The notes beneath the pieces are model-generated. The model made no database searches and had not been told where the DNA came from. It saw only the letters and a list, made by a program, of their open reading frames with translations. From Chitinophaga pinensis (GTDB lineage: Bacteria > Bacteroidota > Bacteroidia > NS11-12g > UBA955): a stretch of DNA of 46,278 nt. The DNA is taken from contig CAMDAF010000016.1 of NCBI GenBank assembly GCA_945888525.1, positions 1-46,278 on the forward strand, given 5' to 3'. Numbering within the stretch: the stretch's first letter is position 1; every line of letters begins with the position of its first letter. This document shows positions 1 through 46,278 of this stretch, in pieces. The position numbers and the translations under genes are program-made.

Positions 1-182
1 CCTAAAATGCATAAAATGGCGACCAATAAATCACTTAAAAATACACCAGAAGCCAACAAGACGCCTTTCTTGAAACCGTCTTGGATACTGGTGTGTATCA
101 ATTTAAAAAAGGCAGGTCCAAAAAGCAAGATACTAATTAAAAACCCTTGCCAAATGCCATTTAAAATTGGAAATAAATACAT
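1..182 (-). CDS. LysE-family amino-acid exporter, N-terminal part (cut by window edge)
   Basis: Reading leftwards from an ATG at 182 gives about 60 uninterrupted residues beginning MYLFPILNGIWQGF, then a hydrophobic segment containing LLFGPAFFKLIHTSIQDG and a second membrane segment. The early G-P-x-F-F followed by an amphipathic turn and 'GFKKGVLLASG' is the hallmark of the first two helices of LysE/RhtB translocators, inner-membrane exporters of amino acids or related metabolites. The rest lies beyond base 1. It starts 8 nt after the stop of the small ORF at 191-487, so the two are probably co-transcribed. The family call is fairly secure; the substrate cannot be read. The plus-strand ORF over the same bases is a shadow. 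Confidence 0.72.
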   Translation of the reverse strand, partial: MYLFPILNGIWQGFLISILLFGPAFFKLIHTSIQDGFKKGVLLASGVFLSDLLVAILCIL

Positions 183-190
183 TCTATGCT

Positions 191-487
191 TTAGTTAAAA
201 GTTGATTTTAAATCTTTTACAATTGTTTCATTGCCCCCATAGGTGTATCCACATGCAATCTTTATGGGCACGCCATTTTTTATAATTAACAAGCGAGGAA
301 AACCAGTGGTGCCAAAATTATATAGAGTTTCTTTATATGTCTCAATAAACGGATATAAAATTTGATCTTCTGAGGCATAATTATTAACATTCGACCAATA
401 GGTTTCAAACGCATTGATTCTAAAAAGAAATACACCCCTGTTTTTAAATAAGAAGAAAAAACACAATATAGGAAGTTTGGCGTGCAT
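191..487 (-). CDS. Small protein with thioredoxin-like C-terminal half, no CxxC
   Basis: This ORF gives 98 residues from an ATG at 487; the frame is open up to 586. I chose 487 because a TATTTTTG promoter box lies at 500-507, 12 nt upstream, which would leave a start at 586 untranscribed. The C-terminal half (NFGTTGFPRLLIIKNGVP, then a Gly-rich turn and a final helix) resembles the cis-Pro and beta-hairpin region of a thioredoxin fold. No CxxC active site is visible, and the N-terminal part (FFFLFKNRGVFLF) is unusual. It may be a redox-inactive thioredoxin-like protein or a decayed gene that has lost its 5' half. The fold assignment is an inference from a short motif. Confidence 0.4.
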   Translation of the reverse strand: MHAKLPILCFFFLFKNRGVFLFRINAFETYWSNVNNYASEDQILYPFIETYKETLYNFGTTGFPRLLIIKNGVPIKIACGYTYGGNETIVKDLKSTFN

Positions 488-499
488 AAGTTGGTTTTG

Positions 500-507
500 C
501 AAAAATA
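500..507 (-). promoter_or_regulatory. Bacteroidota-type promoter -7 box
   Basis: On the minus strand the bases read TATTTTTG, an exact match to the Bacteroidota housekeeping -7 consensus TAnnTTTG. The ATG at 487 follows after 12 nt. No convincing -33 element was seen. This box decides the start of the small ORF 191-487. Confidence 0.45.
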
Positions 508-619
508 ACCGAATTTGAGGGGTATTCAAAATGGATTGTAATGCTCGGAATAATATTAGATTGCAAATTAATAGACACATTGGCAATAAACTGAATACAA
601 GTATGTGGTTATTTTAAAT

Positions 620-627
620 TAAATTTG
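620..627 (+). promoter_or_regulatory. Promoter -7 box directly before the start codon
   Basis: TAAATTTG matches TAnnTTTG, and the ATG of the crotonase follows after only 5 nt (633). With the usual distance from box to transcription start, the first transcribed base would fall at or beside the ATG, so the transcript is probably leaderless or nearly so. Confidence 0.5.
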
Positions 628-632
628 CGATT

Positions 633-1406
633 ATGTACGAAAACATTTTAAGTCAAAACGAAAATGGTATATGCACAATTACCATCAACAGAGAAAGCAA
701 ATTAAACGCATTAAATATTCAAACGTTGCAAGAAATAAAGCTTGCCGTAATTGACGCCAATGCGAACAAAGAAATATATGGAATTATTTTAACAGGAGCA
801 GGAAATAAAGCATTTGCAGCGGGTGCTGATATTTCAGAGTTTGTTAACTTCACAAGCAAGCAAGGCAATAAGATGTCTTCAGATGGACATGAGGTGATGA
901 ACACCATTGAAAATTCAGGCAAGCCTGTTATAGCTGCAGTGAATGGTTTTGCATTGGGTGGTGGATGTGAATTGGCTATGGCATGTCACATGCGTTTGGC
1001 CTCAGAGAATGCAAAATTCGGACAACCTGAAGTGAATTTAGGATTGCCTCCTGGCTATGCCGGAACCCAGCGTTTAATTCAACTTATTGGCAAGGGCAAG
1101 GCTACGCAACTTTTATTAACCGCGGATGTCATTGGAGCCAATGAGGCAATGGAATATGGATTGGTCAATGAAGTATTACCGATTGAAGATTTATTGCCGC
1201 GTTGTATTGAAATTTTAAATAAAATCTCAAGTAAATCGCCTCTAGCAATCGCCAAAGTGATTAAATGTATAAACGCCTATTTTACCGAAGGAAAAGATGG
1301 CTACTTAACTGAAATAGAGGAATTTGGACACGCTTTCAGCACCAAAGACTTTAAAGAAGGAACAGATGCTTTCTTAAACAAGAGAAAAGCCAATTTTGAA
1401 AGATAA
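633..1406 (+). CDS. Enoyl-CoA hydratase (crotonase family)
   Basis: This 257-residue protein is full length for a short-chain enoyl-CoA hydratase, which adds water to trans-2-enoyl-CoA in beta-oxidation or related CoA pathways in the cytoplasm. The first oxyanion-hole segment is AFAAGADISEF (60-70) and the second is NGFALGGGCELAMAC (104-118). Both catalytic glutamates of the hydratase subgroup are present: E113 in GGGCE and E133 in FGQPE. Keeping both favours a true hydratase over an isomerase or MenB-like enzyme. The gene has its own promoter-like box at 620-627 and overlaps the next gene by 11 nt, although the two products have no obvious functional link. The family call is secure; the chain-length preference is unknown. 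Confidence 0.9.
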   Translation: MYENILSQNENGICTITINRESKLNALNIQTLQEIKLAVIDANANKEIYGIILTGAGNKAFAAGADISEFVNFTSKQGNKMSSDGHEVMNTIENSGKPVIAAVNGFALGGGCELAMACHMRLASENAKFGQPEVNLGLPPGYAGTQRLIQLIGKGKATQLLLTADVIGANEAMEYGLVNEVLPIEDLLPRCIEILNKISSKSPLAIAKVIKCINAYFTEGKDGYLTEIEEFGHAFSTKDFKEGTDAFLNKRKANFER

Positions 1407-4260
1407 AAAACAACACCCCATTTTGACAAAAGTTTTTAAAATCTTCATACTTTCATTTTGTTTATTCTGCCAAAGCGGTTTAAATGCCCAGGTACCTGAA
1501 TTTTGGCATGAATACCAACTCAAGCAAATGAGTTTAGATGAAAAGATTGGACAATTATTTATGGTAGCTGCCTACAGCAATAAGGATGCGCAGCATACAT
1601 TAGATTTGGAAAATCAGGTTTTAAATTACCATGTCGGTGGTTTGGTTTTTTTTCAAAATGACCCGTTAAAGCAAGCCTATTTGAGCAATTATTTGCAATC
1701 CATTTCTAAAGTTCCTCTGATGCTGGGAATTGATGCAGAATGGGGATTGGCAATGCGTTTACAGCACACACAAAAATTTCCATATGCAATTACATTAGGG
1801 GCTCTACAAAACGACAGTTTGGCCTTTGAAGTTGGAGCTGCAATTGGAAGAGATCTAAAGCGCTTAGGGTTGCATATTAATTTTGCACCAGATGTTGACA
1901 TTAATGTTAATCCTAAAAATCCGATTATTGGATTTAGGGCTTTTGGGGATGATAAAAAAAGAATTTCGTTTACGGCTGATGCCTTCAGCAAAGGCATGCT
2001 CAGTGAGGATGTTTTATCTTGTGCAAAACATTTCCCTGGACATGGAGATGTTCACACAGATTCTCATCTTGATATGCCTGAGGTTGATAAATCATACAAA
2101 CAATTAGACAGCTCTGAATTTTATCCTTTTAAATACCTAATTAAACAAGGTGTACCATCGATTATGGTGGCTCACATATTTTACCCTCAACTGGATTCAA
2201 GGCCTAACAGACCTGCTTCATTGTCAAAATACATTATTGATACAGTGCTGCGCCAGAAAATGAATTTCGATGGCTTGGTCATTACCGATGCCTTAAACAT
2301 GAAAGGTGTTTCCAAATACTATGAGCCAGGGTTTATAGAATTGGAAGCTTTTTTAGCGGGCAATGATGTCTTAATGTTTAGCGAAAACGTACCAAAAGCT
2401 TTTGAATTAATTAAAGATGCAATCTTAAAAGGATTGGTTTCTGAAGCTGAATTAGACAAAAGGGTAAGCAGAATATTAAAATGGAAAAAAGTGGCTGGAC
2501 TTGACCATTACAAGCCCATCGAGACTGACCATTTACTTCAAGATTTAAACAGCAATAGAAACGACATCTTACTGCAAAATGTTGCCAATCAAACGGTAGA
2601 AATCATCAGAGACCCGCAAGGTTTAATTAAACAATTGGACAACAGTAAAACAGTGTTTGTTACCGTTGGAGATCTATTGGAATCGACTTGGAAAACTGAA
2701 TTGAGTTCCCAAGGCTTAAACCATTTTATTTCTATGGACAAAGATGCAAATGCTGAAAAGCAAGGTGGCTTGTTGAATAAATTAGGCCCATACAGCACGG
2801 TGGTGGTAAGTTTACACCAAGCAAAATTTTGGAAACAAGAAAAAGCAGGCTACACTGAAAACGATTTTGCTTTAATCAAATTATTAGCCAGCAAAAAGAA
2901 GGTCATCGTCGTTGGGTTTTGTAACCCCTATGTTTTGCAATATTTGCCAGATAATGTAACGGTTGTTGCTGGTTATGAAGATTTACAATGTTTTCACCAT
3001 GCGGTGCTCGATTTGATTTTGGGTAAAATTGCCCAAAAAGGTCAACTTCCAATTAAATTAAGAACATACAACAGGTCAAATGAACCCACAGGAAGCATTA
3101 TTAATACCAATAAATTAAATGAAATTGATGGTATTGTGCAGCAATTAATGCAAAAGAAAGCAGCACCCGGCTGTCGCGTCTTGGTTTTAAAGGATGGCAA
3201 AGAAGTTTTCAATAGATCGTATGGCTATTTAAATTACGACAAATTAAAAAAAGTAAATGACAGCAGCATGTATGACATTGCTTCTGTTACAAAAATAGCA
3301 GCCACTACCCTTGCGGTAATGAAACTTTATGAAGAAGGCAAGATTGATTTGCAGAAAACCTTAGGGCATTATTTGCCTCAAGCACAAGGCAGCAATAAAG
3401 CAGATTTGGTGATTTCTGATGTGCTTCAACACCGCGCTGGATTGACCGCATGGATACCTTTTTATAAAGAAACATTGCCTTTTATTGACAGTGTTTACTG
3501 CGCAAAAGAGGACAGTGCATTTTGTATAAAAGTAGCCGACAAACTGTTTATGTTAAAAGCAAATAAAGACACCATCTACAAACGTATTTTTGCCTCCCCC
3601 TTAGAATCTAAAGTATACCGCTACAGTGATTTAAGTATGATTTTAATGCAACTTGTTGTAGAAAAAGTGAGCGGACAAAGTTTGGATCAATATGTTGATC
3701 ATCATTTTTACAAGCCTATGGGACTAAAGTATATCACGTTCAACCCTTGGAAGAAACAAAAAACAGATAATATTGCCCCGACACAATTAGACCGTTTGTT
3801 TAGGCAGCAAGAACTATGCGGTTATGTGCACGATCCTGGAGCTGCCATGCTTGGTGGTGTAAGCGGGCATGCCGGCATTTTTTCAAGTGCGGGCGATTTG
3901 GCCGCGCTGATGCAGATGTTGGTTCAAGGTGGTACCTACAAGAACAGAGAATACTTAAAATTAAGTACCATAAAAAAATTTACAAGTTACCAAAACTTAG
4001 ATTCTAGAAGAGGATTGGGTTTCGACAAACCAGATTTTACAGGAAAGGTTAGTCCCGCAAGCACTATGGGTAGTCATCAAATGTTTGGACATACTGGTTT
4101 TACGGGAACTTGCACCTGGGCTGATCCCAAATCAGGTTTGGTTTTTGTGTTTTTAAGCAATAGAATTTGTCCAATAGAAGAAAACAAAGAACTAATAACT
4201 GGAAATTACAGGACAAGAATCCAAGATGTAATTTACCTTTGGCTGTCTGAGAACAATTAG
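1396..4260 (+). CDS. Exported GH3 N-acetylhexosaminidase fused to a class-C beta-lactamase-type serine hydrolase
   Basis: The product has 954 residues. A signal peptide (to about 32, ending LNAQ) is followed by a NagZ-type GH3 domain (about 38-365) with the general-acid motif KHFPGHGDVHTDSH (from 211) and nucleophile D298 in VITDALNM, a GH3 C-terminal domain (about 395-560), then a penicillin-binding-like serine hydrolase (about 585-950). The hydrolase triad motifs are intact: S630-V-T-K633, Y743-S-D and H899-T-G. Both halves act on peptidoglycan-type substrates in their families: GlcNAc removal and D-Ala-peptide/ester or beta-lactam hydrolysis. The fusion recurs in Bacteroidota and suggests wall turnover in the periplasm. 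The start is TTG at 1396, inside the upstream gene; a second TTG at 1423 is equally possible. No ATG precedes the signal peptide. Confidence 0.9.
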   Translation: MKDKKQHPILTKVFKIFILSFCLFCQSGLNAQVPEFWHEYQLKQMSLDEKIGQLFMVAAYSNKDAQHTLDLENQVLNYHVGGLVFFQNDPLKQAYLSNYLQSISKVPLMLGIDAEWGLAMRLQHTQKFPYAITLGALQNDSLAFEVGAAIGRDLKRLGLHINFAPDVDINVNPKNPIIGFRAFGDDKKRISFTADAFSKGMLSEDVLSCAKHFPGHGDVHTDSHLDMPEVDKSYKQLDSSEFYPFKYLIKQGVPSIMVAHIFYPQLDSRPNRPASLSKYIIDTVLRQKMNFDGLVITDALNMKGVSKYYEPGFIELEAFLAGNDVLMFSENVPKAFELIKDAILKGLVSEAELDKRVSRILKWKKVAGLDHYKPIETDHLLQDLNSNRNDILLQNVANQTVEIIRDPQGLIKQLDNSKTVFVTVGDLLESTWKTELSSQGLNHFISMDKDANAEKQGGLLNKLGPYSTVVVSLHQAKFWKQEKAGYTENDFALIKLLASKKKVIVVGFCNPYVLQYLPDNVTVVAGYEDLQCFHHAVLDLILGKIAQKGQLPIKLRTYNRSNEPTGSIINTNKLNEIDGIVQQLMQKKAAPGCRVLVLKDGKEVFNRSYGYLNYDKLKKVNDSSMYDIASVTKIAATTLAVMKLYEEGKIDLQKTLGHYLPQAQGSNKADLVISDVLQHRAGLTAWIPFYKETLPFIDSVYCAKEDSAFCIKVADKLFMLKANKDTIYKRIFASPLESKVYRYSDLSMILMQLVVEKVSGQSLDQYVDHHFYKPMGLKYITFNPWKKQKTDNIAPTQLDRLFRQQELCGYVHDPGAAMLGGVSGHAGIFSSAGDLAALMQMLVQGGTYKNREYLKLSTIKKFTSYQNLDSRRGLGFDKPDFTGKVSPASTMGSHQMFGHTGFTGTCTWADPKSGLVFVFLSNRICPIEENKELITGNYRTRIQDVIYLWLSENN

Positions 4261-4294
4261 TTTTCTGAAACCTTTTCAAACAATTTCTTGAATG

Positions 4295-4315
4295 CTTGGT
4301 TTATTTAATACCAAG
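4295..4315 (+). promoter_or_regulatory. Hairpin just upstream of the flavin-reductase-like start
   Basis: CTTGGT and ACCAAG form a 6-bp stem around a 9-nt AT-rich loop that ends 1 nt before the ATG at 4317 and lies 34 nt after the GH3 gene stop. It has no T-tract, so it is a poor terminator. It could affect translation initiation or be chance. A TTG in the hairpin at 4296 is in frame but is an unlikely start for this reason. Confidence 0.25.
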
Positions 4316-4316
4316 T

Positions 4317-4952
4317 ATGTCTCAGACACTGTCACACTTTAACCAAAGCAAGCTTCTTGAGATGGATTCCAGGAAACGTGCCAATTTTATTAATTCACTT
4401 ACAGGATTTAAAAGCATCGGATTGATAGGCACTAAAAACAAGGATGGGATTGAAAACTTAGCCATTTTCAATTCATTTGTTCACATAGGAGCCAACCCAG
4501 CCTTATTGGGTTTTGTTTCCAGGCCAGACCCACACTTGAGGCATACTGTAGTTAACATTGTAGAAACTCTGCATTACACAGTAAACCACATCACAGAAGA
4601 CATATACCAGCAAGCGCATCAAACGTCCGCACGTTATGCTGCGGATGTATCTGAATTTGATGCCTGCGGATTAAATCCTGAATTTAAAGACAATTTCTAT
4701 GCTCCATTTGTAAAAGAAAGTAAGATTCAAATTGCCCTCGAACTCAAGGAAATTATTGACATTAAAACCAACAACACAAGATTGGTGATTGGAGAAATAA
4801 TCGGAATTTACTTTCCCGAAGCAAATTTGGATGAAGATGGCTATTTAGACCTTGAAAAATCAGGCAGTATCGCTGGTTCAGGATTGGATGGCTACCATAA
4901 AACAAATCAATTGGGGCGTTTATCGTACGCAAAACCAAACCCATTTACTTGA
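4317..4952 (+). CDS. Flavin reductase-like (FMN-binding split-barrel) protein
   Basis: The product has 211 residues from the ATG at 4317; a TTG at 4296 would add seven residues. It has the flavin_reductase-like split-barrel layout: an early segment SIGLIGTKNKDGIENLAIF (the strand, turn and strand that usually bind FMN phosphate), then NPALLGFVSRPDPHLRHT, where the Arg/Pro-rich loop contacts flavin. The C-terminal part contains GEIIGIYFPEANLDEDGYLD, typical of family members in which a strand leads to a 'D-G-x-x-D' turn. Such proteins reduce flavin or act as FMN-dependent oxidoreductases in the cytoplasm; the substrate is not predictable. It is convergent with the redoxin gene, with a 22-nt gap between stops. 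Confidence 0.75.
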   Translation: MSQTLSHFNQSKLLEMDSRKRANFINSLTGFKSIGLIGTKNKDGIENLAIFNSFVHIGANPALLGFVSRPDPHLRHTVVNIVETLHYTVNHITEDIYQQAHQTSARYAADVSEFDACGLNPEFKDNFYAPFVKESKIQIALELKEIIDIKTNNTRLVIGEIIGIYFPEANLDEDGYLDLEKSGSIAGSGLDGYHKTNQLGRLSYAKPNPFT

Positions 4953-4974
4953 TCAATCGAAACGCCAAAAACGG

Positions 4975-5574
4975 CTATTTTCTAAAAAGAATCTGACAGC
5001 CAATTGATTTGGTTTGACTCACCGCAACAGGTTTGTTACTAAGCAAAGAATCCACTGCATCAGCAACATATTGCTTGCTCACTTTCTCCGGACTGTTTCC
5101 ATTGTCATCTATTGCACCATCGTATTTAATTATCCATTTAGAATTTTCTTTCCAAACCACATAAGCATGAGGCGTTTTTTGTGCAGAAAAATCCTTGGCA
5201 ACGGTTTGCTCTCCATCAAATAAGTATGGGAAGTTAAATTTCTCCTTTTTAGCTTTCTTAACCATTTTTGGATAAGTGTCTTCAACATACATGATGGTAT
5301 CGGTTGAACTTATCGCAATTAACGGAACACCCAAAGCCTTATATTTTAAATTCAATTGGTTAAGACGTTCAGGATACAATTTGGCAAACGGACAATGGTT
5401 GCAGGTAAAGACAATGATAAAACCTTTTGCATCTTTAAATTGACTTAACGAAACCATTTGACCATCAATATTTTTAAGACTAAAATCATTAATTGAATGG
5501 GTCGACTCATTGATAAAGCCGAACATCAAAACAGCTAAGAATAGTAATAAAAAACGCCTAAATAATTTTAACAT
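4975..5574 (-). CDS. Exported thioredoxin-like redoxin (AhpC/TSA-type)
   Basis: The product has 199 residues. A hydrophobic signal sequence (RRFLLLFLAVLMFGF) precedes a peroxiredoxin/TlpA-like fold: NDFSLKNIDGQMVSLSQF, then the active-site strand IIVFTCNHCPFA with a C-x-x-C pair, and TPHAYVV as the cis-Pro segment. The C-terminus (KSIGCQI) carries a further Cys, as in many thioredoxin-family members of this length. The likely role is a periplasmic thiol-disulfide exchange or peroxide-handling protein. It is the last gene of the metal-related minus-strand block, 6 nt after the YHYH gene, so it may protect or reduce thiols during metal stress. The family is clear; the reaction is inferred. Confidence 0.8.
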   Translation of the reverse strand: MLKLFRRFLLLFLAVLMFGFINESTHSINDFSLKNIDGQMVSLSQFKDAKGFIIVFTCNHCPFAKLYPERLNQLNLKYKALGVPLIAISSTDTIMYVEDTYPKMVKKAKKEKFNFPYLFDGEQTVAKDFSAQKTPHAYVVWKENSKWIIKYDGAIDDNGNSPEKVSKQYVADAVDSLLSNKPVAVSQTKSIGCQILFRK

Positions 5575-5580
5575 TTTATG

Positions 5581-6930
5581 TTATTTAATGATGCTTACAC
5601 TACGGGTATAAACCCTTGTAGGTGTGTTAATTTTTACAACATATTGGCCGGCATACAATGTTTGCGTATCAAAATAAGCAATGGTACTTCCCTGCAATAA
5701 AACACAGGATTGAACCAATTTACCGGTATAGTCATACAATTCAATACTTAAGTTTTCACGGTTTAGTTCATTGCATTGTATTGCCAATAAATCGCTGGCA
5801 GGATTTGGATAAATACTAATGTTCATTTCTTGAATAAAAGATTCAATACCTGTATTGTTAGATTTGTAAATTGTTACAGGTTCGCTTATACTAGCGACTT
5901 TACTTGCATTTTTTACCCCATAAAAAGTTGGCCCAACTGCATATGGATAGGCCGAATTCCAATTGGCATCAACTGTGGCAAAATAACAATAAATACCATT
6001 TGGGTATTCAGGGGTAATGCAAAAACGGCCATTGTGGACATCCAAAACATCCTCACTCAATCCTGCAAGAAACTCATAATCTTCTCTAAAGTAACCCAGA
6101 GGATAAGTGCTTGAAACAGCAGGACCAGCAGTAACAGTGCTTCCATTTGCGTAAGTTGATCTTGTTGTGATATTTCTGTATTTGTAAGCTGGTTTCATGC
6201 GTACGATTCCTCCGGTTCCATCCGCATTTTTATAAGCATATGCTCCATAAATAGGAAAACCATCAGCAGAAAATCCAATAAGAGGAGAATGTTTTGTAGA
6301 ATCAATAACATAGAGCCCATCAGCATTGTATAGGTTGCAAATAGTAGAAACAACATTTAAATCAAGGTTAAAGGCACTTGGATTTTGATGGTGGTGGTAA
6401 TTACCCATCGCAGGATGGCCTTTGGCGCAATCAAAACCTTTTCGCTCAGCAACAACGGCATCTCTGTTCCAAACATTATCGCCCATACCACCTAAAGGAC
6501 CACCTTTTAAAGCATTGTTGGCACTGCTCCAAGAAACACCGTCTCGGTAGTCAAACAAAGCAACACCGTTTATAAACAGACCAATATTCCCCCCTGTTGT
6601 ATTGCTCGGTGTACCAGTGTTTATTATTGGATTAAGTGTAAATTTAAAAATTGCTTTTTGGGCGGTTGTGAATGAAGGGTTTCCATCCAAAAACGGACCA
6701 GTAATGTATGCAGGAACGCCGTTAGTCCTCACGTAGACCCAATTACCCGAATACGAAACCGTCATAACATTGGCTGTATCCGCATCTTTAATTGGGGTTG
6801 AATTTCCGTTGACATAATGCCTACTCAAAATTCCAGTGGTATTCTGCAACCATGAGGTAATTGTCGGATTGGTTTGTGCATTTGCAAGTGTTGTAAAAAC
6901 AAGTGCGATTAAAAGGCTAGAGATTTTCAT
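5581..6930 (-). CDS. YHYH-domain secreted protein with T9SS sorting tail
   Basis: The product has 449 residues. The signal peptide MKISSLLIALVFTTLANAQ is followed by a YHYH-family domain; the name motif is represented by NYHHHQNPSAF (Y178-H181), with nearby GFSADGFPIYGAYAY typical of the family. The last 85 or so residues form a type A T9SS sorting domain, starting ISIYPNPASDLL and ending in VKINTPTRVYTRSVSIIK. YHYH proteins have no settled biochemical role but recur beside copper oxidases and MbnP/MbnH-like pairs; the His cluster suggests metal binding. It lies 58 nt downstream of the multicopper oxidase, which has the same kind of tail, so both probably reach the cell surface. Family call secure, function open. 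Confidence 0.85.
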   Translation of the reverse strand: MKISSLLIALVFTTLANAQTNPTITSWLQNTTGILSRHYVNGNSTPIKDADTANVMTVSYSGNWVYVRTNGVPAYITGPFLDGNPSFTTAQKAIFKFTLNPIINTGTPSNTTGGNIGLFINGVALFDYRDGVSWSSANNALKGGPLGGMGDNVWNRDAVVAERKGFDCAKGHPAMGNYHHHQNPSAFNLDLNVVSTICNLYNADGLYVIDSTKHSPLIGFSADGFPIYGAYAYKNADGTGGIVRMKPAYKYRNITTRSTYANGSTVTAGPAVSSTYPLGYFREDYEFLAGLSEDVLDVHNGRFCITPEYPNGIYCYFATVDANWNSAYPYAVGPTFYGVKNASKVASISEPVTIYKSNNTGIESFIQEMNISIYPNPASDLLAIQCNELNRENLSIELYDYTGKLVQSCVLLQGSTIAYFDTQTLYAGQYVVKINTPTRVYTRSVSIIK

Positions 6931-6988
6931 TAATAATTTAAATATGGGTTTGAAAGAAAATGATTTTATTCTGGGATGAGATATGATA

Positions 6989-8719
6989 TTACTCCTTAAC
7001 GAAATTTTGGATGCTTACCTTTTTTGAATATGCATCTGTAAGCATAACTGAATAAACACCTGGAATTAATTGTGAAATATCAATGCCGTTGTTTAATTCT
7101 GGGGCGGGCAACATCAAAATTGTTCTGCCTAAGACATCAACAATCCTCACATAATAAACATTTTGATTGCTGTTATTAAACTTGAAATAAAGTGTTTGGT
7201 TTGCTGGATTTGGATACAATGAAAAAGATGTAATATTCTCATTGGTGTTAATTTTATTTGAAGGATCAGTCACTACAAACTGTCCCATCATTCCTTCATC
7301 TTCATGCAACGAAATGTGACAATGGTACATAAATGGATGCAAGGCGTCTGCATAATCATCAAATTTTGCAATAAATTTAACAACATAAGGCGTTCCTCCA
7401 CCACCCGGTCCTCCGCCAGTGGCTCCTGGCACAAAAACCACATCTTTCCATCCAGCCTGAGCAGCTGAGGGAGCGGCTCCATTAACACTAATAATATTAA
7501 ATTCTACATCGTGTATATGAAAAGGGTGGCCAAAAGCTGTGGAATTGGTAATCTGCCATATTTCGGTGTTGTTTAATGGCACATTGTAGTCAATATAATT
7601 TAACTTAAATAATCTGTGGTTGATAATGAAAGTATTAGGGCCTAAGGTACCTGGAACTCCTGCGCTGTCTGTCATAGTCAATGCACGTGTTATTTGAGCA
7701 TCTGCAGATTTTAAGAGCACATTATTGGTTAATGCAGTTGGAATACTTGTGATAGCATTGCCCGTTGCTGATTTAAAATTCAAGTGCAACATAACAAAAT
7801 CTTTTTTACCAAGTGCATTTGCGAAAGGGCCATTTGGAAAATTTTCACCGCCAGGAATTGCATTCCCAAGGGTTGAATTAAAAGCTTTTATATCAATGGC
7901 ACTTGTTTGTCCTTTGAAGTCGACTAATATTTCAATTCTTTCACCTGCATGCAATAAGTAACGGGTTAGAGGAACTGGAGCATTTAACAAGCCTCCATCA
8001 GAACCAATAACATAAAAAGTTCTATTGTCGCTAAAACCAATGTTAAATGAACGCTCAATAGCTGCATTTAACAAACGAAAGCGAACGACCTGAGTTGGCA
8101 CTGTATATTGTGCTCTAAGAGTCATGTTTACCAAACAACTGTCGCCATAAGGCACCAAATCAAATTGACGTGAGGAATTAATATCCCTATCGGTCAATAC
8201 CATAGGAATGTCATCAAGTCCATAAGTCCTTGGTAATTTAAGTGAAGACTCTAAACTATCTCTTACAATAATTAAACCCCCAATACCTTTTGTTATATGT
8301 TCCATGGTCATCTCATGAAGATGTGGATGGTACCAGTAGGTGGCAGCATTATTGACTACTTTCCAATAAGGTTGCCAGAGTGCGCCTGGGGGTATTACCT
8401 GATGGGGTCCACCATCCATTACAGCTGGCAAATGCATCCCATGCCAGTGAATAGTTGTAGAATCATTTAAATTGTTTTTTACGTTTAAGTGAACAATATC
8501 GCCTTTTTTGAAAATTAAAGTAGGTCCCCAAAACTTGCCATTAATTCCACCAGTTATGGTTTGGTTACCTGTATTGCAAATTTGGGCAAAGGTGTCTTTA
8601 ATGCTTAGATTAAAATTGGTTCCGGTTAAAGTATCTGGAATCCATAATTGATTGTATTGCGCATTTGAATATTGAAATGCCAGCAAGGTTGTTATTGTGA
8701 AAAGAGATTTTAATTTCAT
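6989..8719 (-). CDS. Secreted multicopper oxidase with T9SS sorting tail
   Basis: The product has 576 residues with a signal peptide ending YSNAQ (21). All four copper-binding motifs of a laccase/CueO-type multicopper oxidase are intact: HWHG (H91, H93), WYHPHLH (H131, H133), HPFHIH (398-403) and HCHISLHEDEGMM (466-478), which supplies the type-1 Cys467 and a candidate axial Met. There is a Gly-rich loop (GGGPGGGG) but no Met-rich insert of the CueO kind. The C-terminus is a T9SS type A domain starting FSLYPNPANQTLYF. The enzyme oxidises a one-electron donor, possibly Cu(I), with reduction of O2 to water. Its start abuts the stop of the small ORF upstream (TAAATG), indicating translational coupling. 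Confidence 0.93.
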   Translation of the reverse strand: MKLKSLFTITTLLAFQYSNAQYNQLWIPDTLTGTNFNLSIKDTFAQICNTGNQTITGGINGKFWGPTLIFKKGDIVHLNVKNNLNDSTTIHWHGMHLPAVMDGGPHQVIPPGALWQPYWKVVNNAATYWYHPHLHEMTMEHITKGIGGLIIVRDSLESSLKLPRTYGLDDIPMVLTDRDINSSRQFDLVPYGDSCLVNMTLRAQYTVPTQVVRFRLLNAAIERSFNIGFSDNRTFYVIGSDGGLLNAPVPLTRYLLHAGERIEILVDFKGQTSAIDIKAFNSTLGNAIPGGENFPNGPFANALGKKDFVMLHLNFKSATGNAITSIPTALTNNVLLKSADAQITRALTMTDSAGVPGTLGPNTFIINHRLFKLNYIDYNVPLNNTEIWQITNSTAFGHPFHIHDVEFNIISVNGAAPSAAQAGWKDVVFVPGATGGGPGGGGTPYVVKFIAKFDDYADALHPFMYHCHISLHEDEGMMGQFVVTDPSNKINTNENITSFSLYPNPANQTLYFKFNNSNQNVYYVRIVDVLGRTILMLPAPELNNGIDISQLIPGVYSVMLTDAYSKKVSIQNFVKE

Positions 8720-8845
8720 TTATTCTTTTATTATTTTTAGTTCATTTTGTGTCCAAGTTTCAAAGCTAGAATCAGGAACAGATTGACAATTTATATTGCT
8801 AAATGAAGCTGTTATGCAGATTATGATGAAAAATGCTTTTTTCAT
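8720..8845 (-). CDS. 41-residue secreted peptide, possible truncated exoprotein
   Basis: This is an intact 42-codon ORF on the minus strand, beginning MKKAFFIIICITASFSNINC and continuing QSVPDSSFETWTQNELKIIKE. The first 20 residues are a classical signal peptide. The next stretch (VPDSSFETWT) looks like the mature start of larger Bacteroidota exoproteins ('xFExW'), so it may be the remnant of a longer gene. It lies between the di-haem peroxidase (45 nt upstream) and the multicopper oxidase, and its stop codon touches the oxidase ATG (TAAATG), which implies coupled translation. The Cys before the mature part is not in a standard lipobox. Alternatives are a functional small copper-block peptide or a leader that maintains coupling. 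Confidence 0.5.
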   Translation of the reverse strand: MKKAFFIIICITASFSNINCQSVPDSSFETWTQNELKIIKE

Positions 8846-8890
8846 GTTTATTGTTTAGACGATTTAATATTTAGAATCCTTTGCAGGTAA

Positions 8891-9901
8891 CTATTTATTT
8901 TTGGGGTATGTGTGTTTTGAGTCAAATAAAAACTTCTTGTCCGTTAGTGTTCTAAGAAACGCAATAATATCAACCTTCTCATTGCTGCTTAAATTTAAAT
9001 TTCTTTTTAATTCAGTAGAGATTTTTTTATTATTTAGATCTATTGAATTGTAATGGTTCATTACTTGGGCCAAAGTTTTAAAACGGCCATCGTGCATGTA
9101 TGGGTAAGAAAATTCAATATTTCGCAAGCTTGGCACTTTGAATTTCAAGGAATCATTTGGCATCAAACTTACTCGATAACGGCCATAGTCATTCAAACTG
9201 GTATCAATGGTTAGACCATTGTTTTTAAATTCAAAAGTTGAAAAAAGAGGTTCTTTATGGCAAGAATTACAGTGTAATTTAAACAAGCGGTAACCATTTT
9301 GTTCTTGCGTATTAAATTGGATTTTTCCAAGCAACATGCTGTCGTATTTAGAATTTGAGCTGATTAAACTTAATAAAAATTGAGAGATCGATTTAAGTGT
9401 TCGTTCGGTATTTATTAGTGAGTCGCCATAGGCTTGATAAAAAAGCTGTTTGTAGATTTGATTTCGGTTTAATTTTAGCAACACATTTGAGATTGATTCA
9501 CCCATTTCATCCGGATGAGAAATCGGCGCTAGTGCTTGAACATCCAAATGGTTAATGGCCCCATCCCACATAAACGTTTTATGCCAAGCCAAATTAAATA
9601 AAACCGGCGCGTTGCGATTTCCTATTTTATCATTAATGCCATGGCTTAGATTGTGGTCAACATGCGCAAAGGCATTATAAGGATTGTGACAAGAAGCACA
9701 AGATATCGTATTGTCTAATGAGAGAATTGGGTCATAAAACAGTGTGCGCCCCAATTCTATTTTTAAATCATTTATTTGATTGTTTTCAAATTGATAAACT
9801 GGTTTGGGAAAATACTTTGGATATTTAAACGTATTTTTTTCTACAGAAACAAACGCGATGCACAGCAATAAAAGGAATAATAGAACAGTTTTACTTTTCA
9901 T
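8891..9901 (-). CDS. Di-haem cytochrome c peroxidase / MauG-MbnH-like enzyme
   Basis: The product has 336 residues with an N-terminal signal sequence and two haem c attachment motifs, C68-A-S-C71-H72 and C211-N-S-C214-H215. Family blocks are present: LGRTLFYDPILS before the first haem, NRNAPVLFNLAWH and MWDG after it, and FKVPSLRN...PYMHDGRFKTL near the C-terminus. This is the cytochrome c peroxidase/MauG superfamily, acting in the periplasm. The upstream gene encodes an MbnP-like protein and overlaps this one by 11 nt. In methanotrophs the analogous pair is MbnP-MbnH, in which the di-haem MbnH oxidises a Trp of MbnP to kynurenine to build a copper site. I therefore favour an MbnH-like modification enzyme over a simple H2O2 scavenger, by context. 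Confidence 0.85.
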   Translation of the reverse strand: MKSKTVLLFLLLLCIAFVSVEKNTFKYPKYFPKPVYQFENNQINDLKIELGRTLFYDPILSLDNTISCASCHNPYNAFAHVDHNLSHGINDKIGNRNAPVLFNLAWHKTFMWDGAINHLDVQALAPISHPDEMGESISNVLLKLNRNQIYKQLFYQAYGDSLINTERTLKSISQFLLSLISSNSKYDSMLLGKIQFNTQEQNGYRLFKLHCNSCHKEPLFSTFEFKNNGLTIDTSLNDYGRYRVSLMPNDSLKFKVPSLRNIEFSYPYMHDGRFKTLAQVMNHYNSIDLNNKKISTELKRNLNLSSNEKVDIIAFLRTLTDKKFLFDSKHTYPKNK

Positions 9902-10547
9902 CTTCTATTAATTTGAAACAAGAAGCCAAAGCTTTTGAAATTTTCATTGAATTAGGCCCAGGAGACATTACATGGTTAAGATCCCTCAATGAAATCATTT
10001 TAAAAAAAAGTGCCAAGTCAATTTCCAAATGAAAAGACTTATTGGGTCGGAGTTCAAGATTGATTGAATGAAGAGAATTATACGGATAGGCGTAACCTCC
10101 AGCGTGAAATTGAAATTCGTGGTTTCTTGCTGGAGAATGGGGCGATTTGCCTTCAATTTTAAAATTGATATACCCACTTTGCCAGGTCCAGTACATCCCA
10201 TTGCTTGGATCTAATTGGCCACCCAAAGCCCCAGAGGTATTGATTATGCTATCAAGTCCCAGATTAAATTCAAGTAAATTTGCATTAGCGAATGGACTTA
10301 AATACAGTGTTGCAGTATCAGAACTGGTAAAATCCAATAAATGATAATTACTTGGATTTAAGTCTTTCTTTTTATTTGAATCAGATATTACAATATTAGA
10401 AAGGTAACATTTAAAACCATCAATATTTATTGAATCAGCTTGATGTGGACGAATAAGAACAACTTTAACACCTGCAAGCGGTTTAGCAAAGGAATAACTA
10501 ATTATGAAAATACTTATAAAAGAAATAAATCTAAACAATACATTCAT
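9891..10547 (-). CDS. MbnP-like periplasmic copper-binding protein
   Basis: The product has 218 residues from the ATG at 10547; the frame stays open 44 codons further upstream, but that part lies inside the preceding gene and lacks signal-peptide features, whereas MNVLFRFISFISIFIISYSF is a good signal sequence. The MbnP-family core is visible: LGGQLDPSNGMYWTWQSGY (110-126) with W120 and W122, FKIEG, then RNHEFQFHAGGY with H143 and H148, and a C-terminal NHVMSPG. Family members bind one copper ion after a partner di-haem enzyme converts a Trp to kynurenine. The partner gene follows directly (11-nt overlap), and the preceding sensor-like gene ends 1 nt before this start, so the genes are co-expressed. 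Which Trp or His are ligands here is not known. Confidence 0.82.
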   Translation of the reverse strand: MNVLFRFISFISIFIISYSFAKPLAGVKVVLIRPHQADSINIDGFKCYLSNIVISDSNKKKDLNPSNYHLLDFTSSDTATLYLSPFANANLLEFNLGLDSIINTSGALGGQLDPSNGMYWTWQSGYINFKIEGKSPHSPARNHEFQFHAGGYAYPYNSLHSINLELRPNKSFHLEIDLALFFKMISLRDLNHVMSPGPNSMKISKALASCFKLIEDEK

Positions 10548-10548
10548 T

Positions 10549-10992
10549 TTATCTTCTAGGCTTTTTTCTAGGAGAAAACAGGTCAGACATTTCCAACAAC
10601 AAAGCATCAAACGCTTTAATTTGTTCAGGTTTACATAAACTTTGAATATCTTTAAAATGTTTGCAATGGGTATCTTCAATACAAACTTGAATTGCTGCTA
10701 TTTGATTCATTAAAGAATCTTTCATTGATTGATTAATGGTGTTCAAACCAGCATATAAAGTACTTTTTAGCGCATGAATTTCTTTTTCATTTTTCCTAAT
10801 TTCTGATCTATGAGCTTCTATTAACACATTATAATCTTCAATCTGTTTATCATCAAAATTTAATTTTTCAATAATATAATCTTTAGGACCATCACCCCTG
10901 CCAGGTTTATTTTTCAAAATAAAACCCACTAAAATGAGATTAGACAAAAGCAATATTATTGCTGCAACAGTTAGTAATTTTACTTTGTTCAT
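10549..10992 (-). CDS. Spy/CnrX-like periplasmic (heavy-metal) sensor protein, membrane-anchored
   Basis: The product has 147 residues: one N-terminal membrane helix (about 6-27), then an all-helical domain rich in charged residues, with IEDTHCKHFKDIQSLCKPEQ near the C-terminus. The layout (helical hairpin with a 'xPEQ' turn and His/Cys residues) matches the Spy/CpxP/CnrX ('heavy-metal resistance') superfamily, whose members sense metals or bind misfolded proteins in the periplasm. It overlaps the putative anti-sigma gene by 4 nt (ATGA) and is followed 1 nt later by the MbnP-like gene. By analogy with CnrX it could pass a metal signal to the membrane anti-sigma factor. The superfamily call is good; the sensing role is inferred from context. 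Confidence 0.68.
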   Translation of the reverse strand: MNKVKLLTVAAIILLLSNLILVGFILKNKPGRGDGPKDYIIEKLNFDDKQIEDYNVLIEAHRSEIRKNEKEIHALKSTLYAGLNTINQSMKDSLMNQIAAIQVCIEDTHCKHFKDIQSLCKPEQIKAFDALLLEMSDLFSPRKKPRR

Positions 10993-11246
10993 TTGTATAA
11001 GTCGTTATTGGTATTCACTTGGGTAAATAGGTTCATTTTATTTGTAGTATTTTCTTTCAAGACGATTAATCGAATATTCAAACTAAGAAACAATATGATA
11101 GAGGCAGCTATAGAGATAGAAATGCCAGTTGAAAAATTTTCCGATTTAAGGTTTTCTAAACGCGCTTGTATTTTCCCGAACAAGGCGTTTGGTGCCTCCA
11201 CTTTTTTAATTTGACTTAATTGATCAATTGGATGAAACTGTTGCAT
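10989..11246 (-). CDS. Small one-TM protein, putative anti-sigma factor
   Basis: The product has 85 residues: a soluble, mostly helical N-terminal part (QLSQIKKVEAPNALFGKIQA), one membrane helix (about 43-62, ISISIAASIILFLSLNI) and a short outer tail. No zinc-binding HxxxCxxC is present. Proteins of this size and position, between an ECF sigma gene and a periplasmic sensor, are typically membrane anti-sigma factors (CnrY-like) that hold the sigma factor at the inner membrane. It starts 27 nt after the sigma gene and shares an ATGA with the sensor gene. The anti-sigma role rests on gene order and topology, not on sequence motifs. Confidence 0.6.
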   Translation of the reverse strand: MQQFHPIDQLSQIKKVEAPNALFGKIQARLENLKSENFSTGISISIAASIILFLSLNIRLIVLKENTTNKMNLFTQVNTNNDLYK

Positions 11247-11273
11247 TATTTTTATTTAGACGATATTATTTAA

Positions 11274-11795
11274 CTAATCCTTCTGCTTAAGGTATTTTTT
11301 TTCAATATTATTTTTAGCTCTTTGAAACAAAGACTCAACTGCTTTAACTGTGAGATTTAATATTTCAGCTATTTCTTTCTGAGATTTAGTCTCGATTTTC
11401 GATAAAATGAGTACAGTCTTTTGATTATCTGGCAATTGATTAATTGTTTCGAACAATTTCATGAAGGCTTCTTTTTCCTCCATAATAATTCCAGGATGTT
11501 TAAAATCAGATTCTTGATGTTTTATTTCAGAGCTATTATCAAAGAACAAAGAAGTTAAGTTGCTAAATCTTTTTTGACGTTTTTTGGCTTTTAAAAAATC
11601 AAGAGACTTATTTATTGTAATGCGGTAAATCCATGTTTTAATATCTGATTGACCTTTGAAATTAGCCATTGATTGGTCCACTGAAAGAAAAACATCTTGC
11701 GTTATCTCCTCAGCATCTTCTGTGTTTTGAACATAGTTAAGTGCAAGGTTAAAAACCAAGTTTTTATGCGCTTGATATGTATGCTCTAAATTCAA
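11274..11795 (-). CDS. ECF-type RNA polymerase sigma factor
   Basis: The product has 173 residues, normal for an ECF sigma factor. Region 2 is clear: NLVFNLALNYVQNTEDAEEI, TQDVFLSVDQ, then IKTWIYRITINKSLDFLKAKKR, the -10 recognition helix. Region 4 follows an acidic linker: INQLPDNQKTVLILSKIE and the helix-turn-helix QKEIAEILNLTVKAVESLFQ. It directs core polymerase to a specific promoter set, probably including its own operon. The start is TTG at 11795; the next upstream in-frame codons reach a stop at 11823-11825 without an ATG or GTG. It heads the minus-strand block and is divergent from the SulP fusion gene. No exact TAnnTTTG box was found upstream, in keeping with non-housekeeping control. 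Confidence 0.88.
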   Translation of the reverse strand: MNLEHTYQAHKNLVFNLALNYVQNTEDAEEITQDVFLSVDQSMANFKGQSDIKTWIYRITINKSLDFLKAKKRQKRFSNLTSLFFDNSSEIKHQESDFKHPGIIMEEKEAFMKLFETINQLPDNQKTVLILSKIETKSQKEIAEILNLTVKAVESLFQRAKNNIEKKYLKQKD

Positions 11796-11987
11796 AAAAA
11801 CAAAATGAGGTACAATTTTAATTCAAAATAAATCAAATACAGCAATAACTGTAAAATTCAATTGAAAATTAAGTGTAATTAATTTATGTAAAAAGCAGGC
11901 TTCAGAAACCTGATTTTAAAGGCAAAAAATGTTCAAAAAAAGTACCAATGTTCTAAATAAATTAAAAACAGAATGCCTAAATTGCAA

Positions 11988-11995
11988 TAACTTTG
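11988..11995 (+). promoter_or_regulatory. Promoter -7 box for the SulP-carbonic anhydrase gene
   Basis: TAACTTTG is an exact TAnnTTTG match 24 nt before the ATG at 12020. The identical octamer precedes the ferritin-VIT gene at the same distance. It lies in the 224-nt divergent gap 11796-12019, where no gene was seen; an imperfect hairpin at 11896-11912 is too weak to call. Confidence 0.5.
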
Positions 11996-12019
11996 CCACC
12001 AAATTCAAAATTATAAAGA

Positions 12020-14176
12020 ATGTTTAAAAATTTAAAATATGATTTACCCGCGGGTCTTGTTGTTTTCCTAGTAGCTCTTCCACTTTGCTTAGGGGTTGCT
12101 TTGGCCAGCGGCGCTCCGTTGCTTTCCGGCATTATTTCTGGCATAATTGGAGGAACAATCGTTGGTTTTTTAAGTCAATCACATACAAGTGTAAGTGGAC
12201 CAGCTGCAGGATTGTCTGCCATCGTTTTAAGCTCTATATTAAAACTAGGCAGTTTCGAAACATTTTTGCTCGCTGTTGTTATGGCTGGTGCCTTTCAAAT
12301 TGTTTTAGGGCTCTTTAAAGGGGGGTTTATTGCCAATTATATCCCTTCAAATGTAATTAAAGGATTATTGGCTGCGATTGGTGTCATATTGATTTTAAAA
12401 CAAATTCCGCATGCAGTAGGATATGACAAAGACCCTGAAGATGATTTTTCATTTTCTCAAGCTGACGGAGAAAATACGTTTTCAGAACTGCTGCAAATTT
12501 TCAATTACTTTTCGTGGGGAGCCATCGTTGTTTCTATGATATCTTTGTTTGCATTGGTGTATTGGAACAAGACCAGATTAAAGGATATACAGTTATTGCC
12601 TGCCTCATTATTTGTGGTCTTTTTAGGCATATTTCTCAACCAGATTTTTAAACTTTATTTGCCTAATCTATACATACAAGAATCCCATCTGGTAAATATT
12701 CCTAAATTTGAAGGGTATCAACAATTGCTGGTATTGCCTAATTTTTCAGAAATTGGGAACCACGATGTTTGGATCATCGCATTTACCATTGCCATTGTCG
12801 CATCACTTGAAACCTTACTAAATTTAGAAGCAGTTGAAAACCTTGACCCTGAAAAACGACTTGCATCACCTAACGTTGAGTTACTTGCACAGGGTGCTGG
12901 AAATATGCTTGCAGGATTTATTGGTGGGATTCCAATCACCTCCGTTATTGTTCGAAGTTCAGTAAACATCAACGCCGGTAGTAAAACCAAATTATCCAGT
13001 ATTTTTCATGGGATTTTCTTGTTGCTTAGCTTGCTATTGCTTGGCCCATTTTTAAATCTAATTCCATTGGCTTCCTTGGCATCAATTTTATTGGTAACAG
13101 GTTATAAACTAACCAAAATAGAGCTTTATAAAGACATGTATTCTAGGGGATACAATCAATTTATCCCATTCGTAAGCACCATCTTGGCGATCGTTTTTAC
13201 AGATTTGTTGGTGGGTGTTTTGATTGGCCTGGGTATTAGTATTTTCTATTTATTAAGAAGCAATTTCAACAACCCATTTGTCATAAAAAAGGAAACTTTA
13301 CACTTGGATGAAACCATACGAATTGAGCTTCCCAACCAGGTTTCATTCTTGAATAAAGCCAGCATTCAAGATACCTTATGGAATATCCCAGAAAACTCCA
13401 AAGTAATTATAGATGCAACATATTCCGATTACATTGATCAAGATGTCTTGGACATTATAAACGATTTCAAAAACACTGTTAGCGGCTTAAAAAACATCAA
13501 AGTCAATGTTTTGGGCATAAAATCACTATACCATCCAGAAGACCGCATTGAATTTGTAAATGTTCTAGACAAGGCTACACAGGAAAAGCTCGCACCTGAC
13601 GAGATACTTGAAATCTTAAAAAATGGCAACGAAAGATTTGTGAATGGAAAATGGGCTGAAAAATATTTGAAACAACAGGTCAACGCAACATCTTTTGGAC
13701 AAAACCCTTTTGCAATTGTGTTAAGCTGTATTGATTCACGAACCACTACCGAACATATATTTGATCTTGGATTAGGCGACATATTTAGTGTTCGAATTGC
13801 TGGAAATATACTAAATGAAGATATACTTGGTAGCATGGAATTTGGCATTCATGAGATCGGTGTTAAATTAATTGTTGTATTAGGACACACAAAATGTGGT
13901 GCAATAATTGGCGCTTGCAACCATGTTAAATTAGGCAACTTAACCACCTTACTTAACAAAATTCAACCTGCCATTGACAGTGAAACAACTTTCACTTTAA
14001 ACCGAAATGGTTCAAATTTAGAATTCGTAAATAAAGTATCGGAACAAAACGTATTCTTAACAATAGAAAGAATTCAAAAAGAGAGTCCATTAATTGCTGA
14101 ATTAGAAACTGCTGGAAAAATAAAAATAGTGGGTGGTTTGTATGATGTTGAGACAGGAATTGTGAATTTTTATTAA
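12020..14176 (+). CDS. SulP-family anion transporter fused to STAS and beta-carbonic anhydrase domains
   Basis: The product has 718 residues. An N-terminal SulP membrane domain (about 1-420) opens with LPAGLVVFLVALPLCLGVALA and includes VSGPAAGLSA and multiple helices. It is followed by a STAS domain (about 430-530; VIIDATYSDYIDQDVLDIIN). The C-terminal part (about 535-718) is a beta-carbonic anhydrase with complete zinc ligands: C570-x-D572-x-R574 and H623-x-x-C626. A BicA-like bicarbonate (or sulfate) transporter tied to an enzyme interconverting CO2 and HCO3- suggests coupled bicarbonate uptake or pH control at the inner membrane. Such fusions occur in several bacterial phyla. The transported ion is inferred. 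A good -7 box lies at 11988-11995. Confidence 0.9.
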   Translation: MFKNLKYDLPAGLVVFLVALPLCLGVALASGAPLLSGIISGIIGGTIVGFLSQSHTSVSGPAAGLSAIVLSSILKLGSFETFLLAVVMAGAFQIVLGLFKGGFIANYIPSNVIKGLLAAIGVILILKQIPHAVGYDKDPEDDFSFSQADGENTFSELLQIFNYFSWGAIVVSMISLFALVYWNKTRLKDIQLLPASLFVVFLGIFLNQIFKLYLPNLYIQESHLVNIPKFEGYQQLLVLPNFSEIGNHDVWIIAFTIAIVASLETLLNLEAVENLDPEKRLASPNVELLAQGAGNMLAGFIGGIPITSVIVRSSVNINAGSKTKLSSIFHGIFLLLSLLLLGPFLNLIPLASLASILLVTGYKLTKIELYKDMYSRGYNQFIPFVSTILAIVFTDLLVGVLIGLGISIFYLLRSNFNNPFVIKKETLHLDETIRIELPNQVSFLNKASIQDTLWNIPENSKVIIDATYSDYIDQDVLDIINDFKNTVSGLKNIKVNVLGIKSLYHPEDRIEFVNVLDKATQEKLAPDEILEILKNGNERFVNGKWAEKYLKQQVNATSFGQNPFAIVLSCIDSRTTTEHIFDLGLGDIFSVRIAGNILNEDILGSMEFGIHEIGVKLIVVLGHTKCGAIIGACNHVKLGNLTTLLNKIQPAIDSETTFTLNRNGSNLEFVNKVSEQNVFLTIERIQKESPLIAELETAGKIKIVGGLYDVETGIVNFY

Positions 14177-14210
14177 TGTTTATTTAAACACCAATTGGAA
14201 CTAAGTAACT

Positions 14211-14218
14211 TAACTTTG
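14211..14218 (+). promoter_or_regulatory. Promoter -7 box for the ferritin-VIT gene
   Basis: TAACTTTG, identical to the box at 11988-11995, lies 24 nt upstream of the ATG at 14243, so this gene probably has its own promoter although the upstream gene ends only 66 nt earlier. Confidence 0.5.
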
Positions 14219-14242
14219 TATTAGAAAATTGAACCCATATAA

Positions 14243-15343
14243 ATGATTGATTTAAAAAATATACAAACAGAAATTGATGCCAGTTTTTTGTATAAAATAT
14301 TGGCAGAACACGAAGACGATGCAAATGTTGCCAATATTTTTCATCAGATGAGTGAGATTGAATACGGACATGCCCAGGCTTTTATGCAAAAAAACGGCAT
14401 GGATATAAACAATATGCCAGGCCCATCAACCAGAGCGAAAATCCTAAAACAAATTGGAAAAGTAATGGGTTACGATTATGTTTTAGGGGTATTGCTAGAT
14501 ACCGAAAAAAGCATTTCTTCGTCGGTTGTTAACGCCAGAAAAAAAACAAAAACTGAAGAATCTTTATCAGATACTGCCCATGTCACCATTCTTAAAAACA
14601 TATTAAACCACAGTCCAAATATTTCAGGTTCAAATTTGGCCCGCTTTGAAAAAAGGCACCGTTCGGTGGGCGGAAATGCATTAAGAGCTGCAGTATTAGG
14701 TGGCAATGATGGATTGGTTTCAAATTTTAGTTTGGTGATGGGCATTGCAGGCGCAAGCAGCGGGCAAAAAGAAGTCTTATTAGCCGGTATGGCGGGTTTA
14801 TTGGCAGGTGCCTTATCGATGGCATTGGGCGAATGGATATCTGTAAAAAGCTCGCAAGAACTTTACGAAAACCAAATGCAATTGGAAATGGATGAATTGG
14901 AGAACAATCCAGAAGGCGAAGAAAAAGAGTTGGCGCTCATATACATGTCTAAGGGTATTCCAGAAGAGCAGGCTAGAAAAATGGCCTCTGATATCATGCA
15001 AAACAAAGAGCATGCGCACGAGGTATTGATTAAAGAAGAACTTGGCATTAATGTTGAAGACTTAAAAGGGTCAGCAATGGAAGCTGCAGTTAGTTCATTT
15101 ATATTGTTTGCACTGGGTGCAATATTACCCGTTATTCCATTTTTCTTTTTCGGCGGAACACAAGCAATTATTTTTAGCACAATACTTAGTGGATTAGGTC
15201 TATTTATCATTGGTGCAGCAATTACCCTTTTTACAGGAAAAAGCGTTTGGTATTCTGGTTTTAGACAGGTTTTATTTGGTTTAATCGCAGCTGCAATAAC
15301 CTTTGGAATTGGCAAAATAATTGGAGTTTCTTTATTGGGATAA
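14243..15343 (+). CDS. Ferritin-like/VIT1-CCC1 iron (manganese) transporter, Er-VIT/MbfA type
   Basis: The product has 366 residues. The N-terminal 130 or so residues form a rubrerythrin/ferritin-like helical domain with metal-ligand candidates E10, E23 and E40-x-x-H43 (IEYGH). The C-terminal part is a VIT1/CCC1 transporter: NALRAAVLGGNDGLVSNFSL, then GLLAGALSMALGEWISV, a cytoplasmic loop rich in Glu (ENPEGEEKELALIY-type, about 210-275) and three further hydrophobic segments. In MbfA-like proteins the ferritin domain senses or oxidises Fe2+ and the VIT domain exports Fe2+ or Mn2+ across the inner membrane. The fusion is complete and in frame. The direction of transport is inferred from family members. 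Confidence 0.88.
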   Translation: MIDLKNIQTEIDASFLYKILAEHEDDANVANIFHQMSEIEYGHAQAFMQKNGMDINNMPGPSTRAKILKQIGKVMGYDYVLGVLLDTEKSISSSVVNARKKTKTEESLSDTAHVTILKNILNHSPNISGSNLARFEKRHRSVGGNALRAAVLGGNDGLVSNFSLVMGIAGASSGQKEVLLAGMAGLLAGALSMALGEWISVKSSQELYENQMQLEMDELENNPEGEEKELALIYMSKGIPEEQARKMASDIMQNKEHAHEVLIKEELGINVEDLKGSAMEAAVSSFILFALGAILPVIPFFFFGGTQAIIFSTILSGLGLFIIGAAITLFTGKSVWYSGFRQVLFGLIAAAITFGIGKIIGVSLLG

Positions 15344-15410
15344 TTCGAATTGCTTGAATCTGCAATTGCAATGTCTGCTTAAGCAAATAAAAGCAATGGG
15401 CGCAGTTCCA

Positions 15411-15541
15411 ATGATAGAAACAGAAAGGTTTATTTATTAGAAATAATGGATGTAGATGAAGTTTTTGAAATGCGTTCAAATCCTTAACGCATGCGTTTTA
15501 TTGAGAGACCTATTTTTAAACTTAACGAAGAAGCCTTATCT
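15411..15541 (+). pseudogene. Decayed GNAT N-acetyltransferase, 5' fragment
   Basis: From the ATG at 15411 the frame reads MIETERFIY, then hits TAG at 15438. Moving back one base at 15437 continues LEIMDVDEVFEMRSNP until TAA at 15485. The same frame then gives RMRFIERPIFKLNEEAL. Joined, this is the N-terminus of a RimJ/RimL-type GNAT acetyltransferase (ETERL...D...ELRSNPEVMRFI...RP...EEAL). It therefore carries one frameshift, one nonsense codon and loss of everything after about residue 45. The remaining 15344-15410 and 15542-15580 show nothing else. Confidence 0.75.
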
Positions 15542-15580
15542 CACAAACAAAAACCACAAGAGGGTTATGCGGAGAGAGGC

Positions 15581-16603
15581 CTACTGAGTTTTTAATACGA
15601 CCTTCACATTAGCTGATACAAGAGTTTCTCCAGTAAGCATGCCGCCAAAATTCTTATTTTCTTGCTCAACATAGTTTCTCAGCAACGAATTAGCATCATC
15701 ACTTAAAACATGAAGTTGTTCAATGACTGCTTGGGCGATGTTGTATTGAGGGCCCATTTTTCCATCATCAACTTTGATACAGATGCCTAGGTTCAAGTCG
15801 TTTATTCCAATTGAATAAACCCCATCAGCACCAGTTTTTCCAATTAATTTCCCCTTAGATTGCCGCATCAAATCAGTGCAATATCTTTTTTCACCGGCAA
15901 TCATTTCTGGGTAATTAACGATTGCATCGACCATGGTTTTGCAAGCCTTCTGAATGGTATCACTAAATTTATCAGGGCAAATCAAATTTTTATACGCCAC
16001 AGCTTGATTGTATACAGGGAAAGCAAAAATAGGTGCAGAACAGCCATCAATACCTTGCTGAATCTTTTCTTTTGGATATTCATGAAAGTCAGAAATCACA
16101 TCTAAAATCTCCAAATGTAAGGGATGGCTTGGATCAATATAATTTTCAGTTGGCCAATTTTTAAATACACAATAAGCCAAGAAGCCAGCATGTTTTCCAG
16201 AGCAATTGTTGTGAATTCTTAAGGGCTTTAAATTCCCTTTAATGATCTCATATTGGTCTGATTTAAGGGTTGGCATTTGAGGACCGCACAACAAAAAAGA
16301 TTCATCCAAACCAATTTTACTCAAAATTGACCGAACGGTTTCAACATGTTTGTGCTCGCCATTGTGAGATCCGCAAAAAAGAGCAATTTCTTCTTCAGTG
16401 AAACCAAAATGTTCAACAGCACCTGAGCATAAAAGAGGAATTTGCTGGAAGAACTTCAGAGCAGAGCGAGGAAAACAAATTTGTTGGGTGTCCCCAACTG
16501 AATAGACAATTTCATTTGATTGGTTAACGATGCAAATCACGCCCCTGTGGAAACTTTCTAAAACGCCTCCTCTTGTAACTTCAACTAATATCGGATTGCT
16601 CAT
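15581..16603 (-). CDS. L-asparaginase, asparaginase II (Rhizobium-type) family
   Basis: The product has 340 residues from MSNPILVEVTRGGVLE, matching the asparaginase_II family rather than the E. coli AnsA/AnsB fold. Active-site residues known from the Rhizobium etli enzyme align in order and spacing: S47-x-x-K50 (RSALK), C134 and K137 (HNNCSGKHAG), and D186/C188 (IDGCSAP). The family hydrolyses L-asparagine to aspartate and ammonia in the cytoplasm, using a serine-lysine catalytic centre and a zinc site. It starts 4 nt after the pyrB stop on the same strand. Co-transcription is metabolically sensible, because aspartate is the PyrB substrate. Confidence 0.87.
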   Translation of the reverse strand: MSNPILVEVTRGGVLESFHRGVICIVNQSNEIVYSVGDTQQICFPRSALKFFQQIPLLCSGAVEHFGFTEEEIALFCGSHNGEHKHVETVRSILSKIGLDESFLLCGPQMPTLKSDQYEIIKGNLKPLRIHNNCSGKHAGFLAYCVFKNWPTENYIDPSHPLHLEILDVISDFHEYPKEKIQQGIDGCSAPIFAFPVYNQAVAYKNLICPDKFSDTIQKACKTMVDAIVNYPEMIAGEKRYCTDLMRQSKGKLIGKTGADGVYSIGINDLNLGICIKVDDGKMGPQYNIAQAVIEQLHVLSDDANSLLRNYVEQENKNFGGMLTGETLVSANVKVVLKTQ

Positions 16604-16607
16604 TTAT

Positions 16608-17537
16608 TTATGAATCTTTATGGTTGGCCAATAAGAACATGCAAGCCATTCTGATGGCTACACCATTTTCTACTTGGTCAAGAATAATACTGTAATCACT
16701 ATCGGCAACTTCACTGGTAATTTCTACCCCTCGATTGATTGGACCTGGATGCATGATGGTAATGTCTTTACCTAAACTATCCAGTAAATCAATCGTAAGA
16801 CCGTACTGCATACTGTATTCTCTAAGACTTGGAAAATATTTAATGTCCTGTCTTTCCAATTGAATCCTAAGCATATTGGCTACATCACACCATTCCAGAG
16901 CTTTTCTTAAATTGTGTTCTACCTTAACCCCCAATTGTTCAATGTGTCGAGGAATTAACGTACTAGGGCCACACACCATCACTTCAGCACCTAATTTCTG
17001 AAGACAGTAAATATTAGATAAAGCCACACGGCTGTGCAAAATATCGCCAATAATCGCTACTTTTTTTCCCGCAACATCACCACATGATTCTTTAATTGAA
17101 TAGGCATCAAGAAGTGCTTGTGTTGGGTGCTCATGTGTGCCATCGCCTGCATTTAAAATGGTTGCATCAATATGCTTGGAAAGAAAAACACAAGCTCCGG
17201 GGCTTGGGTGGCGCATAACCACCATGTCAACCTTCATGCTTAAAATATTTTTTACCGTATCAATAAGCGTCTCGCCTTTTGAAACTGATGATGAGGAAGA
17301 CGCAAAATTAATGGTATCCGCACTGAGTCGTTTTTGGGCCAATTCAAACGAAATCCTAGTTCTTGTAGAATTTTCAAAGAACAAGTTGGCGACCGTTATG
17401 TCTCTAAGAGATGGTACTTTCTTAATTGGTCTGTTGATAATGGTTTTAAAATTATCAGCCGTCTCAAAAATAAGTTGAATGTCTTCTTCTTTGAGATCTT
17501 TAATTCCTAAAAGATGTTTTACAGATAATTGTGTCAT
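16608..17537 (-). CDS. pyrB: Aspartate carbamoyltransferase, catalytic chain
   Basis: The product has 309 residues, the usual length. The carbamoyl-phosphate loop FFENSTRTRISFE includes S-T-R-T-R at 57-61, and GDGTHEHPTQ ends in the conserved HPTQ (137-140). MHPGPINRGVEI near the C-terminus is the aspartate-site segment. The enzyme condenses carbamoyl phosphate with aspartate, the committed step of pyrimidine synthesis. The start overlaps the pyrR stop by 4 nt. No pyrI regulatory-chain gene is adjacent, so control is likely through PyrR. Confidence 0.96.
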   Translation of the reverse strand: MTQLSVKHLLGIKDLKEEDIQLIFETADNFKTIINRPIKKVPSLRDITVANLFFENSTRTRISFELAQKRLSADTINFASSSSSVSKGETLIDTVKNILSMKVDMVVMRHPSPGACVFLSKHIDATILNAGDGTHEHPTQALLDAYSIKESCGDVAGKKVAIIGDILHSRVALSNIYCLQKLGAEVMVCGPSTLIPRHIEQLGVKVEHNLRKALEWCDVANMLRIQLERQDIKYFPSLREYSMQYGLTIDLLDSLGKDITIMHPGPINRGVEITSEVADSDYSIILDQVENGVAIRMACMFLLANHKDS

Positions 17538-18067
17538 TCGTTAATCAACCAAACTTTATAATTTTTCTCCGCCCATTCTACTTTTACTTTTTGACCATGT
17601 CCACGGGTATCAACGGTTTTTCCGACATAATCGGGTGCTACAGGATTTTCGCGGTTAAATTTACGGTCTATTAAAACGCACAATTCAATTTTAGCAGGTC
17701 TGCCAAAGCCAAGCAATGCATCCATTGCGCTTCTGATGCTGCGCCCAGTGTACAAAACGTCATCAATCAAAATGATGTTTAAATTTTCAGTGCTAAAGGG
17801 AATGTGTATCGGACTTGCAACCAATTGTTTGTCATTGGTTCGGTAATCATCTCTGAAAAAAGTAATGTCTAATTCACCATACTTTATTTTGCTTTGAATA
17901 ATTTCTTCCACTCTTTGCCTAATGATACGAGCCAATAAAATGCCTCTTGGCTGCAAACCGATAATCGCTGTTTGGTTAAACTGCTCATGGTTTTCAATTA
18001 ATTCATACGCCAATCGATTGATTGTTGCATTTAATTTCTGGTGGTCGTATAGTAGTTTTTCTTCCAT
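17534..18067 (-). CDS. pyrR: PyrR: pyrimidine operon regulator / uracil phosphoribosyltransferase
   Basis: The product has 177 residues. The PRPP-binding motif LIDDVLYTGRS (100-110) is perfect, and IIGLQPRGILLARII and the basic DTRGHGQKVKVEW segment are typical of PyrR. In Firmicutes PyrR binds UMP and attenuates pyr mRNA; it also has uracil phosphoribosyltransferase activity. Position directly before pyrB, with a 4-nt overlap, supports a regulatory role. I found no obvious PyrR anti-terminator stem upstream of this operon, so the mode of control here is open. The start overlaps the last base of the EVE gene stop. Confidence 0.93.
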   Translation of the reverse strand: MEEKLLYDHQKLNATINRLAYELIENHEQFNQTAIIGLQPRGILLARIIRQRVEEIIQSKIKYGELDITFFRDDYRTNDKQLVASPIHIPFSTENLNIILIDDVLYTGRSIRSAMDALLGFGRPAKIELCVLIDRKFNRENPVAPDYVGKTVDTRGHGQKVKVEWAEKNYKVWLINE

Positions 18068-18474
18068 TAGTCTTCAGACAATTCCAAAATTACATCAAAT
18101 TCGTGTGCTGTTAATTTCATAACACTCAAACGACCCTGCCTAACCAAACCTATATTTTCAAGTCGTTTATCCGACTTTATTGTTTCAAGTGTAACTGGCT
18201 TTTTCAAAGATTTAAAAGGGGCAACATCCACCACAACCCAGTTGGTATCTTCGCTTGTTGGGTCTTGGTAATACTCTTTCACTATTTTGACTATACCTAC
18301 AACTTCTTTGCCTTCATTGCTATGGTAATATAAACAAAGGTCACCTTTTTTCATTTCTTTTAGGTTGTTCCGAGCCTGATAATTGCGCACCCCATCCCAA
18401 AAAGTTTTTTTGTCTTTCAGCATTTGATCCCAAGAATACTTAACGGGTTCAGATTTCAAAAGCCAGTGGTTCAT
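18067..18474 (-). CDS. EVE (PUA-like) domain protein
   Basis: The product has 135 residues from the ATG at 18474; a TTG at 18483 would add three. The whole protein is one EVE domain: MNHWLLKSEPVKYSWDQM, WDGVRNYQARNNLKEMKKGD, LCLYYHSN, and a closing VRQGRLSVMKLTAHEFDVI. EVE domains are PUA-like folds that bind modified bases in DNA or RNA; bacterial stand-alone members of this thymocyte-nuclear-protein type have no fixed role. It is the first gene of the EVE-pyrR-pyrB-asparaginase run, overlapping pyrR by 1 nt (TAATG). The link to pyrimidine synthesis may be only positional. Confidence 0.85.
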   Translation of the reverse strand: MNHWLLKSEPVKYSWDQMLKDKKTFWDGVRNYQARNNLKEMKKGDLCLYYHSNEGKEVVGIVKIVKEYYQDPTSEDTNWVVVDVAPFKSLKKPVTLETIKSDKRLENIGLVRQGRLSVMKLTAHEFDVILELSED

Positions 18475-18603
18475 TGGAGGCAAAGGAACACAAAAAAAAT
18501 AAACTTATCAATAAACCGAGCAAAAGGATATTAACCACTTATAAATATGTGTCTAGTTTCATCTTTTTTGCAAGCCATTTACTTAACGCTGTTCGAAGTT
18601 CAA

Positions 18604-18611
18604 TATATTTG
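18604..18611 (+). promoter_or_regulatory. Promoter -7 box for the TIGR02757 gene
   Basis: TATATTTG matches TAnnTTTG and lies 12 nt before the ATG at 18624, in the divergent region between it and the EVE gene. Confidence 0.5.
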
Positions 18612-18623
18612 CTTCCGCGATAA

Positions 18624-19403
18624 ATGAAAAACCTAAAAGTCTTTTTAGATTCAAAACACAAACAATTCAACCAATTGGGCTTTATTAAAGACGATCCAAT
18701 ATCCATTCCACACAGGTTCAACAAGAAGGAAGACATAGAAATCATAGCGTTTTTTATTGCCCTCATTTCGTGGGGACAAAGAATATCAATTATTAAAAGT
18801 GGAAATAAACTGATTGATATTTTTAACCATGCACCCCATGACTTTATGATGAACCATCAGGAAAAAGACTTGAAAAAAGCGCTCGGTTTTGGGCACAGAA
18901 CATTTAATGACAGCGATTTGTTATCGCTTATTGCCTTTGTTCAAGAGCAATATAAAGATGGAGAAGGTTTGGAAAACAGTTTTTCAAAACATTTGAAACC
19001 CAATGATAAAACAATAGAAAACTGTTTAAATGGATTCCGATTGGCCTACGAAAGCAGCGAATTTTTCTTGAGCAGAACTAAAAAACACCTAGCCTATCCC
19101 TTGGGAGGTAGCGCTTGTAAAAGATTAAACATGTATTTGCGATGGATGGTAAGGAAAGATGAATTTGGTGTGGATTTTGGACTTTGGAATTCAATTTCTC
19201 CAAGTCAGTTGATTTGCCCACTTGATGTGCATGTTTTGAAACAAGCGCACAAGCTAGGTTTAATTGATTCAGAAAAAGGAGATTGGAAAACTGCACTGCT
19301 GTTAACTGATAAATTACGTAAATTAGATCCTTCAGATCCTGTTAAGTATGATTTTGCCCTTTTTGGATTGGGCATTGAAGCTAAAAACACTGAAATCATT
19401 TAG
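18624..19403 (+). CDS. TIGR02757 / DUF2400 family protein
   Basis: The product has 259 residues. The family blocks are in order: an N-terminal DPISIPHRFNKKEDIEIIAF, FIALISWGQR, FGHRTFND, then NMYLRWMVRKDEFGVDFGLW and a C-terminal SQLICPLDVHVLKQAHKLGL, ending with ALFGLGIE. The pattern (helical, with a central 'R-W-M-V-R' and an 'L-D-x-H' segment) is reminiscent of helix-hairpin-helix DNA-repair enzymes, but the function of the family is not established. The gene stands alone with its own promoter-like box. Family identification is solid; activity is not known. Confidence 0.85.
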   Translation: MKNLKVFLDSKHKQFNQLGFIKDDPISIPHRFNKKEDIEIIAFFIALISWGQRISIIKSGNKLIDIFNHAPHDFMMNHQEKDLKKALGFGHRTFNDSDLLSLIAFVQEQYKDGEGLENSFSKHLKPNDKTIENCLNGFRLAYESSEFFLSRTKKHLAYPLGGSACKRLNMYLRWMVRKDEFGVDFGLWNSISPSQLICPLDVHVLKQAHKLGLIDSEKGDWKTALLLTDKLRKLDPSDPVKYDFALFGLGIEAKNTEII

Positions 19404-19495
19404 CGCCAAATACCAATATAAGATACGTTTTGTAAGGTTCTCAATGTTTTTTAATTTTGTTTTAAAAATATTCATTTAAAATAATTTTTTTTTCT

Positions 19496-19503
19496 TATTT
19501 TTG
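19496..19503 (+). promoter_or_regulatory. Promoter -7 box for the HU/SPOR gene
   Basis: TATTTTTG matches TAnnTTTG 10 nt before the ATG at 19514. It favours that ATG over the in-frame TTG at 19508. Confidence 0.5.
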
Positions 19504-19513
19504 ATTTTTGAAA

Positions 19514-20494
19514 ATGCACGCAAATAAGACGACAATTGAAAGAACTATTGAACAGCTCCTGCACCGGCATGAGTGTGTAATTCTGCCAGATTTTGGTGGC
19601 TTTATTGTTAGAGATAGTCCATGCAATTTCAACGCTACAAAAGATGCCATCAAACCTTTTGCAAAACATATATTCTTTAATCCTCATTTAATTGACAATG
19701 ATGGCTTATTGGTTAGTGCAATTCAAAACTCAGAAAACCTTAGCTACAGCGAAGCCTTGGAATTTTGCAAATCAGCCATTGTTCAAATTCGCCTAGAAAT
19801 AGAGCAAAACAGCAACCGAACATTTGGGAAATTAGGCACCTTTCACAAAGGCCAAAACAGCATTTGGTTCGCCCCAAACACAAACATTAATTTATCCATA
19901 GAAAGTTATGGATTAAAACCTATTAATATTGTCCAAGTGCATTCAGTTGCTGAACAAAAGGAAGAAACTGCCTTTGAAATCAAATCCAAAACAACAGAAT
20001 CTGCTGCAGACAAAACACCAATTATTTCCATTGAAATACCTAAAAAAGGTCTAAAACCATGGTTGGTTGCAGCTTCAGTGGCTTTGCTTGCACACTTAAT
20101 TTATTTAAGTGTTGAGACCAAAACCAAGAACTTGCAAGAAGCCTCAGTATTGCCAAGTATAGAGGTCAACGTACCTGAGATCCAAAACAAGCAGATACTA
20201 GAATCTACAAATATAGATACCCCAATTTTGGCTCAAGAATTCGAAAGTTCTGAAACCGTTGCCATAGTATCCGAAGCAGAACCTGAAGTTAATCATGTTA
20301 TTGAATCAAGCACCGCCAATGCAACGCCTGTAATTATTGAAACAATTGCGCCAATAGAAATACAGAACAAAACAATTGCCCGTTATCGAATGGAAAGCAA
20401 TGCAAATTACCATGCTTATGACCTGAACAAAAAAGGCCTAACAGCGGGCGTGATTCGCAATGGAGAATGGTTTGAAGTAACAATCGCGCAATAA
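19514..20494 (+). CDS. HU-CCDC81 and SPOR-type envelope protein
   Basis: The product has 326 residues from the ATG at 19514; the TTG at 19508 adds two. The first 130 or so residues are a CCDC81-like prokaryotic HU domain: CVILPDFGGFIVRD, AKHIFFNPHLIDNDGLLVSAI, and FGKLGTFHKGQNSIWF. A membrane helix (PWLVAASVALLAHLIYL) is near 181-197, then a low-complexity Glu/Pro/Ser linker, and the last 40 residues (YHAYDLNKKGLTAGVIRNGEWFEVTI) resemble the second half of a SPOR peptidoglycan-binding domain. In Bacteroidota this architecture is expected at the cell envelope, with the HU-like part in the cytoplasm and the SPOR part outside. The SPOR part is shorter than a full 70-residue domain. Confidence 0.75.
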   Translation: MHANKTTIERTIEQLLHRHECVILPDFGGFIVRDSPCNFNATKDAIKPFAKHIFFNPHLIDNDGLLVSAIQNSENLSYSEALEFCKSAIVQIRLEIEQNSNRTFGKLGTFHKGQNSIWFAPNTNINLSIESYGLKPINIVQVHSVAEQKEETAFEIKSKTTESAADKTPIISIEIPKKGLKPWLVAASVALLAHLIYLSVETKTKNLQEASVLPSIEVNVPEIQNKQILESTNIDTPILAQEFESSETVAIVSEAEPEVNHVIESSTANATPVIIETIAPIEIQNKTIARYRMESNANYHAYDLNKKGLTAGVIRNGEWFEVTIAQ

Positions 20495-20503
20495 ATACAA
20501 TTT

Positions 20504-20523
20504 TAAACGCTTCAAAGCGTTTA
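20504..20523 (+). terminator. Candidate transcription terminator hairpin
   Basis: TAAACGCT and AGCGTTTA form a perfect 8-bp stem with a TCAA loop, 9 nt after the HU/SPOR gene stop. It lacks a T-tract (ACTATATT follows), so termination efficiency is uncertain. The 168-nt gap to 20664 shows nothing else convincing. Confidence 0.45.
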
Positions 20524-20663
20524 CTATATTAGATTCTGTGAATAAGTTGAAAATCTTAATCTCAAATTAGTACAGATATTTGTAGCAAATAAGAAATTTT
20601 TCTATTTTGTTTACCTTTTAAATTTTAAAGGTATATAAGAATTAAAAATAAAAGTGATTTAAA

Positions 20664-21422
20664 ATGGATTTAAAAACCAATCAAAAAAATAAATTTATTT
20701 CAGGAACTTCTACAGCCATAATTTGTATGGGTATGTTTTTGATTTTTTGGCTTTATAATTTCCATTATGAATTAGAAAAACCAATTGAACCTGAAGATGG
20801 CGCTGTGGCAGTTAGCTTAGGCGAACCAGACAATGGTGGACCAGATTTAATTCCAATTTCTGCGGAAAGTGAAGCCAGCTCGGCAAGTTCACCTCAATCG
20901 GCTGACGCAAATGAACAAACGACCGACCAAGATGCTGTGGCAACAAAAAAGGCCAGTGAAACCAAAGGCCAAAGCCAAGCTGCACCAACGGAGAAACCTA
21001 AACCAGTTGATGATGCCTTAGCTGCTCTAAACAGAGGCAAAAGTACCCAAAAACAGCAAAACGCTGGAGATGGCGATAAATTAGGCCCACAAGGAGACCC
21101 AAAAGGTGTTAATGGTGGAGACCCAAAAGGTCAGGTTGGTGGAACTGGCTCAGGTCCAACTGGAACTACACACTCATTCAGCGGAAGAAATTTTAGATTG
21201 GGATCAGGAAAGAACAATTGCAACGAAGAAGGTAAGGTGGTGTTAGAAGTGACCCTGCTTCCTGATGGAAGAATTCGATATGACAATGTTAGTCCTTTAT
21301 CCAGAGCCTCTAGTTGTTTGGAAAATGTTGCTGTAAATTATATAAGAAGTTCAAGCTTTAACGCTGCTACAAACCCAATTAGCGTTGAGGGCACAATAAC
21401 TTTTACGTTTAAACTTAAATAA
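20664..21422 (+). CDS. TonB-like energy transducer
   Basis: The product has 252 residues: one N-terminal membrane helix (about 13-31, ISGTSTAIICMGMFLIFWLY), then a long low-complexity, Pro/Gly/Ser/Asp-rich linker (about 40-170, with DPKG repeats), and a C-terminal domain (about 175-252) containing GKVVLEVTLLPDGRIRYDNV and a final strand EGTITFTFKLK. The layout is that of TonB/TolA-type proteins, which span the periplasm and pass proton-motive energy to outer-membrane receptors. No exbB/exbD genes are adjacent, and it is followed 16 nt later by folC. The usual YP motif is absent, so it is a divergent TonB. Confidence 0.68.
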   Translation: MDLKTNQKNKFISGTSTAIICMGMFLIFWLYNFHYELEKPIEPEDGAVAVSLGEPDNGGPDLIPISAESEASSASSPQSADANEQTTDQDAVATKKASETKGQSQAAPTEKPKPVDDALAALNRGKSTQKQQNAGDGDKLGPQGDPKGVNGGDPKGQVGGTGSGPTGTTHSFSGRNFRLGSGKNNCNEEGKVVLEVTLLPDGRIRYDNVSPLSRASSCLENVAVNYIRSSSFNAATNPISVEGTITFTFKLK

Positions 21423-21438
21423 AGGTTTAAATCTAAAA

Positions 21439-22665
21439 ATGACCTATTTAGAAACTGTAGAGTTTTTATATGCCCGTCTACCCTATTTTACTAGGGATGG
21501 TAAATCAGCGATAAAAAACGACTTGCACAATACCATTAAGCTTTGTGAGATTCTTGGAAATCCACAAAATAAATTCAAGTGCATCCACGTGGCAGGCACC
21601 AACGGAAAAGGCAGTGTTAGCAACATGCTATCAGCTATTTTTCAAGCACATGGCTACAAAACTGGTTTATACACCTCTCCCCATTTAAAAGATTTCAGAG
21701 AGCGTATTCGAATTAACGGTGAGATGATATCAGAGCAGTTTGTAATTGAATTCACTGAAAAAATAATCCCCTATTTAGAAGAAATACAACCTTCTTTTTT
21801 TGAAATCACCGTGGCGATGTGTTTTGATTATTTTGCCAATCAAGGAATTGAATATGCAATCATTGAAACGGGACTTGGCGGTCGTCTAGACAGTACAAAT
21901 ATTATAAATCCTATTTTATCGGTTATAACCAATATAGGTATGGACCATAGCGATTTATTAGGAGATACTCTGCAAAAAATCGCATTTGAAAAAGCAGGAA
22001 TTATCAAACAAAGTATTTCAGTGGTAATTGGTGAAAGCAGCAACGATACCGATTCTGTTTTTGAAGAAAAAGCCAAATCTTGCAATGCAACAATTTACTT
22101 TGCCGACCGAAATGTGCGGTTTTATAACACAGAAATCGAGACCGATTTAAAAGGAATTTATCAAGAAAAAAATAGTGTTACCGTATTGCAAGCTATAGAA
22201 GTTTTAAAAACAATGAACATTCCATTTAATGATTACACGGTTGCAAAAGCGCTGCAAAATGTGAGGGGCTTAACCCATTTTAGAGGCCGTTGGGAAATCT
22301 TAAATCAAAAGCCACTAACCATCGCAGACACTGGTCATAATGCACATGGATTGAGCTTGGTTATTCAACAATTAAAAAAAGAAAAATACAATACACTTCA
22401 TATTGTTTTTGGGATGGTAAAAGACAAAGACCGCAAACCAATAATTGAATTGTTGCCTAAAGATGCTACTTATTATTTTTGTCAACCAAATTTACGGCGT
22501 GCGTTGGATTCAAATACATTAAAAGAAGAATGTGAATTATTAGGTTTAAAAGGCCAGGCCTACCCTAGTGTATTTGTAGCTTATGAAGCGGCGAAAGAAA
22601 ATGCAAATGAGCATGACCTTATTTTTATTGGAGGGAGCACCTTTGTGGTGGCTGAAGTATTATGA
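21439..22665 (+). CDS. folC: Bifunctional folylpolyglutamate synthase / dihydrofolate synthase
   Basis: The product has 408 residues. The ATP-binding loop HVAGTNGKGSVSNML, GLYTSPHLKDFRERIRING, and ETGLGGRLDSTNI with the conserved Mur-ligase-type residues are all present, as is SVITNIGMDHSDLLG. The enzyme adds glutamate to dihydropteroate and to folates in the cytoplasm. The gene overlaps rnhA by 4 nt. It is separate from folB at 27444. The family is clear; the relative strength of the two activities cannot be read. Confidence 0.94.
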   Translation: MTYLETVEFLYARLPYFTRDGKSAIKNDLHNTIKLCEILGNPQNKFKCIHVAGTNGKGSVSNMLSAIFQAHGYKTGLYTSPHLKDFRERIRINGEMISEQFVIEFTEKIIPYLEEIQPSFFEITVAMCFDYFANQGIEYAIIETGLGGRLDSTNIINPILSVITNIGMDHSDLLGDTLQKIAFEKAGIIKQSISVVIGESSNDTDSVFEEKAKSCNATIYFADRNVRFYNTEIETDLKGIYQEKNSVTVLQAIEVLKTMNIPFNDYTVAKALQNVRGLTHFRGRWEILNQKPLTIADTGHNAHGLSLVIQQLKKEKYNTLHIVFGMVKDKDRKPIIELLPKDATYYFCQPNLRRALDSNTLKEECELLGLKGQAYPSVFVAYEAAKENANEHDLIFIGGSTFVVAEVL

Positions 22666-23147
22666 GTTTAGATCAAAAACTAATTATCTACACAGATGGT
22701 GCGGCCATTGGAAATCCTGGTAAAGGGGGATATGGCATCGTGATGCTATGGGGGAAAGCAAGAAAAGAAATGTCTCAAGGATTTGAGCACACCACCAATA
22801 ACCGCATGGAATTATTAGCCGTCATTGCTGCTTTAGAGTCGATCAAAAAACCGGACATCGAAATCCATGTATACACTGACAGCAAATATGTGTGTGATGC
22901 AATTGAAAAAAAATGGATATTTGGATGGCAAAAAATTGGATGGAAGAACAAAAAGAACATTGACTTATGGAAACGATTTATGCCGCTCTACAAAACACAC
23001 AACGTAAAATTCCATTGGGTAAAGGGCCATGCTGGCAATGTTGAAAATGAAGTTTGTGATGTTTTGGCTACAAGCGCTGCAAGAAAAGGTCCTTGGTTGG
23101 TTGATTATGAGTACACCTTAATTGAAAAGCAAAGTAATTTGCTTTAA
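22662..23147 (+). CDS. rnhA: Ribonuclease HI
   Basis: The product has 161 residues, single-domain RNase HI. The four carboxylates are intact: D12 (YTDGAAIGNPG), E50 (NNRMEL), D73 (YTDSKYV) and D133 (NEVCDVLA), with the catalytic H123 in VKGHAGN. It degrades RNA in RNA-DNA hybrids during replication and R-loop removal. The start overlaps folC by 4 nt (ATGA). The basic helix WQKIGWKNKKNIDLWKRF resembles the handle region of E. coli RNase HI. It converges on menB. Confidence 0.95.
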   Translation: MSLDQKLIIYTDGAAIGNPGKGGYGIVMLWGKARKEMSQGFEHTTNNRMELLAVIAALESIKKPDIEIHVYTDSKYVCDAIEKKWIFGWQKIGWKNKKNIDLWKRFMPLYKTHNVKFHWVKGHAGNVENEVCDVLATSAARKGPWLVDYEYTLIEKQSNLL

Positions 23148-23175
23148 ATCATTTCGGAGTTGTCATACAAAAAAT

Positions 23176-23195
23176 ACACTAAATATATTTAGTGT
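23176..23195 (-). terminator. Rho-independent terminator for menB
   Basis: ACACTAAATATATTTAGTGT is a perfect 20-bp palindrome. On the minus strand it is followed by ATTTTTTG, giving the U-tract expected of a terminator for menB, whose stop codon it touches. No T-tract follows on the plus side, so it serves rnhA less well. Confidence 0.65.
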
Positions 23196-24016
23196 TATGG
23201 GAATTTGGGAAACTTCTTAAAATCCGGTTTCCTTTTATCCATAAAGGCGTTTCGGCCTTCTTGAGCTTCATCCGTAAAGTAATACAATAAGGTTGCACTT
23301 CCAGCCAATTCTTGAATACCCGCTTGTCCATCCAATTCAGCATTTAGGCCATATTTAATCATACGCAATGCGATAGGACTCATTTGCATCATTTCATGAC
23401 ACCATTTTACAACTTCATCTTCCAATTGTACTTGGGGAACAACACAATTAACCAATCCCATATCCAATGCTTCTTGAGCGGAATATTGACGGCATAGAAA
23501 CCATATTTCACGCGCCTTTTTTTGACCCACAATTCTAGCCAAATAACTGCTTCCAAAACCTGCATCGAAGCTACCAACACGCGGACCAGTTTGACCAAAA
23601 CGTGCATTGTCTGAGGCAATACTTAAATCGCATACCACATGGAGCACGTGGCCGCCACCAATGGCCCAACCATTTACCATGGCAACAACTGGTTTTGGCA
23701 AAGACTTGATTTTTCTTTGCAGTTCGAGGACATTTAATCTCGGTGTTCCATTTTCATCTTTGTAACCTCCAATGGTTTTGATGTTTTGATCACCACCACT
23801 GCAAAAAGCTTCAGTTCCCACTCCAGTTAGAACAACAACTTGAATGTCTTCATGCTCTCTTGCATAATCCATAGCGTCCATCATTTCGATGTTCGTTTTT
23901 GGGGTAAAAGCATTGTGGTAACGCGGGCGGTTAATGCTTATTTTAGCTATTCCTTCGAAATATTCGAATAATATTTCATCATACGTCTTAATGGTTTGCC
24001 ATTCTCTTTGACTCAT
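23195..24016 (-). CDS. menB: 1,4-Dihydroxy-2-naphthoyl-CoA synthase
   Basis: The product has 273 residues of the crotonase fold with MenB signatures: [20 protein letters not shown] (oxyanion hole), [16 protein letters not shown], and [17 protein letters not shown] (140-156). The Gly of QTG at this position suggests the bicarbonate-dependent type. It closes the ring of O-succinylbenzoyl-CoA in menaquinone synthesis. The start shares a 4-nt overlap with the upstream menD. Other menaquinone genes lie outside the window. It is distinct from the enoyl-CoA hydratase at 633, which keeps both catalytic glutamates. Confidence 0.95.
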
Positions 24017-25695
24017 ATTTGTATTTGTTTGTATTGGTTAAAAAATTGTGTGTTGTGTTTACTGTCGCTGAATACTTCGAAGAAACAAATCCCTTGGCAT
24101 TGAATAAATTCATTCAGACCCACGTCAAATTGCTCTTGGTTTGCAGCACTAATATACCTGACCTTGTAATGGCTTGCTAAATGCTTGGCATTGAGCTGGT
24201 GGGGGGTGTAAACAAATGGATTTGACTCTTGCATTTTACTAGGTCCTTCAATGTTTCTGAATATTCCGCCACCGTCATTATTCATGATAACAACTTTTAA
24301 GTTCTTCGGCATTTCGTTGACTAAAAAAGCATTAATGTCGTATAGAAAAGCCAAATCACCAGTTATAAAATAATTTTGAATAGGATCAATTAGAGCAATA
24401 CCTAGAGCTGTGGAAGAGCAACCATCTATGCCACTCACTCCTCGATTAGAATACACATTCCAATTAGGGCTAAAGTAAGCTAAATTGTAGGCAGCCAATC
24501 GAACACCCATACTATTGGAGATGTTTAAGTTTAGCAATTCTCTTGGCAAGGCTTTCAAAACTTTCGACATCAAGTTAAATTCATTAAAATCATTTGAATC
24601 TAAAATTCTTGACTCATTAGATTGAGATTCGGAGTATCTACTCCAAATATCTGAATAACAATTATTTAGACTCTCTGGTAAATGCTTGTTAAATTGCTCA
24701 AAAAACTCAAAATCGCTTAATTTAAATACCTTTGGAAGGCTAAAAAAAGTATCAGCACAATATCCATTTTCAGCAATATGCCAATGCAATTTAATTTCAG
24801 ATTTTTTGAGTAAACTTTTAAGCGACTTACTCAAAACCATTTTTCCAGTTGTGATTAGCAGGTCGGGAATCAAATCGAGTTTTTGTACATCATTGGCATT
24901 CAGAAGTATGGATTCCCAATTTTGAAAAGAATTTTCAGAATGTTTGTTAGAAATAATGTCACTTAAAACAACAACTTTATTTTGTTTTTTAATTTTATTA
25001 AGCGCCTGATTTGCTTGCTGCGATTGGTTTGCTGCACCATTTAAAATTAGAATTTTAGAAAAATCGCTAAAAAACTTTTCATCCATTACGGGAAGATCTG
25101 AAATTTGATCGGGGACAACAGATTGCAGCAATTCAAAAACAGGATATTCAAAAGCAGTTTCCGCAGCTTCATATAAAGGCTCTCTTAATGGAACATTTAT
25201 ATGCGTTGGGCCTGCAATTGGATTCATAGAATTTGAATACGCATTCGCCCCCATTTCATAGAAAGTTTTGCATTGTTCTGCCTCTGTATTTTCTGGTGTG
25301 TTATAAGATCCTCTTATATGGTTTTTGAACACATCAAATTGATGAATAGCCTGTCCGTCCCAGCGGTCGAGCAATTCTGGCGGCCTATCAGCACTAATTG
25401 CAATTAAGGGCACCTGCATATAAAACGCTTCTGAAATGGCTGGGTAATAATTTAAAACAGCCGAACCACTGGTGCACAACAAAGCAACTGGCTCTTGCAA
25501 TTTTTTAGCCATTCCCAAGGCGATAAAACCAGCAGAGCGTTCGTCAATAACTGAAAAACATTTTATTGAAGAATGCCTTTGAAAAGCCATAAGCAATGGG
25601 GCATTTCTGCTGCCTGGAGAAATTACAACATACTTCAAACCTTTCTTAGCTAAGGCTGAAACCAGAGAATTGATATTGTTTTGTTGTTGATTCAA
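24013..25695 (-). CDS. menD: SEPHCHC synthase (menaquinone step, MenD)
   Basis: The product has 560 residues from the TTG at 25695; a TTG at 25710 is in frame but overlaps the promoter box at 25708-25715 and is unlikely. The thiamine-diphosphate fold is complete: [33 protein letters not shown], and the C-terminal [16 protein letters not shown] and [16 protein letters not shown], the cofactor-binding block. MenD joins 2-oxoglutarate to isochorismate, the first committed menaquinone step, so this lineage makes menaquinone for respiration. The gene is followed by menB with a 4-nt overlap. Confidence 0.93.
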
Positions 25696-25707
25696 ATCTT
25701 GCGGGTG

Positions 25708-25715
25708 CAAAAGTA
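25708..25715 (-). promoter_or_regulatory. Promoter -7 box for menD
   Basis: On the minus strand the bases read TACTTTTG, a TAnnTTTG match, 12 nt before the TTG at 25695. A start at 25710 would sit inside the box. Confidence 0.5.
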
Positions 25716-25807
25716 ATTCTTAATGGCCTATTATTTCAATGTGTCTGTTTATATTGTTATTTTTAAGTCTTTTTTTTAAGATATTTTTTAATCCTAATTT
25801 GTTTAAG

Positions 25808-25815
25808 TATTTTTG
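25808..25815 (+). promoter_or_regulatory. Promoter-like -7 box before the relic ORF
   Basis: TATTTTTG matches TAnnTTTG 6 nt before an ATG at 25822 that opens a 17-codon hydrophobic reading frame. It may be a functional promoter left over from a lost gene. Confidence 0.35.
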
Positions 25816-25821
25816 ACGAAG

Positions 25822-26010
25822 ATGCGGATTTTTAGGCTATTTTTCTTTTTATTAACCCTATTTATAGGCTTTTAGAAAAGCTGTACAGAATTGTCCAGAA
25901 TGCGATAAATAAATCAATAACATATTAAATCCCTTTTTGATACCCAGGCGATGCAAATGAAAATGTTAGAAGAGATTGACCAAAAACTATCCAATATCAA
26001 CAAATCATAG
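25822..26010 (+). pseudogene. Relic of a small exported protein, or a short hydrophobic leader ORF
   Basis: This fills the 303-nt gap between menD and the hydrolase. The frame from 25822 reads MRIFRLFFFLLTLFIGF, stops (TAG at 25873), then continues KSCTELSRMR with further stops, then HIKSLFDTQAMQMKMLEEID and QKLSNINKS, ending at TAG 26008-26010. The start is signal-peptide-like and the last part is helix-like, all in one frame with three internal stops and a promoter-like box 6 nt upstream. The parent gene was not recognised. It might instead be a 17-residue membrane peptide followed by non-coding RNA. Confidence 0.3.
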
Positions 26011-26013
26011 GAT

Positions 26014-26859
26014 TTAGTCTAAGCAAAATTCAACCGTATTTTCCACTAATTCTTCAAGCATTTCAGTGACATCATTTTCCACATCAAATGGATGTTTGGC
26101 CCCAAATGTATGATTACCTCCCTCTACTTTTATTAAGATAGAATGTGGCACTAAAGTGTAAAAAGCTTCTGCATGTGAAATTGGAACAGTTTCATCCTTA
26201 TCACCATGAATAATGAGCAAGGGCACAGATATTAATTTCGCAGCCTTACGAATATCTAAGGTAGATTTATTGCTTAAATAGTCTTCATAAAATTGTTTGT
26301 TTAATGGCAAGTCCTGGCCTGTCCTTGTATTCTTTGCGTATACAACCCCATTCTTCTCCCATTCTTCAATGGTTTCGTTTCTAAAAAACGAATCGAATTC
26401 AGACAATGAAGCCCACAATACCAATCCTTTAATGCGTTTGTCCTCAGAGCAAGCAAGTGTTGCAATGCCTCCGCCACGGCTGTGCCCTGCTAAAAATATA
26501 CATTTCGGGTCAATATTTAAATCGTCTGCATTGGTTTCTATGTAGTCAATAACAGATTGTAAATCTTTTAATTCTTTGCTGTAATTGTTTTCCGCAAAGG
26601 CTTTCATATCGTTTAGCTCAAGCAAATTATCTGCTTGTATGCCATTAAATGAAAAGTTAAACTTTAGAAGAGCAAGACCAGATTCAGCACTTTTTTGAGA
26701 AACCCAATTGTAATGTCCCCAATCTTTAAAACCCTTGAAACCATGGCAAAAAACCAAAACTGGCGTTGGCGTTTTACTTTTAGGTAAAGTAATATCTGCA
26801 CTTATTATACTTTCATTTTTACTGCTTATCTTAATTTCTTTTTTTGTTAGGTTATTCAC
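26014..26859 (-). CDS. Alpha/beta hydrolase (dienelactone hydrolase / esterase type)
   Basis: The product has 281 residues from a GTG at 26859. The alpha/beta-hydrolase signature is complete: an oxyanion segment LVFCHGFKGFKDW, the nucleophile elbow G-H-S-R-G-G (FLAGHSRGGGIATLA), the acid HGDKDETVP and the His in VEGGNHTFG. It has no signal peptide, so it is cytoplasmic and probably hydrolyses an ester, thioester or small peptide-like substrate. A TACCTTTG box ends 4 nt before the GTG, which argues for that start. Substrate unknown. It follows, and is not co-transcribed with, the lipoprotein gene, because a strong terminator lies between them. Confidence 0.85.
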   Translation of the reverse strand: MNNLTKKEIKISSKNESIISADITLPKSKTPTPVLVFCHGFKGFKDWGHYNWVSQKSAESGLALLKFNFSFNGIQADNLLELNDMKAFAENNYSKELKDLQSVIDYIETNADDLNIDPKCIFLAGHSRGGGIATLACSEDKRIKGLVLWASLSEFDSFFRNETIEEWEKNGVVYAKNTRTGQDLPLNKQFYEDYLSNKSTLDIRKAAKLISVPLLIIHGDKDETVPISHAEAFYTLVPHSILIKVEGGNHTFGAKHPFDVENDVTEMLEELVENTVEFCLD

Positions 26860-26863
26860 CTTG

Positions 26864-26871
26864 CAAAGGTA
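26864..26871 (-). promoter_or_regulatory. Promoter -7 box directly before a GTG start
   Basis: On the minus strand the bases read TACCTTTG, then CAAG, then the GTG at 26859. The 4-nt gap would place the transcription start at or next to the start codon, as at 620-627 and 42718-42725. Confidence 0.5.
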
Positions 26872-26885
26872 GTAAATAAACTAAA

Positions 26886-26916
26886 AAAGTTGTTAGGCTT
26901 TAAGCCTAACAACTTT
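26886..26916 (-). terminator. Strong Rho-independent terminator after the lipoprotein gene
   Basis: A 13-bp perfect stem (AAAGTTGTTAGGC paired with GCCTAACAACTTT) has a 5-nt loop. On the minus strand it is followed by a TTTTTT tract (through 26883-26888), the classical form. It lies 22 nt after the stop of the gene at 26939-27367 and insulates the hydrolase gene. Confidence 0.85.
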
Positions 26917-26938
26917 AATTTTATTGCATTTTTTAGCA

Positions 26939-27367
26939 CTAAGGCATGATATGGATTTTAACAGTATCAGAACCCACATTAGAGTTATGATCTTCTGCGA
27001 CAACAATTACACTAGCGTTGGTATGATCAGTAACAGCAGATTTCCAGTTTGAACTTAAGGTGTAAGTAGTAAGATCGTGCACGGTAGGTGTCTCACTATA
27101 CAAAACTGAATTGTCAGAATCTTTAACGATTTTAATAAGCAATTTGTGCAGACTTGCATCACTAACTAATCCTCTTATTTTAATGGTATCGCCATTATTG
27201 TACATCTGCAAACTGCTTGGAGTACTTACAACGACAGTTGGTTTGACTTTATCGCTAGCATCATCATTGTGATGGTGGTCGTGGGCTTCTTCTTTCTTGC
27301 ATGAACTAAGTTGGATAGCGGCAAGAAATAAAATGCAGGTGGTTTTTAATAAAAATATTTTAGACAT
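26939..27367 (-). CDS. His-rich lipoprotein, DUF4625-like
   Basis: The product has 142 residues. A signal peptide ends in the lipobox L-S-S-C (Cys23), so it is a lipoprotein. The mature part begins KKEEAHDHHHNDDASD, a short His/Asp-rich tail that could bind metal, and then has one Ig-like or DUF4625-like beta domain: VSTPSSLQMYNNGDTIKIRG, with VSDASLHKLLIKI and a closing GSDTVKIHIMP. Such lipoproteins are common and mostly uncharacterised in Bacteroidota. It is a single-gene unit ended by a strong terminator. A metal-binding role is an inference from composition. Confidence 0.7.
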   Translation of the reverse strand: MSKIFLLKTTCILFLAAIQLSSCKKEEAHDHHHNDDASDKVKPTVVVSTPSSLQMYNNGDTIKIRGLVSDASLHKLLIKIVKDSDNSVLYSETPTVHDLTTYTLSSNWKSAVTDHTNASVIVVAEDHNSNVGSDTVKIHIMP

Positions 27368-27443
27368 ATATTAAAGATTTATATTTTAAACCTAAGACAC
27401 AAAGAATGTAAATTCCGTTGCATATCACTTCAAAGAACCAGAA

Positions 27444-27806
27444 TTATCTAGTCATTTGCATGTCAATAAGCACAGCCTCCATATTAAAATTGGAGAATGC
27501 TGGATGCAATTTCTCAATAACAATGCTTGAAGAAATGGCAAATGGCCATTCTTGCATGATATTTTTCAAACAATTTTCAGCTACTGTTTCCAACAAATTA
27601 ATGTCTTTATGCATCTCAATATGAATTATTTCAGCCAAACGTTCATAATTTAAATAGGTGTCTTTATTTATTTCATTAACATCATAGCATACATCAGCGC
27701 TTACCCGGAAATGATTCTCCACCAGTAATTCCGAGGGATACAAGCCTTTTCTTAAATGAAATTCAATGTTTTTAACCCCTATTTTACCTTTGGTATGGCT
27801 TGACAT
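27444..27806 (-). CDS. folB: Dihydroneopterin aldolase
   Basis: The product has 120 residues, one FolB unit of the tunnelling fold. Family features: IGVKNIEFHLRKGLYPSEL near the start, DVCYDVNEINKDTYLNYERLAEII, NLLETVAENCL with the conserved Glu, and VIEKLHPAF with the catalytic-type Lys. It cleaves dihydroneopterin to hydroxymethyl-dihydropterin in folate synthesis. It is divergent from the acyl-CoA dehydrogenase gene; no exact TAnnTTTG box was found on its side, only TACTTTG with one base fewer. Confidence 0.85.
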   Translation of the reverse strand: MSSHTKGKIGVKNIEFHLRKGLYPSELLVENHFRVSADVCYDVNEINKDTYLNYERLAEIIHIEMHKDINLLETVAENCLKNIMQEWPFAISSSIVIEKLHPAFSNFNMEAVLIDMQMTR

Positions 27807-27846
27807 TTTTTAAAATAATTTTAGACCGCAATCAAAGTAAAATATT

Positions 27847-27854
27847 TATTTTTG
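27847..27854 (+). promoter_or_regulatory. Promoter -7 box for the glutaryl-CoA dehydrogenase-like gene
   Basis: TATTTTTG matches TAnnTTTG, 19 nt before the ATG at 27874, in the divergent gap with folB. Confidence 0.5.
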
Positions 27855-27873
27855 CAAAAAATATTATTACAGC

Positions 27874-29091
27874 ATGTCCTCTATCAACTTCGAAGACCTT
27901 AAAGACCGCAACCAAGGAAAAGACAGATACGTACAACCTGACTTTTATAACATCGACGATTTATTAACCGAAGAACACATTTTAATTCGCAATTCTGTGC
28001 GCGATTGGGTAAAACGCGAGATATCTCCAATCATTGAAGAGTGTGCTCAAAAAGCAGAATTCCCTCACCACATTATCCGTGGCTTAGGTGAAATAGGTGC
28101 TTTTGGACCTCAGTTACCAGCAGAATATGGCTGCGGCGGAATGGACTATATCACCTACGGTTTGATTATGCAAGAATTAGAGCGTTGTGATAGTGGAATA
28201 CGCTCTACAGCCTCAGTTCAAGGTTCATTGGTTATGTATCCTATTTTCAAATTCGGAAGCGAAGAGCAAAAACACAAATATTTACCCAAATTAGCCAAAG
28301 GCGAATTGATGGGTTGTTTCGGTTTAACAGAACCAGACCATGGATCCAATCCTGGGGGAATGACCACCAACTTTAAAGACATGGGCGACCATTATTTATT
28401 GAATGGTGCAAAAATGTGGATTAGCAATGCTCCTTTTGCTGACATCGCTGTTGTTTGGGCAAAGAATGAAGAAGGTAAAGTTAAAGGTCTAATAGTTGAG
28501 CGCGGATACGAAGGATTTACAACACCTGAAACACATGGAAAATGGAGTTTACGCGCGAGTGCAACTGGTGAATTGGTTTTTGACAACGTAAAAGTTCCAA
28601 AAGAAAACTTATTGCCAAACGTTGAAGGTTTGAGAGGTCCATTGACTTGTTTGAATTCTGCACGTTATGGAATTAGTTGGGGTGCCGTAGGTGCTGCAAT
28701 GGATTGCTATGATTCAGCATTAAGATATTCAAAAGAAAGAATTCAATTTGGTAAACCAATTGCAGGTTTCCAATTGCAACAAAAGAAATTATCTGAAATG
28801 ATTACCGAAATCACCAAAGCGCAATTGTTGTGTTGGAGATTGGGCAATTTAATGAATGAAGGAAAAGCGACTGCGGCACAAATCAGTTTGGCAAAAAGAA
28901 ACAATGTTCAGATTGCTATAGAGATTGCACGTGAAGCAAGGCAAATACATGGAGCTATGGGCATTACTGGCGAATACCCAATTATGCGTCACAGCATGAA
29001 CCTTGAAAGTGTAATTACTTATGAAGGAACCCATGATGTGCATCTTTTAATTCTGGGAATGGAAATTACTGGAGAAAACGCTTTTGCTTAA
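27874..29091 (+). CDS. Glutaryl-CoA dehydrogenase-like acyl-CoA dehydrogenase
   Basis: The product has 405 residues with the full acyl-CoA dehydrogenase fold. GIRSTASVQGSLVMYPI matches the substrate-binding Arg segment of glutaryl-CoA dehydrogenase, and GCFGLTEPDHGSNPG the flavin-binding block. The catalytic base is E384 in VITYEGTHDVHLLILG, the T-Y-E-G-T-H-D signature of glutaryl-CoA dehydrogenases. It would oxidise and decarboxylate glutaryl-CoA to crotonyl-CoA in lysine/tryptophan degradation. Crotonyl-CoA could then be hydrated by an enzyme like the hydratase at 633, although the genes are far apart. It overlaps the next gene by 8 nt. Confidence 0.9.
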   Translation: MSSINFEDLKDRNQGKDRYVQPDFYNIDDLLTEEHILIRNSVRDWVKREISPIIEECAQKAEFPHHIIRGLGEIGAFGPQLPAEYGCGGMDYITYGLIMQELERCDSGIRSTASVQGSLVMYPIFKFGSEEQKHKYLPKLAKGELMGCFGLTEPDHGSNPGGMTTNFKDMGDHYLLNGAKMWISNAPFADIAVVWAKNEEGKVKGLIVERGYEGFTTPETHGKWSLRASATGELVFDNVKVPKENLLPNVEGLRGPLTCLNSARYGISWGAVGAAMDCYDSALRYSKERIQFGKPIAGFQLQQKKLSEMITEITKAQLLCWRLGNLMNEGKATAAQISLAKRNNVQIAIEIAREARQIHGAMGITGEYPIMRHSMNLESVITYEGTHDVHLLILGMEITGENAFA

Positions 29092-30184
29092 ATACTGTTT
29101 ATATAGTTTGTTTCTGCTTTTCAGCTTTAACGCTGAGGCTAAAAAGCTATATACAGAAGTGCCAGTTCTTATCCATTTAGCGAGGGCTGAGCAAGAGGAC
29201 ACCTTTGGGTTTAATTTGGTCGAACACTTACCAAGTTTAATATACAAAGGCATTATAGACGGCAAAATAACCCTTTGGGATTCCCCAAAAAAACAAATTG
29301 CAATTTCTCCTGAGGCCCTCAAAAATATAGAATCCAGCAATTCTGTTTCATTTGCAAAGACAGGGAATTTGTTCTTCAATGAGTTATGGACAAGTTCTCC
29401 TAGAAAAACGGAATTTGTGGTTCTCGGATTATCGTTTCTTTCCGAATCACCCAAAGGTAAAATTTCGTTTGGCTTTGTAGAAATACTTCAAGCATTGCCG
29501 CTACTGTCACAAACCATCCCAACCAATGTCAATGGCCCCGCGCAGATAAGTTATATTGATGCTATTTACAGCAGGCGCTACCATTTCAACCTTTTGCAAT
29601 TCGGGTCACGCGATTTCAGCAGTAACCCCTCCTCCTCTTTTACAATTAAGAAAGACGCCTTCTATTCAAAGAAGAAAGTGTCTGGTTTGTACAAACCTAA
29701 AAACACAAAAATGGTAACTTTTGTGATCGAGAAAAACTTGTCTGAGTCTGATGATCCTGGATCAAACTGTCTGCATAGTATTGAAAAATTTTTAAACGAC
29801 AACAAAGAAATCCTCTTTAATATTGGGGGCGATAAGCACTTTGATTTCCAAAATAGACTTTTAGACATTACAATTACCCGAATAGAAGTTACAGAAATAT
29901 GGGAGAAACAAGGAAATCAAATTGTATACACCCCTTATTCAGTCAAAATTTTCGCAAACAATAAGCCGATGAATATCTTGACATTTGAAGAAGTAGCCAA
30001 ATGGCAATTGCTAATTAACTTCAAAACATTAGAAGATGTCTTATTGGAAAAAGCATTTAATTTTAGCCTATATAAAATTAACAGAGACCTCATACCATAC
30101 ACCGAATCGGCTGTTTATTTAAAAGCCCTTCGAGAATATAAATGGACCCAAGTAAGTAATTACGTCAAATACTCAAAAAACTAA
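29084..30184 (+). CDS. Secreted protein of unknown function, 366 aa
   Basis: I do not recognise a family. The frame begins at TTG 29084, inside the last codons of the dehydrogenase gene, and has a signal peptide (MLKYCLYSLFLLFSFNAEA). The mature part has no repeats or obvious metal motifs. Two stretches stand out: LPSLIYKGIIDGKITLWDSP, loosely like segments of GldN/PorN-type T9SS proteins, and a C-terminal FEEVAKWQLLINF. It is 1 nt from the phosphohexomutase gene, so the three genes form one transcript. The similarity to GldN is weak and should not be treated as a call. It is probably a periplasmic or outer-membrane-associated protein. Confidence 0.6.
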   Translation: MLKYCLYSLFLLFSFNAEAKKLYTEVPVLIHLARAEQEDTFGFNLVEHLPSLIYKGIIDGKITLWDSPKKQIAISPEALKNIESSNSVSFAKTGNLFFNELWTSSPRKTEFVVLGLSFLSESPKGKISFGFVEILQALPLLSQTIPTNVNGPAQISYIDAIYSRRYHFNLLQFGSRDFSSNPSSSFTIKKDAFYSKKKVSGLYKPKNTKMVTFVIEKNLSESDDPGSNCLHSIEKFLNDNKEILFNIGGDKHFDFQNRLLDITITRIEVTEIWEKQGNQIVYTPYSVKIFANNKPMNILTFEEVAKWQLLINFKTLEDVLLEKAFNFSLYKINRDLIPYTESAVYLKALREYKWTQVSNYVKYSKN

Positions 30185-30185
30185 T

Positions 30186-31583
30186 ATGTACACCATTAAA
30201 TTTGGAACTGACGGATGGCGCGAAATTATCGCAGACAACTATACCGTAGAAAATGTAGTCCGTGTGGCCCATGCAACTGCAATTTGGTTAAAAGAGAGCA
30301 CAAGCAATCATACCTGCACAGTTGGATATGATTGTCGTTTTGGCGGAAAAATGTTTGCAGAAAATACTGCAAGGGTTCTTGCATCTCATGGCATCAAAGT
30401 ATTCCTTTCCAAGGGATTTTGCAGCACGCCAATGATTTCGTTGGCCAATACCAAATTGAACACATTTGCAGGTGTAATTATTACAGCATCCCATAATCCG
30501 CCATCTTACAATGGATATAAAATAAAAGCCAATTATGGAGGCCCTGTTATACCATCAGAAATCGAAAAAGTCGAGCATTTAATTTCTTATACTCAATTAC
30601 CAAAAACAGATGTTTTGGAATCTTACATCAACAGCGGCTTAATTGAATATTCGGATTTCGAAGCCATTTATTTGACTCAAATTGAGGAAAAATTTGACAC
30701 CAAAAAGCTAAAGGAATATGCCCCTCATTTTGCTTACGATGCGATGTATGGCGCAGGACAAAATGTAATAAAGAAACTTCTTCCTGAGGCAAGTTTATTG
30801 CACTGCGACTTCAATCCAGGATTCAATGGAACGGCACCTGAGCCCATTTTGAAAAACTTATTAGAATTTTCGGAATTGTTAAAAAACAACGACAATTTGC
30901 TTTGTGGATTGGCTACCGATGGCGATGCAGACAGAATTGGTTTCTTTGACAGCAAAGGTCGCTTTGTAGATTCTCACCATTTGATTTTATTGTTGATGCA
31001 GTATTTAACCAAACACAAAGGATTACAAGGTAAAATCATTAAAAGCTTTTCAGTATCGTCGAAAATTGATAAACTCGCAAAAATATTAGGATTAGAAACC
31101 ATCACCACTAAAATTGGATTCAAATACATCTGTGAGTATATGATTACCAACGATGTCTTAATTGGAGCTGAAGAAAGCGGAGGAATTGCAGTTAAAGGTC
31201 ACATTCCTGAGCGTGATGGCATTTGGATGGGCTTGTTAATTTTAGAATACATGGCATTAACAGGAAAAAGCATAGAAACATTAATTGACGAAACATATGC
31301 TCAAATTGGTGCATTTGCAGTCGAAAGATATGATTTGCATATTGAAGAAGCTCAAAAGCAAGCCATTATAAAGAATTGCCAAGAAAATACCTATAGTAGC
31401 TTTGGATCTTACCAGGTTGAGCGCGTCGAAAACATGGATGGTTTCAAATTCCATTTAGGCAATGAAGAATGGGTGATGATTCGTCCAAGCGGAACCGAAC
31501 CTGTATTAAGGGTTTATGCAGAAAGCAAAGATTCTGAAAGTGCATATAAAATTCTTGATGCTTGTAAAACGGCGATTTTATAA
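30186..31583 (+). CDS. Phosphoglucomutase/phosphomannomutase-family enzyme
   Basis: The product has 465 residues, an alpha-D-phosphohexomutase. KFGTDGWREIIAD is the N-terminal block, the phosphoserine loop is ITASHNPPSYNGYK, the metal-binding loop is DGDADRIGFFD, the sugar-binding loop is AEESGG, and the phosphate-binding loop near the C-terminus is RPSGTEPVLRVYAE. These enzymes interconvert hexose 1- and 6-phosphates (glucose, mannose or glucosamine). The exact sugar cannot be read from these motifs. It follows the unknown secreted protein by 1 nt and precedes the DUF2279 gene by 8 nt. Confidence 0.92.
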   Translation: MYTIKFGTDGWREIIADNYTVENVVRVAHATAIWLKESTSNHTCTVGYDCRFGGKMFAENTARVLASHGIKVFLSKGFCSTPMISLANTKLNTFAGVIITASHNPPSYNGYKIKANYGGPVIPSEIEKVEHLISYTQLPKTDVLESYINSGLIEYSDFEAIYLTQIEEKFDTKKLKEYAPHFAYDAMYGAGQNVIKKLLPEASLLHCDFNPGFNGTAPEPILKNLLEFSELLKNNDNLLCGLATDGDADRIGFFDSKGRFVDSHHLILLLMQYLTKHKGLQGKIIKSFSVSSKIDKLAKILGLETITTKIGFKYICEYMITNDVLIGAEESGGIAVKGHIPERDGIWMGLLILEYMALTGKSIETLIDETYAQIGAFAVERYDLHIEEAQKQAIIKNCQENTYSSFGSYQVERVENMDGFKFHLGNEEWVMIRPSGTEPVLRVYAESKDSESAYKILDACKTAIL

Positions 31584-31591
31584 TCCATTTT

Positions 31592-32509
31592 ATGAGGCTT
31601 AAAGTCTATTGTGTTGGTCTGTTTTTTTGTGTAATTCACCTTGTAAAAGCAGATTCAAATTTCAATCTGTTAATGCCTCAAAAATACAGTGACACACTTA
31701 GCAACAAACAAAAACAAAACATAGCTTACACAGCTGGAATTGGCGGCACTGCTTTTGTTCACGCTGGTTTATATAAACTATGGTACAGTGGTTATCCTCA
31801 GAGTAAATTTCATTTTTTTAACGACAACCATGAATGGTTGCAAATGGATAAGTTTGGCCACTGTTTTTCTTCATATTATCTAGGATTGGCCGGCATAGAA
31901 GCGGCAAAATGGGCTGGAGTGCCTAAAAACAAACAATGGAAATGGGCATTATTTGGCAGTATTTTTCAAGATCCAATAGAACTATGGGATGGATTGTCAA
32001 GTGCCTGGGGTGCATCAGTCGGAGATTTGGCTGCTAACAGTTTCGGAACGCTTCTCAGTGCAGGACAAGAAGCTATTTGGCATGAGCAAAAAGTTAGAAT
32101 GAAATTTTCTTATACAAATTCCAACTATGCAGCTATTAGACCTAATGCCTTGGGCGGCAATTTTAATGAACGATTTTTAAAAGACTATAATGCTCAAACC
32201 TATTGGCTTTGTTACAGTCCATTAAAAAACAGAGCCCAATGGCTTGGTTTGGGTTTGGGTTATGGCGCCAATGGTATGTTGGGTGGCAATGACAATATTT
32301 GGGTTGACAAAAACATGCTGGTACAAGATTATTCCAATGTTAAACGATACCGTCAATACTATTTAAGTTTTGATTTCAATTTGAATAAAATTAAAACGAA
32401 AAAGAAGGGATTAAAAACGCTACTTTTCGTATTGAATTGCATCAAACTACCAGCACCTGCGCTTGAATTTTCTCAAGGCAAAATAATTGGTCATTGGTTA
32501 AAGTTTTAG
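31592..32509 (+). CDS. DUF2279-family exported protein
   Basis: The product has 305 residues: a signal peptide (about 1-20, VYCVGLFFCVIHLVKA), then the DUF2279 domain with FFNDNHEWLQMDKFGHCFSS, YLGLAGIEAAKWAG, and FQDPIELWDGLSSAWGASVGD followed by GTLLSAGQEAIW. The domain (YfiM-like) is helical, with conserved W, D and H residues, and has no known activity. The C-terminal part is rich in aromatic residues and may be strand-forming, as in an outer-membrane-associated protein. It is the last gene of the plus-strand run from 27874. It converges with the M4 protease gene. Confidence 0.78.
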   Translation: MRLKVYCVGLFFCVIHLVKADSNFNLLMPQKYSDTLSNKQKQNIAYTAGIGGTAFVHAGLYKLWYSGYPQSKFHFFNDNHEWLQMDKFGHCFSSYYLGLAGIEAAKWAGVPKNKQWKWALFGSIFQDPIELWDGLSSAWGASVGDLAANSFGTLLSAGQEAIWHEQKVRMKFSYTNSNYAAIRPNALGGNFNERFLKDYNAQTYWLCYSPLKNRAQWLGLGLGYGANGMLGGNDNIWVDKNMLVQDYSNVKRYRQYYLSFDFNLNKIKTKKKGLKTLLFVLNCIKLPAPALEFSQGKIIGHWLKF

Positions 32510-32514
32510 AGCAT

Positions 32515-32536
32515 CCATTTGAGCGCACGCAAATGG
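32515..32536. terminator. Hairpin in the convergent gap
   Basis: CCATTTG and CAAATGG form a 7-bp stem with an 8-nt loop in the 38-nt gap between the DUF2279 and M4 protease genes. There is no T-tract on either side. Position supports a bidirectional terminator, sequence only weakly. Confidence 0.35.
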
Positions 32537-32547
32537 CGATGACATGC

Positions 32548-35500
32548 TTAAAGCACTTCTAGCATCTGTCTTATATAGTGCATAAAGCCATCGGAGTCGC
32601 GAACGGTAAGATTAATTAAATAGGTGCCTTTCATTAATGGAACACCTTGGCTGTCTTTACCATCAAAGGGTTTATCGCCCATATTTCCATCATAAATCTT
32701 ACCACCCCAACGGTCGAAAATTTGCAGATTATAGAATAAAATTCCACGTCCTTGCACCACAAAGTTATCATTTAACTGGTCATTGTTTACAGTGATTGCA
32801 TCAGGAATATAAAGTCTAAAAACATCTTTGACCCTTATCAATTCAACCGCAGTATCGGCACAACCTAAACTGTTTTTAACAATCAGCCTAACAGGGTAAT
32901 AGCCTGTATCTGAGTAGGTATGCGAAGGGCTTGGATTAACTGTTTCTTTGCTAAAATCACCAAAATTCCATTCAAAACTCGATTGGTTTGTTGATTGGTT
33001 ATTGAAATTAACCTGTCGATTTAAATAATCAGGTTGTTTAGGTAGATACGTAAACTTGCTGATTGGCAAATCAACCACATTCATAAAGCCAATCTTTTTG
33101 ATATAACTGACACACAAGGAATCGGAAATTGCCAGCAAGCTTACATCAAAAGTGCCAGAAACTAGATAAGTAAATGAAGGGTTCGGGGCATTGCTGCTGT
33201 CTGAGGGTGTAAGATGCCACCAATAAGCCGCAGCGCCAGAACTTAAATTATTAAAAGAAACAGACTCGTTTCTGCAAATTGTTTGTTTGCTCGCAGAGAA
33301 ATCAACGATTGGTTTTGCATTAACAATCAGATTTACTGTATCGGATACTGATTGGGAACAATTGTCAATTAAGTTTACTATATACTGGGTACTTATTGAA
33401 GGGTTTTGAACGATAGAATTATTGATACTGGGCGAACCATTAATTGTCCATTGGTATTGAGAACTCAAACCCCCACTCATATTAATCTTAAGTGTAGACG
33501 TGTCACTTTGACAAATACTGTTGTCGCTCAACTTAACATTTAATTTTAGGGCAGGACGAACCGTAATGTTGACGAATGAAGAATCGTATGGTTGGGTGCA
33601 TATATCATCTACAATCAATTTATAAATCGTGCTGCTTAGAGGCTTGACCAATATATTCTTGGCATTCCCTTGGCTTTGGTTCCAAGTGTAATTATAAGCA
33701 GAGCTGATGCCCCCCGAAACAATAGGGTTCAGAGGAACAGAGGCGCCATCACAAATGGTGGTATCTCTTAAACCAGATATTTTAATCTTAGCCATTACAT
33801 CAACATCCATGGTATCACTTGCTTGTGCAGAACACAAATCATTTAGCAGCACAATGTATCGGGTCTTAATTTTGGGAGAAATGGTATTGGATTGGGTTGC
33901 GTTTAGTCCTTGATTCCATGTATAAGCATAGGTATTGGTGTCGCCGCCAATAGGATTTGCACTCATAGAGAAAGAACTTCCGTAACAAATTAAAGTATCC
34001 TTAGGAAGCATCACTTTAAGTTCAGGTCTTACCTTAACGTAAATTGAATCTACTCCAGGATTGACTGTGCAAGCATCTGTTAATGTAACTTTCACCCATT
34101 TACTTGAAGACATAACCCCTGAGGTGCTGTTTCCAGTACCCAATCCATTGTTCCAAGTATATAAATATTTACTAACATCACCGCCTGAAGCGCTAACTGT
34201 AAAGGCACTTGTATTTTGATAACAAACAAAAGTGTCAGCACTAAAAATCTTTGGATTCAGAGCACTTTTAACTGTAATATTTGCCGTTGCGGTATCACCT
34301 AAAACCGTACAACCATCTCTTACAATAACTTGATAGGTATTGCTTCCCGTTGGGGCCACCAATTGAGATGGTGCAGTTCCAAGACCAAGATTCCAAGTGT
34401 AGGTATAGGCGCTACCCAGACCACCACTAACAACAGGAACCAAAGGCACAGAGATCCCCGTACAAATTGTGGTATCATTTAATCCACTTACAACTATTGG
34501 TGCCAATACATCTATGGTAATTGAATCTGTAGCAGAATTGGAACAATTATCGGTCAGGACAACCTTGTATTTCGTTTTAGCTTTGGGTTTAACGTTTTGT
34601 ATGGATGTATCGGATAAGAATGGGGTCCAATTGTACGTATAAGCATTAGAAACACCTCCACTTGAATTGGCTGTAAGTATAGCGCCCCTTCCGTAACATA
34701 ATGTCGTGTCATTGTCTAATTGAACCGATAAAGGCGCTCTTACTACAACGTAAATTGAATCAGAAGCCGGGGTCACGGAGCATGCATCTTTCAATATACA
34801 CTTAACCCATTGGCTAGCGGTTAAATTTGGATTGATGGTACTGCCAATACCTAGGCCATTTAACCAAGTATAAGAATATTGAATGGTATCGCCGCCACTT
34901 CCATTTGCAGAAATGGAACTCACTTTATTGTAACAAATTAGCGTATCATTACTGCTCACCTTTACGTTTAAACCAATCTTAACATTTACAGTAACATAAG
35001 CAGTGTCTAATATTGGTGTGCATGCATCGCTAATAATGACTCTATAGGTTGTGGCAATGGTAGGTGATACTGTTTTAGTCATTCCCGTTCCTAAGCCATT
35101 GTCCCAGGTGTAAACATAAGAAGAAGAATCACCTCCAGTGGCATTGGCTATTAGGTTTGCAGACCTACCCAAGCAAATCGTGGTATCTTTGTTTGTGAAA
35201 ACCTCTAAAGGATTTCTAACACTTACATTAACCGTGGCAGAGTCTTTTGAATTGGTGCAAAGATCAGTCAAATAGACTTTATAACTTTGGTTGGCGGTCG
35301 GAGCAACTATATTGGTGTCGTTGTAAACTGTGTTGTCCCATTTAAAGAAATAGTCACCAGAATAGCCTCCAGAACCTTTGGCTCTTAACAGTGCAGATTT
35401 CCCCATACAAATGGTGGTATCTGAATAGGCAGTAACTTTAACTGGCTTTTTAATGGCAGTATAGAGCAATTTAAATCCTCTACCTACTACATATGGATCT

Positions 35501-37779
35501 GACACATGCCTTAAGGTTACAGTATTTCCAGCCACTAAAAAATTGTTTCCTGAAAATGGCAAAGTTGATCCAGTATAGCCTCCAACTTTGGTTCCAGTTC
35601 CGGGATATTTTCCTTTGTAAACATATAGGCTATCATATCCCGCTTCATAATCAAAATCTAAGAAACGGATCCGGATAGAATCTGCACCCGGAGCGCTTAT
35701 TCTAAAATAGGTTATTCTGCCTTGGGAATAAATATCTTCTCCGCCATCGTCGTATATAAATGATTTACATTTATGGGTGCTGTCAGTACCCGAAGCAGGC
35801 ATAAGAATGGCATTGCAAATATCAAAAGTCGAGTCAATTTTTACATAAGCCGTTTTAGTTAAACTGTCTTTTTTGTTTTTGAAACAGCTTGTGGCTACTA
35901 GCTTAATTGTATAATTACCAAAACTAGAATAGGTTTTTGTTGGATTTATTGCTGTTGAAGTGTTGCCATCACCAAAGGTCCATTTATAGGTTATTGCATT
36001 TGAACTTAAGTTGTAGAATTTAACCGTTTTTGAGGTATTACAAATAACTGTATCAGCTGAAAATGCAGCTTTAACATATCCACTATCATATTTCGGGCCA
36101 ACATTACACGCATACCATGCATTGGTAACGGCGATTACTTCCTTACTGCATTGACCAAATAAATCTTTTGCTGCTTGAATTGAGTAAAATCGAGAATCTG
36201 CGTATTGAGATGTAGGGGTCAAATACACCGTTAAATTTCTATAGGCTATTTTTTCAGCACTTAAAATACCCAAACTATCAACCTTGTATGCATTGCTGAA
36301 ATCGTTGGTTCCGATTCCTCCTTCGGTAATTAAATAAAACCACCAATTTTGAACACCACTGTTCAAATGCACACCACCATTGTCTCCGGCACCTGAATAC
36401 CAATAGGTTCCAAGGTAACAACGCGGGTGGCCTTTAACTCTTGGATCAGACATATTTCGCAAACCTGATCCAGAAAAAGTTATTTCTTCGCCAATTTTCC
36501 AATTGTAACCTGTCGGTTTGCCATATCGCTCTATCGCATTTCCAAAAATATCACTAAACGATTCGTTCAATTGGCCAGATTGGTAACTATAAATTAGGTT
36601 GGCAGAGTTGCTCGTTACCGCATGGGTAATTTCATGGCCACAAACATCCAAAGAAGTAAGTGGTTTGAATGAACTACCATCACCATAGGTCATGCGTATA
36701 CCGTCCCAAAATGCATTGTCATAATTGGCCGCATAATGCACATAACTGTTTATTCTTGCATTGTTGTTGTTGTAGCTGTTGCGGTTGAATTTATTTTTAA
36801 AATAATCGTAAGAGGTTTCTGCACCCCAGTGGCAATCGGTAGCTACTTCATCCTTGTTGGCATTGACATTGTTCCAAATGTTGTTGCTGTCTAAAAAGTC
36901 AACGGCTAATCCATAATTTGTACCTTTTTTTAGATTAAACGTATAGACACCACCACCCCTCGTATTTTCTCGCAAGCGGTAGTTAAATGGGGCGGTGCTA
37001 TCCGTAATTATTGTTTTTGTGCCGCTGTATTTTGTATTGGCTCTTCCATTTACATCAACATTGTGCAATTGATTTTCTCGAGCTATAAGTTTACCGGAGT
37101 TTACATCAATATATAAATTTTCTGCGGTTCTAGGCAAACTTGCATGCACATTAAATTTAAACGTTAAATGAAATGTATTGTTGGCAAAATTTAAGTTATC
37201 AGGCACATAAACCAATTCCCCTTTGGGATACCAGGTTGCATTAATATCTTCTTTAATTTCTTTAATTACGGCCTCTTCTTCAGGAATTTGCCATAAATAA
37301 GATTCGGCATGGGTTGAGTCCAATGCAATTTTCAGACACTCACTTTCTTTTAACTTTACTTGCGAATTGATTTCAGATATTTTAAAAACCTCACCATTGA
37401 ACGAATAGAGATAAGCATTTTTTATATGTGCAATTATTATGGAACCTAGAACAGGAACTTTGTTATAATTCAACTGGTAACGAATGTGCAAAAAACCTAA
37501 GTCGTCCGTTTCTTTTCTAATGAGAGTAAAACTATAGGCGTTGGATAGTTGATAAACCTTAGATAAATAGGGTAAAACGTTTGCTTCATTAATTTTTAAA
37601 TTATCATTTAATTGAGCGTATTGAATCAGCCCTGTTTGCTCGCTTATTCTAATCAGATCAGCTCCTTTAAATTTCTTATTGGCTAAATCTCCTTCAAAAA
37701 CTTGCGCGTTTGACAATTGGAAGAAGAATAAGAAAAACAAAAATGGTATAAACCTGTAAATGGTATGGTTTTTAATCAT
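32548..37779 (-). CDS. Giant secreted M4 (thermolysin-type) metalloprotease with CUB, Ig-like repeats, PKD and T9SS type B tail
   Basis: The product has 1743 residues. A signal peptide (to about 25) precedes an FTP-type propeptide (to about 230) and a thermolysin-like catalytic domain: zinc motif H382-E-I-T-H386, then E406 after 19 residues in NESFSD, and a later HLNSGVQNWWFY with the catalytic-type His. PKD (about 575-650) and CUB-like (about 665-780; FLDFDYEAGYDSLYVYKG) domains follow, then nine Ig-like repeats (782-1489), two more PKD-like domains, and a gliding/CHU_C type B sorting domain near 1655-1743 (LYIPDAITVNNDQLNDNF, FDRWGGKIYDG). It should be exported by the T9SS and act outside the cell on protein. 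Protease core and tail are secure; targets unknown. Confidence 0.92.
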   Translation of the reverse strand: MIKNHTIYRFIPFLFFLFFFQLSNAQVFEGDLANKKFKGADLIRISEQTGLIQYAQLNDNLKINEANVLPYLSKVYQLSNAYSFTLIRKETDDLGFLHIRYQLNYNKVPVLGSIIIAHIKNAYLYSFNGEVFKISEINSQVKLKESECLKIALDSTHAESYLWQIPEEEAVIKEIKEDINATWYPKGELVYVPDNLNFANNTFHLTFKFNVHASLPRTAENLYIDVNSGKLIARENQLHNVDVNGRANTKYSGTKTIITDSTAPFNYRLRENTRGGGVYTFNLKKGTNYGLAVDFLDSNNIWNNVNANKDEVATDCHWGAETSYDYFKNKFNRNSYNNNNARINSYVHYAANYDNAFWDGIRMTYGDGSSFKPLTSLDVCGHEITHAVTSNSANLIYSYQSGQLNESFSDIFGNAIERYGKPTGYNWKIGEEITFSGSGLRNMSDPRVKGHPRCYLGTYWYSGAGDNGGVHLNSGVQNWWFYLITEGGIGTNDFSNAYKVDSLGILSAEKIAYRNLTVYLTPTSQYADSRFYSIQAAKDLFGQCSKEVIAVTNAWYACNVGPKYDSGYVKAAFSADTVICNTSKTVKFYNLSSNAITYKWTFGDGNTSTAINPTKTYSSFGNYTIKLVATSCFKNKKDSLTKTAYVKIDSTFDICNAILMPASGTDSTHKCKSFIYDDGGEDIYSQGRITYFRISAPGADSIRIRFLDFDYEAGYDSLYVYKGKYPGTGTKVGGYTGSTLPFSGNNFLVAGNTVTLRHVSDPYVVGRGFKLLYTAIKKPVKVTAYSDTTICMGKSALLRAKGSGGYSGDYFFKWDNTVYNDTNIVAPTANQSYKVYLTDLCTNSKDSATVNVSVRNPLEVFTNKDTTICLGRSANLIANATGGDSSSYVYTWDNGLGTGMTKTVSPTIATTYRVIISDACTPILDTAYVTVNVKIGLNVKVSSNDTLICYNKVSSISANGSGGDTIQYSYTWLNGLGIGSTINPNLTASQWVKCILKDACSVTPASDSIYVVVRAPLSVQLDNDTTLCYGRGAILTANSSGGVSNAYTYNWTPFLSDTSIQNVKPKAKTKYKVVLTDNCSNSATDSITIDVLAPIVVSGLNDTTICTGISVPLVPVVSGGLGSAYTYTWNLGLGTAPSQLVAPTGSNTYQVIVRDGCTVLGDTATANITVKSALNPKIFSADTFVCYQNTSAFTVSASGGDVSKYLYTWNNGLGTGNSTSGVMSSSKWVKVTLTDACTVNPGVDSIYVKVRPELKVMLPKDTLICYGSSFSMSANPIGGDTNTYAYTWNQGLNATQSNTISPKIKTRYIVLLNDLCSAQASDTMDVDVMAKIKISGLRDTTICDGASVPLNPIVSGGISSAYNYTWNQSQGNAKNILVKPLSSTIYKLIVDDICTQPYDSSFVNITVRPALKLNVKLSDNSICQSDTSTLKINMSGGLSSQYQWTINGSPSINNSIVQNPSISTQYIVNLIDNCSQSVSDTVNLIVNAKPIVDFSASKQTICRNESVSFNNLSSGAAAYWWHLTPSDSSNAPNPSFTYLVSGTFDVSLLAISDSLCVSYIKKIGFMNVVDLPISKFTYLPKQPDYLNRQVNFNNQSTNQSSFEWNFGDFSKETVNPSPSHTYSDTGYYPVRLIVKNSLGCADTAVELIRVKDVFRLYIPDAITVNNDQLNDNFVVQGRGILFYNLQIFDRWGGKIYDGNMGDKPFDGKDSQGVPLMKGTYLINLTVRDSDGFMHYIRQMLEVL
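33313..35436 (-). repeat. Nine tandem Ig-like repeats with a 237-codon super-repeat
   Basis: Within the M4 protease gene (codons 782-1489), nine repeats of 76-80 codons share DTTIC near the start, SGG and YTW in the middle, and a late DxC. Starts fall at codons 782, 858, 937, 1017, 1095, 1174, 1254, 1332 and 1411. From repeat 3 the spacing is exactly 80, 78, 79, 80, 78, 79, so repeats 3-5 and 6-8 are in register as two 237-codon blocks (34971-34261 and 34260-33550). Each repeat has two Cys that could form a disulfide. Confidence 0.85.
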
Positions 37780-37925
37780 GTATTAATGCGTCGTTTACGC
37801 AAAGTACGTTAAAAAAAACAAGATTTCAACCCAAAAACCCGTTACAAATCATAACAATTTAATAATTAAATATTTAACTCAATTGGAAACCATAAAAAAA
37901 ACTGGTAAATAGACAAAAACCAAGA

Positions 37926-39137
37926 TTAAACCATCTGAACAGTCAACCCAGTTCTCAATTTTGGTTCGATATAGGTTGATTTCGGTGGCATAATTAAACC
38001 TTGGTCGGCAACATCAAAAACATGTTGAATAAGACACGGGTGGACAGTAAATACGGCATCGTAAACACCAACTTCAACTTCCGCTTCCAAGATTTCGCAC
38101 GGGACACTTCCTTTCAAGAAAGACAATTGTTTATCGGTTTTTGAATCGTGAATGTTCAATTTTGACCTAAATACGTGGTCTTCCAAGATAGAAACATCCA
38201 AACGATCAACTGCATTTAAACCTTCAGCACCCTTTGTATAATCCAATTGGTACCACTGCCCTTTTAGGCACAAGCCAAATGTTAATGCTTGTTTAGGCAA
38301 AATAGATGTGGAGGACTTTGTAATGGTGAAGTCTTCGGACAGTAGGCTTAAAATTGCATTTGCATCAAATGTGTTTTTTGATTTATAGGCACGGTGAAAA
38401 CTATCAATATTTAGATACTCTGGAGGAACAATGTAGGTTAAATACTGCCCGTTTTGTATGCCCCTTTTTTTGAAATAACCAGCAGATGCCGCGCTTCTGT
38501 GGTGGCCATCTGCTATGTATAGATCACCAATCCCTGCATATTCATTTTGAATCAACTTGATAAGTTCCAAATCACAAATTTTAAGAATCCGGTGTATGCG
38601 GTCTACTTCATCATGAAAATGGATAATTTCTTCACCTTTATTGCAAACTGATTTTAAAACATCTGAAACATTTGAAGCTGGTTTGTGGGTCATAAGCACA
38701 GGTTCACCTATAACGCCGGTGGCTTCAATATGCATAATTAATTGTTCTTCCTTTTCGGTAAGTGTTTTTTCGTGTATTTTAATTCTACCTGCATAATAAT
38801 CTTCAACAGGTACAGTACAAATCAATCCGATGTATTCATGCGATCCATTTATTTTATCGGTCTGTATGTAAATATACAATGAAGGGCTATTATCCAATGC
38901 CATCGCCTTTTGAGCGATCAGCTCATTAAGTGCAGAAAGACCATAAGGAAAATGTTTTATTGGATTTTTTTCCTCATTAAATTTCAAGTAAGGCTTAATA
39001 ACATTTAAATATGTGAGTGGATTATCACGCACAATTTCAATTTGCCGCTTAAGATCATCAACATGGGTATTTGCAGAAACCAAAACTTCTTTACCTAAAG
39101 CAGGAAGTAAAGCTTTAAAAGGAAAAATACTAGCCAA
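37926..39137 (-). CDS. DUF1015-family protein
   Basis: The product has 403 residues from a TTG at 39137, 2 nt after the serA stop. It begins MASIFPFKALLPALGKEVLV, and family blocks such as YIGLICTVPVEDYYAGRIKIHE, LYIADGHHRSAASAGYFKK (with the conserved DGHHR) and a C-terminal VHPCLIQHVFDVADQGLIMP are present. DUF1015 proteins often accompany serA and serC, as here, but their reaction is not established. The run serC-serA-DUF1015 has touching or near-touching genes, so a link to serine metabolism is plausible. No ATG is available before the conserved part. Confidence 0.86.
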   Translation of the reverse strand: MASIFPFKALLPALGKEVLVSANTHVDDLKRQIEIVRDNPLTYLNVIKPYLKFNEEKNPIKHFPYGLSALNELIAQKAMALDNSPSLYIYIQTDKINGSHEYIGLICTVPVEDYYAGRIKIHEKTLTEKEEQLIMHIEATGVIGEPVLMTHKPASNVSDVLKSVCNKGEEIIHFHDEVDRIHRILKICDLELIKLIQNEYAGIGDLYIADGHHRSAASAGYFKKRGIQNGQYLTYIVPPEYLNIDSFHRAYKSKNTFDANAILSLLSEDFTITKSSTSILPKQALTFGLCLKGQWYQLDYTKGAEGLNAVDRLDVSILEDHVFRSKLNIHDSKTDKQLSFLKGSVPCEILEAEVEVGVYDAVFTVHPCLIQHVFDVADQGLIMPPKSTYIEPKLRTGLTVQMV

Positions 39138-39139
39138 TT

Positions 39140-40096
39140 TTATGAATTAAAAAAACGAATAATTTGTTCAGCCATTTCATCACCAATTCTCTTTTGTGCT
39201 TCATTGGTACTTGCACCAATGTGCGGAGTAAGTGAGACATTGTCCAATTTCAAAATACCGTCGTACATTGGTGGTTCTTTCTCAAAAACATCAACACCAG
39301 CATACGCAATGGTTTTGTTGTTCAATGCAGCTACTAAATCTACTTCACAAACAACACCACCACGGGCACAGTTGATTAATCCAGCATTGGGTTTCATCAT
39401 TTTTAATTCAGCCTCAGCAATTACGTAACCTTGACCTCCAGGTATGTGTAAACTAACGAAATCAGCTTGTTTTAATACGTCTTCTTTTGAAATGGTTTTA
39501 ATTGTTTTGGTGACACTTGGAATACCAGCATCTTCATGAAATGTTATTTCAACATTGGCTTCAGAAATCATAGGATCAAATGCAATAACATTCATTCCAA
39601 GGCCAAAAGCCATTCTAGCAGCTTCACGACCTATTCTACCAAATCCAATTAAACCCAATGTTTTACCTTTTAACTCAACGCCAGCTGAAGTGGTTTTTTT
39701 CAACTGATTAAACTGAGACATGCCATTCTCAGGCATTTGTCTGTTGCTGTATTGAAGCATTCTGCAGATTGAAAACATGTGGGCGAAAACCAATTCAGCA
39801 ACGGAAGTCGATGATGCCGCAGGGGTATTAACCACTGCAACCCCTTTTTCTTTTGCATAATTGGTGTCAATATTATCAAGACCAACACCTGCGCGACCTA
39901 CCAATTTTAAATTTGGAGCTGCGTCGAGAATTTCTTTCGTCACTTTGGTGGCACTTCTAACCAACAAAACATCGTAATTGTTGATTTTTGAAGCCAATTC
40001 CGTTTGAGGAATATTATTGGTGTCTATAGAAAACCCATGTGCTTCTAAAGCTATTTTAGCTGAAGCATCTATTCCATCATTTGCTAATATTTTCAT
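39140..40096 (-). CDS. serA: D-3-phosphoglycerate dehydrogenase, short form
   Basis: The product has 318 residues. The NAD loop is LGLIGFGRIGREA, with the catalytic residues in NCARGGVV (Arg), VFEKEPP (Glu) and PHIGASTNEAQ (His). VGRAGVGLDNID is typical of the dehydrogenase. It catalyses the first step of serine synthesis. There is no C-terminal ACT domain, so allosteric serine inhibition of the E. coli type is not expected. Its start shares one base with the serC stop. Family members with other 2-hydroxyacid substrates exist, but the serC neighbour makes serA the best call. Confidence 0.93.
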   Translation of the reverse strand: MKILANDGIDASAKIALEAHGFSIDTNNIPQTELASKINNYDVLLVRSATKVTKEILDAAPNLKLVGRAGVGLDNIDTNYAKEKGVAVVNTPAASSTSVAELVFAHMFSICRMLQYSNRQMPENGMSQFNQLKKTTSAGVELKGKTLGLIGFGRIGREAARMAFGLGMNVIAFDPMISEANVEITFHEDAGIPSVTKTIKTISKEDVLKQADFVSLHIPGGQGYVIAEAELKMMKPNAGLINCARGGVVCEVDLVAALNNKTIAYAGVDVFEKEPPMYDGILKLDNVSLTPHIGASTNEAQKRIGDEMAEQIIRFFNS

Positions 40097-41169
40097 TAAT
40101 TTGATTGACTGCTAGCGTTAAATGTTCTCATTACGTTTACCAACGCTTCTACACTTTCTAATGGCAAAGCATTGTACATACTGGCTCTGTATCCACCGGC
40201 AGAGCGGTGTCCTTTAATTCCAGAAATACCTGCTTCTTTCCAAGCGGCATTAAATTGATTTTCCATAGACTCATCACTTAATAAAAAACAAGCATTCATT
40301 TGAGATCTGTCTTCTTTATCGATGGTGCCAGTAAACAATGGATTATTATCAACTTCATTGTAAAGTAAAGCCGCTCTTGCAGCAGCTCTTCTTTGCATTT
40401 CATCAACGCCACCAACCTTTTTAACCCATTTTAAATTTTGTAGCATAGAAAAAATTGGAAAAACTGGAGGCGTATTAAACATGGTTTCTTTTTCTATGTG
40501 AATTTGATAATTCATCATACTTGGAATTCTACGGGTCACTTTGCCTAGAATGTCTTTTCTTACAATCACAACGGTTACACCTGCAGGGCCCATGTTTTTT
40601 TGAGCACCAGCGTATATTAGACCAAATTTAGATACATCAATTTTTCTGCTTAAAATATCAGAACTCATATCACAAACCATGGTTACAGGACATTCAGGAA
40701 AACTTTGCATTTGGCTACCATAGATGGTGTTGTTGCTTGTGCAATGAAAATAATCAGCATCATTTGGAATAGAATACCCTTTTGGAATGTACGCATAGTT
40801 TCTATCTTCTGAACTGGCTACAACTTCAACATTTCCTAAATATTTGGCTTCTTTAACAGCGTTTGCAGCCCAAACACCTGTTTTCAAATAGGTTCCTTTT
40901 GTTTCAAGAAGATTATAAGCTACCATTAAAAACTGTGTGCTTGCACCACCACCTAAAAACAAAATTTCATATCCATCTGGAACCCCTAAAAGTTCTTTAA
41001 TGATCGCTTGAGTTTCTTCAACAACAGCGACAAATTCTTTGCCTCTGTGAGACACTTCTAAGATAGACAAACCAGTGCCAGCAAAGTTTCTAATGCCTTC
41101 CATGCTCGCTTCAATGGCCTCTTGTGGAAGAATAGATGGACCTGCCGAGAAATTATGTAGTTTTGACAT
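40096..41169 (-). CDS. serC: Phosphoserine aminotransferase
   Basis: The product has 357 residues of the PSAT family: LHNFSAGPSILPQEAIE, GLSILEVSHRGKEF, FLGGGASTQFLMVAYNLL, and the PLP lysine in YAGAQKNMGPAGVTVVIVRK. GHRSAGGYRASMYNALPLE near the C-terminus is the conserved phosphate-binding segment. It converts 3-phosphohydroxypyruvate to phosphoserine. It heads the serC-serA-DUF1015 transcript. Upstream the nearest promoter-like sequence is TAATTTCG, one mismatch from TAnnTTTG, too weak to list. Both serine-pathway enzymes overlap at one base. Confidence 0.96.
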   Translation of the reverse strand: MSKLHNFSAGPSILPQEAIEASMEGIRNFAGTGLSILEVSHRGKEFVAVVEETQAIIKELLGVPDGYEILFLGGGASTQFLMVAYNLLETKGTYLKTGVWAANAVKEAKYLGNVEVVASSEDRNYAYIPKGYSIPNDADYFHCTSNNTIYGSQMQSFPECPVTMVCDMSSDILSRKIDVSKFGLIYAGAQKNMGPAGVTVVIVRKDILGKVTRRIPSMMNYQIHIEKETMFNTPPVFPIFSMLQNLKWVKKVGGVDEMQRRAAARAALLYNEVDNNPLFTGTIDKEDRSQMNACFLLSDESMENQFNAAWKEAGISGIKGHRSAGGYRASMYNALPLESVEALVNVMRTFNASSQSN

Positions 41170-41221
41170 ACTGAATATTTTTTATGTTGCGAAATTAAGC
41201 TAATATTGAAACAATAAAACA

Positions 41222-41728
41222 ATGAAATTCAAAAACATTTTATTTTTTACTGCACTCCTGCTCAACTTATTAGACGCCAGGGGTCAAAATCAAAAAACCA
41301 AAGAGGATGACCTTTCAAAATTGAGTTTTAAGGAACGTTTAACTTATAATGTTGGCGGGGGTTTAATGGTTGGCAACAACTACAGCAACATTAATGTTAT
41401 GCCACAAGTTGGCTACCGGATAACGCCTAAATTCACGACAGGTATTGGCACTAATTTTCAATATTACAAAAACAACTACCTGAGCAACAGCGCATTTCTT
41501 GTATATGGTGGCAATGCCTTTGCGCGGTATAAAGTAAATGAGGTATTGTTTGCACAAACAGAATACCAGATGCTGAATTTCCAAAACAATTGGGGACAAT
41601 ATGCTTTAATTGGAGGGGGTTATACGCCTACAGCAGGTTTTTATATTTCTGCTTATTATTTGTTATTGTATCCCAGCAACAACATCTATAATGCGCCTTA
41701 TGTTTTGCGTGTCGGATTTATGCTCTAA
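41222..41728 (+). CDS. Small predicted outer-membrane beta-barrel protein
   Basis: The product has 168 residues. The signal peptide (MKFKNILFFTALLLNLLDARGQ) is followed by a mature part with alternating strands rich in Tyr, Gly and Asn: NVGGGLMVGNNYSNINVMPQ, YRITPKFTTGIGTNFQYY, NAFARYKVNEVLFAQTEYQM, and a terminal VLRVGFML. This is the pattern of a small 8-strand barrel ('porin-like/OmpX-like'). No family name can be given. It is divergent from serC and 97 nt before miaA; the gap between them holds only an unremarkable continuation of the frame after the stop. Confidence 0.68.
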   Translation: MKFKNILFFTALLLNLLDARGQNQKTKEDDLSKLSFKERLTYNVGGGLMVGNNYSNINVMPQVGYRITPKFTTGIGTNFQYYKNNYLSNSAFLVYGGNAFARYKVNEVLFAQTEYQMLNFQNNWGQYALIGGGYTPTAGFYISAYYLLLYPSNNIYNAPYVLRVGFML

Positions 41729-41825
41729 CCTAAAGAAGAGAGTTTATTAACCGAAAATATAAAAACTGAATTCAGCAATGAATTGCAAAAAGAAGAACTT
41801 TAAAAAGCGAAGATTAAATTAGAAA

Positions 41826-42677
41826 ATGAGTGACAGAAAGTTAATTGTTGTATCGGGGCCAACCGCGGTTGGTAAAACTGCCTATGCGTTAGAATTGGCA
41901 AAGCAATTGAACTCCCCAATAATATCGGCTGATTCAAGACAAGTTTTCCAAGAATTAAACATTGGCGTGGCCCGACCTAGCGATGAACAATTATCAGAAG
42001 TTAAACATTATTTAATTGCACATACCAGCATCCACAAACCTTACAATGCAGGGATCTACGCTCAAGAGGCCCGCAATTTAATAAACGAACTTTTTGAAAC
42101 GCATAAAACGCTGGTAGTTTGTGGTGGAACTGGTTTGTACATTAAAGCCTTATTGAGTGGATTTGACCCTTTGCCTCCGAGTGATGAAAAACTCCGCCTT
42201 GAATTAGAAGAAAGTTACAGTTTACATGGAATTGAATATTTACAAGAAAAGCTGAAAACTTTGTCGCTTAAATTGTTCGAGAAAACCGAAAAATCTAACC
42301 CTCAAAGACTTATTAGAGCAATTGAAATTGGCCGTGCAAATGAAGTCCCTAAAAACGACATCCCGGATTTTAATTTTGAATTTGAAACGGAATACAAAGT
42401 ACTCAAAATGGCAAGGCTAGAGCTTTATGATAGAATTAACAAACGTGTAGACGAAATGATAGAAATTGGTTTGGAAAAAGAAGTAAAAGATTTGGAAAAT
42501 TTCCAAAACTTAAACGCCTTGCAAACCGTTGGCTATAGAGAATGGTGGCCATATTTTAGAGGCGAAAACCCCTTAGACTTCACCGTTGACAAGATAAAAC
42601 AACACTCTAGGAATTATGCCAAGAGACAGGAAACATGGTTTCAGCATCAAATCACCAAAGCAAAAGACTCACAATAG
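41826..42677 (+). CDS. miaA: tRNA dimethylallyltransferase
   Basis: The product has 283 residues, slightly shorter than the usual 300. The P-loop GPTAVGKT (8-15) and ISADSRQVFQELNIGVARPS (catalytic Asp and substrate residues) are present, with VCGGTGLYIKALLSGFD and SNPQRLIRAIEI. It transfers a dimethylallyl group to A37 of tRNAs reading codons that start with U. The C-terminal part keeps the tRNA-binding RNYAKRQETWF. No promoter box of the common type precedes it. Translation starts at ATG 41826. Confidence 0.95.
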   Translation: MSDRKLIVVSGPTAVGKTAYALELAKQLNSPIISADSRQVFQELNIGVARPSDEQLSEVKHYLIAHTSIHKPYNAGIYAQEARNLINELFETHKTLVVCGGTGLYIKALLSGFDPLPPSDEKLRLELEESYSLHGIEYLQEKLKTLSLKLFEKTEKSNPQRLIRAIEIGRANEVPKNDIPDFNFEFETEYKVLKMARLELYDRINKRVDEMIEIGLEKEVKDLENFQNLNALQTVGYREWWPYFRGENPLDFTVDKIKQHSRNYAKRQETWFQHQITKAKDSQ

Positions 42678-42717
42678 AGTGAACAAAACATTGCTCAACA
42701 TTAAACTGTAATTTTAA

Positions 42718-42725
42718 TACATTTG
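42718..42725 (+). promoter_or_regulatory. Promoter -7 box directly before a TTG start
   Basis: TACATTTG matches TAnnTTTG and is followed after 4 nt (CAAC) by the TTG at 42730, predicting a leaderless or near-leaderless transcript. Confidence 0.5.
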
Positions 42726-42729
42726 CAAC

Positions 42730-43794
42730 TTGAAAAAACCATTGTCAACTTTTAGAAAAACGATACAACACCCACTAGGATTGATTGGGTTTATTTTAGT
42801 ATCATTGTTTTTTATAATGGGTATTTTGGGCAATGTCATTACCCCTGATAAAACAAGCAATACCAACTTAATAAATTTACCTATTGCCTTACTAAAACCT
42901 ATGAGCAAGGTTGATTTTTTCAGGGTTGAAAACCCCGTTCAAAAGTCAGTTTTCGAAGCCTGGTTAAGTGGACAAAATGAGCCTATTTACAATACGGCGA
43001 TTAACTCATTTTCAATAAAAAATGACAGCATTAATTTAAATCTGTATTATCCCGAAAAAACCATCACAGAAAAAATAAGTCTGTCTTCTTTACCCTCGCC
43101 ATACACAATAGAAACTCAAACTTTTTTATTAGGCACCGATGGCTTTGGCAGAGATGTATACAGCCGCATCGTTTTGGGCAGTCGTGTCTCATTAGCCGTA
43201 GGCTTAGTGGCGGTATTGGTTTCTCTTTTTTTAATTGGCAGCGCCTTAGGCTTGATAGCTGGCTATTATCGGGGCAAAACAGATCTTGTTGTCTCTTGGT
43301 TTATCAATGTCATTTGGAGTTTACCGACCATGCTATTGGTTGCCGCAATTAGTTTCGCTTTAGGCAAAGGATTCTGGCAAATTTTTATTGCAATAGGCAT
43401 CAGTTCATGGGTTGAAGTTGCAAGGGTGGTGCGTGGTCAAGTATTTAGTTTGAGAGAAAAGGAATTTATTCAAGCCGCAAAAATATTGGGTTATTCGCCT
43501 TTTCGAATCATGTTTAAACACCTATTGCCTAATTTAAAAAGCACATTAATTGTATTGGCCATATCTGTATTTGGGTCTGCCATCCTTTTAGAATCCGGAT
43601 TAAGTTTCCTTGGATTTGGAATTTCGCCTCCTGCACCAAGTTGGGGCATGATGGTAAAAGAAAATTACCCTTACATTATGTGGGACAACGCCTACTTGGC
43701 TATAGTTCCGGGTTTTGTTATTATGCTCTTGGTGATGGGATTCAATTTCTTAGGCATTGCTTTAAGAGATGCCTTGGATATCCACCTTAAATAA
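42730..43794 (+). CDS. Peptide/nickel-type ABC transporter permease (DppC/OppC-like)
   Basis: The product has 354 residues from a TTG at 42730. One N-terminal helix (about 15-37) precedes an extracytoplasmic stretch (to about 130), then the BPD_transp_1 permease domain starts at LGTDGFGRDVYSRIVLGSRV, with five further hydrophobic segments. The ATPase-contact loop is QAAKILGYSPFRIMFKHLLP, the classical EAA motif. GISPPAPSWGMMVKE is typical of DppC/OppC. The partner permease, binding protein and ATPases are not adjacent, so the transporter may be assembled from distant genes. Its end overlaps the convergent glycosyltransferase gene by 8 nt. Substrate unknown. Confidence 0.87.
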   Translation: MKKPLSTFRKTIQHPLGLIGFILVSLFFIMGILGNVITPDKTSNTNLINLPIALLKPMSKVDFFRVENPVQKSVFEAWLSGQNEPIYNTAINSFSIKNDSINLNLYYPEKTITEKISLSSLPSPYTIETQTFLLGTDGFGRDVYSRIVLGSRVSLAVGLVAVLVSLFLIGSALGLIAGYYRGKTDLVVSWFINVIWSLPTMLLVAAISFALGKGFWQIFIAIGISSWVEVARVVRGQVFSLREKEFIQAAKILGYSPFRIMFKHLLPNLKSTLIVLAISVFGSAILLESGLSFLGFGISPPAPSWGMMVKENYPYIMWDNAYLAIVPGFVIMLLVMGFNFLGIALRDALDIHLK

Positions 43795-44656
43795 TTTTGT
43801 AGTTTTTATTCTCCCCTACCCGCCATCCACTTATCTTTTCAATAAAGTGTAGAATTGTTTTTTTGAATCCTAAATTCTTGATTTTAATGTTGTATTCAAA
43901 CTTCCAATTTTTCTTTAGAATTCGTTCTATCATTACCTTTGGATGAGATTCTTTAAATAAAGACAAAGAGTCTACCGTACTGAAATCATATTCATTGATG
44001 TCTGCATATTCATTTTCAAGGTAAGCGTCTGAATGCCATAATTTCCTTGCTTGTTTTAATTTTTCAAGTTGTTGCTTTGGGTGTTTAACCCATCCATAGT
44101 GAAATATGCTAGCATCGGTTTCTTTAACCTTTAATTTTTGATCGTTTTTTCTAAACCCTTGAGCATCCTTGTAAGAACGAATTTGAGAATTATTTCTGAT
44201 GATTCTAATTTCTTTTCTATACCAATGGCGGCTGTCTGCAACATAATCGTAGCTCCCATAAAAGTGCGTATAATTAAAAAGCAAACCATCTATGGCCAAA
44301 TCATTTTGGTGCTTTTTCATCAGTAATTTTAGAGGTTCAATATATTGCTCATGCAAACATTCATCTGCTTGAATATAGAAACACCAATCAGCATCAGGGC
44401 AAATGGCATCCATTGCTTTATTGGTTTCTAAAGCCAATACTTTTCCTCCTTCTCTAAGCGAATCGTCCCAAACAGTTTCAATAATTTTGATTTTAGGTGA
44501 GTCAAATGATTTGATGTAGGCCAAAGTGTCATCATCACTTTTACCAACCGCAATAATCATTTCATCGCATAGCGGTAAAATAGAAAACACAGCTTCCTTA
44601 ATTGGATAATCAGCTTTTACAACATTTCTGGCAATGGTGAAACCGGATACGAACAT
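43787..44656 (-). CDS. Glycosyltransferase, family 2-like
   Basis: The product has 289 residues beginning MFVSGFTIARNVVKADYPIK. A GT-A fold is suggested by VFSILPLCDEMIIAVGKSDD (nucleotide-binding strand with acidic end), then WCFYIQADECLHEQY, whose QADE stands where the metal-binding DxD is found. The middle contains SRHWYRKEIRIIRNNSQIRS, and the last third is basic. It probably adds a sugar to a surface glycan, with an unknown donor and acceptor. It lies on the minus strand with the glucosaminidase-like gene 23 nt upstream. The family call is moderate, with a non-standard DxD. Confidence 0.75.
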   Translation of the reverse strand: MFVSGFTIARNVVKADYPIKEAVFSILPLCDEMIIAVGKSDDDTLAYIKSFDSPKIKIIETVWDDSLREGGKVLALETNKAMDAICPDADWCFYIQADECLHEQYIEPLKLLMKKHQNDLAIDGLLFNYTHFYGSYDYVADSRHWYRKEIRIIRNNSQIRSYKDAQGFRKNDQKLKVKETDASIFHYGWVKHPKQQLEKLKQARKLWHSDAYLENEYADINEYDFSTVDSLSLFKESHPKVMIERILKKNWKFEYNIKIKNLGFKKTILHFIEKISGWRVGENKNYKII

Positions 44657-44679
44657 TCTACAAAACTAAAAGAAAAAGC

Positions 44680-45222
44680 TTACTTATATTTCTTCTTGAC
44701 ATATTTTATTAGCACCAACATGTCTTTTTTCCATTTAGCAAAGTGGTTAAAGGAATTGAACATGAAATGAATCATTTCAACATCGTCTTTTGGTGCACGT
44801 TTGTTTTTTTCGATGAATTTTGCTTCAATGGACTCTATATATATTTTAAAGTCCAGCATGCATTCAAACCAATTTCGGTAAATTGCATAGTTGGTATTTG
44901 TTGCCCCAATGGCATATGTCCTTCGCACCCGAGGGAAACGCATTCCACATAAATTGTAATGGGTATAAGACAACCAACTGTAATGTCCATTTGCACCGCT
45001 CTCCTCCATTTTAATTGCTAAAAACAGATAATCCCAACGCCCCATATACTTTTGGGCAACCTTATGCAAGGTATCCATATTTGGAACACGTTTTAAATTT
45101 AAACCTTTCAGTACATTGGTGGTATCCAAAGACTTAGAACTCGTATCAGCGTGATTAGCCGCAAAGCCCTGCAAGGTAAAAATCAATATAATCGATATCA
45201 AAAGTCGACGAATGATTTTCAA
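44680..45222 (-). CDS. Glucosaminidase-like (Bax/LYZ2-type) exported protein
   Basis: The product has 180 residues: a signal peptide (RRLLISIILIFTLQGFA), then a linker, and a domain in which MEESGANGHYSWLSYTHYNL, CGMRFPRVRRTYA and YAIYRNWFECMLDFKIYIES are recognisable. This is the pattern of glucosaminidase-fold hydrolases (an early catalytic-type Glu in 'ESG', then 'NxxGM', and 'YxxW/F...S/C...D'). It would cleave GlcNAc-containing glycans such as peptidoglycan, or be an inactive relative. The neighbouring glycosyltransferase may share a wall or glycan context. The 112-nt gap upstream holds no other gene. Confidence 0.62.
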   Translation of the reverse strand: MKIIRRLLISIILIFTLQGFAANHADTSSKSLDTTNVLKGLNLKRVPNMDTLHKVAQKYMGRWDYLFLAIKMEESGANGHYSWLSYTHYNLCGMRFPRVRRTYAIGATNTNYAIYRNWFECMLDFKIYIESIEAKFIEKNKRAPKDDVEMIHFMFNSFNHFAKWKKDMLVLIKYVKKKYK

Positions 45223-45313
45223 ATGATAATTTCAAAGATATGCCCAAAGATTTTTAGCTTTTCAACAAGTTATTGCCAATGCACATCTTGCAAATAAAAT
45301 CCACATTTTTTAT

Positions 45314-45321
45314 TACATTTG
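45314..45321 (+). promoter_or_regulatory. Promoter -7 box for the TonB-dependent receptor
   Basis: TACATTTG matches TAnnTTTG 13 nt before the ATG at 45335. Confidence 0.5.
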
Positions 45322-45334
45322 AAGTTTAATAACT

Positions 45335-46278
45335 ATGAAACGCGTTTGCAAGATTTACTATTTAACTCTTTTGGTATGTATAAGCCTTTCAAACATAAAT
45401 GCGCAGAGTTTTACTATTTCTGGTTTTCTAAGCAATAAAGAAACTGGAGAAGTTTTAATCGGGGCCTATGTCATTTGCCCGCAAACTGGATCAGGATCAG
45501 TTACTAATAATTATGGATATTATGCCATCAGCGTTCCCTATGGCACGAAAAACATCCTATATATTGGTGAAGGTTTTTATGCAAAAATAGATACCTTACG
45601 AATATCATCAAATAAGCAGGCTGATGTCGAATTATCAGAAATGCATGAAAATGCAATTCAAATTAATCCTTTTGGAAACATTCAAATTTCAGGTGAAACT
45701 GAAAATGCACTTGATGAAATCGATAGCAGCGGTGTGCCCAAGGTAAGCATCAAAAACAGCGATGAAGTTAACAAGCTTATAGCCTATGCTCTTCAGCACA
45801 ACATGAAGATAATAGACAGAATTGAAAATGGTTATGTAGAAGTGCCTGGTTTTCAAATAAGCCAAATGCCCTCTTTGGCAGGAGAAATAGATGTGGGAAG
45901 GGCTATCAAACATTTGCCCGGCGTAATGCCAGGAACCGAATTAACCAATGGCATGTATGTTAGAGGTGGTAGCCAAGACCAAAACCTTGTTCTTATAGAC
46001 GGCATACCCATCTACAACACCAACCACGTTTTTGGGTTTTATTCTATATTCAACTCGGATGCAATTAACAGCATTAACCTCTCTAAGAGTGGATTTTCGG
46101 CAAAACATGGAGGCAGACTTTCTGCTATAACAGATGTGGTAATGAAAGAAGGCAATTCAAAAGCCATTCATGGTATTTTTTTAAACAGTTTATTTTCTTT
46201 TACACTCGATTTAAATGGGCCTCTTTCTCGAGACGGAAGGACTACTTTTTCTGTTGCAGCAAGGCGATCAAATTGGGA
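45335..46278 (+). CDS. TonB-dependent outer-membrane receptor, N-terminal part (cut by window edge)
   Basis: The frame is open from the ATG at 45335 to the window end (about 314 residues). A signal peptide (VCKIYYLTLLVCISLSNINA, then Q) is followed by a CarboxypepD_reg-like domain (FTISGFLSNKETGEVLIGAY, NNYGYYAISVPYG), a linker, and the receptor plug: VGRAIKHLPGVMPGTE, MYVRGGSQDQNLVLIDGIPI, and LSKSGFSAKHGGRLSAITDV. The beta-barrel lies beyond the window. It imports an unknown ligand with TonB energy; the TonB-like protein at 20664 is one possible partner. No SusD gene can be seen because the downstream side is missing. Confidence 0.88.
   Translation, partial: MKRVCKIYYLTLLVCISLSNINAQSFTISGFLSNKETGEVLIGAYVICPQTGSGSVTNNYGYYAISVPYGTKNILYIGEGFYAKIDTLRISSNKQADVELSEMHENAIQINPFGNIQISGETENALDEIDSSGVPKVSIKNSDEVNKLIAYALQHNMKIIDRIENGYVEVPGFQISQMPSLAGEIDVGRAIKHLPGVMPGTELTNGMYVRGGSQDQNLVLIDGIPIYNTNHVFGFYSIFNSDAINSINLSKSGFSAKHGGRLSAITDVVMKEGNSKAIHGIFLNSLFSFTLDLNGPLSRDGRTTFSVAARRSNW

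Follow-up and report, generated by a model that had tools for sequence, protein, structure and literature searches.

Do nine closely spaced genes, lying on one strand of the window (the whole stretch of DNA that was analyzed, 46,278 nucleotides), represent a single regulated unit, and what would such a unit handle? The first-pass annotation had proposed one ECF-sigma-controlled block of copper-type envelope proteins with a cell-surface branch. All nine open reading frames (ORFs) were found where it had placed them, between positions 4,975 and 11,795 on the minus strand. The tight junctions it described were borne out, the largest intergenic gap in the block being 58 nt; in order from sigma to redoxin, the junctions are a gap of 27 nt, an overlap of 4, a gap of 1, an overlap of 11, and gaps of 45, 0, 58, and 6 nt. 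The features are as follows.

11274–11795, minus strand: ECF sigma factor gene, with a TTG start of uncertain position
11256–11282, minus strand: promoter-like element 1, AAGGATT-N13-CGTCTAA, 10 nt ahead of the anti-sigma start, its upstream block overlapping the sigma stop codon
10989–11246, minus strand: putative anti-sigma factor, 85 aa
10549–10992, minus strand: Spy/CnrX-like envelope sensor with an N-terminal hydrophobic anchor
9891–10547, minus strand: MbnP-family protein with a signal peptide
8891–9901, minus strand: MbnH/MauG-like di-haem enzyme
8855–8881, minus strand: promoter-like element 2, AAGGATT-N13-CGTCTAA, 10 nt ahead of the 41-aa ORF
8720–8845, minus strand: 41-aa ORF
6989–8719, minus strand: CueO-like multicopper oxidase with a T9SS tail
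5581–6930, minus strand: YHYH-domain protein with a T9SS tail
4975–5574, minus strand: envelope redoxin with a CxxC motif (FTCNHCPFAK)

Pfam supported the families named for seven of the nine ORFs, with the sensor below its cut-off, and found nothing reliable for the 85-aa and 41-aa ORFs. The start of MbnP is more likely the ATG at 10547, one base past the sensor stop, than the TTG at 10679 given in the ORF list. Overall, we consider the block to be probably an ECF-sigma regulon through which the envelope and the cell surface deal with a redox metal, copper being the likeliest. The proposed single unit with its surface branch was supported by the recurrence of its gene order, a shared promoter-like element, the T9SS tails and the presence of the translocon protein SprA in the genome.

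Comparison with related loci, mostly from uncultured Bacteroidota, revealed that the recurring unit consists of the sigma, anti-sigma, Spy/CnrX-like sensor, MbnP, MbnH, and YHYH genes, with the oxidase and redoxin as an optional pair. The full set of nine genes is not the conserved unit: of the 80 named loci, 12 had an oxidase near YHYH, 12 a redoxin, and 10 both. The gene order itself did recur in relatives, the sigma gene lying upstream of the module. Sigma, sensor, MbnP, MbnH, and YHYH occurred together in 12/29 same-family loci, and sigma plus sensor in 20 of the 46 named loci that have MbnH and sufficient sequence upstream. Three regions (L034/L062, L035/L070, and L056/L087) belong to both the family and the named set. 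MbnH was upstream of YHYH, on the same strand and within 7 kb, in 49 of the 60 named loci whose sequence extends 2.5 kb or more beyond the YHYH start, and neighboring pairs in the named set (n = 57) had a median gap of 55 nt; this linkage exceeds chance. Sampling the phylum evenly yielded five non-self genomes, of which G094 was fully complete in order and junctions and G127 had sigma-sensor-MbnP-MbnH-YHYH. No description of the unit was found in the part of the open-licence literature covered by titles and abstracts.

One of the nine ORFs had a different origin from that first suggested. The 41-aa ORF, annotated as a secreted peptide, aligned at both the protein and DNA level with L033 and L034 as the first 34 plus the final 5 residues from a 286-aa T9SS gene, whose full-length relative has a Por_Secre_tail domain. 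It is probably an in-frame deletion remnant, and the idea of a conserved peptide that is secreted or binds metal was rejected on that alignment.

At exact match, the 2.42-Mb genome contains the promoter-like element only twice, each time inside the block, while the reversed control gave 0. Independent promoters had been named in advance as a finding that would count against a single unit. Two promoters are, technically, present; however, the element is common to both sub-operons, and this speaks for a single regulon. The second copy is conserved ahead of the 286-aa gene in L033 and L034/L062, and the element was at the same position in 8 of 24 anti-sigma upstream regions of related loci. In total, 29 of 395 module-gene upstream regions in related loci had the element (shuffle mean 0.06, maximum 1 of 100), compared to 3 of the 1149 remaining ORFs of these loci, and the block spacing was 15 in 26 of 33 pairs. 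The genes headed by it in those loci encode anti-sigma, YHYH, MbnP, oxidase, or sigma. For a shorter version of the element, position alone is telling, not genome-wide abundance: there was no excess over the reversed control genome-wide (2 versus 6), with up to two mismatches (26 versus 33), across 12 genomes (15 versus 22), or across 13 genomes (24 versus 46), and these counts weigh against our main reading. The genome-wide scan likewise gave no further regulon members above control in the block's own genome. The predicted promoter motif, specific enough to be found exactly twice in this genome, lets regulons be read from genomes alone.

Does the sigma factor itself recognize this element? 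The element may instead be the site of another regulator or sigma factor, with the sigma gene merely a neighbor by descent, and such an arrangement would account for the persistence of the element in loci that have no adjacent sigma gene; CGTCTA was present in 13 of 26 named loci with MbnH for which no sigma or sensor was found nearby. Among the 20 named loci where both sigma and sensor are present, 12 had CGTCTA and 8 lacked even this downstream block. We regard this explanation as improbable, since the element has two blocks at a fixed spacing, lies on the strand of the gene and tens of nucleotides from start codons, and its CGTC-type downstream block resembles known ECF −10 elements. It is also found at separate anti-sigma operons where sigma and sensor are apart from YHYH (G070, G075, and G081). 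For example, G081 has sigma-[element]-anti-sigma-sensor-MbnP-MbnH-[element]-oxidase-redoxin, and its YHYH gene, located elsewhere, has its own copy; in G070, where the genes are scattered, separate copies are at anti-sigma-sensor, oxidase-redoxin, YHYH, and a TonB-dependent receptor. The element's independence of a neighboring sigma gene nonetheless counts against our main reading.

In the regulon reading that we prefer, free sigma would use one and the same two-block promoter to transcribe both anti-sigma-sensor-MbnP-MbnH and (T9SS protein)-oxidase-YHYH-redoxin, as the sequence of the two sites suggests. The sigma gene had no element upstream in 35 of 36 loci, which counts against this reading. 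It has none in the block either, and the anti-sigma would therefore rise with the output, constituting negative feedback.

The 173-aa sigma protein matched Sigma70_r2 (2.1e-16) and Sigma70_r4_2 (4e-14) in Pfam and exceeded the NCBIfam sigma70-ECF cut-off; its region 4 match spans residues 113–162, and the protein ends at region 4. In having an ECF sigma ahead of a multicopper oxidase, the block recalls CorE of Myxococcus, a copper ECF sigma driving the oxidase gene cuoB (PMC10141476). In contrast to the block sigma, CorE senses copper itself via a Cys-rich C-terminal extension, without an anti-sigma. The block also resembles CnrYXH of Cupriavidus (CnrH sigma, CnrY anti-sigma, and CnrX sensor) in its three-part design of an ECF sigma, a small, putatively one-TM anti-sigma, and a putative membrane-anchored helical metal sensor. 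The 85-aa protein matched no anti-sigma family; its putative function is based on its position and one hydrophobic segment seen by eye. Its C-terminal tail, N-x-L-Y, is well conserved, with Y84 in 23 of 25 aligned sequences and N81 and L83 in 21.

The sensor matched Pfam LTXXQ only weakly (E = 0.0095, 17.1 bits), below the curated cut-off of 24.3 bits, and profile comparison with the PDB gave weak matches to Spy (0.014) and NccX (0.37). His61 was present in 35 and Cys120 in 40 of 42 aligned sequences, and H61, H112, F113, and C120 were invariant in 22 of 22 selected rows. One sensor His aligns weakly with an NccX His; in the same weak alignment, the ligand Met (CnrX Met123), four residues past the His, falls on Ile116. 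Both this Ile and the sub-threshold family match weigh against our main reading. The block further differs from CnrYXH in its gene order (sigma-anti-sigma-sensor), in its conserved Cys120, and in its output, which is MbnP/MbnH and surface proteins rather than an RND efflux pump. Judging from the anatomy of these proteins, sigma would be held at the inner membrane by the anti-sigma, whose periplasmic tail would meet the sensor; metal binding via His61/His112/Cys120 would then release sigma as in CnrYXH, whose mechanism is published (PMC7689651). Copper is the most likely candidate for the signal of the circuit.

MbnP and MbnH are a known pair with known chemistry whose job outside of methanotrophs is unclear; here the pair belongs to a Bacteroidota unit that recurs and has a putative sensor circuit of its own. 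MbnP scored 122 bits against PF20243 (3.6e-35; gathering score 27). A sequence search of the PDB gave no match for MbnP; its model (pLDDT 88), however, matched six chains of the solved MbnP 7l6g (E 8.3e-8 to 4.4e-7), its only PDB fold matches at E ≤ 0.001, and an Ideonella MbnP served as a bridge sequence to 7l6g. Residues M118, W120, W122, and H148 in 218-aa numbering (M99, W101, W103, and H129 of the mature protein) were invariant in 48 of 48 sequences. MbnH matched CCP_MauG (9.8e-52) and, as a profile, 6e1c best in the PDB (1.4e-65). Its haem motifs, C68-x2-C71-H72 and C211-x2-C214-H215, and Y284 were each present in 22 of 22 sequences; the aligned residue is Tyr in 6e1c and Met in 1iqc and 3o5c. 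MbnH thus has the MauG-type Tyr where cytochrome c peroxidases have an axial Met, and the role of Tyr at this position in MauG is known. MbnH reportedly acts on a Trp of MbnP. By family, the block MbnH would oxidize a Trp of the WxW motif to kynurenine, and MbnP would then bind periplasmic Cu(I). Kynurenine-dependent copper sites, with a MauG-like partner gene, are described for CorA/MopE (PMC3912023).

As in the "metallo-mystery pair" (TIGR04052/TIGR04039), CorA/CorB, and MopE/SACCP of methanotrophs, the MbnP and MauG-like di-haem genes are adjacent, and the modelled MbnP fold, W-x-W, and the haem and Tyr features of MbnH are kept. The pair is described as conserved "far beyond" methanobactin producers (PMC3621798). 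The block differs from the known pairs in that both proteins are below the NCBIfam cut-offs (MbnP, 26 bits against 140 for TIGR04052, MbnP_like_WxW; MbnH, 204.8 bits against 362.85 for TIGR04039, yet its best NCBIfam match), in its T9SS YHYH partner and extra MbnH His loop, and in having a putative sensor-type ECF circuit, not FecIR/MbnIR. No MbnA, MbnB, or MbnC biosynthesis genes were detected by Pfam and NCBIfam among ten proteins scanned.

The multicopper oxidase (Cu-oxidase_3/_2/_1) has all four copper-ligand motifs, HWHG, WYHPH, HPFHIH, and HCHISLHEDEGMM; 12 of 17 homologues of at least 500 aa matched all four patterns, and the rest missed HPxHxH. CueO (NF008205) was its best NCBIfam match (347.5 bits, below the cut-off of 525). 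It differs from CueO in its T9SS sorting tail (Por_Secre_tail, 3.1e-10) and is, therefore, likely surface-displayed. The genome encodes SprA of the T9SS translocon (2436.7 bits, cut-off 200), which 0 of 14 control genomes matched.

These proteins bear on whether the block concerns copper at all. MbnH could be an envelope oxidase of general function whose product in MbnP, and perhaps also in YHYH, is a protein-derived redox cofactor or a cross-link, with the sensor detecting envelope or oxidative stress as Spy does. This would suit the sensor's slightly closer match to Spy than to NccX, the lack of copper ATPase, CusABC, and CopC genes in the block, and the published prediction (PMC7824862) of a Zn site and metal-dependent hydrolase activity for YHYH. 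We consider it quite unlikely, as the MbnP fold match, the intact CueO-like oxidase, and the neighborhood in Deinococcus radiodurans, where MbnP-MbnH adjoins CopC-CopD, favor copper.

If copper is the metal, the CnrX-type sensor and CueO-type oxidase incline us toward excess as the trigger, with shortage as a close rival. A copper-acquisition regulon induced by shortage, with MbnP scavenging Cu(I) in the manner of MopE/CorA, YHYH scavenging at the surface, and import of the metal through TonB-dependent receptors, is a possibility to which we give limited credence. CorA and MopE are both copper-repressed, and an acquisition role was proposed for CorA (PMC3912023); methanotroph MbnPH pairs are located near MbnT-like receptors (PMC3621798). 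A copper-requiring oxidase is unexpected in a starvation regulon, however, and CnrX-type sensors are activated through metal binding (PMC7689651), contrary to a shortage trigger. The receptors give a mixed picture: in G070, G072, and G080, the element precedes the gene for a Plug-domain TonB-dependent receptor, a better fit to uptake than to detoxification and so a point against our main reading, whereas the own-genome receptor homologue G000:C39 (42% identity) had no element found upstream.

Returning to the copper-handling regulon that we prefer, T9SS would, by family, export YHYH and the CueO-like oxidase to the surface, where they would bind metal and oxidize Cu(I). The YHYH protein matched PF14240 (1.4e-55) and Por_Secre_tail (1.5e-12), its motif reading YHHH; H154, H161, H163, H196, D149, D205, and D266 (domain numbering) were invariant in 60 of 60 sequences. 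A sequence search of the PDB matched the T9SS tail only, and the model gave 45 matches at E ≤ 10 and none at ≤0.001, being weak near the His motif (mean pLDDT 76; <50 for part of residues 151–168 and for 176–187); the fold was given no weight. The unit gives YHYH, a domain of unknown function, a testable context.

Its neighbor MbnH has an extra loop, H80-x2-H83-x3-H87 followed by Gly (H-x2-H-x3-H-G), seven residues past the first haem motif. This loop was present in 73 of 73 distinct MbnH proteins whose genes have YHYH no more than 5 kb away on the same strand and absent from 10 other MbnH, and the loop-bearing group forms one clade. We tentatively speculate, with considerable doubt, that YHYH is the true partner of this clade and that the clade, having gained the loop, uses it to oxidize or load YHYH (and MbnP) before T9SS export, making a new protein-derived surface metal site; if so, the unit would work as an assembly line, run by its own ECF sigma, in which surface metalloproteins are matured post-translationally. 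The sensor His and Cys residues and the MbnH histidine loop are named as candidate residues. The redoxin (AhpC-TSA, 2.4e-17) retained its C-x-H-C motif in 18 of 18 homologues.

The minus-strand interval 4975-11795 is filled by nine ORFs packed tightly together, with no gap exceeding 58 nt, as the first-pass annotation had described. Their order and their assignments in Pfam and NCBIfam are as follows:

(-) ECF sigma factor, assigned in both Pfam and NCBIfam
(-) 85-aa ORF (putative anti-sigma), without a family in Pfam/NCBIfam
(-) Spy/LTXXQ-like protein (putative sensor), with a Pfam/NCBIfam score under the cut-off
(-) MbnP, assigned by Pfam/NCBIfam
(-) MauG/MbnH-like di-haem enzyme, assigned by Pfam/NCBIfam
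8720-8845 (-) 41-aa ORF
(-) CueO-like oxidase with a T9SS tail, assigned by Pfam/NCBIfam
(-) YHYH protein with a T9SS tail, assigned by Pfam/NCBIfam
(-) redoxin, assigned by Pfam/NCBIfam

A T9SS translocon accompanies the tails, and a surface location of the tailed proteins is likely. Upstream of the sigma gene, and divergent from it, is a fusion of sulfate permease and carbonic anhydrase (PF00916 + PF00484), followed by a VIT-family gene (12020-15343, plus strand). This pair has the same position in loci L033, L034, and L041, and a permease without the VIT gene adjoins MbnP in L110 and L119. Further away (32548-37779, minus strand) is a thermolysin-like M4 metalloprotease of 1743 aa, T9SS-type (CHU_C), which also has PKD and CUB domains.

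Comparison with other genomes of the family revealed MbnP matches in 60 of the 70 searched, many of them paralogues. Among 29 loci fetched from the MbnP-matching family genomes and the own genome, 12 (L033-L039, L041, L046, L047, L049, and L056) had the sigma, sensor, MbnP, MbnH, and YHYH genes together on one strand. The remaining loci were cut by contig ends or held other MbnP/MbnH paralogues lacking sigma or YHYH. The nine-gene order of the first-pass annotation was retained in part: the sigma-to-YHYH series recurs, but the full order of the block, with a 286-aa gene, was found only in G010 and G017, both of the own genome's genus. G017 also has an extra 524-aa ORF between oxidase and YHYH (L034:12809-14380), whose start appeared sulfatase/phosphatase-like by eye. 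The own genome has two more MbnP/MbnH pairs (L051 on G000:C6 and L052 on G000:C40), both without sigma, sensor, YHYH, and the histidine loop described below.

A second set comprised loci from named genomes, the best 80 of 499 relatives by YHYH profile. This choice is biased to window-like YHYH, and the counts are lower bounds, as the profiles overlook divergent versions. MbnH and MbnP were upstream of YHYH, on the same strand and within 7 kb, in 49 and 47, respectively, of the 60 loci with at least 2.5 kb upstream. Where MbnH was present and the upstream sequence reached at least 4.2 kb (46 loci), we detected sigma in 21, the sensor in 22, both in 20, and the anti-sigma in 16. Since an unrelated gene precedes MbnP in several of the loci without sigma, MbnP-MbnH-YHYH represents a minimal cassette. 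Near YHYH, oxidase and redoxin were each found in 12 of the 80 loci, and both in 10. Fluviicola chungangensis (L136) is a carrier available in culture. A less biased sample, 118 genomes drawn evenly across the phylum, yielded window-like YHYH (E <= 1e-40) in six, including the own genome. MbnP and MbnH were near YHYH in four of the five others: G127 has sigma-sensor-MbnP-MbnH-YHYH, G094 the entire six-gene core with both promoter-like elements, G109 the pair, and G195 a YHYH gene that precedes MbnP-MbnH. The fifth, G183, has YHYH with the pair absent. Based on this draw, few genomes of the phylum carry the unit, yet its distribution extends across families and into at least one further class-level group.

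Direct reading of upstream regions revealed a recurring CGTCTAA. The two-block form AAGGATT-N13-CGTCTAA has two copies in the window block, before the anti-sigma gene and the 41-aa ORF, and none elsewhere in the genome (reversed control, 0). A relaxed pattern, AGGA-N14..16-CGTCTA, occurred in 29 of 395 upstream regions of module genes, with exact duplicates dropped (100 shuffles: mean 0.06, maximum 1), and before 3 of 1149 other ORFs of the same loci. The 29 were distributed as anti-sigma 8/24, YHYH 15/98, MbnP 3/75, oxidase 2/17, and sigma 1/36, with none found for sensor (0/39), MbnH (0/89), or redoxin (0/17). This distribution indicates that the element marks the heads of sub-operons. An exception outside the 395 regions is G080, where it heads an MbnH gene without a preceding MbnP. 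Spacing between blocks was 15 in 26 of 33 pairs, and the consensus is roughly CGAAGGA(A/T)-...-CGTCTAA.

The 41-aa ORF had been taken for a secreted peptide. The ORF is present, but in relatives L033 and L034 its place is occupied by the 286-aa ORF with a T9SS tail, of which it comprises the first 34 and last five residues (KIIKE), frame kept. The element upstream and the start codon downstream are both intact. Judged by sequence, it is best read as the product of a recent in-frame deletion.

The MbnP model (pLDDT 88) had six significant PDB matches, every one a chain of 7l6g, the MbnP of Methylosinus trichosporium. Its motif-region M, W, W, Y, and H were invariant in 48 of 48 sequences. Kynurenine formation is proposed. 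The top PDB match of the MbnH profile was 6e1c, listed as "Di-heme enzyme", which we take to be MbnH; the MbnH proteins have Tyr at the position of Met in CcPs. All 73 distinct MbnH with a same-strand YHYH gene within 5 kb have a histidine loop, C-x2-C-H-x6..9-H-x2-H-x3-H-G, as do two MbnH on cut contigs (L040, L044) and three more YHYH-linked MbnH from the phylum draw. It was absent from 6e1c, the Deinococcus protein, and 10 MbnH, of which eight had no YHYH within 5 kb and two (L042, L133) had YHYH on the other strand. Loop-bearing MbnH form one clade (73 of 82 tree rows, support 100/98), so the loop represents a single evolutionary event kept across wide divergence rather than many independent ones. 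At L133:7789-11654, the loop-less MbnH is divergent and long-branched, and adjoins, on the opposite strand, a complete MbnP-MbnH-YHYH cassette.

Among 42 aligned sensors (39 distinct), H61 was conserved in 35, being absent from a subset, C120 in 40, and Q124 in 37. A profile of 22 sensors matched Spy at 0.014 and NccX at 0.37. In 25 aligned putative anti-sigmas, Y84 was present in 23, and N81 and L83 in 21. Metal sensing by a CnrX-type mechanism, outlined in PMC7689651, is suggested. The metal is likely copper, judging from family knowledge (MbnP/CorA/MopE, CueO) and the MbnP-MbnH-CopC-CopD neighbourhood of Deinococcus radiodurans. Parts of the unit are already known, and PMC3621798 describes the MbnP/MbnH pair as kept far beyond methanobactin producers, with its role called unclear. 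The literature searched did not yield the unit, element, YHYH partner, or loop; an earlier description is possible.

Thirteen further genomes, picked for loci with the element or without adjacent sigma, contained 24 AGGA-N15-CGTCTAA sites (reversed control, 46): 15 at module genes (8 in known loci, 7 new), 3 before TonB-dependent receptors, and 6 elsewhere. The module accounted for 10 of the 15 sites in 12 family genomes (control, 22). Site counts alone are thus not enriched; positions are. Among the named loci (best 80 of 499), 12 of the 20 that have both sigma and sensor contain CGTCTA, as do 13 of the 26 that have MbnH but neither of those genes detected nearby, which disfavours a tight link between element and sigma gene. 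In L062, one of the latter loci, sigma and sensor are present more than 7 kb from YHYH. G070 has four separate element-headed loci (anti-sigma-sensor, oxidase-redoxin, YHYH, and a TonB-dependent receptor), and G081 has one sigma-to-redoxin operon with two elements and YHYH elsewhere. These layouts are what a sigma regulon in trans would look like, and we hypothesize that the sigma factor is paired with the element.

The sign of the response may be either uptake, favoured by the TonB-dependent receptors in three regulons, or metal excess, favoured by the CueO-like oxidase and CnrX-type sensor. The element-headed receptors (G070:C8, L203; G080:C29, L205; G072:C10, L210) have lengths of roughly 780-811 aa and contain CarboxypepD_reg and Plug domains; their own-genome homologue has no element upstream. 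In L209 (G081:C8), two divergent elements bracket the start of a gene of the urea-transporter family and a 145-aa ORF, and may represent chance or a further regulon member.
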